A DNA stretch of 51,348 nt from Gemmatimonadota bacterium (GTDB lineage Bacteria > Gemmatimonadota > Gemmatimonadetes > Longimicrobiales > Gaopeijiaceae): assembly GCA_022826005.1 (NCBI GenBank), contig JAJDVT010000136.1, positions 1-51,348 of the forward strand, written 5' to 3'. Positions within the stretch are counted from its first letter, which is position 1, and each line of letters starts with the position of its first letter. This document shows, one piece after another, positions 1 to 51,348 of this stretch. The position numbers and the translations under genes were made by a program. Below the pieces are notes generated by a model. That model saw nothing but the letters and a program-made list of their open reading frames with translations. It was not told where the DNA came from and did no database searches.

Positions 1-98
1 CGAAGGCTCAGCCCGCGCCCGCCGCGCCCGTCGCCGTAGACTCCGGGCCGGTTGACCGTCCGCACGAACGCGGCGGAGAGGGTTCGCGGTCGCTTCAT
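1..98 (-). CDS. Tyrosine-type integrase, N-terminal fragment
   Basis: Only the first 32 codons lie in the window; the gene runs off the left edge. The ATG is at 98-96, preceded by AAGGACGGAG as ribosome binding site. The translation begins MKRPRTLSAAFVRTV and continues through an NRPG-x-YGDGRGG-x-GLSL segment. This opening (LS-AFV, then a YGDG/GGxGL stretch) is the usual start of the arm-binding N-terminal domain of phage-like tyrosine integrases. No catalytic residue is visible, so the family call rests on the N-terminus alone. It sits beside a leucine-rich-repeat gene that stops unexpectedly, which fits an insertion boundary between them. Confidence 0.65.
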   Translation of the reverse strand, partial: MKRPRTLSAAFVRTVNRPGVYGDGRGGRGLSL

Positions 99-112
99 GG
101 TGTCTCCGTCCT

Positions 113-141
113 TGTAGTGTATCACTTATTGCAGCACTACA
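113..141 (-). promoter_or_regulatory. Nested inverted repeats upstream of the integrase start
   Basis: Two dyads overlap 15-43 bases upstream of the integrase start codon. The outer arms are TGTAGTG (113-119) and CACTACA (135-141), perfect over 7 bp with a 15-bp spacer. The inner dyad is AGTG-TAT-CACT (116-126). The position suggests an operator or an integrase arm site; no protein can be assigned. Confidence 0.4.
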
Positions 142-255
142 TCGGGAAGAATACACCGGATGATGATGGACCGCAAGGGACGGTAGAGCGCCGTGAATGC
201 CACGGAATACGTTGTTCAGTAACGTGTTATGACTTGCTCAGTAGACCTTGGTGGA

Positions 256-1284
256 TTACACTGGAAAATGTGTGCCGAGTTCGGGCGGGATCGGGCCGGA
301 CAGGCGGTTCCGTTCCAGGACCAGCAGGCGGAGTTTGGCCAGACCGCCGATCTCGGCCGGAATGGACTGCAGCTGGTTGTTCCTGAGGTCAAGGGTTCGC
401 AGCGAGGTCAGCTGACCGAGTTCCGGAGGGATCGGCCCACTCAGTTGATTGCCCTCGAGGTTCAACCGCTCAAGACTCGTCAACCGCCCCAGCTCGGGTG
501 GAATCGGCCCGCTGAACCGGTTCCTGCTCAGAAACAGACTCGTGAGAGACTCCAGGGTTCCCAGCTCGGCCGGAATCGGCCCGCTCAACGGATTGCCGCC
601 GAGATTGAGGCGCTCGAGACTCTGCAAGGCCGCGATTTCGGGCGGTATCGGGCCGCTGATCGCGTTCCCGCTGAGATCCAGTTCCGCCAGCTTATCGAGA
701 CCACCGATCGCGGGCGGGAGCGAGCCCTTCAGTCCGGCGCCGGGCAGGGACAGCCGCGTGACGTTCCCGCGCAGGTCCGTCTCCACGCCGTGCCACGCAT
801 CGAGTCCCCTGTCAGTCAGCCACGGTCCCTCGGGCGTCACCCAGTTCGGCCCGTCCAGGGCGCGGTAGAGATCGACGAGCACCGCCCGGTCCGGATGGTG
901 CTCGACGAGCATGTCGATGCTCGAGGAGATGTTCCCGTATGTGGCCCGGATCCGCACGGCCCCGGTTTGCAACGCCGTAACCGCGCCCCGGCCGTTGACA
1001 CTCGCCACCGTCGTGTCCGACGAGGACCACTGCACTTCCACGTTCAGGACCTGACCGGCATCGCCGTAGACCTGGGCGGACAGTTGGACGGTGCTCCCGG
1101 CGAACAGCTTCGTGTCCGGCGCGGTGATCGTTATCGAGGCAGGCACCGGGGCCGGCGTCGGCTCCACCGGCTCGTCGCCGCATGCAGCGAGCACGAAGGC
1201 CATTGCGACGACGGCGACAACCCTGGCGGTGCCCGCCGCAGATCTGACGAAAACCGGCCCTTCCAGCCGGGGCGACCAGGACAC
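256..1284 (-). CDS. Leucine-rich-repeat lipoprotein with an Ig-like domain, possibly 3'-truncated
   Basis: A 342-residue predicted lipoprotein. The GTG start at 1284 has GAGGG just upstream, 10 bases after the stop of the DinB gene, so the two are probably cotranslated. A hydrophobic stretch ends in the lipobox LAAC near residue 35. Residues about 48-125 form a bacterial Ig-like (BIG2) domain. From about residue 170 there are seven or so plant-type LRR units of about 24 residues with the LSGPIPPELG signature. The protein stops right after a repeat, with the tail GTHFPV and no capping segment. It probably binds ligands or surfaces outside the cell. The abrupt end, beside an integrase gene, suggests the original 3' part was lost. 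Confidence 0.8.
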   Translation of the reverse strand: MSWSPRLEGPVFVRSAAGTARVVAVVAMAFVLAACGDEPVEPTPAPVPASITITAPDTKLFAGSTVQLSAQVYGDAGQVLNVEVQWSSSDTTVASVNGRGAVTALQTGAVRIRATYGNISSSIDMLVEHHPDRAVLVDLYRALDGPNWVTPEGPWLTDRGLDAWHGVETDLRGNVTRLSLPGAGLKGSLPPAIGGLDKLAELDLSGNAISGPIPPEIAALQSLERLNLGGNPLSGPIPAELGTLESLTSLFLSRNRFSGPIPPELGRLTSLERLNLEGNQLSGPIPPELGQLTSLRTLDLRNNQLQSIPAEIGGLAKLRLLVLERNRLSGPIPPELGTHFPV

Positions 1285-1293
1285 CGCTGGCCC

Positions 1294-1875
1294 TCATCCC
1301 GACCAGGGCGGCACCACCCGGTTCGACCGGGCGTAAGCGATCTGCTGGCCCAGGTGCTCGTTCATGTGCGCGACGAGCCGGAAGAGCACGCCCCACTTGG
1401 CCACCTCGCGCCCGTAGAGGTTCACCTTCGCGGACATGTCGGCGTCGCTCATGCCGCCGACCACGCTACGGACGTGATCCATCGAGGCGCGCAGCACCTC
1501 CAGCACCTCGTCCTTTGTGGTGAACGCCTCCTCGAAGGTCGCGTATTCCACGCCTTCGGGGGGCGCTACGCCCATGTTCAGGTGCGGCAGCTGGTAGTTG
1601 TAGCGGGCGATGTGCATGTAGGCGCTGGCCACGGTCGCCACCCCTTCCATCGGCTGCCACGAGTAGGTCTCGGCGGGCATCGCCTCGGCGAGCGCGACGA
1701 CCTTGCGGGCCGACGCCTCGAACTCGGCCAGCCACGTCTGCCGGAAGCTGGCGGGATCCTGGGCGAGGGTGGTGGCGGGCGTGAGCAGGCCGATGAGGGT
1801 GGCGAGGGCCGCGAGGAGGAGGAGGGGGCGGAAGAAGAGGGTGGGCGGGGGCGGTCTGGTGGCTGAGGCCGGCAT
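1294..1875 (-). CDS. Secreted DinB-superfamily protein
   Basis: A 193-residue protein. The start MPASATRPPP at 1875 was chosen because AAGGAG lies 6 bases upstream; an in-frame ATG further up would put an implausible low-complexity leader before the signal peptide. Residues 1-40 form a signal peptide (Pro-rich, then a hydrophobic core, cleaved after TLAQ). The rest matches the DinB four-helix fold: FRQTWLAEFEAS, SWQPMEGVATVASAYMHIA (first His position), and a late VAHMNEHLGQQIAYAR helix with conserved metal-site histidines. DinB-like proteins bind a divalent metal; several are thiol-dependent transferases, but the substrate here is unknown. The LRR lipoprotein follows directly. Confidence 0.85.
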   Translation of the reverse strand: MPASATRPPPPTLFFRPLLLLAALATLIGLLTPATTLAQDPASFRQTWLAEFEASARKVVALAEAMPAETYSWQPMEGVATVASAYMHIARYNYQLPHLNMGVAPPEGVEYATFEEAFTTKDEVLEVLRASMDHVRSVVGGMSDADMSAKVNLYGREVAKWGVLFRLVAHMNEHLGQQIAYARSNRVVPPWSG

Positions 1876-2032
1876 GGGGGGCTCCTTCGGGGGGCTCGGT
1901 AGTGCTGTGTGCGTCTTGGGGGGCGACAGCATGTCAATTGGGGACGAGGCGGGAATGTGGGTGTGGCGGACGACGGCCGCAACGGAATGGGGGGTTACGG
2001 CGACCCTCTCCGGTGCGTCCCGGTAGTTCCCC

Positions 2033-2071
2033 ATCATGATAATCTACTGGATCACTTGAAATCATCATGAT
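2033..2071 (+). promoter_or_regulatory. Pair of ATCATGAT palindromes upstream of the ATPase gene
   Basis: The perfect 8-bp palindrome ATCATGAT occurs at 2033-2040 and again at 2064-2071. The copies are 31 bp apart centre to centre, close to three helical turns, inside an AT-rich stretch that stands out from the GC-rich surroundings. The second copy ends 12 bases before the ATPase start codon, a good place for a repressor operator. The binding protein is unknown. Confidence 0.45.
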
Positions 2072-2083
2072 AAATTCAAACTC

Positions 2084-3241
2084 ATGTTCAAACGAAACCT
2101 GATTCTGCCCAGGCCGGGAACGGAAACCTTCTTCCTCTGGGGACCCCGGCAGACGGGGAAGAGCACGCTGCTGCGGACGCACTATCCGGGCGGCTACTGG
2201 ATCGACCTGCTGAAGAGCGACGAGTTCAGGCGGTATGCGACACGGCCGGAACTCCTGCGGCTGGAGCTGGAGGCGGATTCCGATCGCGGGCGCCAGATCG
2301 TCATCGACGAAGTGCAGAAGGTCCCCGCGCTCCTGAACGAGGTGCACTGGCTGATGGAGAACCGCGGCCTGCACTTCGCGCTCTGTGGATCCAGCGCCCG
2401 GAAAGTGAGGCGGGGTGCGGCGAACCTGCTCGGGGGGAGGGCGCTGCGCCATGAGCTGCGGGGCCTGACAGCGGGTGAACTCGCGGACGATTTCGATCTC
2501 GACCGGCTCCTCAACAGCGGATACCTGCCCCGCATCCATCAGGCGGCGCGGCCCCGGCGGCTCCTCGACGCCTACATTGCCGACTATCTGAAGGAGGAAG
2601 TAGCCGCCGAGGGACTGGTCAGGAACCTTCCCGCCTTCTCCGGCTTTCTGGATGCGGCCGCGCTGAGCGACACGGAGCCGGTCAACTTCTCGAACGTTGC
2701 CCGCGAGTGCGGGGTATCGAGTCAGGCCGTCAAGAACTACTTCGGCATCCTGGAAGACACGCTGCTGGGCCGCTGGCTGCCGGCCTGGCGGAAGCGTCGC
2801 AAGCGGCGCCTCATCGTCGCGGCCAAGTTCTACTTTTCGGACGTGGGAGTGGTGAACCGGCTGGCGCGGCGGGGCCGCCTGGAACGTGGCTCCGAGCTGT
2901 ACGGCAAGGCCTTCGAGAACTGGGTGCACCATGAACTCGCGGCGTTCGTGGCCTACACCGGCTTCGATGGCGGGCTCACGCACTGGCGGCTGCCGAGCGG
3001 CGTCGAGGTCGACTTCGTGCTGGGCGAGATGGAGCTCGCGGTGGAGGCCAGGGCTAGCGCGGTGATCGGCCGGCATCACCTGAAGGGGCTGCGCAGCCTG
3101 GCGACGGAACACGATGTGGGCCGGCGGGTGATCGTGTGTCTCGAACCGCGGGCGAGGCGGACCGCGGACGGGATCGAGGTGCTGCCGGCGGGGGCGTTTG
3201 CGCGAAGGTTGTGGGGGGGTGAGCTGACGGCTGGGGCTTGA
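2084..3241 (+). CDS. AAA_14/DUF4143 family ATPase
   Basis: A 385-residue protein. The N-terminus carries an AAA_14 P-loop: Walker A GPRQTGKST at residues 20-28 and a Walker B-like strand QIVIDEVQK near residue 75, followed by a sensor segment LCGSSARK. The C-terminal half is a DUF4143 domain with a winged-helix-like part (about 195-230, SSQAVKNYFGILEDT) and a PDDEXK-like end (EVDFVL near 305, then VEARAS). Members of this family are widespread and often mobile; their biochemical role is not settled. No Shine-Dalgarno sequence precedes the ATG, which follows an AT-rich leader with two palindromes. It stands alone between oppositely oriented genes. Confidence 0.85.
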   Translation: MFKRNLILPRPGTETFFLWGPRQTGKSTLLRTHYPGGYWIDLLKSDEFRRYATRPELLRLELEADSDRGRQIVIDEVQKVPALLNEVHWLMENRGLHFALCGSSARKVRRGAANLLGGRALRHELRGLTAGELADDFDLDRLLNSGYLPRIHQAARPRRLLDAYIADYLKEEVAAEGLVRNLPAFSGFLDAAALSDTEPVNFSNVARECGVSSQAVKNYFGILEDTLLGRWLPAWRKRRKRRLIVAAKFYFSDVGVVNRLARRGRLERGSELYGKAFENWVHHELAAFVAYTGFDGGLTHWRLPSGVEVDFVLGEMELAVEARASAVIGRHHLKGLRSLATEHDVGRRVIVCLEPRARRTADGIEVLPAGAFARRLWGGELTAGA

Positions 3242-3347
3242 GGTACAGGCTGCCCGCCGTGGCAGCCGCCTCGCCAGCGCGACACCTCGCAACCCTCAAC
3301 TGCTCACGCCGGTCTGTTCCCCGGACTGCTCGTCATCTTCGGACCGC

Positions 3348-3785
3348 TCAGTCCTCCTCCAGGAACCGCGCCGCGATCCCCGTCGGCGGCAGCGGGCACT
3401 CGTCGGTGCGGCCGAACCACCCGTAGCGTTTGCGGGCGAAGGCGCGGTAGGCGGCGTCGCGGAGCGGGCGGGGGACGACCCGGGCGACGGCAGCCAGGGC
3501 CGGGTAGGGGAAGCCCAGGTGGCGCGCGATCCGCAGCAGGGCGGTGGAGGCCGTGTGGACGCCGGCCGCATCGACGAGGACGATCGAGTCGGGGAGCGCG
3601 TCGAAATCGAGGTGAGGGTCGGCCAGCGCGACCGTGCGGCGGGCGGCGGAGGAGCGAAGGGGCGCGAATCGAAGCCGTGCGAGGGGGTCGCGGAGGGCGG
3701 TCCAGCGCACGGTCCCGTTGCAGAAGTTGCAGTGGCCGTCGAAGAGGACGACCGGGCGGGGGTCGGTGGCCGGCTGATTGCGCAT
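3348..3785 (-). CDS. DCC-family thiol-disulfide oxidoreductase (DUF393, YuxK-like)
   Basis: A 145-residue protein with the DCC signature near the N-terminus: VVLFDGHCNFCN, where the CxxC pair (Cys-19 and Cys-22) and the preceding Asp define the family. It also has LRFAPLRS and DSIVLVDAAG segments and the closing helix with YGWFGRTDEC. The family is thioredoxin-like by its CxxC, probably a cytoplasmic oxidoreductase, and usually 120-150 residues long, which matches. The gene ends about 100 bases from the ATPase stop in convergent orientation. Substrate unknown. Confidence 0.88.
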   Translation of the reverse strand: MRNQPATDPRPVVLFDGHCNFCNGTVRWTALRDPLARLRFAPLRSSAARRTVALADPHLDFDALPDSIVLVDAAGVHTASTALLRIARHLGFPYPALAAVARVVPRPLRDAAYRAFARKRYGWFGRTDECPLPPTGIAARFLEED

Positions 3786-3920
3786 TGCGCCCGGGGATTC
3801 GCGTGCGAGATTGTCACGGCGCCGCGAAATCGAGCGGCGTCGCTTTCAGGTGAAGATAACGTGCGGGTCCGCCGGATGCCTTGTGGTCCCGATTCCACAA
3901 AAACAGGGAGAATGTGCGCG

Positions 3921-4973
3921 ATGGGTGTGCGGCTGCTGGTGGGCACCTCGAAGGGCGGGTTCTGGGTGACGAGCGACGATCGCCGCGAGTGGGCGGTCGA
4001 GGGGCCCTTCTTCAAGGGATGGAAGGTGACGGCGGGACTGCGGCTGGCCGGCGGCGGGTTCATGGCTGCGGTCGCGAGCGACATCTACGGGCCGGCGATC
4101 TTCCTGTCCGCGGACGGCGAGGAGTGGGAGCAAGTGGAGGAGGGGCCGGCCTACCCGGACGGCGACGACCGCAGGCTGCGGCAGGTCTGGACGCTGCGCG
4201 AGCACCGGGGGACGGTCTACGCGGGCGTTCAGGATGCGGGACTGTTCACCAGCGGCGATGGCGGACGGTCGTGGAAGCCGGTGCCGGGGCTGAACGATCA
4301 CGAGACGCGCGGCGGGTGGATGCCGGGGGCGGGGGGGCTCTGCTGCCATGCGGTCCTCTTCGACCACGCGAATCCCGACCGCGTGTGGTGCGGGATCTCG
4401 GCGGTCGGCGTCTTCCGCACCGACGACGGCGGCACCACCTGGACTCCGAAGAACCGGGGCGTGTACTGGGCGCACGAGGACGAGGAGTTCAAGGAGATCG
4501 GGCACTGCGTGCACGGGATGGCGCAGGATCCGGACGATCCGGGGCGGATCTTCCGCCAGGATCATTCAGGGATGTACCGGAGCGGCGATGGCGGGGAGAG
4601 CTGGACGAAGAACGAGACCGGGCTTCCGTCGGGGTTCGGCTTCCCGGTCGTGATGGACGACGCCACCCGGTACCTCTTCGCGGTCCCGCTGGAAGCCGAC
4701 CAGTACCGGCTGCCTGCCGGGGGTGCGATTCGGGTGTACCGCAGCACCGATGGTGGGGACAGCTGGCACTCGGCGTCGGCGGGATTGCCTGCGGAGCACG
4801 CGTACGGCGGGGTCCTCCGGGGAGCGATGGCTGTGGACAATCTGGATCCGGGGGGCGTGTACATGGGGACGACCTCGGGAACGCTGCATGTGAGCCGGGA
4901 TCTGGGGGAGAGCTGGGTGAATCTTCCGGTGATGCTGCCGCGGGTCCTGCACCTGTCGGCGTGGGTCGGGTGA
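3921..4973 (+). CDS. BNR/Asp-box repeat protein (sortilin/WD40-YVTN-like propeller)
   Basis: A 350-residue cytoplasmic beta-propeller. The start MGVRLLVGTSKGGFW at 3921 has AGGGAG ten bases upstream; the ATG nine bases earlier is too close to that site. Asp-box motifs (SxDxGxxW) repeat through the protein: TSGDGGRSW, RTDDGGTTW, RSGDGGESW, RSTDGGDSW and SRDLGESW. There is no signal peptide. The stop codon overlaps the start of a MoaD/ThiS-like gene (TGATG), so the two products are made together. Asp-box propellers include sialidases and sortilin-like proteins, but the catalytic arginines of sialidases are not evident, so a binding or structural role is more likely. Confidence 0.85.
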   Translation: MGVRLLVGTSKGGFWVTSDDRREWAVEGPFFKGWKVTAGLRLAGGGFMAAVASDIYGPAIFLSADGEEWEQVEEGPAYPDGDDRRLRQVWTLREHRGTVYAGVQDAGLFTSGDGGRSWKPVPGLNDHETRGGWMPGAGGLCCHAVLFDHANPDRVWCGISAVGVFRTDDGGTTWTPKNRGVYWAHEDEEFKEIGHCVHGMAQDPDDPGRIFRQDHSGMYRSGDGGESWTKNETGLPSGFGFPVVMDDATRYLFAVPLEADQYRLPAGGAIRVYRSTDGGDSWHSASAGLPAEHAYGGVLRGAMAVDNLDPGGVYMGTTSGTLHVSRDLGESWVNLPVMLPRVLHLSAWVG

Positions 4974-5251
4974 TGCCCACGGTCACCGTCCACCTGCCGT
5001 CGCTGCTGGAGCCGGTCACTGGCGGGGTGCGCGAGTTGACGGCGTCGGGCGGGTCCCTGCGGGAAGTCCTCGACGACCTGGTCGCGCGTGAACCGCGCCT
5101 GAAGCCGCACCTCTTCAACGAGGCCGGCGAGTTCCGGCGGCATGTACTCTGCTTCCACAACGGGACTAACACACGGTGGCTGGCGTGCCTGGACGCGCCC
5201 GTGGCGGACGGTGACACCGTCCTCTTCATGCAGGCGGTGTCGGGCGGGTAG
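4973..5251 (+). CDS. MoaD/ThiS-family ubiquitin-like small modifier protein
   Basis: A 92-residue protein with the beta-grasp pattern: opening strand VTVHLPSLL, helix GSLREVLDDLVAREPRL, and the hallmark C-terminal Gly-Gly (QAVSGG) that is activated by E1-like enzymes in MoaD, ThiS and small archaeal modifiers. A segment FHNGTNTRWLACLDAPVADGDTV precedes the tail. The ATG overlaps the stop of the BNR-repeat gene. No molybdopterin or thiamine genes are nearby, so a dedicated cofactor role is unsupported; coupling with the propeller gene suggests that protein as partner or target. Confidence 0.85.
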   Translation: MPTVTVHLPSLLEPVTGGVRELTASGGSLREVLDDLVAREPRLKPHLFNEAGEFRRHVLCFHNGTNTRWLACLDAPVADGDTVLFMQAVSGG

Positions 5252-5349
5252 CGGCCACGGCTGCGGTCTGCTCTCCGCGATTCGGAGACGCGGGCCGGAG
5301 CCCGGGGAAAAGTGCCGGTTGGGTGGAATCCCACGTTGGCCGAAAGTGC

Positions 5350-5378
5350 TTGCGATTCTATACATGAGACACTATGGT
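5350..5378 (+). promoter_or_regulatory. Putative sigma-70-type promoter
   Basis: A TTGCGA hexamer (5350-5355) and a TATGGT hexamer (5373-5378) are separated by 17 bp. They lie about 120 bases upstream of the small secreted-protein gene in the 245-base gap after the MoaD-like gene, with a hairpin between promoter and gene. The match to consensus is moderate (4/6 each). Confidence 0.35.
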
Positions 5379-5387
5379 GTAACCCTC

Positions 5388-5406
5388 TGCGGTAGCGAAT
5401 ACCGCA
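5388..5406 (+). promoter_or_regulatory. Leader hairpin upstream of the small-protein/propeller pair
   Basis: TGCGGTA (5388-5394) pairs perfectly with TACCGCA (5400-5406) around the 5-base loop GCGAA. It lies 10 bases downstream of the putative -10 box, so it would be an operator or the first hairpin of the transcript. Confidence 0.35.
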
Positions 5407-5496
5407 ATCGACAACCTGGCGTGTACGAAGCCACATGGGGAAAAGAGGCCCAATAGCGGCTTGCCGACACCCACCTTTACGAAAGGAAGAAGTAAG

Positions 5497-5829
5497 ATGG
5501 CGACAATGAATCAGAAAGTACTATATTGTGTTGCATTCTGTGCATTAGCGTTGGTAGCGTCCGTTGGAGAAACCACGGCGAGTGGTCTGCCCGCAAGCCT
5601 GTCGGCCATGGACGAATGCAGTGATTGGGAGGACTGGGACCACCTGCGGTTCTGGGGACTGTGGACAGACGAGTATCACGTCTCTTCATCGCCGGACTAC
5701 AATCCAGACCAGGAGAGCAGGTGGTGGAGGCCCGTCCGGATAGTGTTCGCAACCGGAGAGAAACACTACCATCCGCTGCCCAAGTATACCTTGGACGCCC
5801 ACCATGAAGCCTGCGGAGGCTGGCTTTGA
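5497..5829 (+). CDS. Small secreted protein coupled to a beta-propeller gene
   Basis: A 110-residue protein of unrecognised family. The ATG at 5497 follows GAAAGGAAG. Residues 1-29 are a signal peptide (MATMNQKV, then a hydrophobic core, cleaved near TTASG). The mature part is aromatic and acidic, with many Trp (DWEDWDHLRFWGLW), several His near the end, and only two cysteines (DECSDW and EACGGWL), which could form one disulfide. Its TGA stop overlaps the TTG start of the propeller gene (TTGA), implying translational coupling and a matched dose of the two exported products. The local GC is lower than in the flanks. Confidence 0.7.
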   Translation: MATMNQKVLYCVAFCALALVASVGETTASGLPASLSAMDECSDWEDWDHLRFWGLWTDEYHVSSSPDYNPDQESRWWRPVRIVFATGEKHYHPLPKYTLDAHHEACGGWL

Positions 5830-6998
5830 GACGCTCGGTTGCGGCGCTCATCGTCTGTACGAGCCTCGCGGTGGCCCAGCCGGCCCATGGCTGTCAGTCC
5901 CCTGCATCGTCCTGCCCACGTGCGCCGGAGCGGTCCTTCGCGGTGGGAGAGGTCACCGGGATTCCGGACCGCACCCCGCCGTGCCACATCGAGTTTCGCG
6001 AGACCGGAATTCGGCTGGAGGCGACGGCCGACGGCAGCAGACCGGACCCCGGCATGACCGTCGTGGTGGATTCCAACGGCCGCTTCTTCACCTCGGACGC
6101 ACCGGGATGGAGGGCGATCATCAGTATCTGGGATGCGCGTGGACGGTATCTCTCCCATTTCGGTGGGGCGGGCGAGGGTCCGGGTGAGTTGAGTGCGCGC
6201 GGAGGGGTGGAGCTGTTCATTGACAGCCGGGACAACCTTCACGCCCGCGATGGTTCGTTCCATTGGTCGGTCTTCACTCCGGAGCAGCAGTTCCTGCGGC
6301 GGGTCAGGTCCAACATGATGGGTGGACTGCCGTGGACGACCGTCATTCTGGACGACGGGTCGGCGCTGGCCAGCGACGGTCTGGTGTCCCAGGAGCACTA
6401 CTTTCGCGTGACCGACTCCACGGGTGCCCTTGCACGCACGTTCGGACCGGTGGGCGACGGTTCGTCAGGGCGCAGGCGGCGGCCCATTTCCCAGGCGGCT
6501 GGCGACACCTTCTGGGCGGGGCCGGGCCAGCTGGGCTCGGATGCCTACGTTGTGGAAGAGTGGGGGATCGACGGAACGTTTCGCCGGGCGTTTCGGCGGG
6601 ACGTTTCGTGGTACCAGTGGGACGGGGCGACCGAGGATGCCCCCCGGGTAACGCAGATCCACATCACGCGGGGCGGCCTTCTCTACGCGGTCGTCTGGCG
6701 TCCCACCGAACGGTACGTGAGGGAGCGAGCGAGAGCGGAGAGAAGGGCCGGGCCCGTCGATTTCGGGGAATTGCAGGCAGAGCAGGAACGGATGGATGAA
6801 TTCACGGAACTCGTCCTCGAGGTGATCGACACCAGGTCCGGCCGGTTGCTTGCTTCGGAGACGTACCGGACATCGGACATGCGCGAGATTCTTCCGTGGG
6901 GTCTGTTCCGCGGCTCGTTCACGGGGTATCGCTACAAGGAAAACGAGGGCGGTCTGCCATTCGTGGAGATCGTGACCCTGGAACTGGTGGCTCGCTGA
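5826..6998 (+). CDS. Secreted 6-bladed beta-propeller protein
   Basis: A 390-residue NHL/6-bladed propeller-like protein. The TTG start overlaps the stop of the small secreted gene. Residues 1-22 form a signal peptide ending PAHGC; a lipid anchor on that Cys is possible but no clear lipobox is seen. Family marks are the VVDSNGRFF strand, HFGGAGEGPGEL near residue 119, and a closing YKENEGGLPFVEIVTLEL. An Arg-rich helical insertion with RERARAERRAGP lies near 300. Proteins of this kind are abundant in Gemmatimonadota and Bacteroidota and are probably exported binding proteins; no enzyme residues are visible. Confidence 0.8.
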   Translation: MRRSVAALIVCTSLAVAQPAHGCQSPASSCPRAPERSFAVGEVTGIPDRTPPCHIEFRETGIRLEATADGSRPDPGMTVVVDSNGRFFTSDAPGWRAIISIWDARGRYLSHFGGAGEGPGELSARGGVELFIDSRDNLHARDGSFHWSVFTPEQQFLRRVRSNMMGGLPWTTVILDDGSALASDGLVSQEHYFRVTDSTGALARTFGPVGDGSSGRRRRPISQAAGDTFWAGPGQLGSDAYVVEEWGIDGTFRRAFRRDVSWYQWDGATEDAPRVTQIHITRGGLLYAVVWRPTERYVRERARAERRAGPVDFGELQAEQERMDEFTELVLEVIDTRSGRLLASETYRTSDMREILPWGLFRGSFTGYRYKENEGGLPFVEIVTLELVAR

Positions 6999-7029
6999 TG
7001 AGGCAGACGGGTTTGGGGAGGGCGGAAGG

Positions 7030-8256
7030 TTGAGAACCGGGGATTCGCGAGCGATTGCTGCGACGGCATGGGGGCTGGTGCTCGTTGCCGGCGCCTGTCG
7101 CGGGGATGATGTGCGGGTGGGACAGGCACCGCTCGGCTGGGGCGGGACGACCGAAGCCAACGAGGTGCGGCTGTGGATGGCCGAGAGCCTTGAGTCGGCG
7201 ACTCGGTGGAGGGTCGCGGATGAGCCCGTCTTCGAGTTGGTGCCCGATTCGGTTCTGTACCGATTCACCGGAATGGGCCAACGATACGCCAGCGAGGCGA
7301 CCTTCCTGCCCGATGGACGATTCGTCGTGCTCTATTCCCTGAGTGAACTGTTGGATCCGGATTCGCTTCTACTGCAGATTCTCGATCCGGTGAGTGGTGA
7401 AGAGACCCGCATACCGGCCCCGCGGGGCGAGCGAGACCAACCCCTGAGTTGGGTACATTTCGGCCTGGCGTTCCACGGCCGGGACATCCTGCTGACGGGA
7501 GACAACCAGCCGCCGCTGAGCCGGCGGCAAGGGCAGGATGTCTGGAGGGCCGATGGACAGGGCCGCTTCATCAGGCCTCCATCGCACACCGGCACTTCGG
7601 GAAGCCTCCTTGGCGTGTTTCCGGACGGATCGCTGGTCCTCGCGGGGCGCTCCGGCTCCACGGATACCACGATAGTCTGGTCGACGATGGCCGTGGAGCC
7701 GTTGGAAGTCGGGGATGATCCTTCGGAATCGGACGGGGGGGACGTGCTGTTCACAACGGCGGTTCTGCGGGATCCCACCATCACGCATGCAGTCTCACCA
7801 ATGCCGTTCGCACATGTGCCTCACAGCACGACGGCGGTGTCGGGCGACACGATCTGGATCGTTCCCACGGAGAAGCCGGAGCTTCTTGCCGTGCACCGGT
7901 CGGGAAGGATCGTCTTGAAGGTCGAGTGGGAGGCGGGGGACCGCTCCATTCCGGAAGGGGTGGCATCCGCCCCGGAGGGTTTGGAGCGGTTTCCCGCCGC
8001 CACCGACCTCGGCGTCGGCGCCGATGGCCTGATCTACCTGGAGAGAGTTGTCGTGCACGAAGGTCGTCCGAGGCGCGGTCTGGAGTGGCTCGTCTTCAGC
8101 CCGGCGGGGGGACTGGTGGCTCGTCTCGATGTTCCGGAGAGACTCGCGTCCATGGCTGTGCTTGCATTCGGCGACGGCGCCCTGGTCGCCAGGGCGCGCG
8201 ACGCGGAGACCGGTCTTCAGGAGGTCCGGGTCTACCGGTTCAGCAAGTCGGATTAG
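7030..8256 (+). CDS. 6-bladed beta-propeller lipoprotein
   Basis: A 408-residue lipoprotein starting at TTG 7030, 31 bases after the previous propeller. The signal peptide ends in the lipobox VAGAC (Cys-23). Propeller strands include YASEATFLPDGRFVVLYS, LLGVFPDGSLVLAGRSG, DTIWIVPTEKPELLAVHRSG and DLGVGADGLIYLERVV, the regular repeat of a six-bladed fold. Unlike its neighbours it lacks a clear GEGPGEF loop, so it belongs to another subgroup. It is probably in the same transcript as the upstream pair. Confidence 0.75.
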   Translation: MRTGDSRAIAATAWGLVLVAGACRGDDVRVGQAPLGWGGTTEANEVRLWMAESLESATRWRVADEPVFELVPDSVLYRFTGMGQRYASEATFLPDGRFVVLYSLSELLDPDSLLLQILDPVSGEETRIPAPRGERDQPLSWVHFGLAFHGRDILLTGDNQPPLSRRQGQDVWRADGQGRFIRPPSHTGTSGSLLGVFPDGSLVLAGRSGSTDTTIVWSTMAVEPLEVGDDPSESDGGDVLFTTAVLRDPTITHAVSPMPFAHVPHSTTAVSGDTIWIVPTEKPELLAVHRSGRIVLKVEWEAGDRSIPEGVASAPEGLERFPAATDLGVGADGLIYLERVVVHEGRPRRGLEWLVFSPAGGLVARLDVPERLASMAVLAFGDGALVARARDAETGLQEVRVYRFSKSD

Positions 8257-8265
8257 GCAGGATGG

Positions 8266-8282
8266 CGCTGGCCCCGCCAGCG
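8266..8282 (+). terminator. Weak hairpin after the propeller operon
   Basis: CGCTGG and CCAGCG form a 6-bp stem around CCCCG starting 9 bases after the propeller stop codon. There is no T-tract, so intrinsic termination is doubtful. Confidence 0.25.
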
Positions 8283-8408
8283 TCCGGAGCGTTCGCCGGG
8301 GCGAGATGCCCGATCGGCACCGTTCTCGCAGTCCGATCGTGCCCCTTCCGGGGGGGCAGCATTTCGAGGCTCGGGCTTGTGAACCGCGTCGGCAGGGAAT
8401 ATATCGCC

Positions 8409-8501
8409 ATGAGCTTTGTCTTCACCGTGATCGTAGTGGTTCCGCTGCTCACCGTGGGGATCTACCGCCTGAGGGGCCGTGCCATGGCCGAAAGGGACTG
8501 A
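8409..8501 (+). CDS. Very small membrane protein
   Basis: A possible 30-residue protein: MSFVFTVIVVVPLLTVGIYR, then a basic tail RLRGRAMAERD. One membrane helix followed by positive residues fits a single-pass protein with its C-terminus inside. AGGGAA lies about 11 bases upstream, a little far. The stop is 4 bases before the amidase start, so the two may be coupled. The 150 bases before it contain nothing else recognisable. Confidence 0.35.
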   Translation: MSFVFTVIVVVPLLTVGIYRLRGRAMAERD

Positions 8502-8505
8502 GGAA

Positions 8506-10146
8506 ATGAACAAGTCAGGAATCGATCGACGCCGCTTCGTTGCTACCGCTGCTGCGGCCGCTGCCGCCGGGACGCTGAGACCGGGTACGCTGGGTGGCTC
8601 AGAGGCGTTTGCCGGCACCGCTGTCGCTCCCGCACCCCCCCTTCAGGCCCCCCAACAGCAGGAGCCCCCGCCCCCCGTCCCCCTCGGGAACGGGGAGCCC
8701 CCCGCGCTCCAGTTCCAGGCCTACCCGGGGGGAACCGGCGCCCTCATGGAGAAGCTGTGGCGCAAGGACGGCGGCAATCCCTTCGAGCGGACCGCCATCG
8801 ACATCGAGCGCTGGAGCGGACCGGTCCCGACCAGCGAGGAGGATCTCGCATTCCAGCCGGTGCACCGCCTCGCGGCGCTGATCCGCGCGCGGGAGATCAC
8901 GTCTTCCGAGCTCACCGAGGTCTACCTCGACCGCCTCAAGCGGCTGGATCCCGTCCTCCTCTGCGCGGTGACCATCCTGGAGGGCCGCGCCCGGGAAGAG
9001 GCGCACCAGGCCGATCTGGAAATCGCCGCGGGCGAGTGGCGCGGACCCCTGCACGGCATCCCCTATGGGGTCAAGGATCTGTTTGCCGTTGCGGGTACCC
9101 GCACGACCTGGGGCGCCGCCGACTTCAGCAACCAGTTCACCCGGTATGACTCCGAGGTCGTGGTGCGGCTGCGGGAGGCGGGTGCGGTGCTCGCGGCCAA
9201 GCTGGCGACCGGGGAGTTCGCGCGCGGCGACCAGTGGTACCGCGGCCGGACCCGCAATCCGTGGAACGTGGACGAGGGATCGAGCGGGTCGTCGGCAGGC
9301 CCCGGGTCGGCCACGGCGGCCGCCTGCGTCGCCTTCGCGATCGGCACCGAGACCCAGGGCTCCATCGTGTCGCCCTCGCGCCGCTGCGGCCTCACCGCGC
9401 TCCGGCCCACCTTCGGCCGCGTCAGCCGCTACGGCGGGATGGTCCTGTCCTGGAGCATGGACAAGACCGGGCCGATGTGCCGCAGCGCCCTCGACTGCGC
9501 CCTCGTCTTCAACGCCATCCACGGCTCGGACGAGAAGGACCCAGGGTCGCTGACCACTCCCTTCCGCTTCAACCCAGCCCCCGACCTCGCCGCCATGAGA
9601 ATCGGCTACACCGAGGACGCGCCGGAGTCGTTCGTCGAGGCACTACGCGGGATGGGCGCCGACCCGCAGCCCATGCCCGAGATCCCGTCGGGGCGTTCCA
9701 ACGCGCTCGGCGTCGAGTCGGCCGCGGCCTTCGACTTTCACGTCGCGCCCGGCGGTGAGCTGCCCCAGATCCCCGAGGACGCGGATCCGGCTGAGCGCCG
9801 GCGTCGCGGCCGCTTCCGGGGCAGCCGGGAGGTTCCCGCCCTCGACTTCGTGCAGTCCCAGCGCCGCCGGCTCATCCTCATGAAGGAGATGGCCGAGGTC
9901 ATGCGGGACTTCGACATGTTCGTGAGCGGGTCGGGGCAGGTCGGCCTCACCAACCAGACCGGGAACCCCGCGGCGGTCGTCCCCTACGACTTCGGCGTGC
10001 GCAACCCGGATTCCGACAGCCCGACCGAGATGCCGCTCACGACCACCTTGATCGGCGATCTGTTCGCGGACGACAAGATCCTGAGCGTGGCCCACGCGTA
10101 CCAGGCGGGGACGGACTGGCATTTGAGGAGGCCGGAGGTTGGGTAG
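8506..10146 (+). CDS. Tat-exported amidase-signature family hydrolase
   Basis: A 546-residue amidase. The ATG at 8506 was chosen because it gives a Tat signal peptide: DRRRFVATAAAAAAAGTL with twin arginines. A Pro-rich linker follows. The Ser-cisSer-Lys triad is visible: Lys in GIPYGVKDLF, the cis-Ser in the Gly/Ser loop DEGSSGSSAGPGSA, and the nucleophile Ser in ETQGSIVSPS. The family hydrolyses amide bonds (GatA, fatty-acid amide hydrolase and others); export suggests an external amide or peptide substrate. GatA is unlikely because of the Tat signal and the absence of gatB/gatC. A sigma-factor gene starts 6 bases after its stop. Confidence 0.9.
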   Translation: MNKSGIDRRRFVATAAAAAAAGTLRPGTLGGSEAFAGTAVAPAPPLQAPQQQEPPPPVPLGNGEPPALQFQAYPGGTGALMEKLWRKDGGNPFERTAIDIERWSGPVPTSEEDLAFQPVHRLAALIRAREITSSELTEVYLDRLKRLDPVLLCAVTILEGRAREEAHQADLEIAAGEWRGPLHGIPYGVKDLFAVAGTRTTWGAADFSNQFTRYDSEVVVRLREAGAVLAAKLATGEFARGDQWYRGRTRNPWNVDEGSSGSSAGPGSATAAACVAFAIGTETQGSIVSPSRRCGLTALRPTFGRVSRYGGMVLSWSMDKTGPMCRSALDCALVFNAIHGSDEKDPGSLTTPFRFNPAPDLAAMRIGYTEDAPESFVEALRGMGADPQPMPEIPSGRSNALGVESAAAFDFHVAPGGELPQIPEDADPAERRRRGRFRGSREVPALDFVQSQRRRLILMKEMAEVMRDFDMFVSGSGQVGLTNQTGNPAAVVPYDFGVRNPDSDSPTEMPLTTTLIGDLFADDKILSVAHAYQAGTDWHLRRPEVG

Positions 10147-10152
10147 GGGGGG

Positions 10153-10851
10153 TTGGACGGCGTGCGACCGATAGCGGAAGGCCGCGTCGAGCAGTGGGCG
10201 GAACGGTACCGCCACGTGATGCTCCGGGTCGCCCTCGGCCTGATGGCGCGCCCGGACGATGCGGAGGACGTTGTACAGCGGGCGCTGGTGGCGGCTGTCG
10301 CCAGGGCACGCCGGAGGCCGCAAGCGGTGATGGCGGTACGACATCCCCGTGCTTGGCTTGCTGCGATCACGCGGAACGTTGCGCTCGACACCCTGCGAAA
10401 ACGGGCGCGTCGCAAGCGGATCCGGCACCGCAATGAGGCAGAGATCCGCGAGCAGCTTGTCTTGGAGCCGGACTTCGGCTGGGACGCGGATCGCCTAAGC
10501 GAGCGGGTATCCGCCGCCGCCGAACGGGTGCTGAGCGCCAAACAGCTTCGGGTCGTTCGGGGCATGCTGGAGGGCAGAACGGACGCTCAGATCTCGCGGG
10601 ACGAAGGGATGGCGAGAGGGTCCGTGCGGAGGCTGCGCAGCGAAGCGATCCGTGTGCTCCGGGGTCATTTTGCCGAGTCGGGGGGGGGGGGGGGCGGGGC
10701 GCCCCCCCCGGTGGACGCTGTGGTCCACGGGTGTGAGGAAGGCGGAAACGGAAGCGGCCGACCCGCATGTGCAGCCCGGGTCGCAACCGGCCCAAGACGC
10801 CCCTCCAGATGGCCAACCGAACGGATCGCGGGTCTCATGACGTCTATGTGA
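10153..10851 (+). CDS. ECF-like RNA polymerase sigma factor
   Basis: A 232-residue ORF from TTG 10153 (an in-frame GTG lies 9 bases on). Region 2 is clear: RYRHVMLRVALGLMARPDDAEDVVQRAL, then HPRAWLAAITRNVALDTLRKRARR. Region 4 follows: AAERVLSAKQLRVVRGMLEG, and the helix-turn-helix DAQISRDEGMARGSVRRLRSEA near residues 145-165. After about residue 175 the frame enters a 15-G run and a Pro/Gly/Arg-rich tail unlike a sigma factor, so the true end is probably near 10680 or the tract has shifted the frame. It follows the amidase by 6 bases. No anti-sigma gene is adjacent. Confidence 0.8.
   Translation: MDGVRPIAEGRVEQWAERYRHVMLRVALGLMARPDDAEDVVQRALVAAVARARRRPQAVMAVRHPRAWLAAITRNVALDTLRKRARRKRIRHRNEAEIREQLVLEPDFGWDADRLSERVSAAAERVLSAKQLRVVRGMLEGRTDAQISRDEGMARGSVRRLRSEAIRVLRGHFAESGGGGGGAPPPVDAVVHGCEEGGNGSGRPACAARVATGPRRPSRWPTERIAGLMTSM
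10680..10709. repeat. Homopolymer run G15 followed by C8
   Basis: Fifteen G at 10680-10694, then C-GGGG-C-G, then eight C at 10702-10709. The run falls just after sigma region 4. Such a tract is prone to slippage and to sequencing error, and it could act as a phase-variation site. Confidence 0.9.
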
Positions 10852-10921
10852 CTAGAGAGGGTACCCCAGAAACACTGCGCCATATCCCAACCGCCTTTTG
10901 CGCGGAGGAGGTGTTAAGGCT

Positions 10922-11161
10922 ATGCTTACCGGAATAGAGATTCTTATGATTATCTGCAACGCGTTACTGGCTGGGTGCTGGGAAGGGTGTACGGCTGTCG
11001 TGGAAACGGATCTTGAATTCAAAGTAATCACACCCGCCGAGGCTGACGCGGCGTTCGAAGAATGTGTCACGGAATACTGCCCCGAAGGCACAACGGGTTG
11101 CTTTGCCGTTTTTCCAGGGGCAAATCCGTTTGCAGCCGGAGACGAAGACGAAGGAGGGTGA
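10922..11161 (+). CDS. Small exported Cys-containing protein
   Basis: A 79-residue protein of no recognised family. The ATG follows GGAGGAGG about 10 bases upstream. A short hydrophobic N-terminus (IEILMIICNALLAGCWEGC) could be a signal or lipoprotein peptide with LAGC as a lipobox. The mature part contains EECVTEYCPEGTTGC and an acidic Gly-rich tail GDEDEGG. The same layout (C-x3-C-P, then an acidic tail) recurs in the next gene and in a remnant before another propeller. It opens a lower-GC stretch that ends with a propeller lipoprotein. Confidence 0.55.
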   Translation: MLTGIEILMIICNALLAGCWEGCTAVVETDLEFKVITPAEADAAFEECVTEYCPEGTTGCFAVFPGANPFAAGDEDEGG

Positions 11162-11228
11162 GTCAGGAAAAGGGCATGAGTCAATCAACCTGCGAGGGCT
11201 AAAGGGCCCAGGAAGGACCGCATCACCG

Positions 11229-11714
11229 ATGACCGTCACGAAATTCTCTATTATTCTGCCGCTCTTGGGTTTGATTCACGCTGCAGTTGCTGACTTTTCG
11301 GGCCCCGACCTCAGTATTGAGTCATCCCCATCATGTGCCTCTAACTCCGTAGAATTCCGTTACAACCAGGTGCCGTTATCCGAGCAGCGCTCGACACCAT
11401 CTCAAACGCAGACCTACCAGGTGACCCTTCTGCGCAGCCCGATGCAAGTTGCTATGCATATGTTGTTGTCTCTTCAGAAACCGAGCCCGTCAATATACTT
11501 CTACGCGGTGCAGTCGTTGCTTGAGTGCCTACTTAAGCATGAGATTTGCGAACGTGTCTGCGCGCGTGCTGCGGCTGACCGAGCCGGCGTCCTCACCCCG
11601 GAACAAGTCGACAGTTATTTCTGGATCTGTGTGTCCCGGTGCCCTTCATGTGTACGGTCATCAGGCGCAGAAGAGGAAGAAGAGGAAGGCAACGGGGAGG
11701 GAAACGGCCCATGA
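11229..11714 (+). CDS. Small secreted Cys-containing protein coupled to a propeller gene
   Basis: A 161-residue protein with no recognised family. The ATG at 11229 (MTVTKFSIILPLLGLIHAAV) starts a signal peptide and has AAGGA upstream. The C-terminal third is Cys-rich: LLECLLKHEICERVCARA, then YFWICVSRCPSCV, followed by a run of Glu and Gly. Its stop overlaps the ATG of the propeller lipoprotein (ATGA). A similar C-terminal pattern (HCPTC and an acidic tail, also overlapping the propeller start) is found upstream of the paralogous propeller at 42190-43356, which argues that the pair is a real unit. Lower GC than the surroundings. Confidence 0.6.
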   Translation: MTVTKFSIILPLLGLIHAAVADFSGPDLSIESSPSCASNSVEFRYNQVPLSEQRSTPSQTQTYQVTLLRSPMQVAMHMLLSLQKPSPSIYFYAVQSLLECLLKHEICERVCARAAADRAGVLTPEQVDSYFWICVSRCPSCVRSSGAEEEEEEGNGEGNGP

Positions 11715-12868
11715 GAGGAACAACCTGCGGAGTCAAGCCCGAGGCCGTGCGGGCCATTTTCCTTTGCCTCTTGGCAGGGTGTTTCGGAGCCTTTCTGGCG
11801 AGCTGCGATTCTCCCGACGTAGAGATTGACGCGGAGACAGAGAACGACGCGGAGGTGTTGACAATTGAACCAGCATTGATTGGTTCAGCCCACGTCCCCT
11901 ACAGTATGACCACCAGTGTTGCCCTTCTTGATGAGCATACGGCCTGCACGATCGATACCTATGAGACAAAGATTGACTGCGTCACCCGGTCAGGCGCGAT
12001 CACTGGACGCTTTGGGTCAACGGGTGAAGGTCCCGGTGAGTTTGTCCGTCCGAGTCGGCTGGTGCGGGGCAGCGGAGGCACTCTTGGTGTGACCGACCCA
12101 GCACGCGGGAGGTTTTTTGCGTTCACGAGAACAGGGGAGTTGGTTGCCGAGGTTTCGTTACCTGTTCCGGCGTTCATCCCGGCGGCCGCGTTTGACACGA
12201 CAATAATCGGTTCGTACATCAGTGGCTATGGTCCGGACCCGACGGCAAGGGGTGGGATGGCGGCTGCCGAGATCCTGCTTGCTACGGGGGAGCTGGTACG
12301 AGAGTGGCGGCCGACACGCGTGCCCCAAGTCCCGGAATGTGGTATGCCGTATTTCGGCTTTCCGGCGGTTGGCGGGTTCTCTGGGGACCAAAGCTGGGTG
12401 TTTATGGCATGCAACGGCCACATTGCGTTTGTAGAGCCGGACGGGGAGACTACCGTGATAGAGGCTCCGACTTATGCTGGCGACCTTCCGGGGGAGAGGG
12501 ATTTGGAGGAGCATCGCAATGTCATTGGCGATTTTCGCCGACGGAATGGCATAACCACAGACCTTAGTGGCAGTATCAGGAGATTCGCTGAGAGGCCAAT
12601 GACATACTTCTTGGGGAGCGGCCAGGAGACGTTTGATAGCCAGGGGCGTCTGTGGATCTCGACCAGGCGGAACCGCAACGAGGCGTCATTTGTTGATATC
12701 TACGCGGGGACTGAGTATGTGGGCACGGTCAAGGTGAGGGATCGTATGATAGACTTTGATGTGTTTGAGGGTACTCTGGCCGTGTTGGTTGAACGTCAGG
12801 CAGGATCTGGTGACGCCGATGGTATCCCGGACCGTGGAATCGATTGGTATGACCTTGATGGGTTCTAG
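11711..12868 (+). CDS. 6-bladed beta-propeller lipoprotein
   Basis: A 385-residue lipoprotein. The ATG at 11711 overlaps the upstream stop. The signal peptide ends at LASC (lipobox). It is a close relative of the protein at 42190-43356 along its full length: both share VPYSxTxSVALxDxxTACTxDTYExK, a GxGPGEF loop, the segment QETxDSQGRLWIST, VRDRMIDFDV and the end IDWYDxxGF. It is probably a periplasmic or outer-membrane binding protein. The gene is markedly poorer in GC than the neighbouring operons, suggesting recent acquisition with its small partners. Confidence 0.8.
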   Translation: MRGTTCGVKPEAVRAIFLCLLAGCFGAFLASCDSPDVEIDAETENDAEVLTIEPALIGSAHVPYSMTTSVALLDEHTACTIDTYETKIDCVTRSGAITGRFGSTGEGPGEFVRPSRLVRGSGGTLGVTDPARGRFFAFTRTGELVAEVSLPVPAFIPAAAFDTTIIGSYISGYGPDPTARGGMAAAEILLATGELVREWRPTRVPQVPECGMPYFGFPAVGGFSGDQSWVFMACNGHIAFVEPDGETTVIEAPTYAGDLPGERDLEEHRNVIGDFRRRNGITTDLSGSIRRFAERPMTYFLGSGQETFDSQGRLWISTRRNRNEASFVDIYAGTEYVGTVKVRDRMIDFDVFEGTLAVLVERQAGSGDADGIPDRGIDWYDLDGF

Positions 12869-12911
12869 CTTAGACTAGGGGTTTGCGCCGCAGGAAATCG
12901 TAGCGGCAATC

Positions 12912-13094
12912 TTGAGTGGTCGGCGGCGGGTCCTCGACCGTTGGTCTGCGTCCAGGCTCTTCCAACTGTCCGAAGAGGAGGAGGCGGCCACGTTGCATCT
13001 GGCTGAGGAATCCGTCAGACTGCGACTGCTCGCCGTTCTGCCGGAACGAGGCCGGCTGACCAACGCCGAGATCCGCCGATCGACCCATGTATTA
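12912..13094 (+). pseudogene. Possible remnant of a winged-helix (RecG/AlbA_2-like) regulator
   Basis: An open stretch without a good start encodes VRLRLLAVLPERGRLTNAEIR, which resembles the C-terminal winged helix of AlbA_2/RecG-like ATP-binding regulators. It follows the propeller gene and runs into the 3' end of the opposite-strand radical SAM gene. The similarity is short, so this is a weak call. Confidence 0.25.
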
Positions 13095-13098
13095 GCGG

Positions 13099-13119
13099 GC
13101 CGGTCACCCCGCGACCGGC
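13099..13119 (-). terminator. Hairpin overlapping the end of the PKS operon
   Basis: GCCGGTC (13099-13105) pairs with GACCGGC (13113-13119) around a 7-base loop, a perfect GC-rich 7-bp stem at the stop codon of the last operon gene. No T-run follows on the minus strand, so it may act with Rho or only stabilise the 3' end. Confidence 0.4.
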
Positions 13120-14861
13120 AGGTTGACGTTGGCCGGCACGGCCGGTGGAGCCTCCGAACTCAACGCCAGCTGGAAAGCCGCCAGACTCTCGGCGATCCCA
13201 TCTCCGGCAAAGCGGAATTCCTCGGGGATGGTTCGCTGGCGCTCCTTTGCGCGTTGAAGCGCCGCCTTTCTGAGCTCGTCCCACATTTCCGGTTCCGCAT
13301 CAGGCCCCCGCCTGGCTTCATTGAACGACGCCAACTCCGATTTCACGTATTCCTTGAAGCCGCGAATCATGGTCTGCTGACGCGTGAACTTCTCGCAGTG
13401 GTATCCCATGCCGGCCAGACGGATGGCCAGCGGCAGGAGTCGGGGGTGTTCCCTGGATACCCTGGCGATGTAGCGCGAGAACACCGGCAACTGCTCCGGG
13501 GTCAGGCGCCGCCGGATTCCCATGATGGCCGCATAGAGGATGTGCTTGCCAACGGGCTTGTACAGATGCGGTACCGGGTTGAGGTTCTGCAACAGGGTCA
13601 GACAGCGGTCGAAGTAGTTCTCCAGCGTCGAATCGTAGATGGTCCCGATGACCCGGAGGTAGCCTTCCACCAGCGTCTGGGGGTCCATTTGCGGCTTGAA
13701 GTTCAGGGCGGTGTCGTCGATCTCGACCGGTTTGTCCAGCAACCGATTCTCGCGCTCCAGCCGCGTCCACAGGTTTGTTCCCTTGAGTGCGGTCAGCAAG
13801 CCGATCAATGAGATCGGAATCCCGGCCTCCTGGATGAAGTCGATCTGGGCATCGAACGCGTTGTCATCGTCGTCGTCGAGGCCGAGGATGAAGCCGCCCA
13901 GAACCATCATTCCCTTCTGCTGAATCTTGCGCACGGATGTGAACAGGTAGTTGTCGTCGCGCATGTCGAGATTCTGAGGCTTCTTCATCTTCTTGAGAGC
14001 CTTCGGGTTGGGCGTCTCGATGCCCAGGAAGACGGCGTCGAAGCCGGCCTCGATCATGACATCCATCAGGTCGTTCATCCGAACGATATTGACGCTTGCT
14101 TCGGTGAACAGCGAATAGGGATGGCCACGCTCCTTCTGCCATTCCGCAATCACGGGGAGAAGCCTTGAGACTTCGCGCTTGTTGCCGATGAAGTTGTCAT
14201 CGACCAGGAAGAGCGGACCGCGCCAGCCCAGCTCGTACAGGCGATCGAACTCGGCCACCATCTGCTGCGGCGATTTCGTTCTCGACACCCGGCCGTACAG
14301 CTTCGTGATGTCGCAGAACTCGCAGTCGAAGGGACATCCCCGCGAGAACTGCAGACACATCGAGTGATACTCGCTCATGTCGATGAGGTCGAAGCGGGGA
14401 ATCGGAGCCAGGGTCATGTCCGGCTTTCTCGGGGCGCGATAGATGGGTTTGGCCGTGCCGCTTTCCAGGTCGCTCAGGAAGGTCGCGAAGGTCTCCTCGA
14501 CCTCATCGAGGACGAAGTGATCGATCCCCTCGATCTCTTCGTGAAAGGTGGTGGGATGCGGCCCGCCGGCGATGACCGGAACACGCGCGCGGTTGCAGCG
14601 CTCAACGACCTGCTCGAGCGATGGGCGCTGCGGAATCATGGTCGACGTGAAGGCCAGGTCCGCCCACTCCAGGTCGTCGTCCTCGAGCGGGGTCACGTTG
14701 AGGTCGACCACGCGCAGGTTGTACCGGGACGGAAACATCGCGGCGACGGTGAGCAGGCCGAGAGGAGGGAACACCGCCTTGATGCCCTGGAGGTCCAGGG
14801 CGTAGTTGTTGCCCCAGTAGGTGGGAGGCTGCTTCGGGTAGACGAGTAGGGCGTTCGACAT
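13104..14861 (-). CDS. B12-binding-type radical SAM protein (DUF4070-like), last gene of the PKS operon
   Basis: A 585-residue protein (an ATG 12 bases further upstream would add MEQH; the chosen start has GGAG 8 bases before it). The N-terminal cobalamin-type domain is seen in AFPPLGLLTVAAMFP-like spacing (here VFPPLGLLTVAAM) and VPVIAGGPHPT. The radical SAM cluster CPFDCEFCD has its CxxxCxxC cysteines at about residues 176, 180 and 183. FLGIETPNPKALKKM and VLGGFILGLDDDDD are further family segments, and the C-terminal third is DUF4070-like. Related enzymes, including hopanoid methylases, methylate unactivated carbons. It begins just after the reductase/sulfotransferase stop, so it likely modifies the polyketide. 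The substrate is inferred from context only. Confidence 0.85.
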   Translation of the reverse strand: MSNALLVYPKQPPTYWGNNYALDLQGIKAVFPPLGLLTVAAMFPSRYNLRVVDLNVTPLEDDDLEWADLAFTSTMIPQRPSLEQVVERCNRARVPVIAGGPHPTTFHEEIEGIDHFVLDEVEETFATFLSDLESGTAKPIYRAPRKPDMTLAPIPRFDLIDMSEYHSMCLQFSRGCPFDCEFCDITKLYGRVSRTKSPQQMVAEFDRLYELGWRGPLFLVDDNFIGNKREVSRLLPVIAEWQKERGHPYSLFTEASVNIVRMNDLMDVMIEAGFDAVFLGIETPNPKALKKMKKPQNLDMRDDNYLFTSVRKIQQKGMMVLGGFILGLDDDDDNAFDAQIDFIQEAGIPISLIGLLTALKGTNLWTRLERENRLLDKPVEIDDTALNFKPQMDPQTLVEGYLRVIGTIYDSTLENYFDRCLTLLQNLNPVPHLYKPVGKHILYAAIMGIRRRLTPEQLPVFSRYIARVSREHPRLLPLAIRLAGMGYHCEKFTRQQTMIRGFKEYVKSELASFNEARRGPDAEPEMWDELRKAALQRAKERQRTIPEEFRFAGDGIAESLAAFQLALSSEAPPAVPANVNLPVAG

Positions 14862-14876
14862 GTGTTGCTCCATAGG

Positions 14877-17396
14877 TCACAACAGCGACGCTCTGCGGTC
14901 ACTTCCCGACAGGAATTCGCGATACCGCGCGAACGCGGTGTCGATCATTTCGCGTGTCAGCCCGTAGTCCGCAATATCGTACTTGTGCCGCTTCTCGGTG
15001 CGGCGCCGCTCACGCTGTTCATCCAGCCACATCTCCATGGCTTCCACCGCGTCGGGCCGCAGCTCCCACCCACGGCGTTCGTAGATTCGAGCCACCACCG
15101 ACATCGGATCCTGCACCAGGTCGTAGTAGCTGACATCGATCCAGCGGGCCTCAAGTTCGGGGTGCGACTCGCGGAAGTCCACCGCCCGATCGAGCAGACC
15201 GCTCATCGCCCGCAGCTGCTCGGCACCCAGCACATCCGGCGGGCGGGGCTCGCCGACGTCCGCGCGAATCCGTTCCACCAGACTGCACCAGGATCCCATG
15301 AATTGGACCGGTACCCGGTGTGTCTGGATGAACAGGGCATCCGGGTACGCGTCGATCAGCGCCTCGAGCTCCATGAGGTGCGTCGGCATCTTGAACAGCC
15401 ACTGGCCTTCGGCGCCGGAATGGCTCTGCATGCGCTGGTAGGTGTAGTGCTGCATGACCCGGCGGTGGTGGTGGTAGGCCTCGCGAGATCCGCTCGCTTC
15501 GAGCCAGCGTTCGTACTCGGGAACGTAGTAACGGGTGGCGAACATCCAGGCCTTGAACGAAAGGCGGAGGATCGGCATGTCCTCTTCCGGCCCGTCGACG
15601 TCTATGTGGTGGATCCCGGCAAAGGAGTCGATGATGCCCGAGGCTTCGAACACGTCTGCTGCCAACGCACGGCGGGGGTCGTCAGGGGTGCAGGCGAGGC
15701 CCGCATAGTCGCCGTCGGGCAGCACGGGCTCGACATACTCGTACGCCCGAAGCGCCCAGAAGCGGTCGTCCCGGGCCATGAGCCGGTGAAGGTACGTTGT
15801 GCCGGTGCGATTGATGCCCACGATGAAGACCGGCCGGGTGACCTTCAGTCTGTCGATTTCCGAAAACCGCAGCCGCTCGGCGACCAGTTCCGCATTGTTG
15901 CGGAGCATCCGGCACATGTCGAACGCCACATGACCGACCCGGGTGTCCAACAGGCCGGCTTCCGGCGAATTGAGCGCTCTTACAAGCTGCTTCATTGCAT
16001 CGAGCATCCACTCCGGGTAGGTGGCATCGAAGGCCAGACCGCGGTCGTCCGCGTAGCGGCGCGCCTGCCGGAGCAGGTGATCGAGCTTCAGGCGGCGGCG
16101 GGGCTCCGGGTGTGGCCATTCGTCCCGATGTTCCCTGATCCATCGGTTGTAGCGAACGTACCGCGTGAGGGGGCCGGGCCACTCGATCGTGCCCGGAAAG
16201 TCCTCGCGAATCGCGCGGTCACTGATCGGAAGCGACGTCGCCGAGTGGCGGCCCCGCAGCCAATACCGGGCGAAGTGATCGACCAGGGCCCAGTACCCGG
16301 CGAGCGGTGAAGCGTCGCCGCGGGCCTGGCATGCGCTCCTGAAGGCCTTGTAGGACACCTCCGGGTAGTCCAGGCCGAGTTCTTCAATTCGAATGGTACG
16401 ATATGACGGCGTTGGGTTGCAGCAGTTGTAGACCGTGAACCGACGTCTCGGATTCAACGAAATCCCGGTGCAGATGTTGCTCAGCGTGTCGACCGGATCG
16501 TTGTTGGATTGCAGGGTGAAACCGCGGGGAATCATCCCGGCGTCGACCACCGCCGAGAAAAGGCGCTGGGTGATGTTGCTCGGCTGCGTGTACCCGGTCG
16601 ACGCCAGACTGGTCTGCGCCAGGCGGAAGATCGCCACGGGCAGACCGACGGCATTCGCAAAGAGAATCGCCTGTTCGGCCACGAGCTTGCTCCACGGATA
16701 CCCGAGGAGTCCAAGTGGGAACATCCGCTTCATGCCGGCCAGGTCCGGCTGCATCTGATCGTCGATGTGGCTGTTCTCGTACTCGAGCGCAAAAGCGCAG
16801 AAATACTCGGGGAAAATCCCCATCGTCGAAGCGTAGAAGAGGTGCTTGAAGCGGGTGTGCAGGCACAGCTCGAGAACGTTGCGGGTGCTGAAGGAGTTGA
16901 CCCGGCGAATGCCAAGGTAGGAGGCGGAAAGACTCAGAGTGGCTGCGAGGTGATAAACGGCGTCGATTTCTTCGCAAAGAGAACGAAAGCGCGAGTCGGA
17001 CAAACCGAAGCGCGGTTCCGCGATGTCCCCGGCGTGCACTTCGATCCGGGACGCGAAGTCGTCGTCCCAGGTCTCCGCGTGTTGCATGTTCGCCCGCACG
17101 CGCTCGAAGCCCTGCTCCGGTGTGTCGCCCCGCACGATGCAGTGCACAGTCAGGCGAGGGTCGCGTGTGAGGAGGTCGCGCAACAGGAAACGGCCGAGGA
17201 AGCCGGTCGCGCCGGTGACGAGAACGTGGCGGAAGTCGACTGGTGAGACGGCGTCGCCGGGGGTCGCGCGCGTGACTGCGTCGCGCACGAAGCCGCGAAG
17301 TGTGGTGAGATCGCGCTGGCAGTGGGGGGGCAGAGGGCCGGTCAGCGGCGGGACTCGCCCACCGGTGGGGGATTGCAGGGTGGTGACGGAGTTCAA
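14877..17396 (-). CDS. Thioester reductase-sulfotransferase fusion
   Basis: An 839-residue two-domain protein. The TTG start overlaps the PKS stop (TTGA). Residues about 55-330 are a Lys2/NRPS-type thioester reductase (NAD_binding_4): nucleotide loop TGATGFLGRF at 61-70, substrate-side YASTMGIF near 188, catalytic YPWSK at 233-237. Such domains release carrier-bound chains as aldehydes or alcohols using NADPH. Residues about 515-830 are a sulfotransferase: PAPS 5'-phosphosulfate loop INRTGTTYLHRLM at 528-540, and FKMPTHLMELEALIDAYPD followed by FIQTHR near 690, typical of bacterial Sulfotransfer_3 proteins. About 180 residues link the two. The fusion implies reductive release followed by O-sulfation. 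Sulfation of a beta-hydroxyl before elimination, as in alkene-forming synthases, is the main alternative. Confidence 0.85.
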   Translation of the reverse strand: MNSVTTLQSPTGGRVPPLTGPLPPHCQRDLTTLRGFVRDAVTRATPGDAVSPVDFRHVLVTGATGFLGRFLLRDLLTRDPRLTVHCIVRGDTPEQGFERVRANMQHAETWDDDFASRIEVHAGDIAEPRFGLSDSRFRSLCEEIDAVYHLAATLSLSASYLGIRRVNSFSTRNVLELCLHTRFKHLFYASTMGIFPEYFCAFALEYENSHIDDQMQPDLAGMKRMFPLGLLGYPWSKLVAEQAILFANAVGLPVAIFRLAQTSLASTGYTQPSNITQRLFSAVVDAGMIPRGFTLQSNNDPVDTLSNICTGISLNPRRRFTVYNCCNPTPSYRTIRIEELGLDYPEVSYKAFRSACQARGDASPLAGYWALVDHFARYWLRGRHSATSLPISDRAIREDFPGTIEWPGPLTRYVRYNRWIREHRDEWPHPEPRRRLKLDHLLRQARRYADDRGLAFDATYPEWMLDAMKQLVRALNSPEAGLLDTRVGHVAFDMCRMLRNNAELVAERLRFSEIDRLKVTRPVFIVGINRTGTTYLHRLMARDDRFWALRAYEYVEPVLPDGDYAGLACTPDDPRRALAADVFEASGIIDSFAGIHHIDVDGPEEDMPILRLSFKAWMFATRYYVPEYERWLEASGSREAYHHHRRVMQHYTYQRMQSHSGAEGQWLFKMPTHLMELEALIDAYPDALFIQTHRVPVQFMGSWCSLVERIRADVGEPRPPDVLGAEQLRAMSGLLDRAVDFRESHPELEARWIDVSYYDLVQDPMSVVARIYERRGWELRPDAVEAMEMWLDEQRERRRTEKRHKYDIADYGLTREMIDTAFARYREFLSGSDRRASLL

Positions 17397-20300
17397 TGGC
17401 TTGCCGCGGCAGTGGGCCTGGCCCCGTCGGCCGGCGTGTTGCCTCTCTTGCGTTCGCCATAGGCGGCGCGCCCACCATTCGGAAAGTGATCCTCCGGCGC
17501 GTGCGCGAAGGGTGAACGGCGTCTGCGCATGCGCGGACGGATCTCTTCTTCAACCCGCGCGGCTGTATCTGCCCCGCCTGCGGCCTCCTCCTCGGCATAG
17601 CCGTCGGCCCCGTGCACGATTGCCTGCGCCAGGGAGAGCGCCGAAGCGGTAGTCATCAGCTCGAGCGCGCTGACCTGGTGGTTGAACTGCGTCTGAACGA
17701 AGGCTCCGAGCTCGGCAACCGATATCGAGGTGAGTCCGAAGCTGGACAGCGGCTCGGCCACGTCGCCCTCTTCGTGGCCGCACAGCTCGGCGACCTTGGC
17801 CGAGATCTGGGCCACGACACCATCAAGCGTCAGTTCGCCGCCCGCGTCCACCTCGAACGCGGCCTGATTGTTCACCAGCCGGCCGTTGCGCATGTAGTCG
17901 GGCGAATCGACGGTCCAGGGCGGCGTCGCAAACAGCGCAGTGACGAGGTGGTCGTGATCCGCCATGGTGCGCATGGCGAAGTCGAGGTTGGCGATCGCGA
18001 AGTTGGCGCTGACGGTCGTCATTCCGGCGGCCCTCATCATGCGCATGACGTGCAGGCTGCGGGCCGCCATCCCGACCTCGGTCACGGGGCCCAGGTTGTA
18101 CGCGAAACCCGGGAGCCCTCGCTGGCGCCGATACGCGGCCAATCCGTCAAGGAAGGCGCTGGCGCCGCTGTAGTTGATTTGTCCCAGGTTGCCAAACGTC
18201 GACGCGATCGACGAGAACAGCACGAAATAGTCGAGATCGTGCCCGGCGGTGGCGTGATGCAGGTTGAGCGCGCCCTGAGCCTTCGGCGCGAACACGCGCG
18301 CCAGCGAATCGGGCGAGGTTTCGAGGAAGGAGCGGTCCTCCAGCGTGCCGGCGAGGTGAAACACGCCCTTCAGGGGCCTTGTCAGCGCCCCGATGCAGCG
18401 TTGCACGTCCGCCTCGTCGCGCACGTCCCCCGGCACGATGTCGATCTCGTATTCCTGCGTCATCTTGGAGAGCGTGGTGATCTGGCGGATCCATTCGACA
18501 TCACGGCTCCGTTTGGGATCGCGGTCCATTAGAGTCAAGTGCCGCGCCCCGGCAGCGATCAGGTAGGGCACGAAGCGAAGGCCGAATCCTCCCAGGCCGC
18601 CGGTGACCAGGTACGTTGCGCCGGGATCCAGGAAGGGTCGCGTGTCCGCGATGCCGAATCCCCGATCCATGGCGTCCTCCGGCGCCTGCAGGACCAGCTT
18701 GCCCTGGTGCTGGCCCGTGGTCATCAGGCGGAGTGCCCGGGCGTAGTCGCGGTACGGGAAGACCGTCAGCGGCGGCGGCGCGACCGCCTCCTCATCCATC
18801 AGGTCCATGCAGGCCTGGGAGAGCATGTGCGACAGCACCGGGTCGTCGAGCATCAGCCGGTCCACATCGATCGCGGCGAAGCGGAGATTCTTGCGGAAGA
18901 CCCGCATGCTCAGCGAGTTGTCGGTGTAGATATCGACCTTGCCGATTTCGCAGTGCCAGCCGGAGGGGCGCAGCGCCTTCAGGCAGAGCGCGATGTGGTG
19001 GCCGGCGAGCGAGTTCAGAACCACGTCGACGCCTTCGCCGTCCGTGGCCTCCATCAAGTCGTCGTACCAGCTGTGGCTGTGCGAATCGAAGGCCCCCCGC
19101 ACGCCCATCGCCCGCAACTGCTCGCGCTTGCTGTCGTTGCCCGCGGTCGCGTAGATCTCCGCTCCGACGTGCCGGGCCAGCGCGATCGCGGCCTGCCCGA
19201 CACCGCCCATCGCGGAATGGATCAGAACCCGCTGGCCCTCCCGCAGGCGGGCGAGGTGGATCAGCGAGTAGTAGGCGGTTACGCAGACGGACAACGCGGA
19301 TGCGGCCTCTTCCATGCTCACCCGGGACGGTTTGAGGAAGGCCAGGTGCTCGTTCACCACCACCCGGTTGGCGATGCAGCCGCCCACCGTGAGTGCCACC
19401 TCGTCCCCGACCTTCAGGCGCTTCACGTCGGATCCGGCACGCCGCACCACCCCGCTGGCCTCGATGCCGACTTCGCGACCGAGCGCCGAACGCTCATAGG
19501 CCATGGCGGGCAGGAGTCCCAGCGTGACCATGACGTCGCGGAAGTTGAGGGCGGCCGCCGCGACTTCGACCTCCACATCGGACGGGCCCAGAGCGGGCGG
19601 TTCGCAGGTCGTCATCTGGAGACCGCTGACCTGCCCGGGGTTGTCCGGGCGAAGGCGGTACGGGGGATCGGCCCCGTCCGGGACGAGCGGCGCGCGTTGC
19701 CGCACGCTTACGATTCGCGGCACCCAGAGGCGCCGCTCCCTGATCGCCAGTTCGCGCTCCCGCAGGTCGCACCGGGTGATGCCGGCCAGAGTCTCCAGAT
19801 CTTCGTCCGCACCGATGTCCACGAGGTGGAAGTCGATGCGGGTATCTTCGGCGAGGAGTTCCAGGGCAATACTGCGCACCGCCCCCCAGAGCGCGCTGCC
19901 ACGCGGATCGTCAACGCCGCACACCGAGCCGCTTGTGATCACTGTCAAACGGCACTCACCAGTCGCGCTCTCAAGCCGGAACGGGGCCAGGGCCTGCAGA
20001 AAGGCTACAAACCGCCAGACCATCCGCTCGCCGGTGGGATCCTCCGGGTCGGTGCCGACAAAGAGGTCGATCGCCTCGAGTTCGGCGGCGCCCGGCCACT
20101 CCTCCAACCGGGCAAAGTCGCCTGCCTCGAAGGCTGTCCAGGGGACGTGATGTACCATGGACGAATCGAGGTGTTCAATCCAGGCCTCAGCCGGGGTGCC
20201 CGGTTCCCCGACCACCCAGCGTGGGCCCGAAGTCGCGGTTTTTCGCGCGGGCTCGGTCCCGGCCACGGCTTTCCCAGGGTCTAAGGCTTCCCCAACCCCC

Positions 20301-23300
20301 ACGGCTTCCCCAGCGCCCGCGGCTTCAGTCGCATCCCGCAACTCGGCGAGGGTGTCCGGAGCCTGCAGCGTCGTCGTGCGGGAACCTGCATGCAACGTCG
20401 TCCAGCCGCGGGCGGGCTCGATCACATCCCCTTCCTCGTGGCACACAAGAACAAGACCGCCGGCGACCAGGAGGCGATGGACGAGTTTCCACTGCTCGGG
20501 CCCGAAACCGGCGGCTTCCCGATGAAGTAGCAGAAGCTCGGCCGCCGCCGGCCGCAACAGCCCGGAAGCCATGGAAGGCTCGGAGTCCCCGGCGGCCATC
20601 GGATCGAGCGAATCGAATCGAATCGAAGCGTCGTGATGGTTGAAAGCGTCGTAGAGTGCGCGCGTGCACTCTTCATCTTCGCCGAGGAGCCAGTATTCGG
20701 TCTGTGCGTCCGGGCTCGACAGGCGCTCCAGGCACTGGTTCAGGATGGCCTGGCCGGGCTCACGCCGACCCGCGATCTCGACCACGCGGCACGCGTACCG
20801 ATGGCCCAGGGCGCCCTCCTCGAGCGCCGCAATCAGCGCGGCGGGATCGACTTCGCCATCCCGGACCGCGTCCCCGACCGGAGGAGCCGACACCACGAAC
20901 TTGGGCTGCCAGCGGATGAGGTGTTTGCTGTCCGGCACATCGCTCCAGCGGGGATTGCTGTTGAAGGAGTGATACTCACCGATGTGTGCGATCAGGTGTC
21001 CCGTCGCGCGATCGTAGAAGCTGAGGCGGCCGATATAGAGTTCGCCGAGAGGCTTGTTGTACTGCCCCCGTTCATCCACGTCGAACCAGTCACCGGTGTC
21101 GACCAGGAAGCAGCTGATGCGCGGCCCCGTCGGCGGGCGCAGGAAGGTGATGTCGCACGCCCGCTGCGGCATGGAGAAGAAATCCGGCAGGCGCATCAGG
21201 TAGCGCAGGAAGATCTGGAGTCCCCCATCGGTCAACGGGGGGTACAGTAGATAGCCTTCCTCCCGGCCGGAGGCCCACAACTCGTTGTCCACCTCGATAT
21301 CCAGGAGGAGGTCCGTCGAACCGGAATCCATCTCGATCTGCCGGACGCTGCGGAACTCGGGCCCGAACTCGAAGGCATCCCCCACGACCGCTTCGATGTG
21401 GTCGTAGAACTCCTCTCCCGTTGCGAGGGGTTGGGGATCGAAGTCGGAAGCCAGGACGTCGTCGAGCGTCGGGAGGGTGTCGATGGCGTGGTCTTCGTCC
21501 ACCCGGCGGACGCGGCCGCGGCAGTGCAAGGTGCCCTGGTCGTCGTCTTCGAATGAACGGGTGGAGATGGTGAAGGTGAACTGATCGGGAGCATTCGGAA
21601 CCGGAAAGAGGGCCGTTTGCAACCGCACGGGGGTCTTGCCAACGGGTGTATGCTGCAGGAATTCGATCTCGTCGATGTGCACGGGATCGCCGGCGAACGC
21701 CTGCAGGAGCAACTCGATGTACCCGGCAGCCGGAATGATGGGCGCCCGGTGAACCCGATGGTCCGTGAGCCAGGGGAAGTCCCGCTCGGAAAGCCGCGAC
21801 TCGAAGAGAATGTGGTCGCAGGCGACCCTGTGGCCGACCAGCGGCCCGTGCGAGTACTCGCCGCGCTGGACGAACATCTCGTCGTCGACCAGGTCGTCGT
21901 GGGTGGTCGCCCGTTCCTGCGGATGGCCGGGGAGCAGGTGGGCGACGGGTTCCGGGCGCGGGTACTGGGACGCGAAATCAAGCCGGAAGCCAGCGCGGTA
22001 CAGTGCTCCCAGCGCCTCCTGGAAGCCGAGGCACACATCCTCATCCTTCATGAGCGTCGGGATGCAGGCCGGGTTCGAAGCGCCGCCTTCCAGGCATTGC
22101 CGGATGAGCGGTTGCAGGGCACCGTGCGGGGCGATTTCCAGGACGACATCGGGTCGATAATCCTGCTTCACCGTCTCCATCGCGGCTGCGAAGCGAACCC
22201 GCTCCCGGATGTTGGACCACCAGTATGCGGCATCCAGGCGCTGCGTGGCGTTGCCGGTTACCGAGGACACCATGGGGACATCGGCTTCGAAGGCGCTCTC
22301 ATTCAGGAAGGACAGCGAAGCCATGACATCGTCGTGCAGCGGATCCATCGCCGTGGAGTGGAACGCGATGTTCCCGGGGATCAGGCGATTCTGCAGGTCG
22401 CGGCGATCCAGCTCCGCCACGACCGGCCTCAGCGCGGATTCCTTGCCGCAGATCACGGTATTGGCGGGCGAGTTCTCGCAGGCGATTTCAACCTGGGCGG
22501 GCCGGTGGTTTCCGGACTGGCGTGAAACGCCGAGTTCGTCCAGCAAGTCCTCGACGCCCAGGCGGTCGAGGCCGATCGCCAGCATGCGTCCCGAGCCGGC
22601 CACCCGTTGCTGCAGAGTCGCGCGGTGGTAGACGAGATGCGTAGCCTCGGCAAGCGAAAGCGCACCGCACGCGTAGGCGGCCGCCACCTCGCCGGAGCTG
22701 TGTCCGACGACGCAGTCCGGCTGAACGCCCCAGGTCGACAGCAGTTCCACCAGGGCACACTGAATCATGAAGATCGCGGGCTGCGCGAGCCGGACTTCGT
22801 TCAATTCCTCCTGGCTCGCCTTGAAACAGGCGTCGCGCAGGGATACCTCGGAGTGTTTCCGCCACTCCACCTCAACGGCGTCGATCACGCGGCGGAAGAC
22901 GGGATCGGCGTCGTAGAGCGCGCGCCCGCACCCCTCCCACTGCGTTCCCTGCCCCGAGAACACCATGGCCACGCGGCGCTCACCCTCCTCGACGGTGGAC
23001 ACGGGAGACGGGTCCTCAACGAACGCGTCCAGCACCTCGGCGAGCTGGGCGCGGTCTCGCACGGCGAAGGCCGCACGCGCCGCAAACTGGCTGCGGCGCC
23101 GGCCGAGGTTACCCGCCAGCGTGTAGAGGTCGACATCCCGCTCGTCGAGAACCGCCCGCAAGCTCTCCGCGCTCTCTGCAAGCGCGTTCGGGGTCCGCGC
23201 GGACAAGGGGACCATGTATCCGGCGTCCGGGGCCAGCGGCACGGACCACATCCCTGGTTGCTCGGGCCGGTATTCCCTCACCACGCAGTGCCCGTTGGCA

Positions 23301-24577
23301 CCGCCGAACCCGAAGGAATTGATGCCGATCACGACCGGGCGGTCCGGGAAGGGCTCGCAGTCGGTCTGCACCCGCATCGGGCAGCTGTCGAAATCGATCT
23401 CCAGATTCGGTGCCAGGAAATTCCTGGAAATCGGTGCGAAGGTTCGTCGCCGCATCATGATGACGACCTTCAGCAGAGCCGCGCTGAACGCCGCCGCTTC
23501 CAGGTGCCCCACATTGCTCTTCACGCTTGCGACGCGCAGCGGAACATCACGCTCTACGCCCCCGAACGCCTCGGCGATCGCATTCCCCTCGATACGGTCG
23601 CCCACGACGGTGCCGGTCGCGTGCGCTTCGATATAGTCGAAGTCCTCCGGACCCACTCCCGCGCGCTCACACGCCGTGCGCATCAGGTCGACCTGCGAGT
23701 GCCGGGTCGGCGCGGTGATATAGCGCCCCTGCGCCATTCCCGCGGCGTCGTCGGCGGTCCCGGCCGTGTTGACCGCGGTGGCCTCGATCACCGCGAAGAC
23801 GTGGTCGCCGTCCCGCTCGGCCGCCTCCAACGGCTTGATCGCGAAGACGAACGACCCTTCGGCGCGCATGTACCCGTTTGCGTCGGCGTCGAAGGAATGA
23901 CACCTCCCGTCCGGACTGATCACGCCGAGAGCGTTGAACGAGGCGCTGCAGCGGGCCGACCCCAGATAGGTTGCGGCCCCCACCAGGGCCCGGTCACAGT
24001 CGCCCTGCCGCAGCGAGTTGATGGCCGTGTGGAGGGCGGTCAGGGACGCGGAGCAAGCCGTGGAGCACGCGATCGACGGTCCCATGAGGTTGAGATGGTA
24101 GGAGATGCGGTTCGCCAGCATCGAGGCGTCGATGCTCAGTATCGAGAACTCGTTGGTGCCGAACAGCGCCCGCCAGTTGGCCGTCGACGCCACCTGCGCC
24201 CCGATGAAGACTCCCGTGGGACTGTTGCGCAGCGCGTTCAGATCCCACCCGGCGTGCTCGCAGCTCTCCCAGGAGCAGCCGAGAAGCATCCGGATCTGCG
24301 GATCCATGTAGGCCATCTCGTTGCGCGAGACCCCGAAGAGGCTGGGGTCCATCCGCTGCTCTCCCTGGTCGCGTATCAGCCCTTCGTACGCGCTGCCGAA
24401 TCGCCCCGGGCCGGAGAATTCGCCGATCGGCTGGTAACCGCGGCCGTACCGGTCGGTTACCGGTTCCCGGACGATCTCGCGTTCGCTGAGGAGGCGCCAG
24501 AAGTCATCGTCCGTGCGGATTTCCCCAGGCATACGGTAGGCATACCCGACAATGGCGACCGGACCAGGGTGGCTCAT
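17393..24577 (-). CDS. Monomodular highly reducing type I polyketide synthase
   Basis: A 2394-residue synthase; AAGGA precedes the ATG. Domains in order: KS (5-435; TACSAS with Cys-175, EAHATGT His-319, KSNVGH His-358), AT (535-840; GHSSGE Ser-627, IAFH at 737-740, which suggests malonyl-CoA), DH (about 905-1205; His-940, and DGGLQ with Asp-1117), a degenerate methyltransferase-like region (about 1260-1385; VVEIAG without the glycine-rich SAM loop, then GGLVLVCHEE), the KR structural half (1515-1625), ER (1638-1965; SAMGGVGQAA), KR (1985-2165; TGGLGGFG, Ser-2123, Tyr-2136) and ACP (2250-2325; GLTSIS with Ser-2284). A basic 65-residue tail ends it. No thioesterase is present; release is presumably by the reductase encoded next. 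One module with every reducing domain suggests iterative synthesis of a saturated chain. Confidence 0.93.
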   Translation of the reverse strand: MSHPGPVAIVGYAYRMPGEIRTDDDFWRLLSEREIVREPVTDRYGRGYQPIGEFSGPGRFGSAYEGLIRDQGEQRMDPSLFGVSRNEMAYMDPQIRMLLGCSWESCEHAGWDLNALRNSPTGVFIGAQVASTANWRALFGTNEFSILSIDASMLANRISYHLNLMGPSIACSTACSASLTALHTAINSLRQGDCDRALVGAATYLGSARCSASFNALGVISPDGRCHSFDADANGYMRAEGSFVFAIKPLEAAERDGDHVFAVIEATAVNTAGTADDAAGMAQGRYITAPTRHSQVDLMRTACERAGVGPEDFDYIEAHATGTVVGDRIEGNAIAEAFGGVERDVPLRVASVKSNVGHLEAAAFSAALLKVVIMMRRRTFAPISRNFLAPNLEIDFDSCPMRVQTDCEPFPDRPVVIGINSFGFGGANGHCVVREYRPEQPGMWSVPLAPDAGYMVPLSARTPNALAESAESLRAVLDERDVDLYTLAGNLGRRRSQFAARAAFAVRDRAQLAEVLDAFVEDPSPVSTVEEGERRVAMVFSGQGTQWEGCGRALYDADPVFRRVIDAVEVEWRKHSEVSLRDACFKASQEELNEVRLAQPAIFMIQCALVELLSTWGVQPDCVVGHSSGEVAAAYACGALSLAEATHLVYHRATLQQRVAGSGRMLAIGLDRLGVEDLLDELGVSRQSGNHRPAQVEIACENSPANTVICGKESALRPVVAELDRRDLQNRLIPGNIAFHSTAMDPLHDDVMASLSFLNESAFEADVPMVSSVTGNATQRLDAAYWWSNIRERVRFAAAMETVKQDYRPDVVLEIAPHGALQPLIRQCLEGGASNPACIPTLMKDEDVCLGFQEALGALYRAGFRLDFASQYPRPEPVAHLLPGHPQERATTHDDLVDDEMFVQRGEYSHGPLVGHRVACDHILFESRLSERDFPWLTDHRVHRAPIIPAAGYIELLLQAFAGDPVHIDEIEFLQHTPVGKTPVRLQTALFPVPNAPDQFTFTISTRSFEDDDQGTLHCRGRVRRVDEDHAIDTLPTLDDVLASDFDPQPLATGEEFYDHIEAVVGDAFEFGPEFRSVRQIEMDSGSTDLLLDIEVDNELWASGREEGYLLYPPLTDGGLQIFLRYLMRLPDFFSMPQRACDITFLRPPTGPRISCFLVDTGDWFDVDERGQYNKPLGELYIGRLSFYDRATGHLIAHIGEYHSFNSNPRWSDVPDSKHLIRWQPKFVVSAPPVGDAVRDGEVDPAALIAALEEGALGHRYACRVVEIAGRREPGQAILNQCLERLSSPDAQTEYWLLGEDEECTRALYDAFNHHDASIRFDSLDPMAAGDSEPSMASGLLRPAAAELLLLHREAAGFGPEQWKLVHRLLVAGGLVLVCHEEGDVIEPARGWTTLHAGSRTTTLQAPDTLAELRDATEAAGAGEAVGVGEALDPGKAVAGTEPARKTATSGPRWVVGEPGTPAEAWIEHLDSSMVHHVPWTAFEAGDFARLEEWPGAAELEAIDLFVGTDPEDPTGERMVWRFVAFLQALAPFRLESATGECRLTVITSGSVCGVDDPRGSALWGAVRSIALELLAEDTRIDFHLVDIGADEDLETLAGITRCDLRERELAIRERRLWVPRIVSVRQRAPLVPDGADPPYRLRPDNPGQVSGLQMTTCEPPALGPSDVEVEVAAAALNFRDVMVTLGLLPAMAYERSALGREVGIEASGVVRRAGSDVKRLKVGDEVALTVGGCIANRVVVNEHLAFLKPSRVSMEEAASALSVCVTAYYSLIHLARLREGQRVLIHSAMGGVGQAAIALARHVGAEIYATAGNDSKREQLRAMGVRGAFDSHSHSWYDDLMEATDGEGVDVVLNSLAGHHIALCLKALRPSGWHCEIGKVDIYTDNSLSMRVFRKNLRFAAIDVDRLMLDDPVLSHMLSQACMDLMDEEAVAPPPLTVFPYRDYARALRLMTTGQHQGKLVLQAPEDAMDRGFGIADTRPFLDPGATYLVTGGLGGFGLRFVPYLIAAGARHLTLMDRDPKRSRDVEWIRQITTLSKMTQEYEIDIVPGDVRDEADVQRCIGALTRPLKGVFHLAGTLEDRSFLETSPDSLARVFAPKAQGALNLHHATAGHDLDYFVLFSSIASTFGNLGQINYSGASAFLDGLAAYRRQRGLPGFAYNLGPVTEVGMAARSLHVMRMMRAAGMTTVSANFAIANLDFAMRTMADHDHLVTALFATPPWTVDSPDYMRNGRLVNNQAAFEVDAGGELTLDGVVAQISAKVAELCGHEEGDVAEPLSSFGLTSISVAELGAFVQTQFNHQVSALELMTTASALSLAQAIVHGADGYAEEEAAGGADTAARVEEEIRPRMRRRRSPFAHAPEDHFPNGGRAAYGERKRGNTPADGARPTAAASH

Positions 24578-24629
24578 GAGGCGGTTCCTTGCCTCCTCGC
24601 CGCCAGGAGCGGCGATGCTGGCAGGCCTG

Positions 24630-24911
24630 CTAGGAGGCGTCGACTACTCCATGCACAGCCTTGTCGGCGGTGTCGAACATCATCTGGAGCCACTTCTTCC
24701 GCCGCGCCCGGAAATCCTTGACCAGGTCCCACAGATCGTCCCGGATCTGCTCGATCGCCGCTTCGCGGACTTCTTCGGACAGTGTGGTGTCGTTCTCGAA
24801 CTCGTACTTTTCGATCGCGAAGTCGGCGACGTCGAGGATGTTCTCGCCGACGACCTGTAGATCGACGGCTTTCTTCAGGGTGATTGATCTGTCGTAGTTG
24901 CGGTCGGCCAT
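24630..24911 (-). CDS. Small helical acidic protein, first gene of the PKS operon
   Basis: A 93-residue protein starting MADRNYDRSITLKKAV at 24911; the longer upstream reading frame has no ribosome binding site and crosses the promoter region. It is predicted almost wholly alpha-helical, rich in Glu, Asp, Lys and Arg, with segments SEEVREAAIEQIRDDLWDLV and RRKKWLQMMFDTADKAVHG. There is no signal peptide, no cysteine and no phosphopantetheine Ser motif, so it is not a carrier protein. I do not recognise the family. Its place 52 bases ahead of the synthase suggests an accessory, docking or scaffold role. Confidence 0.75.
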   Translation of the reverse strand: MADRNYDRSITLKKAVDLQVVGENILDVADFAIEKYEFENDTTLSEEVREAAIEQIRDDLWDLVKDFRARRKKWLQMMFDTADKAVHGVVDAS

Positions 24912-24921
24912 GGTGCGAATC

Positions 24922-24990
24922 CGTTGGAATGGGGAACTGATGGTGACAATATAATAATAGCCACTTGGTGGAATGATGCTACTATTCTGC
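24922..24990. promoter_or_regulatory. AT-rich divergent promoter region of the PKS operon
   Basis: Between the operon and the divergent SDR gene lies a sharp AT-rich stretch. TATAAT occurs at 24950-24955 on the plus strand, with TTGGAA 20 bp upstream (long spacing). On the minus strand TATTAT and TATATT occur in the same stretch, about 40 bases upstream of the small-protein start. Exact boxes cannot be fixed by eye. Confidence 0.45.
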
Positions 24991-25048
24991 CTGTAGCGTC
25001 CAGATTGGCGGCCCCGGTGCGCCGGTCGCCTCGATTCACAGATCCGCG

Positions 25049-26122
25049 ATGACCACACCCCACCCTCGAGGCCCCGTTCTCGTCACGGGCGGCAACGGAT
25101 ACGTCGCGTCCTGGCTGGTCAAGCGGCTCCTGGAACGCGGTTTCCACGTCCACGCGACTGTCCGCGACCCGCAAGACCCCCGCAAGACCGACCACCTGGA
25201 CGCGATCGCGCAGGATTGCCCCGGCAGGCTGACCTTCTTCCGGGCGAACCTCCTCCATCCCGGCGCGTTCGACTCCGCCGTGGCGGGCTGCCGCCTCGTC
25301 TTCCACACCGCCTCCCCCCTTATCGTGCGCGGCGTCGAAGACCCGGTGCGCGATCTCCTCGAGCCGGCCACCGCCGGCACCCGCCACGTCCTGGAAGCGG
25401 CCAACCGGACGGCCTCCGTTCGGCGCGTCGTGCTAACGTCGAGCATCACGGCCATCTACGGGGACGCCGCCGACCTGGAGGAGATCCCCGCCGGCTGTTT
25501 CGACGAGAGCCACTGGAACGAAACGAGCGACGCACGCCACCAGCCGTACTCCTATTCCAAGACGCTGTCGGAGCGACTCGCCTGGGAGATCGCCGGGAAG
25601 CAATCCCGCTGGGATCTCGTCGTGGTCAACCCCGGGCTCGTCCTGGGGCCGGGCCTGAGCCCCCACACCAGGGCGGAGGGGGTGCTCGTCATGCGGGACT
25701 TCGGCAACGGCTACTACCGGTTCGGCGCGCCGGAACTGGAGTTCGCGGTCGTGGATGTACGGGACGTGGCCGAGGCTCACCTGCGTGCGGGCATGAAACC
25801 GGAAGCGGCAGGGCGTCACGTTCTGGTCGGCGAGTCGCTGAGCGTGATGGAGATCGCCGAGATTCTGCGAGGCCGTTTTGGCGACGGCTTCCCGTTTCCC
25901 CGCCACACCGTATCCAATACGGCGGCCCTCATGCTCGCTCCCCGGAGGGGCATTCCGCAGGCAGTGGCCAGGCGCAACCTCGGATACCCGCTGAGGTTCG
26001 ACAACCAGCGCTCCCGATTCGCCCTGGGCATGACCTACAGGCCTGCCGCGGAGTCGATCGTCGAACACTTTCAGCAACTGCTGCACGACGGACTGGTCAA
26101 GCCCCGTCATCCGGTTTCTTGA
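25049..26122 (+). CDS. Extended SDR, dihydroflavonol-4-reductase-like
   Basis: A 357-residue NAD(P)-dependent oxidoreductase. The Rossmann motif VLVTGGNGYVASWLVKRLL lies at about residues 10-28, followed by the basic NADPH-favouring ATVRDP. The catalytic YxxxK is in QPYSYSKTLSERLAWE near residue 170, with VLTSSITAIYG before it. Family features include FHTASP and VVNPGLVLGPGL. Such enzymes reduce ketones or aldehydes of small lipophilic or polyketide-like molecules. It is divergent from the PKS operon across a shared promoter region, so it may belong to the same pathway, for example by acting on a released carbonyl, but that is inference. Confidence 0.87.
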   Translation: MTTPHPRGPVLVTGGNGYVASWLVKRLLERGFHVHATVRDPQDPRKTDHLDAIAQDCPGRLTFFRANLLHPGAFDSAVAGCRLVFHTASPLIVRGVEDPVRDLLEPATAGTRHVLEAANRTASVRRVVLTSSITAIYGDAADLEEIPAGCFDESHWNETSDARHQPYSYSKTLSERLAWEIAGKQSRWDLVVVNPGLVLGPGLSPHTRAEGVLVMRDFGNGYYRFGAPELEFAVVDVRDVAEAHLRAGMKPEAAGRHVLVGESLSVMEIAEILRGRFGDGFPFPRHTVSNTAALMLAPRRGIPQAVARRNLGYPLRFDNQRSRFALGMTYRPAAESIVEHFQQLLHDGLVKPRHPVS

Positions 26123-26175
26123 CCCGCTCCCGGCGGCAGCCCACGTTGCATGCCAACTCCAAAAGACCCTGCCCA

Positions 26176-27598
26176 ATGCTGAAGACGACTGCGACTTCGA
26201 TGGCCCTAGCGCCGACTCGGGCGTCGGCGTGGGCCGCGGTCCTGGCGCTGGCGTGGGTCGCCTGTGCGCCCGAGACGCCGGACCGGCCCGACGCCCGCGG
26301 AACGGATGCCGCAACGGCCGATTCGGATGACCGCGGCGATACTGTATCTGACTCCGGCGATCCGGCGTCTGATCCCGGCGACGCGGCGTCCGGCCCCGAG
26401 CTCTCGGACGACGCCGCGGATCCAGCCCCCGGCCCGGCACCTGCGGGCGACGCCGGCCCCGCCCCCTCCGCGGACGCACCACCCGGCCCCGCTCCCGTCC
26501 TCGACCTCGAAACGGCGCTCAATCTCGCGTCCCTGCCCCTGTCGTGCTTCGACCACCCCCACTCGCTACCCGGCAGCCGGTCCGCCTACCTGTACGAGAT
26601 GACGTTCACGCGCGTCCCCGATTACGAGGAGACGCGCGCCTTCTACGGCTGCTGGGACTGGCACTCCGCGGTCAACTCGGCCTGGACAATGATCCGCCTC
26701 CTCAAGGAGCTGCCGGAGCTGTCGGAGGCGCCGGCGTCGACGGGGCCGCTGGTACGTGAGAAGATGAGGAACCATATCACCGAAAGCGCGATCGCGGGCG
26801 AGCTCGAGTACTTCCGCAACAACCCCGCCTTCGAGCGCCCGTACGGCTGGGCGTGGCTCATCTTCCTGCACGCGGAGCTGGACTCGTGGGACGACCCCCA
26901 GGCGGAGGAATGGGCTGATCGGCTCGCGCCGCTGGCCGACCTCATGAGCGATCGGCTGGCCGAATACCTCGGGGAACTGGAGGAACCGTCGCGGTCGGGA
27001 GCCCACACGAATACGGCTTTCGCCATTGCGCTGAGTCTTGAAGCGGTAGAGATGTCGAGCCGCCGGGAACTCGAGAGAGCGCTGCGGGAGGCCGCGGTCC
27101 GCTTCTACGCGAAGGACGGGAGTTGTCCGACGGCCGACGAGCCCGGACGGTCGGATTTCCTGTCGCCATGCCTCGAAGAAGCGGCGCTGATGACCAGGGT
27201 GCTGGATCCGGAGGACTACGTGCTCTGGCTGGATACCCTCCTTCCCCCAATGGATTCGGCCGCCTTCGCCCCGCTTCGCACCTCCGCGCTCTCCGACACC
27301 GCCGACACCGACCTGCCAGCCGGAATCCCCGCAAGCGAACGTGACCGGGTTCGGATGTCGCTTGGGTGCCCGGTCGCACCTCATCGGCCTTGCGTTCACG
27401 CGGGCGGACGCAATGCTGCGGATCGCGGCGGCACTGCCCGATACGGATCCCAGGGTGGCGGAGCTGCGGATGCTGGCACGGCAACATGCCGCCACCGGAT
27501 ACCGGACGATGCACGACGCGGGCTATGCCGGGTCACACTGGATCGGCTCTTTTGCACTGAAATACCTGATCGAGGCGGAAAGAGGACCCGACCCGTAG
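26176..27598 (+). pseudogene. DUF2891-family lipoprotein with a frameshift
   Basis: The reading frame starts at 26176 (MLKTTATSM) with a signal ending in the lipobox WVAC and an Asp/Ala/Pro-rich linker of about 80 residues. It then shows the DUF2891 pattern: CFDHPHS, CWDWHSAVNSAW, FERPYGWAWLIFLHAEL, SGAHTNTAFAIAL, DFLSPCLEEAALM. Near 27345-27365 the frame is lost; the expected C-terminus (HLIGLAFTRADAMLRIAAAL, then YAGSHWIGSFALKYL) is found in the +1 frame and ends at 27598. A single indel explains this, either a true mutation or an assembly error. The family has a helical-toroid look with conserved His residues, and its function is unknown to me. Confidence 0.75.
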
Positions 27599-27689
27599 GA
27601 GCACCCCAGCCACAACTACCCCGCCATGCATCAATCCGCCAGCTCTCCCACCGTCCGGCCGGTCGCCGCCCGCAGCCGATACCGTCCGC

Positions 27690-28215
27690 CCGGTCCGGAT
27701 ACCTGTATGAGGTCACCTACATGCGCCGGCCCGGATTCGAGGAGGACCTAGCCTTCTACGGCTGGGTCTGGCTTCTGCTCCTGCACGCCGAGCTGGCCTC
27801 ATGGGACGACCCGCAGGCGCAGGCCTGGGCGGGGCACATGGAGCCGGCGGCCGACCTGGTGGCGGAACGCCTGGCGGAGTATCTGACGGGACTGCGCCGG
27901 CCGGTCCGTTCCGGTACACACCGAAGCTCCGCCTTCACGATATCGATGGGCCTTCGCGCGACGGCCATGTATCCGCGCCGCGGGCTGGAGAGGGTCCTCA
28001 GGGATTCCGCCGTCCGCTTCTTCGCCGATGACGACGACTGCGATGTCGAGGACGAGCCCGGAAGATCGGATTTCCTGTCCCCCTGTCTCGAAGAAGCGGC
28101 CCTGATGGCAGAGTCGATGGACCAGGACGACTACGTGCCGTGGCTGGATTCCCTCCTTCCCCACATGGATTCTAAGGAGAGCGACCCCTGGCAGTCCGGT
28201 TCAGAAGTTCGGTGA
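27690..28215 (+). pseudogene. Second, internally deleted DUF2891 copy
   Basis: Immediately after the frameshifted copy, the sequence again encodes SGYLYEVTYMRRPGFEEDLAF, then jumps directly to YGWVWLLLLHAELASWDDPQA. Compared with the first copy, about 70 residues holding the CWDWHS motif and the FERPYG lead-in are missing. It continues through SGTHRSSAFTISM, DEPGRSDFLSPCLEEAALM and DYVPWLDSLLPHMDS, then stops without the HLIGLAF/GSHWIGSF end. It has no start of its own. This is a tandem duplicate in decay. Confidence 0.75.
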
Positions 28216-28438
28216 CGTATTCTCATGCGGCCTGCCGGCGACGATGCCGGCCGCCAGGACCTGCCGCCGCAGCTCCGAGCCGCTGAAGCGCGACGCCGAC
28301 CACTCCCCGTACCGGGCGCTCTTGCTATCCGCCGCGCAAGTAGCTCCGAACCCGATTGTTCGGTAGAGTCATTGGACCATGTATCTCCACCCGATCCGCA
28401 CCCCTTAGTCAGCAACCCAAATCGCCAGGAGGTCTGTT
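28216..28438. other. Gap between DUF2891 remnants and hicB
   Basis: Nothing convincing is seen here. On the minus strand a short open stretch encodes ARYGEWSASRFSGSELRRQV and more, with coding-like composition, but it has no start and I do not recognise it. AGGAGG at 28427-28432 is the ribosome binding site of the next gene. Confidence 0.4.
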
Positions 28439-28612
28439 TTGGACCTGCAATGCACTGCTGTGTTCCGGAGGGTTGCTGAAGGCTACATCACCTTCATCGA
28501 GGAGTTTCCCGGTGCCAACACCCAAGGTGCTTCCCTCGAAGAAGCCCGGACGAACCTTCGCGAAGCCGTTGCCCTGGTGATCGAAGCCAACCGGGAAATG
28601 GCTGGACTGTAA
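28439..28612 (+). CDS. hicB: HicB-family antitoxin, orphan
   Basis: A 57-residue protein starting at TTG 28439, with a perfect AGGAGG six bases upstream. It reads as a HicB beta-alpha fold: FRRVAEGYITFIEEFPGANT, then QGASLEEARTNLREAVALV and ANREMAGL. The GxxxFxEEFPGxxTQGxxxEEA pattern is diagnostic. HicB proteins neutralise HicA mRNA interferases and repress their operon, but no HicA is found on either side; the next gene is a serine hydrolase. A full HicA (with a partial HicB) is present at the right end of the window. Confidence 0.8.
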   Translation: MDLQCTAVFRRVAEGYITFIEEFPGANTQGASLEEARTNLREAVALVIEANREMAGL

Positions 28613-28619
28613 GGAGAAG

Positions 28620-28648
28620 TTTACAGAATGTCATGTCAACCTTACTAT
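28620..28648 (+). promoter_or_regulatory. Repeated TGTCATGT motif, copy 1
   Basis: TTTACA and TACTAT hexamers are separated by 17 bp holding TGTCATGTCAACC. The same arrangement with the same spacing occurs at 37245-37273 and, on the other strand, at 48000-48028. Here it overlaps the annotated start codon of the serine hydrolase, so it may be an operator rather than that gene's promoter. Confidence 0.4.
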
Positions 28649-29851
28649 GAGAACTCGGGACGCGCCGCCCTCGCACGGATCGGACTGCTCCTCGGCGCCC
28701 TCCTCGCCCTGCAGGCCCCGTCCGCCCCTCTCACCGCCCAGGGCACCACGGTCACGCGGGGGACCCCGGCCGAGGTCGGCATGTCGGCGGGCGTGCTCGC
28801 CGGCGGCGTCGCCCTCTACGAGGAGGCGGTGGAGCGGGGGGACCTGGTCGGCGCCGTCCTGCTGGTCGCGAAGGACGGGAAGGTGGTCCTCCACGAGGCG
28901 GTCGGGTGGCGGGACAGGGCCAGGAACATCCCGATGGAGCCGAACACGCTCTTCCGGATGGCGTCCAACACCAAGCCGGTGGTGGCGGCGGGCGTTGCCA
29001 TGCTCGTGGAGGACGGCGAGCTCGCCTACAACGACCTCGTGCGCGAACACATGCCTGAATGGGACAACTACCGGGCGGGTTTCATCAACATCGGGCACCT
29101 GCTTTCGCACTCCAGCGGCCTCAGGATCCCGACCCTCTTCCTGCGGCCGTACATGGAGCCGTCGGCGGAGCACCCGGACGCGCCCACCCTGCAGCTCGAA
29201 GCCGCCCGCTTCGGCAGCGTAGGCGCCGAAGTCACACCCGGCACCAGCTACAGCTACAACAACCCCGGCTTCAACACCCTCGGCGCCCTCATCGAGATGG
29301 CCTCGGGGATGCCGATGGACGCATACCTCGACGCCGAGCTGTACACCCCGCTGGGGATGAACGACAGCTATCACCACGAAGTCGACGAGAAGATGGACGG
29401 CAAGCTCGACCGCATGTCCGTCGTCTACTACCGGCGCGACGCCGAGGGCGACTGGGCGCCCGGATGGACCCCCGGCGATCCCCCGCAGGTACCGTTCGTG
29501 CGCGCGTCGGGCGGAATGATCTCGACCGCCGAAGACTACGTCATCTTCTGCCAGATGTTCCTCAACGGCGGCGAGTACGGCGGACGGCGCTACCTCTCGG
29601 AGCAGTCGGTGAGGCTGATGACGACGCCGAAGATCCGCACCAACCCGGGTTCGAGCGGACCGCCGTCCTACTACGGCTACGGCTGGTCCGTGTCGGAGGA
29701 CGGCGTGTATTCACACGGAGGCTCCGACGGGACCAACGCCTTCGTCGACCCAAACCGGAATCTGATCGTGCTCGTCTTCACGCAGACTCCGGCTGGCCGG
29801 ACCCCGGTGCGGCGGTTCCGGGAGATCGTGAATCTGGCGATAGGGGATTAG
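28628..29851 (+). CDS. Secreted serine hydrolase (beta-lactamase class C/EstB-like)
   Basis: A 407-residue exported enzyme. A signal peptide (hydrophobic core GLLLGALLALQAP, cleaved near LTAQ) follows a polar start; AAGGAG lies 11 bases before the ATG, slightly far. The serine penicillin-recognition motifs are all present: SxxK in FRMASNTKPV, YxN in YSYNNPGFN, and HGG in YSHGGSDG. These define the class C beta-lactamase-like family, which includes DD-peptidases and esterases. The lack of other resistance context favours an esterase or D-peptidase role outside the cytoplasm. It is followed after 3 bases by a propeller gene. Confidence 0.9.
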   Translation: MSCQPYYENSGRAALARIGLLLGALLALQAPSAPLTAQGTTVTRGTPAEVGMSAGVLAGGVALYEEAVERGDLVGAVLLVAKDGKVVLHEAVGWRDRARNIPMEPNTLFRMASNTKPVVAAGVAMLVEDGELAYNDLVREHMPEWDNYRAGFINIGHLLSHSSGLRIPTLFLRPYMEPSAEHPDAPTLQLEAARFGSVGAEVTPGTSYSYNNPGFNTLGALIEMASGMPMDAYLDAELYTPLGMNDSYHHEVDEKMDGKLDRMSVVYYRRDAEGDWAPGWTPGDPPQVPFVRASGGMISTAEDYVIFCQMFLNGGEYGGRRYLSEQSVRLMTTPKIRTNPGSSGPPSYYGYGWSVSEDGVYSHGGSDGTNAFVDPNRNLIVLVFTQTPAGRTPVRRFREIVNLAIGD

Positions 29852-29854
29852 AAA

Positions 29855-31003
29855 ATGGAGCGCCGACCGTTGGCACGGACGGCACCAGGCCTGGCCACCG
29901 CGGCTCTGCTCACGCTGGCGCCGATATCGGGAGCCGCCCAGAAAACAGTAGAGATCGACGATCGGGTCACGTGCCCGGACTGCGTGATCGAAGTCGGGCC
30001 TTCCGTCACTCTGGTTCCTCCGACGGATCACGTCTATTTCATGAGCATTCCGCCCCCTCTTGTCGCGCGTGACCGGGAAGGGAACTACATCGCGACTCGG
30101 GTGCAGGGCGATGCAATGGTGGCAGTATTCGGGCCGGACGGGACGTACAGGTCGTCCTATGGCAGGATCGGAGACGGCCCGGGTGAATTCGCCGGCATTC
30201 CGATGGCGATAGCGATCGGAGAGGGCGACATCCTGCATGTGATCGACCAGCGCAGCCTTCACACGCTGGCCCCGCGCGCCGAGCGCAGGCTGGGTCAACG
30301 CCTTCTGCCTGTCATCCCGAGTACTGCGGTGATTCTGAGGAGCGGAATCGCGATTCAGGCCCCGTTGCGGACGGAGGACGGAATCACGACGGTCCAGATT
30401 CTCCGGCCGGACGGGACGATACAGGCAAATGTCGGAGTCGCCGAGACACCGGACGAGCGATCACGGCAGGGGCCTCTCTGGAATGATACCGACCTGCGGC
30501 GGATCCTGGGGAGATCAACTGATGGCGCCGATGTCTGGATTGCACCCCTCGACCGCTACCGGGTCATCCGCTACGGGCCTGACGGAGAAGAGAAGACTCG
30601 CATCGACCGGGTCTCCGAGTGGTTTCCGCCGCCCGGGACACAGGGGGGGTCATCCGGGGCACGCAGGGATCCGGGGCTGATAAGTATCCATCAGGACGCC
30701 GACGGACTGCTCTGGATCGCGATCTTCCGGCCCCAGCCGTCATCCTCGCCGGCAATCGATGAACGACCGCGTGGGGTCGAGGGACCGCCCATGGATACGT
30801 TCCGTGATTGGAACCAAATCCTCGACGCCACTGTCGAAGTACTCGATCCTGTAAACGGGGAGCTGGTCGCACGACGTGACTTCGACGAGGTAGTCACGTT
30901 TGTCACCACGCCGGGCAACGACGTTTTGATATACTCTCTCCATCCGGACGCGCTCGGCGAGTTCACGTGCGTCATCCGGCCCCTGCGTCTGCGCCGGCCG
31001 TAG
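29855..31003 (+). CDS. Secreted 6-bladed beta-propeller protein
   Basis: A 382-residue protein starting 3 bases after the serine hydrolase stop. The signal peptide ends near SGAAQ; there is no lipobox, so it is probably periplasmic or surface-exposed. The mature N-terminus holds a Cys pair (TCPDCVIEVG). Propeller marks include RDREGNYIATR, YGRIGDGPGEFAGIP near residue 105, VWIAPLDRYRVIRYGPDG, and a late VLIYSLHPDALGEFTC. Its opening resembles the propeller at 5826-6998 (CxxxxGP...), so these two form a subgroup. Confidence 0.78.
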   Translation: MERRPLARTAPGLATAALLTLAPISGAAQKTVEIDDRVTCPDCVIEVGPSVTLVPPTDHVYFMSIPPPLVARDREGNYIATRVQGDAMVAVFGPDGTYRSSYGRIGDGPGEFAGIPMAIAIGEGDILHVIDQRSLHTLAPRAERRLGQRLLPVIPSTAVILRSGIAIQAPLRTEDGITTVQILRPDGTIQANVGVAETPDERSRQGPLWNDTDLRRILGRSTDGADVWIAPLDRYRVIRYGPDGEEKTRIDRVSEWFPPPGTQGGSSGARRDPGLISIHQDADGLLWIAIFRPQPSSSPAIDERPRGVEGPPMDTFRDWNQILDATVEVLDPVNGELVARRDFDEVVTFVTTPGNDVLIYSLHPDALGEFTCVIRPLRLRRP

Positions 31004-31220
31004 CTTGGCGGCGTTGACGGAGTCCTCGGGTCCGGAGGCCCAGCTCGGGTAACGGGGGCGTTGTCGGCTGCGCCCGACAGTCCTTTTGTCCGATACTGAC
31101 TACGAACCGTATTCCAACCGTATTCCAACACTTGCGCACCGGAGCGGGAGACCATACGCATTGCGAATTGGAGGGGACTTGTATGGTAGTGGAATGCTCC
31201 GATTTCGTGGGGAGTAGACA
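31003..31220 (+). promoter_or_regulatory. Gap with tandem ACCGTATTCCA repeat and promoter-like boxes
   Basis: The unit ACCGTATTCCA occurs twice in tandem near 31106-31128. Further down, TTGCGA and TATGGT appear 15 bp apart near 31164-31190, the same hexamer pair as at 5350-5378 but with shorter spacing. GGGGAG seven bases before 31221 is the ribosome binding site of the sigma gene. Confidence 0.3.
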
Positions 31221-31712
31221 ATGAGCCGCCGACCGTTGGGCAACGGCGGGGACGTCAGCGAGCTTGTGGCGGAGTGGGCCAAGCGCTGGCGTAACCCATT
31301 GGTCATGTTGGCGCTGGTCCAAGTGGGAGACCGGGATCAAGCGGAGGACCTGGTGCAGCAGACTCTGGCAAGGGTGATCGCCGTTGCCCATTCGGACCCG
31401 AGGGTTCTGGACGATGTCAGGCGCCCGTACGCCTGGCTGGCTGCGATCACGCGGAACGTGACACGCAATGCCCTCAGGAAGCAGGCCCGCCGGGAACAGA
31501 TCTTGCGCGACAAGCAAACGGAGGTGCGCGAGCAACTCCACCCGGTGCCCGACCCCGGCTGTGACGTGGATTGGCTCTGCGAGCGCGTCACGGACGCCGC
31601 TGAACGGATCCTCAGCGAAAAGCAGCTTCGGATCGTCAGGTCGGAGTCCTTCGCCAGACCCGAGACTTCAGTAGAGTTCTGTTTTGAGCAGGCTGGCGAT
31701 CAGCCAATATGA
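31221..31712 (+). pseudogene. Sigma-70-family factor lacking most of region 4
   Basis: A 163-residue reading frame from ATG 31221. Region 2 is intact (VSELVAEWAKRW, GDRDQAEDLVQQTLARV, RRPYAWLAAITRNVTRNALRK), and the linker with VTDAAERILSEKQLRIVR matches the other sigma factor at 10153. Immediately after that, where the other protein continues into the helix-turn-helix, this one switches to an unrelated tail (SESFARPETSVEF). It therefore lacks the -35-binding helix and is probably non-functional or altered. The stop overlaps the start of a shortened propeller gene (ATGA), so a deletion may have joined the two. Confidence 0.65.
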
Positions 31713-32338
31713 ACAGCGCGAAGCTGCCGTCCTCGATGACGTGGTGTCTATGGTTCCTTCTTGCCGCGTGCTCCGATGGTGGGGAGCCCCCACCGTCCAC
31801 GGGAACCGTCGTTACCGACAGCGCGGGCGTTCGTATGGTAGCAAACGCAGGCCCGTTGTGGAATCCGGGCGAGGAGTGGCGGCTGACCCCTGAACCACTG
31901 CTCAGCCTGGGTGTCGTCGCCGACACACCCCTCGTGCAGCAGTTCCACAGGATCGAGGGGTTGACGCGGCTGACCGACGGTACAATTGTCGTGCTGAATT
32001 CGGGTAGCGGGGAAGTCCGGGCCTTCGATTCGTCTGGGCGCCACCTATGGAGTGCCGGGGGATTGGGCCAAGGGCCGGGCGAGGTCAGTGGGGATGGGTG
32101 GAAGACTCTCCAGAGGCTTTCCGGCGACACGCTCCTCATCCGGAGCGGATTGTCCCGGATAACTCGCGGTCCAGCGGCCCCTTGGGACGGCGACACCGAT
32201 GGCATCTATCTGGGCACGGTGAAGCTTCCACACGACCTTCGACAGGTCGAAATCGGCCCGGACTACGTCCTCGGAGTTGCAACGGACGAACTCGGCATCG
32301 AACAGGTCCGATTGTTCGGGTTGGACCGCGGTCGATAG
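31709..32338 (+). pseudogene. Beta-propeller lipoprotein with a large internal deletion
   Basis: A 209-residue frame starting MNSAKLPSSM with a lipobox LLAAC. The N-terminal half matches the family (VTDSAGVRMVANAG, RAFDSSGRHLWSAGGLGQGPGE). Then the sequence jumps to the family's last strand, VEIGPDYVLGVATDELGIEQV with RLFGLDRG, equivalent to IGEDYIVGLATDDLGVQYVQVW in the full-length protein at 46751-47974. About 180 residues, roughly three blades, are missing. It may be a stable fragment, but decay is the simpler reading, given the truncated sigma gene before it and the deleted MBL copy after it. Confidence 0.65.
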
Positions 32339-32369
32339 CGCGACTCGCCGCGATGCCGCTGCCGGGCGA

Positions 32370-32735
32370 CTACTGCGCCCGCTTCCTCCAGTACCTGGCC
32401 AGCCCCCACCACGAATCCCTGAAACCGGACGCCGTCTCGTAGAGGCGGACATGATCTCCGGGGACGCGGTGCCTCAGCTCGGCAAAGTGCGCGGCCACGT
32501 CCCCAAACGCCCCGACGTGCGTCGCCACGATCCGCACGGGACCCCACGCCATCACCCTCTCGATGCTGGACTTCCACCCCTCCACATCGATATCCGGCGG
32601 CGGCGTAACCGGCAGCGCGGGTCCGCCCTCGATGCGGATCCCGCCCACGTCGCCCACCCACGCGGTCCCCGTCGCGGCCTCGTAATACGCCACGTGGTGC
32701 CTGGCGTGCCCGTCCCGGCTGCCGGGGGAGTATCC
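32370..32735 (-). pseudogene. Deleted duplicate of the MBL-fold hydrolase 3' end
   Basis: Nearly identical to the C-terminal part of the MBL gene at 34288-35208: shared GTAWVGDVGGIR, GGPALPVTPPPDIDV, ERVMAWGP, HVRLYETASGFRDSWWGLAR and the end YWRKRAQ. Between AHFAELR and HRVPGDHV about 40 residues present in the intact gene are missing; the deletion joins two LR-coding sites. The N-terminal half with the zinc motif is absent. It sits after a propeller gene, exactly as the intact copy does. Confidence 0.8.
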
Positions 32736-32918
32736 GAACGAATCGGAATTGCACGAATTCGGGCCGAGATGTATCTATTTCGTCGTAGATCGGTCAGTTG
32801 GGTGGGCGAGGCGCAGCAACCCTCTCCCCGAACCAGGATTCGACCATGATGCGCACTCAGATGCTCATCCATCCGGAGTCTCCAAAGCGGGCGCTCCGGC
32901 ACCGCGGGGGCCAGGCTG

Positions 32919-34244
32919 TTGCGTAGCGGATCGGGCGGGGACGCCCTCGTCGCCGGGTGGGTGGAGCGGTGGCGTCCGTGGCTGGTCGAGATCGCACTGA
33001 GACCCTGTCGCATTGTTCTCGCCGCTTTGTTCCTGATCCCAGGTTGCGACAGTCCCGTTCCGGAAGCCCAACCCGAGGCGTTCATCGTCCGAGACTCGGC
33101 GGGCGTCGAGATCGTCGAAAACCATGCTCCCATGTGGGACTCGGCCCAGCATTGGAACGTGGAGTCCGAGCCTCTGTTCGTGATCGGCGGCGCCGGCGGA
33201 GCAACCGACGCAGCCAGGGAGGTCGCCCACCTGGTGTGGGACATAGGAGATGCCGTGCCGCTTTCGGACGGCAGACTGGCCATGCTCTCCCCCCGTGGTG
33301 ATAATGCGGTGCTGGTCTTTGAGCCCTCGGGAGAGTTATCCGCCTCTTTCGGGCGTAAGGGCCGCGGTCCCGGTGAGTTCACCCATGCCCACCACCTCCA
33401 GGTGCTACCGGGCGATACAATCGTGGCGTGGGACTACATGTTCGGCCCGGTCGGGTACTTCGATCCCTGGGGAGCACTTTTGAGGCACCGGGGGATTGAT
33501 GTCGGTGCAATGTTCGCGGCGGCAACAACAAGTCCCGGTGAGGTTCTCAATGAATCGATGGCCTTCCCTTTTCAAGATGGGTCTTTTCTTGTTGAAGTGC
33601 ACCAGTTGGGCGGCGACCGCCCCACCGAGGGCCTCTACCAGCCTCCTTTGGCATACGTCAGGATTGACTCGGCGTACTCCGCCCATTCGTTCGGGTGGTG
33701 GGCCGGGCCCGAGACCCTTGTGATACCGCCTCCCGCTTTCCCGCTCGTGCCCTTTCCGGCGAGATCGATCATTACCGGAGGAGGAAGCCCGTTGTCGGTC
33801 TACGTGGCTCCTCACGACCGATACGAGATCCGCCAATTCTCGAAGACGGGCGTCCTTCGGCGGATCATTCGGCGGGATGTCGATCCGATCCCCATTACCT
33901 CGGAGGAAACGGACGAGCGGATCCAGGAAACAGTCTCGATGAACCCGCAGTGGCAGTGGGGTGCCTGGAGGCGGGCGATGGCCAGGCTTCCAACGCGGTT
34001 TCACCAGAAGGTCAGGACACTTAAGGTGGACTCGGAGGGCTATCTCTGGGTCATGGACAAACGGGAAGCGACCACGGACGAGTGGAGTGTCTACGATCAG
34101 GACGGACGCTGGCTGACCACCCTGACGTTACCGTCCGGGCGCGTGACCTGGATCGGGGATATCGTGGTCACGGTGCGAATCGACCCGGACACGGGTGTCG
34201 AAACGGTGGAGGGATACCGGTTGAATCGGCCTGCTGCTGGGTGA
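32919..34244 (+). CDS. Beta-propeller lipoprotein with a sigma-factor-like N-terminal extension
   Basis: A 441-residue frame from TTG 32919. The first 28 residues (SGSGGDALVAGWVERWRPWL) match the opening of the sigma factors at 31221 (GNGGDVSELVAEWAKRWRNP) and 10153 (VEQWAERY), then pass directly into a lipoprotein signal: IVLAALFLIPGC. The rest is a complete six-bladed propeller: VRDSAGVEIVENHAP, FGRKGRGPGEFTHAH, VYVAPHDRYEIRQFSKTGVLR, and the end GYRLNRPAAG. The extension makes a poor signal peptide, so the natural start may have been lost, or a deletion removed the sigma gene and fused its start to the propeller. Confidence 0.75.
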   Translation: MRSGSGGDALVAGWVERWRPWLVEIALRPCRIVLAALFLIPGCDSPVPEAQPEAFIVRDSAGVEIVENHAPMWDSAQHWNVESEPLFVIGGAGGATDAAREVAHLVWDIGDAVPLSDGRLAMLSPRGDNAVLVFEPSGELSASFGRKGRGPGEFTHAHHLQVLPGDTIVAWDYMFGPVGYFDPWGALLRHRGIDVGAMFAAATTSPGEVLNESMAFPFQDGSFLVEVHQLGGDRPTEGLYQPPLAYVRIDSAYSAHSFGWWAGPETLVIPPPAFPLVPFPARSIITGGGSPLSVYVAPHDRYEIRQFSKTGVLRRIIRRDVDPIPITSEETDERIQETVSMNPQWQWGAWRRAMARLPTRFHQKVRTLKVDSEGYLWVMDKREATTDEWSVYDQDGRWLTTLTLPSGRVTWIGDIVVTVRIDPDTGVETVEGYRLNRPAAG

Positions 34245-34287
34245 CGAGGCCCAACAGGCCAAGGTGATTCCGAAGGCCGCCGGGAGA

Positions 34288-35208
34288 CTACTGCGCCCGC
34301 TTCCTCCAGTACCTGGCCAGCCCCCACCACGAATCCCTGAAGCCGGACGCCGTCTCGTACAGGCGGACGTGATCTTCGGGGATGCGGTGCCGCAGCCCGG
34401 CGGTAATCCAGTCGGCGAAGATCCGGGCGTGCTCGCCGTCGTCGGCGAGGGCAAGGGCCACCGAATCGCGCACCCACGCGGCCCACGCATCCAGCCCCGC
34501 CCTCAGTTCGGCAAAGTGCGCGGCCACGTCCCGATACGCGCCGAAGTGCGTCGCGACGATCCGCTCGGGACCCCACGCCATCACCCTCTCCATGCTGGAC
34601 TTCCACCCCTTCACGTCGATATCCGGCGGCGGCGTCACCGGCAGCGCGGGTCCGCCCTCGACGCGGATCCCGCCCACGTCGCCCACCCACGCGGTCCCCG
34701 TCGCGGCCTCGAAGTAGGCCACATGGTGCCTGGCGTGCCCGGGGACGTACGCCACCTCGAAGCGGCGGCCGCCCAGCGCGACGGCGTGCCCCTCGTCGAC
34801 AACCCGCAGCGACCCGCGCGGCACGGGCAGAAACTCGCCCCACAGCTCTTCCATCCTCTCGCCGTAGATCCGCCCGGCCGACGCGAGCAGGCGCGACGGG
34901 TCGGCCATGTGGGGTGCGCCCACCGCGTGCACGTGCACGATCGCGCCCGGCGCCTCCCGCACGATCGCACCGGCCGCCGTCGCATGATCCAGGTGGATGT
35001 GGGTGAGCAGGACCGCGCGCACGCTCTGCAGCGAGTGTCCCATTTCGGCCAGGCCGGCGCCCAGCGCCTCCAGCCGCGCCTCCGGCCCGGGATCGACCAG
35101 CGCGACCCCGTCGTCCAGCTCCAACACCCCCACCCCGATGATGCCGGGCAGCCCCAGGTGGTAGAGGTCCACCATGCTGGCCCCGCCCCCGATGCGGCTG
35201 ACCGTCAC
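34288..35208 (-). CDS. MBL-fold metallohydrolase
   Basis: A 306-residue protein. The GTG at 35208 overlaps the S9 peptidase stop (GTGA); an ATG 33 bases in (MVDLYHLGL) is the alternative. The metallo-beta-lactamase zinc motif is THIHLDHAT, preceded by VALVDPGPEA. Later ligands are probably the His in VPGHARHHVAY, the Asp in WVGDVGG and the His in IVATHFGA. This order fits the glyoxalase II/RNase Z-like group; there is no signal peptide. The substrate is unknown. A partly deleted copy of its 3' part lies at 32370-32735. Confidence 0.87.
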   Translation of the reverse strand: MTVSRIGGGASMVDLYHLGLPGIIGVGVLELDDGVALVDPGPEARLEALGAGLAEMGHSLQSVRAVLLTHIHLDHATAAGAIVREAPGAIVHVHAVGAPHMADPSRLLASAGRIYGERMEELWGEFLPVPRGSLRVVDEGHAVALGGRRFEVAYVPGHARHHVAYFEAATGTAWVGDVGGIRVEGGPALPVTPPPDIDVKGWKSSMERVMAWGPERIVATHFGAYRDVAAHFAELRAGLDAWAAWVRDSVALALADDGEHARIFADWITAGLRHRIPEDHVRLYETASGFRDSWWGLARYWRKRAQ

Positions 35209-37268
35209 GGGCTCGTCATCGGCCCCGCGTGCGTGCCCCACTTCTCGAACCACTTGCGCAGGTACAGCTGGGTGCGCAGGAAGTTGGACGGCCGCGAGCT
35301 GGTGCCGTGCCACTCGTCCGGGAAGCGGATCATCACGGTCGGCACGCCGATGTACTGGAGCGCCTGGTAGAACTCCTCGGTCTGGGCCATAGGGGTGCGC
35401 AGATCCCGCTCGCCGGTGAGGAACATCGTCGGCGTGGTCACGTTGCCGACGTAGAAGATCGACGAGCGGTCGATCCACTCCGCCGGGTCCTCCCAGAAGG
35501 GCTTCTCGAAGGTGCGCAGGTAGGTGATGGCGTCGGAGGTCCCCATTGCGGACATCCAGTTCACGATGGGGCAGTTGGCCGACGCGGCGCGGAAGCGGTC
35601 GGTGTTGCCCACGATGTAGCTGGTAAGGATCCCTCCGCCCGAGCACCCGTAGACGAAGAGGTTCTCCCCGTCGACGTAGCCGCGCGCGAGCATCTCGTCG
35701 ACGCCCTTCATGAGGTCGGGGAAGTCCGCGCCCGGGTAGTCGTGGTTGATCGCGTTCGCGAACTCGGTGCCATAGCCGGTTGAGCCTCGCGGATTCGTAT
35801 ACAGGACGACGTAGCCGTTCGCGGCGTGCTCCTGGAAGGCGAAGTTGAACCCCCCGTTGTACATGCTGTGCGGCCCGCCGTGGATGGCGAGCATGAGCGG
35901 GTATCTGCGCGCGGGGTCGAAGTCGGGCGGCTTCACGATCCACCCCTGGACGCGGAAGCCGTCCGTCGACTCGTACCAGATCTCCTCGACCTCGCCGAGG
36001 CCGACGTGGCCCAGGACGTCCTCGTTCACCTCGGTGAGGCGCACCGGGCTCCCCGGGTCGGAGAGGTCGAAGCGGTAGATGTCACCCGGCTCGTGCGCGC
36101 TGGAGATGATCCCGGCGGCGGTGCCGTCGTCCGAGAACGACGACAGCGCGAAGAGGTGGTCGCCCGAGGTGAGGACCTCGACCCCGCCGTCCACCGACAC
36201 GAAATGCAGCTGCCGGTACCCGTCCCGGTTGACGTTGAAGTAGAGGCCGCTGCCGTCCTTCGCCCACATCAGCCCGCGCGACTGCCGGTCGTAGTCGGCC
36301 GAGATGACCCGCGAGCCGGAGCCGTCCCGGTTCATCAGATGGATCTTCTGGTTGCGGTAGGTGTCGCGGTGCGCGTCGATCCCGGTGTAGGCGATCAGCG
36401 AGCCGTCGGGGGACGGCATCGGGCTGGCGTCGGGACCGCGGCGGTTCGTCAGCCGGCGGATGTCGCCGGTGGCCACCGTCACCGCGTAGATCTCCGACTC
36501 CTGCCAGTGTTCGGGACGGTCGGCGTCCTCGTCGCGGAAGGAGGTGAAGTAGATCTCGGTGCCGTCGGGACTCCACTGGATCGACGAATGGTTCCAGTCG
36601 CCGTCGGTCAGCTGCCGCGGGGTGCCGCCCTCGGCGGGGACCACGAAGACGTGTGTCCACCCGGTGTCGACGTACCCCTGCCGGTCGCGCTTGTACGCCG
36701 CCCGCTCGACCACCTTCGGCTCGCCGACCCAGTTTGCGCCTTCGGGCCTGGCGGGCAGCGACACACCGGCGAAGTCCGCCCGGTCGCGTACCCTGCTGGT
36801 GAACGCGATCCATTCCCCGTTGGGCGACCAGAGCGGGCTGGAGGGACCGCGCTCGAGCCGCGTGACCTGCGTGACCGCGCCCTCCGCGTCCATCCAGCGC
36901 ACGAAGATCTGCGAGCCCTGCGGTTCGCCGGGGGCGGTGAAGAGGATGCGCGTCCCGTCCGGAGACCACTGCGCGCCGCTGCCCTCGAGCAGGTGGCGCG
37001 GCCGCGAGCCGTCGGCGTTCATGATGTGAAGCGACGACTGGCGGCGGTCGTTGATCTTGTCGACCCACCCGCGCGTGTAGACGATCCGCGAGCCGTCCGG
37101 CGAGATCTGCGGGTTCGACACCGTCTCCATGTCCAGGTAGGTCGCGAGGGAGAGGGGTTGCTGGGCAGAGGCGGCGGTCGGGGCGAGCGCGGCGAGCGCG
37201 AAGGCCAGGGGCCCGAGGATCGCCGGGGCGATTGTAAGGTTTGCTTTACGAAATGTCATGTTTACCAT
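35205..37268 (-). CDS. Secreted S9 prolyl-oligopeptidase-family peptidase
   Basis: A 687-residue exported peptidase. The ATG at 37268 has GGAG six bases upstream and lies one base after the previous stop; an inner ATG three codons on is possible. A signal peptide (hydrophobic AILGPLAFALAALAP, cleaved near ASAQQ) is followed by a WD40-like (PD40) propeller with repeated SPDG motifs (QISPDGSRIVY, QWSPDGTRILF, WSPNGEWIAF). The C-terminal alpha/beta-hydrolase domain shows the catalytic Ser in YGCSGGGIL (most S9 members have GGSYGG), Asp in TGERDLRTP and His in DEWHGTS. It likely cleaves peptides in the periplasm. The next gene overlaps its stop. Confidence 0.9.
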   Translation of the reverse strand: MVNMTFRKANLTIAPAILGPLAFALAALAPTAASAQQPLSLATYLDMETVSNPQISPDGSRIVYTRGWVDKINDRRQSSLHIMNADGSRPRHLLEGSGAQWSPDGTRILFTAPGEPQGSQIFVRWMDAEGAVTQVTRLERGPSSPLWSPNGEWIAFTSRVRDRADFAGVSLPARPEGANWVGEPKVVERAAYKRDRQGYVDTGWTHVFVVPAEGGTPRQLTDGDWNHSSIQWSPDGTEIYFTSFRDEDADRPEHWQESEIYAVTVATGDIRRLTNRRGPDASPMPSPDGSLIAYTGIDAHRDTYRNQKIHLMNRDGSGSRVISADYDRQSRGLMWAKDGSGLYFNVNRDGYRQLHFVSVDGGVEVLTSGDHLFALSSFSDDGTAAGIISSAHEPGDIYRFDLSDPGSPVRLTEVNEDVLGHVGLGEVEEIWYESTDGFRVQGWIVKPPDFDPARRYPLMLAIHGGPHSMYNGGFNFAFQEHAANGYVVLYTNPRGSTGYGTEFANAINHDYPGADFPDLMKGVDEMLARGYVDGENLFVYGCSGGGILTSYIVGNTDRFRAASANCPIVNWMSAMGTSDAITYLRTFEKPFWEDPAEWIDRSSIFYVGNVTTPTMFLTGERDLRTPMAQTEEFYQALQYIGVPTVMIRFPDEWHGTSSRPSNFLRTQLYLRKWFEKWGTHAGPMTSP

Positions 37269-37273
37269 ACTAT
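37245..37273 (+). promoter_or_regulatory. Repeated TGTCATGT motif, copy 2
   Basis: TTTACG, 17 bp containing TGTCATGTTTACC, then TACTAT; nearly identical to copy 1. It overlaps the start of the S9 peptidase gene on the opposite strand, so it is unlikely to drive that gene as a promoter in this orientation. Confidence 0.35.
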
Positions 37274-38778
37274 TCTCCGGTTGCAGCAGTTTGTGCATGA
37301 ACTGACTTGATCGCCTGGCCCGGGAAGACGCCTTCGACGAGCGCGCCGTCCCGCACGACCGGCGTCCCGCCCACGAGCACGAAGGCGAAGCCGCGCGAGG
37401 GGGTGGCGGGCCCGTCGTAGTCGGCCATGTCGAGGACGGTCTCGGGGTCGAAGACGGCAAGGTCGGCGTCGGCGCCCTCCTGCACGCGGCCCTTGCGCGC
37501 CATCCCGGGAGCCGCGCCTTCGAGCCGCCGGGCCGGCAGGATGGTCATCTTGGCGAGCGCGTCCATGAGGCCGATCACGCCCCGGTCGCGCGAATAGTGT
37601 CCCAGAATGCGGGCGAAGGTTCCCGCGCCGCGCGGGTGGACGGCGACATGCAGGAACGGGATGCCGTCGCTGGCGGCGATCACATCCGGCTGCGCGACGA
37701 TCCACTCGTTGGTCTCCTCACGGCGCCCGTGCATGACCACCCATCCCCCCTGCTCCCGGTACTCGGCGAAGGTGCGCGCGTTCAGCCGCTCGGCCTGTCC
37801 CGGCCACTGCAGCCGCTGGTACTCGTCGTCGTCCAGCCCCACCCAGGAATCGAAGAGCGCGGATTCGATGAAGGTGGACGACGCCGTGTACGGATACGCC
37901 TCGGTGGTGACATCGACGCCCCACTCCCGCGCCCCGCGGACCATGCCGAGGGCCTGTTCAGCCATCTCCCCGGCGGTGGAGTTGAGGTGGACGATGTGCA
38001 GCGACGCGCCGGTGGCCGCGGCGTTGGCAATGACCTCCTGGAAGGGGCCGAGGGTGCCGCCGGAACCGGCGGATCGCAGGTGCACGTAGGCGGGTACATC
38101 CTGGGCCGCCGCCGACTCGAAGAGCCGCAGGATCTCGATGCGCGACGCGCCCGGCGTGTAGGTGATGCCGAAGCCGTACCCGAGGCCGCCCTCGGCCAGC
38201 CCGGCCTCCATGAGCGCGGCCAGCTCGGCGATCCGGCCGTCATCGAGCTCCTCGTAGATGATCTCCGAGCCCATCGACTCGTTCCGGCCCGGCGGCAGCG
38301 TGGGCTGGTGGCCGATGTCGGCGCCGGTCAGCAGTTTGGCGCGCGCGTTCGGATGGCTGACCGCGGCGCCGTAGTGGATCAGCGCGCGGCCCTCCCGGGA
38401 TGCGTACCACGGCGCCACCGGGTAGACGCCGACCTCCATCTCGAGCGCGGTGGTCACCCCGTCGAGCGCCTGCAGGCGTGCGCTGACCGAGTCCTGGCCG
38501 TGGGCGTGCAGGTCGATGAAGCCGGGCGCGACGACCAGGCCGGCCGCGTCGAGGGTGTCGCGGCCGCGCAGGGGCTCCTCGCTGATTGCGGCGATCGTGC
38601 CGTCGGTGATCCCGACGTGGCGGATCGTGTCCAGTCCGGTGTCGGGATCCATGACGCGCCCGTTCAGAATCACGATGTCGTGCGGCGCGGGCCCGCAAGC
38701 CGCGATCAGAAGGAGGCCGAAGACGAATAAAACAAACAAGCGGAAAAGTTGATTCCGGGGCGGCGGGCGTGAGGACAT
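37270..38778 (-). CDS. Amidohydrolase lipoprotein, D-aminoacylase-like
   Basis: A 502-residue protein; the start MSSRPPPRNQLF gives a lipoprotein signal ending in LIAAC. The amidohydrolase core is clear: DIVILNGRVMDPDTG at the N-terminus, metal motif DLHAHGQDS, the bridging Glu in TALEMEVG, HIVHLNSTAGE, and the catalytic Asp in VIAASDGIPF. The end has KGRVQEGADADLAVFDPETV, the usual return to the beta-sandwich. These features fit N-acyl-D-amino-acid deacylases, zinc enzymes that free D-amino acids. With the S9 peptidase encoded one base downstream, it suggests a periplasmic peptide-degrading operon. Confidence 0.88.
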   Translation of the reverse strand: MSSRPPPRNQLFRLFVLFVFGLLLIAACGPAPHDIVILNGRVMDPDTGLDTIRHVGITDGTIAAISEEPLRGRDTLDAAGLVVAPGFIDLHAHGQDSVSARLQALDGVTTALEMEVGVYPVAPWYASREGRALIHYGAAVSHPNARAKLLTGADIGHQPTLPPGRNESMGSEIIYEELDDGRIAELAALMEAGLAEGGLGYGFGITYTPGASRIEILRLFESAAAQDVPAYVHLRSAGSGGTLGPFQEVIANAAATGASLHIVHLNSTAGEMAEQALGMVRGAREWGVDVTTEAYPYTASSTFIESALFDSWVGLDDDEYQRLQWPGQAERLNARTFAEYREQGGWVVMHGRREETNEWIVAQPDVIAASDGIPFLHVAVHPRGAGTFARILGHYSRDRGVIGLMDALAKMTILPARRLEGAAPGMARKGRVQEGADADLAVFDPETVLDMADYDGPATPSRGFAFVLVGGTPVVRDGALVEGVFPGQAIKSVHAQTAATGE

Positions 38779-38912
38779 GACTGAGACCGTGCTGAGGGCT
38801 CCTGGCGGCTGCTGCCGTTCCAACGAATGTGCAATCGACGTAGCTTGACCGTGGACCGCAAGCCAAGCAAGGCAGATAATCCCCGCCCCCCGCTACGACC
38901 AGAGCACCGCGA

Positions 38913-41900
38913 ATGAACTTGAAGCCCAGATCCCTTCGATCCCGCCTCTTGCCCGCCAACCGCGGCTCCCGACTGGCCCCCGGCCCCCGACTGGCCCCCG
39001 GCCCCCGACCGGCCCGCCCCACCCCCGTCCCACCCAGCCCCACCGCCGCCCACCCCCGCCGCAGGACCGCCGCGGCCGCACTGTTGCCAACCCTCCTCCT
39101 CGCCCTGCTCCCCGTCCTCGCGGCCACCCCCCACACGGCTGCCGCCCAGTCCCAGGCAACCACCGGCGTCATCCGGGGCGTGGTCCTGGACCCCGCGAAC
39201 GCCACCGTCGCCGGCGCCACCGTCCAGCTCACGCACCGCGAGACCGGCCTCGTCACCACCGTGCGCACCACCCCATCCGGCACCTTCGTGCGCCCCCTCC
39301 TCCCGCTCGGCACCTACGATGTCCTCGCGCGGTCGGAAGGCCAGCTCGCCGCGGCCACCGCCACCGGCCTGGTCCTCCGCGTCGGCGAGGCGCTGACGCT
39401 CACCCTCCGCTTCGAAGCCATCGAGCTCGAGGGCATCACCATCGAGGCCGAGCGCGCCCACCTCGTGCACCCGGAGGACGTGACCAGCTCCACCCGCCTC
39501 TCCGAAGAGGTCGTGGACGGGCTCCCCAACAACGGCCGCAACTACCTCGACTTCGCCCTCCTCACGCCCGGCGTCGCGATCTCCCAGGGTCCCGACGGGG
39601 ACGAACTCAACATCAGCGGCCAGCGCGGGATCTTCAACAACTTCATCGTCGACGGGGCCGACTTCAACAACCCCTTCTTCGGCGAACAGCGCGGGGGCCA
39701 GCGGCCGGCCTTCACCTTCAGCCAGGACGCCATCGAGGAGATGGTGGTGGTGAACCAGGGGGCCGCCGCCGAGTTCGGGCGCTCCGCGGGGGCGTTTGTG
39801 AACGTAATCACAAAGTCCGGCACCAATGAGCTGACGGGCTCGTCCCACTACTACGGGCAGTGGGACGGGGTGTCGGCCGCTCACGCCGCGGACGTGCAGG
39901 CGGGCAAGCCGGACTTCCTGCGCAACCAGTTCGGGTTCACCCTGGGCGGACCGATCGTGCGTAGCCGCGCCTTCTTCTTCGTCGCCTACGACCAGCAGGA
40001 GGCGACCGAGACGAAGCAGACCCACCGGCTCGTCAACGACCCGGCGAACCTGTCCAGGCTCCGCGACTTCCTTCAAACGCAGTGGCCCGGGCTCTTCGAG
40101 GACGAGTTCGGCCCGATCACCCGCACCAACGACGCGCGCGCCCTCCTGGCCAAGGCCGATCTGCACGTCGACGGTCGCAACCAGCTCTCCTTCAAGTACA
40201 ACTACAACTGGTCCGAGCAGCTCAACGGGACCTTCGACGTGGACTCGTGGGGGCTGTCCGCCAACGGCGTCGAGACCGACGAGGCGCATGCCTTCAACGC
40301 GAGCTGGCGGTCGCTGCTCAGCAGCACGCTGTCGCACGAGATGCGCCTGCAGTGGGCCCGGGAGGACCGTGTGCGCTGGTACGACGGACCGCTGATGCCC
40401 CAGGCGACCGTGCCCGCGCCGCCCCAGTTCAGGACCCTCGGCGGCCGGCCGTTCCCGGACATCGGGATGGACTTCGCCGACGGATTCCGCCTCGGCCTCC
40501 CCTTCTTCCTCCCCATCGATCCGGCATTCGACACGCGCCTGCAGATCGTCGACAACTGGTCCTGGCTGACGGGCAATCACCTCTTCAAGGCGGGCGCCGA
40601 GTACAACCGGACCGGGATCACCCAGCAGTTCATCGGCTTTGCGAACGGGCGCTACATCTTCGATTCGGTCGACGGCTTCATCAACTTCGTGACGCACGGC
40701 AGCGGGTACGTGACATGTTCGGATGGGTCGGACAGCCGGGCGGGGACATGTCCCGACGGGACGAGCATCACGGGCCCCGTGCTCGTGTACCTCCAGTCCG
40801 GGACGGTGCCGGGCGTGGCGCCGGACCAGCTGGGCCGGGGCGACTTCGGCGTCGACGAGCTGGCCTTCTTCGTGCAGGACACCTGGAAGCCGAACGACCG
40901 GCTGACGCTCAACCTGGGTCTGCGCTGGGAGGGAACCTGGCACCCGGCGGTGAAGGTCAAACCGGCCGACACCTTCTATGCCCCCTACCTGTCGGATTCG
41001 CGCTTCCCGTCGGACGGGACGATCCCCGACGATCTGGACAACTTCCAGCCCCGCTTCGGGCTCGCGTGGGACGTGACCGGCGACGCCGAGACGGTCCTGC
41101 GGCTGAACGCCGGCGCCTACCACTCGCGCATCCCCATCCTGGTCTTCGCGCAGAGCGTGACCACCAACGGCGCCTTCCAGCAGATCTTCTTCCGCAGCAG
41201 CTTCGGCCTGCCGGGGCAGGGGCCGCCCGCGATCGGGGAACTCATCGACGGGAGCGCCACTCCGCCCTTCCTCCCCGACATCCACGTCACCGCGAAGGAT
41301 CTGGAACTCCCGCGCACCTGGTCGTTCGCGGCCGCGCTCGACCGGGAGCTGGTGGAGGGTGTGGCCGGGAGCCTCTCGTACCAGCACGCGCGCACCGACG
41401 CGCTGTTCCGCTTCGTCAACCGCAACGACGCCGTCTTCGGGTCGCCCTTCGGGATCGGCACCCACCCGGGCGGGGGCGGGATCGGCACGCTCACCGTTGC
41501 CGAGAGCACCGCGCGCTCCCGCTATCACGCGATCACCGCGGGGCTGCGCGGCCAGGGCGCCTTCGGCGGCCGCCTCACCTTCGACGTCAGCTACACCCTC
41601 TCCTTCGACAGGTCCGACGACGACAACGAGCGCGATCCCTTCACCTTCCGCTACGCCGACGCGTCCAACCTCGCGCCCGAATACGGCTGGTCCGACCGGG
41701 ACCGCCGCCACAAGGCCACCGGCTACCTGGCGTTCTCGCTGCCCGGCAGCATCGCCTTCAGCAACATCGTGCGGTACCTCTCGGCGTCGCCAGTCTCGGA
41801 GAGCTGTGCGGAGCGGGGCTCGCGGGCCAGCCAGCCATCGGACCGGCTCTGCGCCGACGGGTCGATCCTTGAGCGCAACACGCTCAGGCGCGACAACGAG

Positions 41901-42110
41901 TTCTTCACCTGGGACCTGAAGCTGTCGCGGCCCGTCGAAATCGCGGGCGGCCGCACGGTCGAACCCGTCTTCGAGGTCTTCAACCTCACCAACGCGGACA
42001 ACTCCCTGGACACCGCCAGCGGCTCGCTCCTCTTCAACTTCGACGGCACGATCCGCAGCGGGCTGGGGGACACGCGCCGGGCGCAGCTGGGGGTGCGGGT
42101 CAGGTTTTAA
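38913..42110 (+). CDS. Oar-like TonB-dependent outer-membrane receptor
   Basis: A 1065-residue outer-membrane protein. The first 50 residues are Pro/Arg-rich with a small tandem repeat (RLAPGP), before a hydrophobic signal core AAALLPTLLLALLPVLAA; the true start may be later. Residues about 85-165 are a carboxypeptidase-regulatory-like domain (GVIRGVVLDPANATVAGATV). The plug follows (LPNNGRNYLDFALLTPGV, INNFIVDGADFNNPFF-like) with EEMVVVNQGAAAEFGRSAGA and VNVITKSGTNEL. The rest is the beta-barrel with many aromatic strands, ending in RAQLGVRVRF with terminal Phe. No SusD-like gene is near. It probably imports large or peptide-like substrates. Confidence 0.9.
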   Translation: MNLKPRSLRSRLLPANRGSRLAPGPRLAPGPRPARPTPVPPSPTAAHPRRRTAAAALLPTLLLALLPVLAATPHTAAAQSQATTGVIRGVVLDPANATVAGATVQLTHRETGLVTTVRTTPSGTFVRPLLPLGTYDVLARSEGQLAAATATGLVLRVGEALTLTLRFEAIELEGITIEAERAHLVHPEDVTSSTRLSEEVVDGLPNNGRNYLDFALLTPGVAISQGPDGDELNISGQRGIFNNFIVDGADFNNPFFGEQRGGQRPAFTFSQDAIEEMVVVNQGAAAEFGRSAGAFVNVITKSGTNELTGSSHYYGQWDGVSAAHAADVQAGKPDFLRNQFGFTLGGPIVRSRAFFFVAYDQQEATETKQTHRLVNDPANLSRLRDFLQTQWPGLFEDEFGPITRTNDARALLAKADLHVDGRNQLSFKYNYNWSEQLNGTFDVDSWGLSANGVETDEAHAFNASWRSLLSSTLSHEMRLQWAREDRVRWYDGPLMPQATVPAPPQFRTLGGRPFPDIGMDFADGFRLGLPFFLPIDPAFDTRLQIVDNWSWLTGNHLFKAGAEYNRTGITQQFIGFANGRYIFDSVDGFINFVTHGSGYVTCSDGSDSRAGTCPDGTSITGPVLVYLQSGTVPGVAPDQLGRGDFGVDELAFFVQDTWKPNDRLTLNLGLRWEGTWHPAVKVKPADTFYAPYLSDSRFPSDGTIPDDLDNFQPRFGLAWDVTGDAETVLRLNAGAYHSRIPILVFAQSVTTNGAFQQIFFRSSFGLPGQGPPAIGELIDGSATPPFLPDIHVTAKDLELPRTWSFAAALDRELVEGVAGSLSYQHARTDALFRFVNRNDAVFGSPFGIGTHPGGGGIGTLTVAESTARSRYHAITAGLRGQGAFGGRLTFDVSYTLSFDRSDDDNERDPFTFRYADASNLAPEYGWSDRDRRHKATGYLAFSLPGSIAFSNIVRYLSASPVSESCAERGSRASQPSDRLCADGSILERNTLRRDNEFFTWDLKLSRPVEIAGGRTVEPVFEVFNLTNADNSLDTASGSLLFNFDGTIRSGLGDTRRAQLGVRVRF

Positions 42111-42189
42111 GGGAAGCTCCGGGCGGACGGCGGACAGCTGCGCCGCAGGTTGCCAACGGCCCGGCCCTCGTCACGGGAGCGAACGGTGC

Positions 42190-43356
42190 CTATCTGCCGC
42201 CCTCCCGGAACCCCCGAATGTCGTACCAATCAATCGCCCGATCTGCAACACCGTCTGAGTCCTCCGGGCCAATCCCCCGTTCTACGAGTACTGCCAGCGT
42301 ACTGCCGATGACATCAAAGTCGATCATTCGGTCCCTTACCATCACGGTACCGTAGTACTCCTGCCCCTGGTACACGTCCAGGTACGACTGCGTGTCCCGG
42401 TCGCGGGAAGTCGAGATCCACAGTCTGCCTTGCGAGTCCAACGTCTCCTGCCCCCTCTGCAGGAAATAGAGCTTCGGCTGTTGAGCGTACTCCTGCATCC
42501 GTCCTTCCGGATCCACCGCGGGACTGGGTCGACCCATGATCTGTTCCATCCTTCTGCCGAACTCCTCGAGTTCCTCTCGGCGCGATGTGATGTCTCGCTC
42601 GCTCGGGAATTCGTCGAAGTAGGTGGGAGCCTTCATCACCGTCGGCTGTCCGGAACCACGCGTGAACGCCAAGTGCCCTCCGCATCCCAGGAAGACCCAT
42701 GAACTGTCCGACCGCTCGCCCACCGGGAAGCCGAACGCGGGTGAGCCGCACTCTTCGACGAGGGGAACACTGGCTGGGCGCCATTCCTCAAGAACATCAC
42801 CCGTCTCCAGATCGATCTCCGCCGCGACCAGCGTCAGGGCAAAGGCGCTTGCCGTGAAAGACGATGGGTATGTGCCTGTGACCGTCGCGCCGAACGGGGA
42901 GATCGGCTGAAATATGGAAAACGGCAATTCGGTTTCCCTCACCGTGATGCCAAGAGGTGTAACCTCATGGAAGGTGTTTCGGTCAAGGAATCCGAGCGTA
43001 CCATCGACACCACGCACCAGGCTCCCGGGAACCTGGAACTCCCCGGGACCCTCCCCCTCCCTGCCGAAGCTGGCGAGCAGACGCCCGGACCGCTCGACAC
43101 ACACGATCTTGACTTCGTAGGTATCGACGGTGCACGCCGTCTCGGGATCGACCAGAGCTACGCTCACTGTAAAACTGTACGGTACCGCCGCGGTCCCGGT
43201 CAGTTGTGGAGCAAATGGTTCGGGTACGCTTGCCGCTCCGGGCCGATCGGTCGCGCAGCCCACCGGCTGAAGCGCCAGCAGGCCAGCCACGATCGTGGCT
43301 ACTGCCCCGGGAATCGTGGTACGCCGCCGTGGTCTTGGTGCACCGCTGCTACCCAC
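42190..43356 (-). CDS. 6-bladed beta-propeller lipoprotein, paralogue of 11711-12868
   Basis: A 388-residue protein from GTG 43356. The signal has an Arg-rich start and a core ending GLLALQPVGC, a lipobox-like site. It aligns over its whole length with the protein at 11711-12868: VPYSFTVSVALVDPETACTVDTYEVK, FGREGEGPGEFQVPG, GQETLDSQGRLWIST, VRDRMIDFDV and the end AIDWYDIRGF. The GTG overlaps the stop of a short upstream reading frame (GTGGGTAG) that looks like the tail of the Cys-containing partner. It converges on the TonB receptor gene. Confidence 0.8.
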   Translation of the reverse strand: MGSSGAPRPRRRTTIPGAVATIVAGLLALQPVGCATDRPGAASVPEPFAPQLTGTAAVPYSFTVSVALVDPETACTVDTYEVKIVCVERSGRLLASFGREGEGPGEFQVPGSLVRGVDGTLGFLDRNTFHEVTPLGITVRETELPFSIFQPISPFGATVTGTYPSSFTASAFALTLVAAEIDLETGDVLEEWRPASVPLVEECGSPAFGFPVGERSDSSWVFLGCGGHLAFTRGSGQPTVMKAPTYFDEFPSERDITSRREELEEFGRRMEQIMGRPSPAVDPEGRMQEYAQQPKLYFLQRGQETLDSQGRLWISTSRDRDTQSYLDVYQGQEYYGTVMVRDRMIDFDVIGSTLAVLVERGIGPEDSDGVADRAIDWYDIRGFREGGR

Positions 43357-43459
43357 CAGTCAGCGCCTCCTGGATCTCCTCCGCGATCTCCTCCGCACTA
43401 CAGGTCGGGCAATGGCTCGCCCAAGACAAATAGAAACTGTGTGGTTCGGATACCCTTTG
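43349..43459 (-). pseudogene. Remnant of a Cys-containing partner gene
   Basis: An open stretch of 36 codons with no start encodes YLSWASHCPTCSAEEIAEEI and ends GG-stop, overlapping the propeller start. It resembles the C-terminus of the partner protein at 11229-11714 (YFWICVSRCPSCV, then an acidic run), and its overlap with the next gene is of the same kind. Upstream the frame is closed by a stop and no signal peptide was found in any frame, so it seems to be a 3' remnant or a frameshifted gene. Confidence 0.4.
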
Positions 43460-43606
43460 TTAACAAGTGTCACGAACACCCGATTCTGTTGGTTTCTTCC
43501 CCACCAGCCTGCCAGGGGGACCGTGGTGAAGAGGGTTTTGAGGAGAAACGCGATTCCCGCGAATCGAGGCGCTTTCCCGCTGCCGGAGCCCTATGTCCTC
43601 CACCCC

Positions 43607-43634
43607 GTGACAGATTACCCGCACAATCTGTCAC
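43607..43634 (-). terminator. 10-bp perfect hairpin after the permease gene
   Basis: GTGACAGATT (43607-43616) and AATCTGTCAC (43625-43634) pair perfectly around 8 bases, 17 bases after the permease stop on the minus strand. A further AATCTGTCA follows at 43637-43645 and could form an alternative pairing with the first arm. There is no T-tract, so it may be a terminator, an operator or both. Confidence 0.5.
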
Positions 43635-43650
43635 GGAATCTGTCAAACGG

Positions 43651-45396
43651 TCACGCCCGGTCCACCCGCACCGTCAGGATGTCGACGTTGTGGTACTGGT
43701 TGTGCTTGACCGACGAAGCGTGATGCCGCAGCAGCGACAGCGACAGGTCGCGTTCGCTTGTCGGGTCGGGCCGGTCGCCCAGGTGCACCATCTCGTTCTC
43801 CAGGTTGCCGGCCTGGGTGCCGGCGGTGAACTCCAGCAGCGCGCCGTCGCGGGTGTTCCGGGCCAGGACGCGCAGGCGGCGCATCTCGGAGGCGGGCACT
43901 TGCTCGTCCTCCTCCTGGCGCAGGAGACTCAGGAGCGCCTCTTCGGAGGCCGCGCGCAGCCGGTGCGTCGCCTTCTCGTTCCACTTGTACCTGGCCGCGA
44001 AGGCCACCAGGAAGCGGTCGAGTTCGGGAAGTCTGGCCGGATGCAGCGCCATCTCGGTCCGGTGCCGCCGGGGCCCGGTCAGTTCCATGAACAGGTTCAG
44101 GAAGAGGATGGTGAGCCCCCCGACCGTGAGGCCGTTCGCGAGCATGCGGCCGGTGGGCGTGGCCAGATGAGCGGGGAAGATCGCCTGGAACTGGATGCCC
44201 GCCCCGATCCAGAACGCGAGCCCCACGATGAGGGAGTCCTGGCGCCCACGGGCCTCCTGGACGATGACCCGCATTCCCTGCACGAACATCATCCCGAAGA
44301 TGACGACGATGTAGGCGCCCAGCACCGGAGCGGGTATCGAAAGGATGACCGCCGTGATCTTCGGAATGAAGGCGAGCAGCATGAAGAACGCGCCGATGTA
44401 GACCCCGACCTTCCTGGCGGCGACGCCCACGCCGGTTGCCAGCGAGATTCCCGCCAGGTAGGGCCAGGGCGGCAGGACGCCTGCGAAACCCGACAGAAGC
44501 GTGCCGGCCCCGCACGCGGCAACGGACCCCTGAACCCGGCGGAAGTCGATGGCTTTCTCCTCGCGTTCCCCCACACGCTGCATGTGGACGGATTCGCCCA
44601 CCTGCCGAACGGTGATCACGAAAGTGACGAAGAGGAATCCGGGGAGGAGGATCCAGAAGGTGGGCCTGAAGTTCAGGTCCAGTCCGGAGTTGGCGACCGC
44701 CGGGACGCCGATCCAGGAAGCGTCGGCCACGCGCCCGAAATCGATAACGCCGAAGAACGCCGCGGCCACGCAGCCCACGACCATCCCCAGCACCGGGGTC
44801 CAGGCACGGAGCCTCCGAGGGCCGCGCAGCAGGAGACACACGACGAACAGGACCGTGACGCCCGCGATCGTCGGGGCGGCCGCAGTCGAAGCGCCCTCGG
44901 GCACCAGCGTCAGCATGGCGAAACCGAGCGGCATGACCGTCACGGCCACGAGCGCGGTCAGGGTGCCCGACACGACCGGCGTAATGATGCGGCGCAGCAG
45001 CGCCAGGCGAGCCGCAAAGGCGAACTGGCAGAGCGCCGACGCGACGACCAGCGCCCCGAGAAGGGGAGGGCCGCCCGCAACAAGGGCCAGGACCGCGACC
45101 CCGATGGAGGCGCCGGAAGCGCCCATGACGGTCAGGTTGCCGCCGCCGATTCCGCCGATCCTTCGCGCCTGCACGATGGTGATCAGGCCGCCGATCACCA
45201 TGCTGGCGAAGATCGCCCACGACAGGTATTCGTCGCTCTGATCCGCCACGCGCGTGACGATCGTAGTGACGATGACCACCGGCACGATGATGAGGATGGC
45301 GGTCTGCACACCGACGATGATGGAAAACGGAAGCGGCGGCACCTCGTCGGCCGCGTAGCGGAGCTTGCTGCCCTGTTTGGCGGGCTGAGCTGTCAT
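43651..45396 (-). CDS. NCS2-type xanthine/uracil permease with a C-terminal HATPase-like domain
   Basis: A 581-residue protein; ATG 45396 has AGGAGG seven bases upstream. Residues about 25-435 carry 12 or so hydrophobic helices and family segments: ITIVQARRIGGIGGGNLTVMGASG, ITPVVSGTLTALVAVTVMPLGF, and SGFAGVLPPWPYLAGISLATGVG. The last 140 residues are soluble: FAARYKWNEKATHRLRAASEEALLSLL, then LEFTAGTQAGNLENE and SERDLSLSLLRHHASSV. The first of these resembles the N-box helix of RsbW-type ATPases. Ordinary NCS2 permeases (about 430-480 residues) lack this part. It probably takes up a purine, pyrimidine or related solute. It follows the DmdA-like gene by 49 bases. Confidence 0.82.
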   Translation of the reverse strand: MTAQPAKQGSKLRYAADEVPPLPFSIIVGVQTAILIIVPVVIVTTIVTRVADQSDEYLSWAIFASMVIGGLITIVQARRIGGIGGGNLTVMGASGASIGVAVLALVAGGPPLLGALVVASALCQFAFAARLALLRRIITPVVSGTLTALVAVTVMPLGFAMLTLVPEGASTAAAPTIAGVTVLFVVCLLLRGPRRLRAWTPVLGMVVGCVAAAFFGVIDFGRVADASWIGVPAVANSGLDLNFRPTFWILLPGFLFVTFVITVRQVGESVHMQRVGEREEKAIDFRRVQGSVAACGAGTLLSGFAGVLPPWPYLAGISLATGVGVAARKVGVYIGAFFMLLAFIPKITAVILSIPAPVLGAYIVVIFGMMFVQGMRVIVQEARGRQDSLIVGLAFWIGAGIQFQAIFPAHLATPTGRMLANGLTVGGLTILFLNLFMELTGPRRHRTEMALHPARLPELDRFLVAFAARYKWNEKATHRLRAASEEALLSLLRQEEDEQVPASEMRRLRVLARNTRDGALLEFTAGTQAGNLENEMVHLGDRPDPTSERDLSLSLLRHHASSVKHNQYHNVDILTVRVDRA

Positions 45397-45445
45397 GAAG
45401 CGCCTCCTGATCGGGCTGGTGCCGCCCGGCGTTGGTCCAGGGCAG

Positions 45446-46612
45446 CTAGGACTTCGGAATCTCCTTGTTCGGATCCACGAAGGGTCGCGGAACCACCGTG
45501 GCATCGCGCTCGCCGTCCGGCGTGGTCACGCTCAGGCGCGTTCCCGGCTCGGCCTCCGCAGCGGGCACCATCGCATAACCGATGTTCCGGCCCAGCCGCG
45601 GCGAATGGACGGCGGAGGTCACGGACCCGATCACCTCTCCATCGGCGTGCCCGGATCCCATCCCGCTCACCGGCCAGCGCGTCATGTTCAGGTCCAGCGG
45701 GTCGCCGCCGATCTCGACGCCGGCAAGCTTCCGCTTCGGCCCCTCCGCGGCGATCCTCGCCAGCGCCTCGCGCCCGATGAAGTCGCCCTCCTGGTCCTGG
45801 TCCACCTGCCACCCCAGTCCCACCTCGTACGGGTTGTTCTCGAGCGTCATGTCGATCCCGTAATTGAGAATCCCCGCCTCGATGCGGCGGATGTCCGACG
45901 GGCCGGTGGGGGAGATTCCCAGATCGCGCCCCGCCTCCATCACGCGGTCCCAGAGTTCGACGCCCCGGCTTCCGTCGCGCAGATAGATCTCATAGCCGAC
46001 CTCGCCGCTCCACCCGGTGCGCGTCACCACCACCGGGATCCCGTCCAGGTCCGTCTCCAGGAACCAGTAGTAGCGCAGCTTCAGGACGTCGTCCCCGAAG
46101 AGCCTGCGGACGACTTCCTTCGACTTCGGCCCCTGCACCTGCATGGGCGACACGTCCGGTTCACGGATCCGGACATCGAGCCCGGAGTTCAGCGCGACTC
46201 CCTTTGCGTACAGCAGCACGTCGCTGTCCGCGAGCGCCAGCCAGAAGTGATTCTCGCCCAGGCGGAGCAGGACGGGGTCGTTCACGATGCCCCCGTCGTC
46301 GGCGCCGATCAGGACGTATTTGCCCTGCCCGACGGCGCACTTCGACAGGTCGCGCGGGGTGAGCAGGTTGGTGAACTCGAAGGCGTCCGGCCCGGTGATC
46401 TCCACCTGCCGCTCGACGCTCACGTCCCACACCGTGACCCCGTTCAGCAGCTTCTCGTATTCGGCGTGGAGATCGTCGTAGCGGGTGGGGAGGAACATGT
46501 GGTTGTAGACGGTATAGCTCCGGCAGCCGGCCGCCAGCGTGGCGTCGAAGTAGGGGGAGCGACGGAGGCGCGCGCCGCGCTGGATCAGGGACATGTCGAA
46601 GAAGGGGGGCAT
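45446..46612 (-). CDS. Aminomethyltransferase/DMSP demethylase-like (GcvT family)
   Basis: A 388-residue GcvT-fold protein; the start MPPFFDMSLIQRG is preferred, and an ATG 72 bases upstream is the alternative. Several stretches recall DMSP demethylase (DmdA): YTVYNHMFLPT, VWDVSVERQVEITGPDA, VNDPVLLRLGENHFWLALADSD, EPDVSPMQVQGPKS, GILNYGIDMTLENNPYEVGL. DmdA moves a methyl group from dimethylsulfoniopropionate to tetrahydrofolate. Other folate-dependent demethylases share these features, so the substrate is not certain. It is in one transcript with the permease downstream, which may import its substrate. No methylmercaptopropionate genes (dmdBCD) are seen here. Confidence 0.75.
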   Translation of the reverse strand: MPPFFDMSLIQRGARLRRSPYFDATLAAGCRSYTVYNHMFLPTRYDDLHAEYEKLLNGVTVWDVSVERQVEITGPDAFEFTNLLTPRDLSKCAVGQGKYVLIGADDGGIVNDPVLLRLGENHFWLALADSDVLLYAKGVALNSGLDVRIREPDVSPMQVQGPKSKEVVRRLFGDDVLKLRYYWFLETDLDGIPVVVTRTGWSGEVGYEIYLRDGSRGVELWDRVMEAGRDLGISPTGPSDIRRIEAGILNYGIDMTLENNPYEVGLGWQVDQDQEGDFIGREALARIAAEGPKRKLAGVEIGGDPLDLNMTRWPVSGMGSGHADGEVIGSVTSAVHSPRLGRNIGYAMVPAAEAEPGTRLSVTTPDGERDATVVPRPFVDPNKEIPKS

Positions 46613-46750
46613 GGAGATGCTCGGGATCCGTGGGTGGATGGATTCGGTTCCGGGGATGGTCCGGGGTTTCCGATCCGCAATCATACCCGCCCCGCGGCTT
46701 GCTCGGCCAGTCCGGTCGGCTCGCCGCCCCCTGCGACGCGTTGACGCAGG

Positions 46751-47974
46751 TCAGTCCGCCCGCTCCAGCGACCACACCTGGACGTACTGGACTCCGAGGT
46801 CGTCCGTGGCGAGTCCCACGATGTAGTCCTCGCCGATTTCGAAGATGCTCAGCCCGGCGGGCGTGTCCACAAATCCCAGGACGTGTCCCTCGGGGTCGAA
46901 GACGGTCCATACCGGACTCGGGGTCTCTTCCCCGGGCAGGTCGTACTCCTGAACCCAGAGGTGGCCTGCCAGGTCGGTCAGCGCTGTCGCGAAGGCGGGA
47001 AAGGTCTCGGGCAAGGGCACTTCCTGGTCGTTCTCGCGCATCCGTTGCCGCCGCTCCGCCCGTTCTTCCTCGGGGAACCGCGCGATCCTGCGCTCGATGT
47101 CCGCGTCGACGTGGGCCGAGGTCGGGACGACCAGGTCGTGGTCCCGGCGGACGATGCGCCTGAGTATGCCATTGCGGTCGTAGGCCCGGATTTCGTAGCT
47201 GTCGTTGGGAGCCACGGCCATCAGATCGCCCCATGCGAAGGTGGAAATCCGGTGCGCAAAGTGAAGCTCGACGGTCCAACCGCGGTTCCCGCTCCAGGAC
47301 GAGAACGACTCGGTTCCGGGGAACGACCCCAGGGAGGACGGGAGGTCCCCTTCCGTGCCCCAGACGCGGTAGTGTTGTTCCGGCCGGTTCAGCCCTTCCA
47401 GGAGGCCGCCCCGCATGACCAGATCGGAGCTGAGGATGACACCGCCGGGCGAGACGGCTTCCACCAGGAAGAACGCATCGTCTCGCTGCAGGGTGAAGGC
47501 ACGCCCGAAGTTGCCCTCGGAGTCGAGGACGGACAGGCGGGTGCCCTGCGAATACGGCGCGATCAACGAATCCCCTGGCCAGCGGTTGACTTGGCTGAGG
47601 CTGGTAAACTCGCCCGGTCCCTCTCCCCGGCCGCCCCAGGTGGTCAGATGATTCCCCAACGCGTCGAAGACCCGGAGTTCATGCGTACCGCCGTTCGCCA
47701 CCACGATCCGGCCATCGGGCAGGACAAGCGCGTCCCGGACGCGGTCGAGCAGGTAGGGATCCTCGCCCTCCACCTTTCCGATCGAGACCGCCGGTTCCGC
47801 GCCAACCCGCCAATCGAGCCGGGAACCGGCCGGCGGCCGCGGATTCTCGACGATTCGAACATCGGCGCTGTCGCGCACCACGGCGTCCAGCGAACTGGAG
47901 TTTCCGTCGGCCGGGCGGTCCGTGCACGCGACGGTCGCGAGGACAACGCTGGTCAGGCAGAAAGGCAGCTTCAT
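46751..47974 (-). CDS. 6-bladed beta-propeller lipoprotein
   Basis: A 407-residue lipoprotein; the start MKLPFCLTSVVLATVAC gives a compact signal and lipobox, with GGGG eight bases upstream. Mature features: VVRDSADVRIVENPRP, LPDGRIVVANGGTHELRVFDALG, WGGRGEGPGEFTSLS, and the end IGEDYIVGLATDDLGVQYVQVW. It is the full-length relative of the shortened protein at 31709-32338. A promoter-like copy of the repeated TGTCATGT motif lies 26 bases upstream. It separates the DmdA operon from the mobile element. Confidence 0.8.
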   Translation of the reverse strand: MKLPFCLTSVVLATVACTDRPADGNSSSLDAVVRDSADVRIVENPRPPAGSRLDWRVGAEPAVSIGKVEGEDPYLLDRVRDALVLPDGRIVVANGGTHELRVFDALGNHLTTWGGRGEGPGEFTSLSQVNRWPGDSLIAPYSQGTRLSVLDSEGNFGRAFTLQRDDAFFLVEAVSPGGVILSSDLVMRGGLLEGLNRPEQHYRVWGTEGDLPSSLGSFPGTESFSSWSGNRGWTVELHFAHRISTFAWGDLMAVAPNDSYEIRAYDRNGILRRIVRRDHDLVVPTSAHVDADIERRIARFPEEERAERRQRMRENDQEVPLPETFPAFATALTDLAGHLWVQEYDLPGEETPSPVWTVFDPEGHVLGFVDTPAGLSIFEIGEDYIVGLATDDLGVQYVQVWSLERAD

Positions 47975-47999
47975 CGGATTCCCCGCAATCAGTGGACGA

Positions 48000-48028
48000 A
48001 ATGTATGGTCTACATGACAGAATGTAAT
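48000..48028 (-). promoter_or_regulatory. Repeated TGTCATGT motif, copy 3, in promoter position
   Basis: Read on the minus strand: ATTACA, 17 bp containing TGTCATGTAGACC, then TACATT. The last hexamer ends 26 bases before the start codon of the propeller lipoprotein, a normal promoter distance. Confidence 0.45.
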
Positions 48029-48069
48029 GTTGACAGAAGCAGCCAAGCTGTGATCCTGTTGTGAGCGTG

Positions 48070-49281
48070 TCACTTACGGGATTCGAAGATCCGATTCCCG
48101 CTGTTCGGTTCCCGCTGATTGGATGAGACGCCTACCTTGCGGGGACGGCTGTCCAGAGCCGTCCTGAGGCGTACTTCGTCGGTGTGCTGGTAGCACCGCA
48201 GGACGGTCTGGGCCTCCTTCCAGCCACCGAGGTCGCACAGCACCTTGAGCGGCAGGCCCATGAGATCGGTCGCGAACTTCCGCCTCAGCGAGTGCCAGCC
48301 CCTCCCACGTTTGGGCTCCAGCCCCGCCCGCCTCTCGGCGGACTTCCACCAAGCGCCCACCCGCAGGCCGCTCACGCACTTCGAGTGATCCCGCGGCGCG
48401 GGCAGAACCGGCGCATCCCCGGCCCCGCGACTGTGGCTCCGCGCCTCCTCCAGGGCTCCGATCGCCTGGGCGGTGACGGGCGTCCGGTGCTCGTATCCGG
48501 TCTTCTCGTGCTCGGCGCGCCATAGGATGGTCCTGTCCTCGAAGTCGATGTCGTGCCACCGCAGCTTGCGGATGGCCCCGATCCGGTGACCCGTCTCGTG
48601 CGCGAGCACGAGCGCCACGCGGAACCGCCAGCCAACCCGGTCGGACACCGCCAGTAGCGCCTCGTATTCCTCGTCGGAAAGCACGACCCGGGTGGGGTTC
48701 TTCTCCATCGGCACCCTGAGTCCCCTCAGCGGGTTCGAGTCGAGCAACAACCGACCTCGCTCGTCTCTCGACTTGGCGGCCCAGTTGAGGATTGCGAGCA
48801 GGATCCTCAGGTCGTAGCCGACCGTGCGGTCGGACGCGGGCTTGCCGCTTGCCCCGACCCTGCCCGCCCGCCGCTCCCGGATGAACCGGTCCCAGTCGCG
48901 CTGGGATAGGGTTTCGGGCTTCCGCTCCCGGCCGAAGAACCGGAGGAACATCTTCATCGCGGCCCGGTCGGACCTCTGAGACGTCTCCGCCTTGGTGGGT
49001 GTCACCTCTTCCCGGTAGATGTCAAACAGCCCTCCCAGGGTGAGCGGCTCGGGCTCCGACTTGCCGTTCATCTCCGGCCCGGCGAACCCGGCGGCAAACT
49101 CGTCCGCCTGCCGCTTCGCCTGCCGCCAGTCGCGGTGCTTCAGCGACCTCGTGAGCCTGCGTCCGTTCTCGCGCCACTCCATCTGGTACAGGCCGGTCTT
49201 GGGATCGGGAAAGACCCGGACCCGGTTCCGGCCCCATTCGCCGGCGCCGTAGCTCCGGCGGCTTCTTTTCGTGCGTGCCAT
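48070..49281 (-). CDS. Tyrosine-type site-specific integrase
   Basis: A 403-residue integrase; the ATG at 49281 (MARTKRSRRSYGAG) follows GAGG at 9 bases. The N-terminus has a basic SAM-like/core-binding part (TLGGLFDIYREEVTPTKAETS, then RFIRERRAGRVG). The catalytic domain shows the expected residues: Arg in HETGHRIGAIRKLRW, a Lys in EHEKTGYEHRTPV, HxxR in WHSLRRKFATDL, Trp in LGGWKEAQTVLRCYQH and the nucleophile Tyr in that same motif. It probably catalyses integration and excision of the element at the right end of the window. The gene ends 95 bases from the propeller start, so the element boundary may lie in that interval. Confidence 0.92.
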   Translation of the reverse strand: MARTKRSRRSYGAGEWGRNRVRVFPDPKTGLYQMEWRENGRRLTRSLKHRDWRQAKRQADEFAAGFAGPEMNGKSEPEPLTLGGLFDIYREEVTPTKAETSQRSDRAAMKMFLRFFGRERKPETLSQRDWDRFIRERRAGRVGASGKPASDRTVGYDLRILLAILNWAAKSRDERGRLLLDSNPLRGLRVPMEKNPTRVVLSDEEYEALLAVSDRVGWRFRVALVLAHETGHRIGAIRKLRWHDIDFEDRTILWRAEHEKTGYEHRTPVTAQAIGALEEARSHSRGAGDAPVLPAPRDHSKCVSGLRVGAWWKSAERRAGLEPKRGRGWHSLRRKFATDLMGLPLKVLCDLGGWKEAQTVLRCYQHTDEVRLRTALDSRPRKVGVSSNQREPNSGNRIFESRK

Positions 49282-49398
49282 CGTTCGATTCCTCTCGATT
49301 CGATGGACTGCACGATCTGCGCGTAGCAAAGTTCTCATCGACGGACATTCTCCGCCAGTCTCAGTCGGCGCCGAACCGCCTTCCCGCAGGGATAATTG

Positions 49399-49493
49399 GA
49401 CGGGAGCGACCCCTGGTCGGCCGGGGCGGGGGTGCGCAAGCACGCTCGCCCCCGTGCCGCACCAAGCCCTCCGGGCGGGGGGTCGCTCCCGTC
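49399..49493. repeat. 15-bp perfect inverted repeat
   Basis: GACGGGAGCGACCCC (49399-49413) and GGGGTCGCTCCCGTC (49479-49493) are perfect complements 65 bases apart. The spacer contains further pairing, for example GGGGGTGC against GCAC and CCCCC. Such long arms upstream of a relaxase resemble oriT inverted repeats. Confidence 0.75.
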
Positions 49494-49494
49494 A

Positions 49495-49524
49495 CGGTCG
49501 GTGCCGCGAGTGCGGCACGGACCG
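49495..49524. repeat. GC-rich hairpin beside the 15-bp repeat
   Basis: CGGTC-G-GTGCCGC, loop GAGT, GCGGCAC-G-GACCG: a 7-bp stem extended by 5 bp beyond one G-G mismatch. It starts one base after the 15-bp repeat ends. Confidence 0.7.
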
Positions 49525-49600
49525 GCCTGTCTCGGCGACGCAAGACGTAGCGGCGTCAGCGGATACGCGCCGGTGGCGGTGCGCATCGCCAAAGGGCCGA

Positions 49601-49634
49601 AGTGCGCATCGGACCCCCGCGTCGTTTGCGCACT
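49601..49634. repeat. Structured hairpin A
   Basis: AGTGCGCA pairs with TGCGCACT around an 18-base loop (TCG...ACCCCC...GTCGTT). The flanks GGGCCGA and CCAGTACGGC allow a further GCCG/CGGC pairing. Hairpin B, 212 bases on, has the same stem length, loop length and flanks. Confidence 0.65.
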
Positions 49635-49812
49635 CCAGTACGGCTCCAAGTCCTACGCAGAGCGTCGGTTGGCTTGCTCCGGCGCGGTGGTCGGTCCAGC
49701 GCGCCGCGCCAGCTAGGAATCGGTCCCTTACCACTTGGCCCTCAGCGAGGAGCGAGACACCGCCGCGCCCGCAGATGGCTGGCCCCACCCGTGTGAATCC
49801 GCTGCGGGCCGA

Positions 49813-49846
49813 AGTGTGAATCGACCCCCCACGTCATTTTCACACT
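49813..49846. repeat. Structured hairpin B, covarying with A
   Basis: AGTGTGAA pairs with TTCACACT around an 18-base loop very similar to that of hairpin A (4 differences). Compared with A, two stem positions differ and both differences are matched on the opposite arm (C-G to T-A, C-G to A-T). The flanks GGGCCGA and CCAGTGCGGC are kept. Confidence 0.65.
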
Positions 49847-50024
49847 CCAGTGCGGCATGGGTTACCCGACCGCACGCGCTCGGGCAGCCCGTCCGCGAGG
49901 CGGCTGTTCACGGCCTCGGCGTCAGGGAGCGGGTCGAACCCCACCGGATCGGCGTGAACCCTGAACCGGATCGCCCACGCCCTGGACTCCCGGGGCCTCG
50001 GCACCGGCCGCGACGCTGGAGGCG

Positions 50025-51080
50025 GTGGAGCGGGCCGCGCGGCTGATGGCCGCGACGGCAAAGGCGGCCCCCGACCTCAAGCGGCTCGTGGGCGGTGGGC
50101 CAGGGGGCCGGAAGCTGGCGAAGCCGGTTCTGCACTACTCGCTCAGCTGGGCTCGGGACGAGACGCCCGACAAGGGGGAGATGAGCCGCGCGGTGGACGA
50201 GAGCTTGGAGGCGCTGGGGCTGGAGGGCCACGAGGCGCTGATCGTCGCGCACGAGGACACGCGGCATCCGCATGTCCACGTCATCGCCAACCGTGTCGAT
50301 CCCGAGACCGGGAAGGCGGCGACGCTGGGCAACAGCAAGCTCCGGCTGTCGCGCTGGGCCGAGGGCTACGAGCGGGAACAGGGCCGGATCCGGTGCGAGC
50401 GGCGGGTCGAGAACAACGAGCGGCGGCGGGCGGGCCAGGAATTGGTTCGCGGTCCGTCGGACCGGCCGCGCCACTGGGCGCGCGTCCGCCGCGAGGGGAT
50501 GCAGCCCGGGCGGGCGCGGCGGGCAAGGAAGCCGCGCCGCGAGGATCAAGTCGACATGGAGGCATGGCGGCGCCTTGAGGCGGAGGCTTGGGAGAAGGTC
50601 GAGGACGGGCGCGAGTGGAGCTTCGGGCACCTCGAGACGCGGGCGCGGAAGGAATGGGCCGAACTGCACAAGCGGCAGGAAGACATGCGGCAGACGCTCG
50701 ACCGGGAGAGCCGCACCGTGCTCGGGCGGCTCCGGGTCTGGCGCATCGAGCGCTCGTTGCGGGAACTGGTCGGTGCGGTCCGGGGCCGGGCGGATCTGGT
50801 CGAGGGCTGGCGCGAGGATCTCGACCGGGATCACAGGGACGAACGGACCGCGCTGGGCAAGGCACACGGCGAGAGAGCCCGGGAGATCGAGCGCGGTGTG
50901 CGCAAGGTCTATCGAATGGATCTGGTGTTCGCGGAGCGGCGCGCATGGGCGGTGCGGAAGACGATGAGGGAGCGCCAGGAGGCGAGGGAACGGGAGAGCG
51001 GGCGGAGCATCGTCATCCCCGTTCCCCGGCCGCCCCGGCCCAGAGGCCCCGAGCGTGGCGGGAGCGGGTTCGAGCGGTGA
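50025..51080 (+). CDS. MobA/VirD2-like relaxase, N-terminus missing
   Basis: A 351-residue frame from GTG 50025. It opens at the helix RAARLMAATAKAAPDLKRLV, then HYSLSWARDETPDKGEM and the metal-binding relaxase motif ALIVAHEDTRHPHVHVIANRVDP, whose His residues hold the divalent ion used for nicking. The rest is a long Arg/Glu-rich coiled-coil region. Related relaxases have 40-60 residues before this point with the catalytic Tyr and an RV-WT-TRNL-like segment. Here the frame is closed by a TGA about 70 bases upstream and no such segment was found, so the gene may be 5'-truncated or frameshifted. Confidence 0.8.
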   Translation: MERAARLMAATAKAAPDLKRLVGGGPGGRKLAKPVLHYSLSWARDETPDKGEMSRAVDESLEALGLEGHEALIVAHEDTRHPHVHVIANRVDPETGKAATLGNSKLRLSRWAEGYEREQGRIRCERRVENNERRRAGQELVRGPSDRPRHWARVRREGMQPGRARRARKPRREDQVDMEAWRRLEAEAWEKVEDGREWSFGHLETRARKEWAELHKRQEDMRQTLDRESRTVLGRLRVWRIERSLRELVGAVRGRADLVEGWREDLDRDHRDERTALGKAHGERAREIERGVRKVYRMDLVFAERRAWAVRKTMRERQEARERESGRSIVIPVPRPPRPRGPERGGSGFER

Positions 51081-51108
51081 GCCTTGCCCCGGACATCAAT
51101 CCGCCACG

Positions 51109-51303
51109 CTAGCTGGCTGGAGGCCGGGGCACTTGGAGATCCTTGCAGATCTTTCTGGCGAGGTCCCAGTTGATCTCGTTGTGCCGGGGGATCGTCGAGG
51201 CCTTCTCGGCCGTCCGGTTGATGTAGAGGGTGTGGTTGCCACCCTCGCGCAGGAAGTCGCACCCGTGTCGAGCCAAGTGCCGCAGCAAATCCCGGCGCTT
51301 CAC
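51109..51303 (-). CDS. hicA: HicA-family toxin
   Basis: A 64-residue protein from GTG 51303. It matches the HicA double-stranded-RNA-binding-like fold: MKRRDLLRHLARHGCDFLRE, then GGNHTLYIN with the catalytic His, and STIPRHNEINWDLARKICKDL. HicA is an mRNA-cleaving toxin neutralised by HicB. The start overlaps the stop of the gene upstream (GTGA), so toxin and partner are coupled, with the partner first. It lies at the end of the mobile element and could stabilise it. Confidence 0.9.
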   Translation of the reverse strand: MKRRDLLRHLARHGCDFLREGGNHTLYINRTAEKASTIPRHNEINWDLARKICKDLQVPRPPAS

Positions 51304-51348
51304 GCCGTGACGGTGATGGGCTCTCTGATGACTGCACCGCCATCGGCG
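51300..51348 (-). CDS. hicB: HicB-like antitoxin, C-terminal end only
   Basis: Only the last 15 codons are inside the window: ADGGAVIREPITVTA then stop, overlapping the HicA start. The VIRE ending is usual for HicB proteins of this arrangement, and the coupling to HicA supports the call. The remainder lies beyond the right edge. Confidence 0.6.
   Translation of the reverse strand, partial: ADGGAVIREPITVTA

Follow-up and report, generated by a model that had tools for sequence, protein, structure and literature searches.

In Bacteroidota, small proteins of the NVEALA type adjoin 6-bladed propellers. In the window, by which the whole analysed stretch of 51,348 nucleotides is meant (contig G000:C75 of a genome of 4.85 Mb in 143 contigs), small genes for putatively exported proteins likewise stand directly in front of propeller genes (Table 1), and a sequence-only reading had suggested an analogous pairing with different peptides in another phylum. 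This raises the question whether these small genes are real, whether they recur before propellers in other Gemmatimonadota genomes and whether gene and neighbor may encode two parts of one system.

Table 1. Features of the window discussed in the text (positions within the window).
Feature	Position	Strand	Remarks
Type I small exported protein (predicted export)	5497..5829	+	110 aa; stop overlaps next start as TTGA
Propeller A	5826..6998	+	390 aa; signal peptide (heuristic) without a clear lipobox; paired with small proteins of type I
Gene B, second propeller-like exported protein	7030..8256	+	408 aa
ECF-type sigma factor	10153..10851	+	just upstream of the 10898/11229 cassette
Small Cys ORF	10898..11161	+	87 aa from TTG 10898, 79 aa from ATG 10922; lipobox-like LLAGC; CX3C-x23-CX4C
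Type II-like small exported protein (predicted export)	11229..11714	+	161 aa; ATGA overlap of its stop with the next start; ICERVC-x~21-ICVSRC
Propeller C	11711..12868	+	385 aa; predicted lipoprotein signal LASC; NHL-like, probably six-bladed propeller
Propeller D	42190..43356	-	388 aa; shares ~50% identity with C; lacks a small exported partner
Fragment previously read as a remnant	43349..43411	-	20 codons CPTCSAEEIAEEIQEALTGG + stop; rejected as a component of the system
28-nt box	43466..43493	-	ACCAACAGAATCGNGTGTTCGNGACACT; common to the upstream DNA of D and two paralogs

Both stop/start overlaps described for the propeller starts at 5826 and 11711 were confirmed, and the small proteins 5497 and 11229 each have a signal-peptide-like N-terminus. 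These export calls come from our own heuristic, a hydrophobic and positively flanked start. An open reading frame of at least 110 aa arises by chance at 5252–5829 in 7% of first-order simulations, thus gene 5497 is not proven by its length alone, but it is proven by its homologs together with the dN/dS values given below. Relatives are present in four genomes of the genus. Across 394 class genomes the type I profile detects 11 places at E<1e-20, 5497 included, and these are spread over 4 genomes; two matches at E 0.007–0.01 (G276, G116) were left out of this count. In the alignment of nine members (profile A5) the residues C41, H61, W77, H103 and C106 are invariant, the two cysteines lying far apart. 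In all 11 places a homolog of propeller A starts 4–10 nt after the end of the small gene or overlaps it by 4–16 nt, and a homolog of gene B follows as the third gene in the loci of G019 and G021 as well as at G000:C66. The conservation in relatives that the sequence-only reading had proposed to check is therefore found for the 5497 family, and two more small families, described below, show the same arrangement of small gene and propeller. Propeller A, used as an independent query against 121 family genomes, has at least 28 places, which fall in 7 of these genomes (E<=1e-20, with the best 15 candidates per genome scored). Here, an intact small gene accompanies 11 of the 28 and a C-terminal remnant two (L067, L084), while the other places have none, are themselves cut or lie at a contig edge.

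At the second site the evidence is of a different kind. Within first-order simulations of the intergenic DNA of 11229, a frame of at least 161 aa appears in 1.8% and one of at least 216 aa, corresponding to the full GTG-started frame, in 0.14%. A second small cysteine-containing frame, 10898/10922–11161, lies in front of it and is an addition to what had been described for this locus. Both carry a paired-cysteine motif, ICERVC...ICVSRC in 11229 and GCWEGC...ECVTEYC in 10898, which residue shuffles yield in 0.4% and 0.35% of cases, respectively. It corresponds to the motif of a second family, type II, which is defined by C-x3-C-x~20-27-C-x3/4-C in small proteins with predicted export. The type II profiles find no match in the window's genome, neither with A2 (E<=0.1) nor with A7 (E<=1e-3). 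Since the motif is present and the profile match is absent, 11229 and 10898 are called type II-like only. For 11229 the expected conservation did not appear: a search of the 121 family genomes gave no homolog at E<0.01, all 11 non-self matches having E>=0.0158, so that its assignment follows the motif only. An AlphaFold2 model of 11229 alone (pLDDT 49) was too poor to use. Judged by its position only, the ECF-type sigma factor encoded just upstream is a possible candidate regulator of the cassette.

The type II family itself was drawn from the DNA upstream of the propeller C family, whose 90 places are spread over 22 of the 23 genomes of the genus. This upstream scan found members in G016, G019 (2), G021 (2), G028 and G032 (2). 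A profile search blind to propellers added G003, G002 and G015, and its extension to the 394 class genomes added G121, G125, G178 (family f4) and G349 (family f3). Hence 7 of the 15 places come from the small-protein profile alone, and all six of these that have downstream sequence precede a propeller (families f1, f3 and f4). A broken type II copy is present at G000:C52 (L007), and further broken copies probably stand before propellers in G026 and G029 (L107, L145).

A third family, type III, came to light when further propellers in the genome of the window were scanned, and lies outside the window. Its members have about 182 aa and 8–10 cysteines, with the core CxWC...CxRCGG.S.CH...CH..CG, in which a tryptophan between two cysteines (CxWC) is invariant, and a C-terminal FIPxGGRID segment. 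A search of the 394 class genomes at E<=1e-3 gave 26 places, distributed over 8 genomes; three short fragments (G021:C37:64393, G021:C37:65955, G028:C74:23517) were dropped, leaving 23, of which three are seeds originally reached via propellers.

The third case that had been proposed within the window, a remnant overlapping the start of propeller D at 43356, does not hold. This fragment, CPTCSAEEIAEEIQEALTGG, contains CPTC and shares 8 nt with the GTG start of propeller D, but it is preceded by an in-frame stop, no start yields a signal peptide, and a counterpart is absent beside the closest paralogs, L003 and L164. The upstream regions of these two and of D have only the DNA box ACCAACAGAATCGNGTGTTCGNGACACT in common, which is likely a promoter or operator. 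The CPxC segment and the acidic tail, noticed earlier as shared traits, are real in 11229 and at 43356 but are not a conserved feature. Relatives have CX3C...CX3/4C instead, which rules out CPxC as a common signature, and the acidic tail is restricted to a few close copies. A match of propeller D to SLATT_fungal (E 5.6e-4, below the cut-off) covers residues 2–29 only and was taken as a signal-sequence artefact.

Taken across the genomes, the three families are mutually unrelated in sequence and their spread is patchy: among the 394 class genomes type I occurs in 4 (E<1e-20), type II in 12 and type III in 8 (both at E<=1e-3). With hits at E<=1e-3, a propeller start, picked by a hydrophobicity heuristic, follows the small stop within 160 nt in 11/11 (type I), 14/15 (type II) and 19/23 (type III) places, and many of the type II and III matches were reached from the small protein alone, without the propeller. 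The sole miss of type II, in G002, is a contig edge. Among the misses of type III, the propeller lies somewhat further on in G083:C66, and the other three have a propeller directly upstream and none intact downstream. Stop and start overlap in 17 of the 44 pairs within 160 nt.

An automatic criterion (a signal-like frame of 50–230 aa with at least two cysteines beyond residue 25, whose end lies between -75 and +15 relative to the start) picked out 22 of 117 propellers; among 102 exported genes of other kinds, taken from control stretches, it picked out 3. The former fraction is inflated, since the small proteins had served to retrieve part of the propeller set. None of the 19 signal-bearing propellers in the control stretches has such a frame. 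Propellers are very common in general: one query alone matches 42 times in the genome of the window, and 660 kb of control stretches contain 32 motif-bearing long frames, an upper limit since some of these frames may be spurious. Of 174 non-edge propellers, 135 have no recognised small partner; this number is slightly too high, since the labels are regex-based and some pairs were missed (type III 14, versus 19 by the distance count). The 29 edge propellers were excluded from this proportion, and those surviving filtering were kept in the tree unlabelled. The high share without partner, together with the 0/19 in the controls, indicates that the pairing belongs to certain propeller branches and not to propellers at large. 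This is seen in a FastTree phylogeny of 196 rows, where the partners of types I, II and III fall on separate branches and the labels need 2 changes, the lowest possible number, compared to a shuffled mean of 18.6; long branches leave the deep forks unsure. For the small genes, dN/dS was 0.35, 0.15 and 0.41 in three type I pairs; type II gave 0.26–0.53, and type III 0.18 and 0.55. This indicates that they encode real proteins that are generally under purifying selection, which is usually weaker than in the propellers.

Regarding the propellers, residues 82–151 of propeller C match the NHL domain of TRIM2 (E 4.7e-7). An AlphaFold2 model built with three sequences only (pLDDT 63.7, pTM 0.65) shows a strand pattern compatible with six blades, and Foldseek ranks the NHL domains of Brat and TRIM2 as best (TM 0.43–0.50 by query), followed by the lyase Vgb. 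By sequence and model, propeller C thus resembles the NHL-repeat propellers Brat, TRIM2 and TRIM71 and streptogramin B lyase Vgb in fold. In contrast to these, it is a predicted exported bacterial lipoprotein with 10–14% identity and without an RNA-binding or lyase context. A simple lipobox pattern is found in most partner propellers of types II and III and is mostly absent from those of type I. The window propellers have no match to Pfam DUF5128 (PF17170, "6-bladed beta-propeller") at E<=1; a propeller of the same genus (L231:8350-9486) reaches E 1e-4 with this family, just under the cut-off.

The suggestion of different peptides in another phylum was right in spirit: the relative JAJDXM010000032.1 is a Gemmatimonadetes MAG, and the tested small proteins have no match to NVEALA (PF14055) in Pfam at E<=1, nor has the whole genome at E<=0.1, giving no sign of homology. 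NVEALA proteins are likewise small, exported and said to adjoin a propeller gene, but here the cysteine patterns and the phylum are different and a sequence match is absent. Given propeller adjacency without the NVEALA sequence feature, the likeness is one of analogy only. Small Tim chaperones have a twin CX3C with a shorter loop than type II. Type II proteins likewise carry a paired CX3C on a short, probably helical protein, but their loop has ~20–27 residues, a signal peptide is predicted, and neither Pfam nor the PDB gives a match. More generally, nothing above chance was obtained for the tested small proteins in Pfam, NCBIfam, PADLOC and the PDB, weak matches at E>0.05 being disregarded. 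In mainly open-access literature, searches for the small-protein/propeller pairing, NVEALA and DUF5128 found no paper on the pairing. Judged by their titles, papers on Gemmatimonadota and beta-propellers do not address it, and the terms propeller and secreted gave no match in PMC10469786 and PMC11651109. The pairing is a new variation on a loosely known theme, a small exported protein beside a propeller.

That small cysteine-containing proteins each stand beside their own propeller class suggests, at the level of sequence, that the two would work as partners outside the cell. Our preferred reading, to which we assign a probability of roughly 0.55, is a cognate extracytoplasmic pair, in which an exported, disulfide-stabilised small protein would dock on its own propeller as ligand or subunit. 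On this view the mechanism put forward in the sequence-only reading, an exported peptide with its binding protein, would be plausible. The preferred reading draws on the order of the genes and the distances at which they are coupled, on the return of the arrangement in small families of unrelated sequence, on pairing that follows the propeller clades, and on purifying selection, together with the fold model of propeller C. The small protein would be exported by Sec and held by cysteine bridges, with two distant cysteines in type I, a probable helical hairpin with paired cysteines in type II and an 8–10-cysteine domain followed by a C-terminal domain in type III. Its synthesis would directly precede that of a six-bladed propeller from one particular clade, often with coupled translation; for types II and III this propeller is usually a predicted lipoprotein, signal peptides and lipoboxes being heuristic predictions. 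Outside the cytoplasm the small protein may dock on this propeller, and the pair may sense or present something at the cell surface. The translational coupling fits two parts required in a fixed ratio.

Alternatively, the two could be independent exported proteins held together by co-expression or cassette duplication without physical contact. In favor of this, most propellers are partner-less, and a single origin per type with vertical and local duplication would give an identical clade pattern. We regard this as rather unlikely, since three unrelated families converge directly before a propeller, often with a stop/start overlap, and purifying selection is maintained on the small genes. A secreted small cysteine protein could also act on relatives while the propeller lipoprotein protects the producer, as in a toxin-immunity or bacteriocin-like pair. 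Such a candidate pair would account for cassettes that are multi-copy, fast-changing, tandem and decaying (array at G000:C71; broken copies L007, L067, L084, L107, L145) and for the many partner-less propellers, which resemble orphan immunity genes. It appears improbable in view of dN/dS values without positive selection, averaged over the whole gene, and of the lack of a PADLOC match; moreover, a non-systematic look beside the listed cassettes recognised no dedicated exporter, lysis or maturation gene, and we know of no case of immunity via a six-bladed propeller.

The least probable candidate is a two-subunit periplasmic enzyme of the methylamine-dehydrogenase type. MauA/MauB combine a small, cysteine-rich catalytic subunit with a large subunit that is a seven-bladed propeller. 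The architecture, a cysteine-rich small exported protein and a propeller protein, is alike in outline, and the CxWC tryptophan of type III would fit. Neither profile nor PDB comparison supports a MauA-like enzyme: the tested small proteins and the window propellers match neither subunit in Pfam at E<=1, and type III has no PDB match to the light chain. Furthermore, types I and II are too cysteine-poor, the NHL-like propeller probably has six blades instead of seven, and no mau maturation genes were recognised nearby in a non-systematic look.

A wider and more tentative possibility is a whole set of secreted ligands stabilised by disulfides, in which every ligand has a propeller receptor of its own. 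Unrelated scaffolds would have been recruited separately by propeller clades into a polymorphic recognition system for self or partner recognition, signalling or antagonism, and the partner-less propellers would form a spare receptor pool.

Few exported proteins of these Gemmatimonadota genomes are as numerous as the six-bladed propellers. Where defined propeller clades have a conserved small partner, a concrete candidate binding pair is at hand, and with it a handle on propeller recognition. In addition, three small families without an existing name are gained for annotation, in a phylum of which very few members have been cultured.

In the genome of the window, tandem cassettes, each a gene for the small exported protein of type III directly before a six-bladed propeller gene, form an array in L211 together with solitary propellers, one of them inverted; decayed starts of small genes are also present (Table).

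Among the fetched stretches (L numbers), four copies of a fourth pattern of exported Cys-rich peptide, CC...CC..CC[WFL]...C, were observed, none of which is directly coupled to a propeller. Two of the four are matches on the control side of the small-Cys-ORF comparison. The propellers of L184, L269 and L231 carry paired cysteines (SCEEAC, CSTC, CRDC) at their own N-terminus, which possibly stand in for the small partner within the propeller itself.

Close to cassettes in L232 and L250, exported thioredoxin-like proteins are encoded; the L232 gene overlaps the start of a propeller, and the L250 protein matches AhpC/TSA weakly. Sigma-70/ECF genes also lie close to several cassettes; the window is the only place where such a gene is immediately upstream, apart from G028:C121, where a single gene intervenes.

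Upstream of propeller D of the window and its paralogs in L003 and L164, a common 28-nt box, ACCAACAGAATCGNGTGTTCGNGACACT, is strongly conserved and near-palindromic in one half; the starts downstream of it have otherwise diverged. This box is likely to be a promoter or operator.

Table. Coordinates of the features
Feature	Location	Strand
Fourth-pattern peptide	L214:957-1199	+
Fourth-pattern peptide	L248, about 11294-11545	-
Fourth-pattern peptide	L250, about 3935-4240	-
Fourth-pattern peptide	L232:14367-14822	+
Propeller, N-terminal paired Cys	L184:1462-2595	
Propeller, N-terminal paired Cys	L269, 2014-3237 of reverse complement	-
Propeller, N-terminal paired Cys	L231:8350-9486	-
Type III/propeller array	L211 (G000:C71:92000-111999), about 6900-14400 of L211	
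28-nt box	window 43466-43493	-
Sigma-70/ECF gene	window 10153-10851	
Sigma-70/ECF gene	L232:3247-3759	
Sigma-70/ECF gene	L250:1876-2421	
Sigma-70/ECF gene	L248:14205-14861	-

Follow-up and report, generated by a model that had tools for sequence, protein, structure and literature searches.

A single frame in a 51,348 nt stretch of Gemmatimonadota DNA (contig JAJDVT010000136.1; hereafter the window) raises the question of what an enzyme accomplishes by carrying a thioester reductase and a PAPS-dependent sulfotransferase on one chain. The frame occupies positions 14877..17396 of the minus strand, with a TTG start at 17396 and a stop codon that ends at 14877, and its 839 codons run without interruption. 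The frame itself, Pfam matches, an alignment of relatives and related structures in the PDB together define an N-terminal thioester reductase (R) domain (approximately residues 20-330) and a C-terminal sulfotransferase (ST) domain (approximately residues 500-839).

Domains of the fused protein and their relatives

Pfam places an NAD_binding_4 thioester reductase domain at residues 60-307 (16476..17219, minus strand; E = 1.8e-48, 165.4 bits versus a cut-off of 20.1) and a Sulfotransfer_3 domain at residues 522-779 (15060..15833, minus strand; E = 1.4e-33, far above the curated cut-off), and both are also seen in a 30-member alignment. The NCBIfam thioester-reductase model TIGR01746 matches as well (E = 1.9e-57), with a score of 195.2 bits that is short of its 213.35 bit cut-off. 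The motifs TGATGFLG (residues 61-68), YPWSK (233-237) and NRTGTTYLH (529-537), which a first-pass annotation had quoted, are all present. The claim made there that an R domain and a PAPS sulfotransferase share one 839-residue frame is confirmed, and the strand, which had not been stated, is the minus strand.

The alignment comprises 30 near-full-length copies, that of the window included, matched across almost their whole length. In all 30 the R domain retains the GxxGxxG loop for NADPH (G62, G65, G68) and the proposed triad T191, Y233 and K237. The ST domain is equally invariant (30 of 30) in the 5′-phosphosulfate loop, R530-T531-G532-T533-T534, and in the 3′-phosphate contacts R694 and S702. 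We take these ST residues to be PAPS contacts from homology and from established knowledge of SULT enzymes. A loss of PAPS binding in the ST half, which had been raised as a reason to abandon the first reading of this gene, is not found as far as sequence allows.

By sequence and fold, the R domain is nearest among solved structures to that of MxaA (4u7w) and to a Streptomyces coelicolor PKS thioreductase (8v1x). The terminal R domain of MxaA and those of CAR and NRPS enzymes share with SwfB (the name is justified below) the fold, the NADPH loop, the triad and reductive release from a carrier protein. In contrast, no sulfotransferase follows R in those enzymes, and SwfB instead would act in trans on an ACP that belongs to a separate protein. 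By the same two measures, the nearest solved relatives of the ST domain are mycobacterial STF1 (2zq5) and STF9 (2z6v), which are likewise of the Sulfotransfer_3 type but are free-standing enzymes without an R domain. When a profile built from nine ST sequences was compared with the PDB at E values up to 1, STF1 and STF9 were the sole matches. Structures of the CurM and Ols sulfotransferases are deposited in the PDB; no olefin-synthase ST was among the matches. An AF2 model of SwfB (mean pLDDT 67, with the ST acceptor region at approximately residues 547-664 mostly below 50) served fold matching alone, its quality being too modest for active-site or domain-domain geometry.

Identity and setting of the gene cluster

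The gene lies within a cluster that has already been described. In 2013, Della Sala et al. reported the swf cluster from the sponge Plakortis simplex (PMC3908369). Fosmid PS11G3 encodes SwfA (2349 aa, KS-AT-DH-ER-KR-ACP), SwfB (839 aa, R followed by ST) and the radical SAM protein SwfC (585 aa), where the swfA and swfB frames share 4 bp and 15 nt separate swfB from swfC (PMC3908369). Published SwfB proteins range from approximately 832 to 839 aa, with R then ST in one chain, and other loci from the same study are fosmid PSA11D7, which is without swfC, and POR_0547-0550 (PMC3908369).

The window presents the same arrangement. Its swfA (17393..24577, minus strand) encodes a 2394 aa mono-modular PKS/FAS with the order KS-AT-DH-(spacer)-ER-KR-ACP, as judged from Pfam and from motifs compared across 21 SwfA proteins; the motifs for all six activities are found, as in one fully reducing module. 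The spacer between DH and ER is possibly an inactive KR-like region. The signatures DPQ[I/V]R, HATGT, FSGQGTQW, QCALVEL, GHSSGE and IAFH all occur in the window SwfA, as in the published cluster, and are largely invariant among the 21 proteins. Near residues 2118-2142 of the KR domain, most copies read YSGAS versus the usual PKS Y-x-x-x-N, such that the catalytic Asn four residues past the catalytic Tyr appears to be replaced by Ser in most copies. The swfA stop (TGA) and the swfB start (TTG) share 4 bp (TTGA). Downstream, swfC (13104..14873, minus strand; 589 aa) encodes a B12-binding radical SAM protein with a DUF4070 domain, as assigned by Pfam, NCBIfam and a CX3CX2C motif (CPFDCEFC) that the published SwfC also carries. 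If the second swfC ATG (14861) is used, the protein is 585 aa long and the 15 nt gap of PS11G3 is matched.

Thus, by lengths (2394, 839 and 589 aa versus 2349, 839 and 585 aa), order, overlap and motifs, all set against the published description, the window gene is swfB of the swf cluster. The gene, the cluster and the hypothesis of release followed by sulfation are already in print, and therefore the locus is ordinary as a discovery. The view that the pairing is without precedent fails: R plus ST is the published architecture of SwfB (PMC3908369). It is correct just in the restricted sense that SwfB is not known to have been characterized enzymatically, and no characterized R-ST enzyme other than SwfB was found in the literature. 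When PS11G3 was expressed heterologously, with E. coli BAP1 as host, no new compound appeared (PMC3908369).

The window copy differs from the published clusters in its Gemmatimonadota genome and in its upstream neighbor genes. Later papers report swf to be widespread in sponges (PMC4245539, PMC9864124, PMC9426513), and in a 2022 sponge metagenome study the phyla with swf-like clusters were Nitrospirota, Latescibacterota and Acidobacteriota (PMC9426513). Gemmatimonadota are absent from that list of hosts, and the occurrence of swf in this phylum appears to be new. Relatives of the window locus carry the titles Gemmatimonadetes or Gemmatimonadota, and bin names among them (RHO1/2/3_bin) suggest that some may be MAGs from the sponge Rhopaloeides odorabile. 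Three records titled as Gammaproteobacteria (L020, L021 and L023) were considered as candidate horizontal copies and rejected. They share contig positions with genomes of the window's own family (G396, G128 and G252), so the titles are probably wrong, and the matter is one of labeling, not transfer.

Around the cluster, several plus-strand frames of approximately 370-440 codons (5826-8256, 11639-12868 and 29855-34244) look by eye like similar, secreted, β-propeller-like proteins, and they sit between sigma-factor-like frames at 10153-10851 and 31221-31712, also recognized by eye. The one such protein that was scanned, 11639-12868, has no Pfam match. Elsewhere, the window genome encodes a CysN-APS kinase fusion that would supply PAPS, and a PF01648 phosphopantetheinyl transferase; both count in favor of the mechanism proposed below.

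Conservation of the fusion and possible exchange among loci

A search of the phylum found swfB in 36 of 395 Gemmatimonadota genomes, representing 4 of 138 genera. Near-full-length R-ST fusions occur in 29 genomes besides that of the window, with 53-95% identity to it, and in none of the 30 aligned proteins is either domain missing or split off. Because these copies come from separately assembled genomes, an assembly error, which the first-pass annotation had entertained, is excluded, and a chance join of the two domains was rejected on the same recurrence and on dN/dS values well below 1. Specifically, against the closest swfB copy dN/dS is 0.17 for R and 0.13 for ST, and against four orthologues of intermediate distance it is approximately 0.14-0.25 for R and 0.12-0.16 for ST. 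Both halves of SwfB are therefore maintained by purifying selection, and the gene has the look of a functional one. A plasmid collection queried with SwfB returned single-domain matches alone, with no record covering 80% of the query. In a scan of contigs, matches were confined to the Gemmatimonadota group, a result to be read with the exact peptide patterns used, which would miss swf from other phyla.

Gene order was compared with 22 other swf loci in the stretches fetched, two of which are the same contigs as searched genomes. In every one, swfA adjoins or lies near swfB, and swfC is mostly present. The order A-B-C is found in the window and most loci, A-C-B in G004 and G108, and C-A-B in G116 and G104. 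In G003, swfC lies approximately 1.7 kb from swfB, and the stretch fetched from G138 contains no swfC match. In G009, where swfA and swfB are intact, the match to SwfC is limited to about 112 residues (L041, approximately 5667-6002) and diverges toward its end; this swfC is possibly truncated or decayed.

The three genes appear not to share one history. Pairwise identities of SwfA track those of the R domain (r = 0.81), and those of R track those of ST (r = 0.90), whereas SwfC identities do not track SwfA or SwfB (r = 0.1-0.2). The SwfA of G016 is 89% identical to that of the window, and its R domain is just 63% identical. In G033, a member of genus g12, SwfA groups with g12 and the R domain groups with genomes of genus g1. 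The simplest reading of these patterns would be gene exchange within swf loci, under which the loci would be mosaic and SwfB alleles would have crossed genus lines in G016 and G033.

Candidate reactions and what they would mean

The presence of DH, ER and KR motifs in SwfA makes a saturated acyl-ACP the simplest expectation. SwfA would work iteratively, and the acyl chain assembled on its C-terminal ACP would be largely saturated; the R domain of SwfB would dock on that ACP, cleave the thioester with NADPH and carry the resulting aldehyde on to the primary alcohol. This would be a four-electron release as in MxaA; alcohol-forming and two-electron, aldehyde-forming R domains are indistinguishable by sequence. 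The ST domain would then move sulfate from PAPS onto the primary alcohol to give an alkyl sulfate, and SwfC, where present, would modify the chain, its most likely role being methylation at an unactivated carbon. We consider that this copy of swf probably operates along these lines, and that a sulfated fatty alcohol would be the most likely product. The first-pass proposal of release followed by sulfation is thereby upheld in part: the conserved R and ST motifs favor it, but it coincides with the published hypothesis and so loses its claim to novelty. Direct channeling of the released alcohol from R to ST, also proposed there, would be a putative further feature of the fusion.

Enzymes like STF1 and STF9 sulfate varied hydroxyls, and the substrate of the SwfB ST is not predictable. 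A second reading is that R stops at the aldehyde or is non-redox, and that ST places its sulfate on a different chain hydroxyl, such as one remaining after KR action or one introduced at a later step, to give a mid-chain sulfate. R domains may indeed be two-electron or non-redox (PMC3908369), and the sponge toxadocials are long-chain compounds that bear an aldehyde and are sulfated at positions along the chain, for which an origin from sulfated aldehydes has been proposed (PMC6780655). However, nothing links swf to the toxadocials, and the invariant triad and NADPH loop make a redox-inactive R domain unlikely. Furthermore, the nearest solved R domain forms an alcohol, and the myxalamid R domain is among those shown by experiment to be four-electron, alcohol-forming enzymes (PMC2835699). 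A mid-chain sulfate is therefore an unlikely product.

CurM and the olefin synthases likewise have an ST working where a PKS chain ends, and the first-pass annotation had named their chemistry as its main alternative. In this scheme ST would sulfate an ACP-bound β-hydroxyl, and loss of the sulfate on decarboxylation would leave a terminal alkene. The ST of CurM acts in this manner, the route has been discussed for SwfB (PMC3908369), and an iterative PKS may skip KR, DH or ER in a given cycle. In contrast to CurM and the olefin synthases, which pair ST with a thioesterase, SwfB has a reductase in that position, and its ST is not detectably of the CurM or Ols kind, as indicated by the nine-sequence profile that retrieved STF1 and STF9. 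Elimination would require a thioesterase as well as a retained β-hydroxyl. Pfam detects no thioesterase in any of the three Swf proteins, which makes the olefin route less likely, and since SwfA keeps its DH and ER motifs a β-hydroxyl is not expected to persist. Elimination is thus disfavored, and we give it little credence. We regard as improbable, too, that R and ST are simply co-expressed on one chain while the target of ST is some other molecule, a lipid or a sterol: the related STF enzymes are free-standing, free ST relatives with 32-34% identity exist in G005, G006 and G020, and the case of SwfC shows independent movement among parts of the cluster, but R and ST are unsplit in every copy and their identities correlate closely.

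The order R then ST has a described parallel in coccidian type I FAS, a fatty-acid-type megasynthase whose C-terminus carries the two domains contiguously (PMC3908369). Unlike swf, that system is a multimodular single chain from a eukaryote.

In 2013, the function of swf was stated to be unknown (PMC3908369), and the locus now suggests a testable product class, the alkyl sulfates. In 2014, its source organism was called unresolved (PMC4245539), and a chromosomal setting within a named phylum is now available from this locus. To this are added 30 SwfB orthologues whose active sites are invariant. The interest of the locus is moderate, with its host phylum apparently an addition to the known hosts of swf. 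More tentatively, SwfB could be the first single-chain enzyme for reductive release and sulfation, and Gemmatimonadota of sponges might make fatty-alcohol sulfates, perhaps methyl-branched. If that were true, some aliphatic sulfates isolated from sponges would be bacterial products.

Follow-up and report, generated by a model that had tools for sequence, protein, structure and literature searches.

The stretch of DNA analysed here, called the window (51,348 nucleotides), is one entire contig (C75) of the 143-contig, 4.85 Mb source assembly of a Gemmatimonadota bacterium. Towards its right-hand end lie two hairpins, which had been proposed to be under selection for pairing, as a structured RNA or as a single-stranded DNA site used in transfer or recombination. 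What this original prediction had described in the letters themselves was borne out on re-reading: hairpin A (49601-49634, AGTGCGCA-18 nt-TGCGCACT) and hairpin B (49813-49846, AGTGTGAA-18 nt-TTCACACT) have equal 8-bp stems and 18-nt loops, their stems differ at two pairs, each of which is compensated on the opposite arm, and their flanks are common. Perfect hairpins of these dimensions number three in the window, while 20 mononucleotide shuffles gave 1.95 on average, so a lone hairpin is expected about twice per window by chance and the weight rests on what goes beyond chance, namely a 66-bp context shared by A and B at 76% identity and conservation in the source genome and its relatives. BLAST gave 10 matches within the source genome, and the search of relatives gave matches in 18 of 59 genomes (the source genome counted), belonging to 2 of 31 genera.

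The first description had missed that the two changes separating A from B recur in an unpaired direct repeat 5' of each hairpin, that the loop of a large perfect inverted repeat holds a further copy of the same short half-site, and that all these parts belong to one conserved unit of about 300 bp. In the list below, WHP is a winged-helix protein and T4CP a coupling protein, whose genes flank the unit in conjugative elements; a unit with neither gene beside it, as in the window, is called an orphan.

48070-49443 (-): tyrosine integrase gene (PF00589, E 2.3e-19)
49379-49653 (+): orphan unit A, counterpart of the region from WHP stop to T4CP start in conjugative elements
49379-49385 (-): CCTTCCC, remnant of the GGGAAGG ribosome-binding site before the T4CP start, conserved in the alignment of orphans
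49399-49413 (+): left arm of the large perfect 15-bp inverted repeat
49432-49438 (+): IR-loop copy, half-site GTGCGCA, inside the inner hairpin of the inverted repeat
49479-49493 (-): right arm of the large inverted repeat; relatives show stem pairs changed on both sides
49579-49585 (+): half-site R1, type A, GTGCGCA, direct repeat
49602-49608 (+): half-site R2, type A, GTGCGCA, the left arm of hairpin A
49627-49633 (-): half-site R2', type A, GTGCGCA, the right arm of hairpin A
49752-49856 (+): unit B, shorter, with leader (similarity judged by eye), R1, R2 and R2' of type B and no large inverted repeat
49791-49797 (+): half-site R1, type B, GTGTGAA
49814-49820 (+): half-site R2, type B, GTGTGAA, the left arm of hairpin B
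49839-49845 (-): half-site R2', type B, GTGTGAA, the right arm of hairpin B
50025-51080 (+): MobA/VirD2-like relaxase reading frame (PF03432, E 2.9e-23; NF041893, E 1.4e-24)

The hairpins had been placed between an integrase and a relaxase. For the integrase, comparison with relatives suggests that its true start is at about 49281 (MARTKR...). It has 35 matches in the source genome, many of them full length at 68-82% identity and many truncated or with internal stops. Its relatives come from MAGs labelled mostly Gemmatimonadetes or Gemmatimonadota, including two Longimicrobiales-labelled chromosomes, and some are labelled otherwise, for example Gammaproteobacteria (record labels as given); many of these MAGs we take to be sponge bins. 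None was confirmed in viral contigs, and the integron integrase model TIGR02249 gave 20 bits against a cut-off of 265. On the other side, the relaxase frame matches PF03432 over profile positions 26-131 of 132, and since the match begins only at position 26, the N-terminal end seems to have been lost or shifted out of frame; in the search of the window and 20 loci, only the window had this frame. A HicA toxin gene (51109-51303, minus strand; PF07927, E 1.5e-9) lies near the contig end. The tRNA search of the window found none, and the 521-bp locus had no match in the plasmid collection.

A conserved unit between two genes of conjugative elements

Unit A begins with the large inverted repeat and its inner hairpin, followed by a conserved leader, R1 and then R2/R2'. 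In the coverage test, the alignments of all 19 other units extend over it, with coverage dropping at about +100, and the models named R1 and R2 match it at 49575-49653 (94 bits) and 49383-49499 (98 bits), respectively. The arrangement of the window, in which an A and a B core stand in tandem, is repeated at 11 distinct loci among the 38 first fetched, with the two 208-214 bp apart.

In Gemmatimonadota conjugative elements, the corresponding region of about 300 bp sits between the WHP gene and a VirD4-type coupling-protein gene. The distance from WHP stop to T4CP start is 295-304 bp, and GGAAGG stands just 5' of the T4CP start, in all eight loci examined; 8 of the 16 WHP neighbourhoods have the gene of a TraG/VirD4-type coupling protein after the unit. 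The orphan units retain exactly this intergenic span. Complete elements have the order T4SS genes, WHP, region, VirD4-type coupling protein, ArdC, further genes and integrase. One such element, read from AlpA to the integrase (L222 12171 to L158 11275), carries VirB4, CagX/VirB9, TrbI/VirB10, a hit-less protein, TrbL/VirB6, VirB8 and WHP in its first part, and then the unit, T4CP, ArdC, a 300-aa hit-less protein and the integrase. The relaxase models of Pfam and NCBIfam matched none of the scanned ORFs of the examined conjugative element. Thus the unit lies within the mobilization/T4SS gene region, and it bears repeats, both inverted and direct, such as accessory proteins bind, here as predicted binding sites.

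Two further observations concern the genes around the units. The 300-aa protein adjoining ArdC (L158 8478-9377, L225 744-1646), whose L158 copy has no Pfam or NCBIfam match, appears by eye to contain a winged helix and a PD-(D/E)XK-like stretch and may be a candidate nickase. Near units or elements there are also defence genes (L072 4216-7002, L062 3196-4755, L222 10146-12030), coding for an MmeI-type restriction enzyme, HsdM and an AbiEi/AbiEii pair.

The position of the region immediately 5' of the T4CP start could mean that WHP is a regulator and the region the promoter and operator of the coupling-protein gene, in which case the orphans would put the integrase or cargo of other elements under the control of a resident element. 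Winged-helix proteins are frequently repressors, six of the 13 WHPs have weak AbiEi_4 matches (best E 9.5e-4), and units of half-site type C (GTGCACA) often lie about 250 bp upstream of an integrase. However, relative to the integrase the orphan units stand in either orientation, and they are found beside unrelated genes too; where unit, WHP and integrase are all present (L106, L114, L121, L126), WHP lies between the other two, so the closeness of unit and integrase could stem from loss of WHP; and a region of about 300 bp that includes a large inverted repeat exceeds the usual size of an operator. We regard an operator as unlikely, if the most serious of the alternatives. The unit stands at the place expected of an oriT, and the persistence of orphans without the flanking genes fits a cis-acting site better than a promoter of the coupling-protein gene.

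Half-site types and the pairing of the arms

Is it pairing, or a protein reading the DNA, that has shaped the hairpin arms? From 86 inverted-repeat matches, 79 were retained after removal of 7 that were end-cut, IS-interrupted or disrupted, and these gave 73 distinct units once 6 duplicates had been set aside. Typing covered the four copies of each unit (IR-loop, R1, R2 and R2'), and arms fitting no type were excluded from the counts. The half-sites fall into types A (GTGCGCA), B (GTGTGAA), C (GTGCACA), F (GTGTCCG), H (GTGTGCA) and G (GTGTATT). The paired arms R2 and R2' agree in type in 43 of 58 units. Copies that do not pair with each other agree as often, in 51 of 65 units for R1/R2 and 54 of 67 for IR-loop/R2, and the other combinations gave 47/56 (R1/R2'), 45/62 (IR-loop/R1) and 40/57 (IR-loop/R2').

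Since the direct repeats agree as well as the arms do, the compensated changes do not show selection for pairing, which had been given as their cause. Nor do the homologues uniformly keep the arms matched: where both arms could be typed (58 units), their types differ in 15. Such hybrids include L083, L127 and L156 (C/B), L084 and L124 (C/A), and L128 and L150 (C/F); some pair the type of R1 with that of R2' and the type of the IR-loop copy with that of R2 (L128 1367, L150 3973, L084 2979, L124 3991, L146 1174), as though two specificities alternated.

A structured RNA or single-stranded DNA hairpin with 8-bp stems, kept by selection for pairing, would find its best argument in an alignment of 44 A and B cores, in which 95.5% of the cells pair, against 86.5% in shuffles, and 29 cells are changed on both sides, against 9.8. 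Yet nearly all these double changes are concentrated in two of the seven pairs (13 cells each), which are the letters separating types A and B, and the same co-variation is found in direct repeats that are unable to pair. Searched against the 4227 families of Rfam, the entire window gave no match at gathering score, and the best weak match of the locus was S6-S18-Chlorobi (27.6 bits against a gathering score of 47.4). We therefore give pairing selection very little credence as the origin of the hairpins. The apparent compensation in the stems of the A and B cores can be traced to one protein reading both arms, and the arms are most likely protein half-sites of the form GTGNNNN, in some six subtypes, rather than an RNA stem. 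A general caution follows: compensated changes in an inverted repeat do not in themselves count as evidence of a folded RNA, as a single protein reading both arms gives the same pattern.

The case for pairing is better for the large inverted repeat (49399-49493), where relatives show compensated changes in both the stem and the inner hairpin: 96.7% of the stem cells are paired in the relatives, and 8 of 25 pairs are changed on both sides. With such compensated changes in the stem, a folded single strand may matter there, though the pattern could also arise from a paired protein site. The conjugative elements have this repeat overlapping the coupling-protein gene's 5' leader, and a leader structure is a possibility beside the folded single strand.

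A separate observation concerns an insertion sequence that sits in the cores of two distinct A-type units and splits both at one and the same point, following GTGTCG (L084 5356 and L108 5409, both minus strand). The L108 transposase (4177-5196) belongs to the IS110 family (PF02371, PF01548), and the insertion may be a targeted one.

The winged-helix protein and its putative half-sites

Many units have, on their core side, the gene of WHP, a protein of about 310 aa that begins with a winged helix of the MarR/ArsR type. For 15 of the 20 WHP matches in the first loci, 24-54 bp separate the 3' end of the WHP gene from the core end of a typed unit; of the other five, two are copies of typed loci and three are without a unit (two at locus ends, one with a disrupted core). 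Of 298 genomes taken from the phylum, 35 encode WHP, and these fall in 6 of 119 genera; in 72,556 plasmid records WHP had no match.

In the structural model, made with 39 sequences (mean pLDDT 88), residues 48-60 form the third helix of the winged helix, and in the fold search residues 1-94 resemble MarR/ArsR winged helices with Z up to 7.7. Beyond residue 94 no relative was recognised, the fold comparison there being minimal. PDB sequence profiles gave weak matches only (pTAC3, E 0.046 and 0.094), and Foldseek against PDB and viral models gave none at E 0.001 or better. Membership of WHP in the Replic_Relax family was also considered; no Pfam match to that family appeared at E up to 5.

Compared by eye, third helix and half-site change together: HHERARR goes with GTGCGCA, HPEQVRR with GTGTGAA, HHEKVGR with GTGTGCA, DRFKTLRF with GTGCACA and RRSARRF with GTGTCCGG. 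Proximal and distal halves that differ are found as well, GTGTCCG/TTGCACA with SRFTALRF and GTGTGAA/CTGCACA with SRFKVLRL, and for three distant WHPs the layout is unchanged but the motifs are others (CGGTACA, GTGCAAC, GTGTGAC). For a quantitative comparison, 79 matches were reduced to 63 WHP-site pairs that were long enough and distinct, from which three were dropped (a disrupted site, no recognisable site, a frameshift), and the remaining 60 were clustered at 88% to 39. The best of 50 twelve-residue windows of WHP was 43-54, which correlated with half-site distance at r 0.52 (partial 0.31 given the rest of the protein), and windows at 241-264 were nearly equal (r 0.47-0.51). In partial Mantel tests, the helix given the rest of WHP gave 0.231 for the proximal half (3 of 2000 permutations as high) and 0.175 for the distal half (4 of 2000). 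The rest of WHP also correlates with the half-sites (0.31 proximal, 0.47 distal), and given the helix it keeps a partial correlation of 0.313 with the distal half (0 of 2000), so the correlation of helix and half-site is confounded with common descent. With descent partly controlled in this way, the variation of WHP appears to track the predicted oriT subtype, as expected of an accessory factor.

These results bear on two further readings of the unit. Our own first reading, taken from its 13-bp arms, 6-bp spacer and direct repeats, was that of a core or att site of a tyrosine integrase, perhaps of the attI/attC kind; it agrees with the arm-spacer-arm anatomy, with the hybrid arms and with the frequent presence of the units in integrase-bearing regions. 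We dropped it because the unit of a complete element lies inside it, between the conserved WHP and T4CP genes and not at an edge, and because the half-sites follow WHP; we now consider it highly improbable. IS21-type ends and integron attC also came under consideration as candidate identities of the unit. A boundary-type site is found elsewhere, as a second repeated site after the integrase stop (in L101, L112, L136, L148, L141, L123 and L155), whose commonest form is GCGGGAATC twice, then GAATCCCG TAAGTTCAA. It adjoins tRNA-Ile or tRNA-Pro in 7 of 7 loci examined, which makes it a likelier att site than the unit, and it is likely to be the attachment site of this integrase family. As for a replication origin or partition site with iterons, for which WHP would be the initiator or partition protein, repeated half-sites adjoining a winged-helix protein gene are what it would call for, but the sites come after the WHP gene and not before it, the conserved neighbour is a coupling protein, an integrase is present in the same element and WHP was not matched in the plasmid records, so we hold it to be scarcely plausible.

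A putative transfer origin and its likeness to known systems

We propose that the unit is an oriT-like region of a family of ICEs in sponge and marine Gemmatimonadota, in which the arms of the hairpins are half-sites for a DNA-binding protein, and we think this reading rather probable. WHP would bind the inverted half-sites R2 and R2' together with the direct copies R1 and IR-loop, and, in the manner of TcpK and SmpO, would recruit the relaxase and the coupling protein to the region, acting as the specificity factor of the relaxosome. Different elements would carry WHPs with different recognition helices, each with its matching half-site subtype. The early suggestion of a site for DNA transfer thus keeps its ground in the neighbourhood of WHP, unit and coupling protein in conjugative elements, and loses the pairing rationale that had been given for it.

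The window itself may be an integrative mobilizable element, whose tandem A (GTGCGCA) and B (GTGTGAA) sites would serve helpers of two specificities. None of the five WHP matches in the source genome is intact with an A- or B-type helix (among them, C25 has HHETVGR, C73 has HPEKVRR and C110 is a fragment), so, in this incomplete assembly, the helpers would come from other cells.

A bolder extension is that WHP, or the 300-aa protein by ArdC, belongs to a new class of oriT-nicking enzyme, in a conjugation without known relaxase, with modular half-site specificity and with oriT subtypes stacked for several helpers; as a whole we see this as speculative and rather doubtful. In the titles and abstracts of open-licence papers on conjugation or oriT in Gemmatimonadota and on winged-helix relaxosomes, we saw nothing on the system described here. 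If our proposal is right, it would offer a testable code linking a short helix of WHP with a four-base variable half-site across many natural subtypes, and the orphan copies would predict which mobilizable element rides which helper. It would also give a view of the transfer origins of uncultured bacteria that are common in sponges, possibly with conjugation that uses no recognised relaxase.

What are the closest parallels in known systems? According to the report on the Clostridium perfringens plasmid pCW3 that we draw on (PMC6137059), the winged-helix protein TcpK is encoded immediately 5' of oriT and binds a nine-nucleotide tandem repeat there, contacting the DNA mainly via the wing, in a conjugation system with VirB6/VirB8-like proteins and an unusual relaxase. 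Our system resembles it in having the gene of a winged-helix protein next to a repeat-bearing region, and VirB6/VirB8-like proteins. Unlike TcpK, WHP has about 310 aa, with a second domain without recognised fold and a peak of variation at the recognition helix, and it occurs in several subtypes within one genus. No sequence relationship between the two was seen, and TcpK is absent among the Foldseek and VIA-align matches listed, the latter covering only the winged helix of WHP.

In staphylococcal plasmids of the pWBG749 family, SmpO is described as an accessory protein that confers oriT specificity, with five subtypes; its sites comprise an inverted-repeat arm and a second copy about 65 bp away, and non-conjugative plasmids carry oriT mimics, pWBG762 having three subtypes of them (PMC8136818). 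Our units are alike in their predicted sites in an inverted-repeat arm plus a further copy, in their subtypes, and in their putative orphan mimics. In contrast to SmpO, a ribbon-helix-helix protein of plasmids, WHP is a winged-helix protein carried on integrative elements in Gemmatimonadota.

Finally, the genomic islands mobilized by SXT (MGIVflInd1 type), as outlined in the report cited, bear an integrase and only an oriT resembling that of the helper ICE (PMC5704250). The window likewise has an integrase and an orphan oriT-like site. It differs from these islands in having two sites of different subtype in tandem, and in that its relation to a helper is putative.
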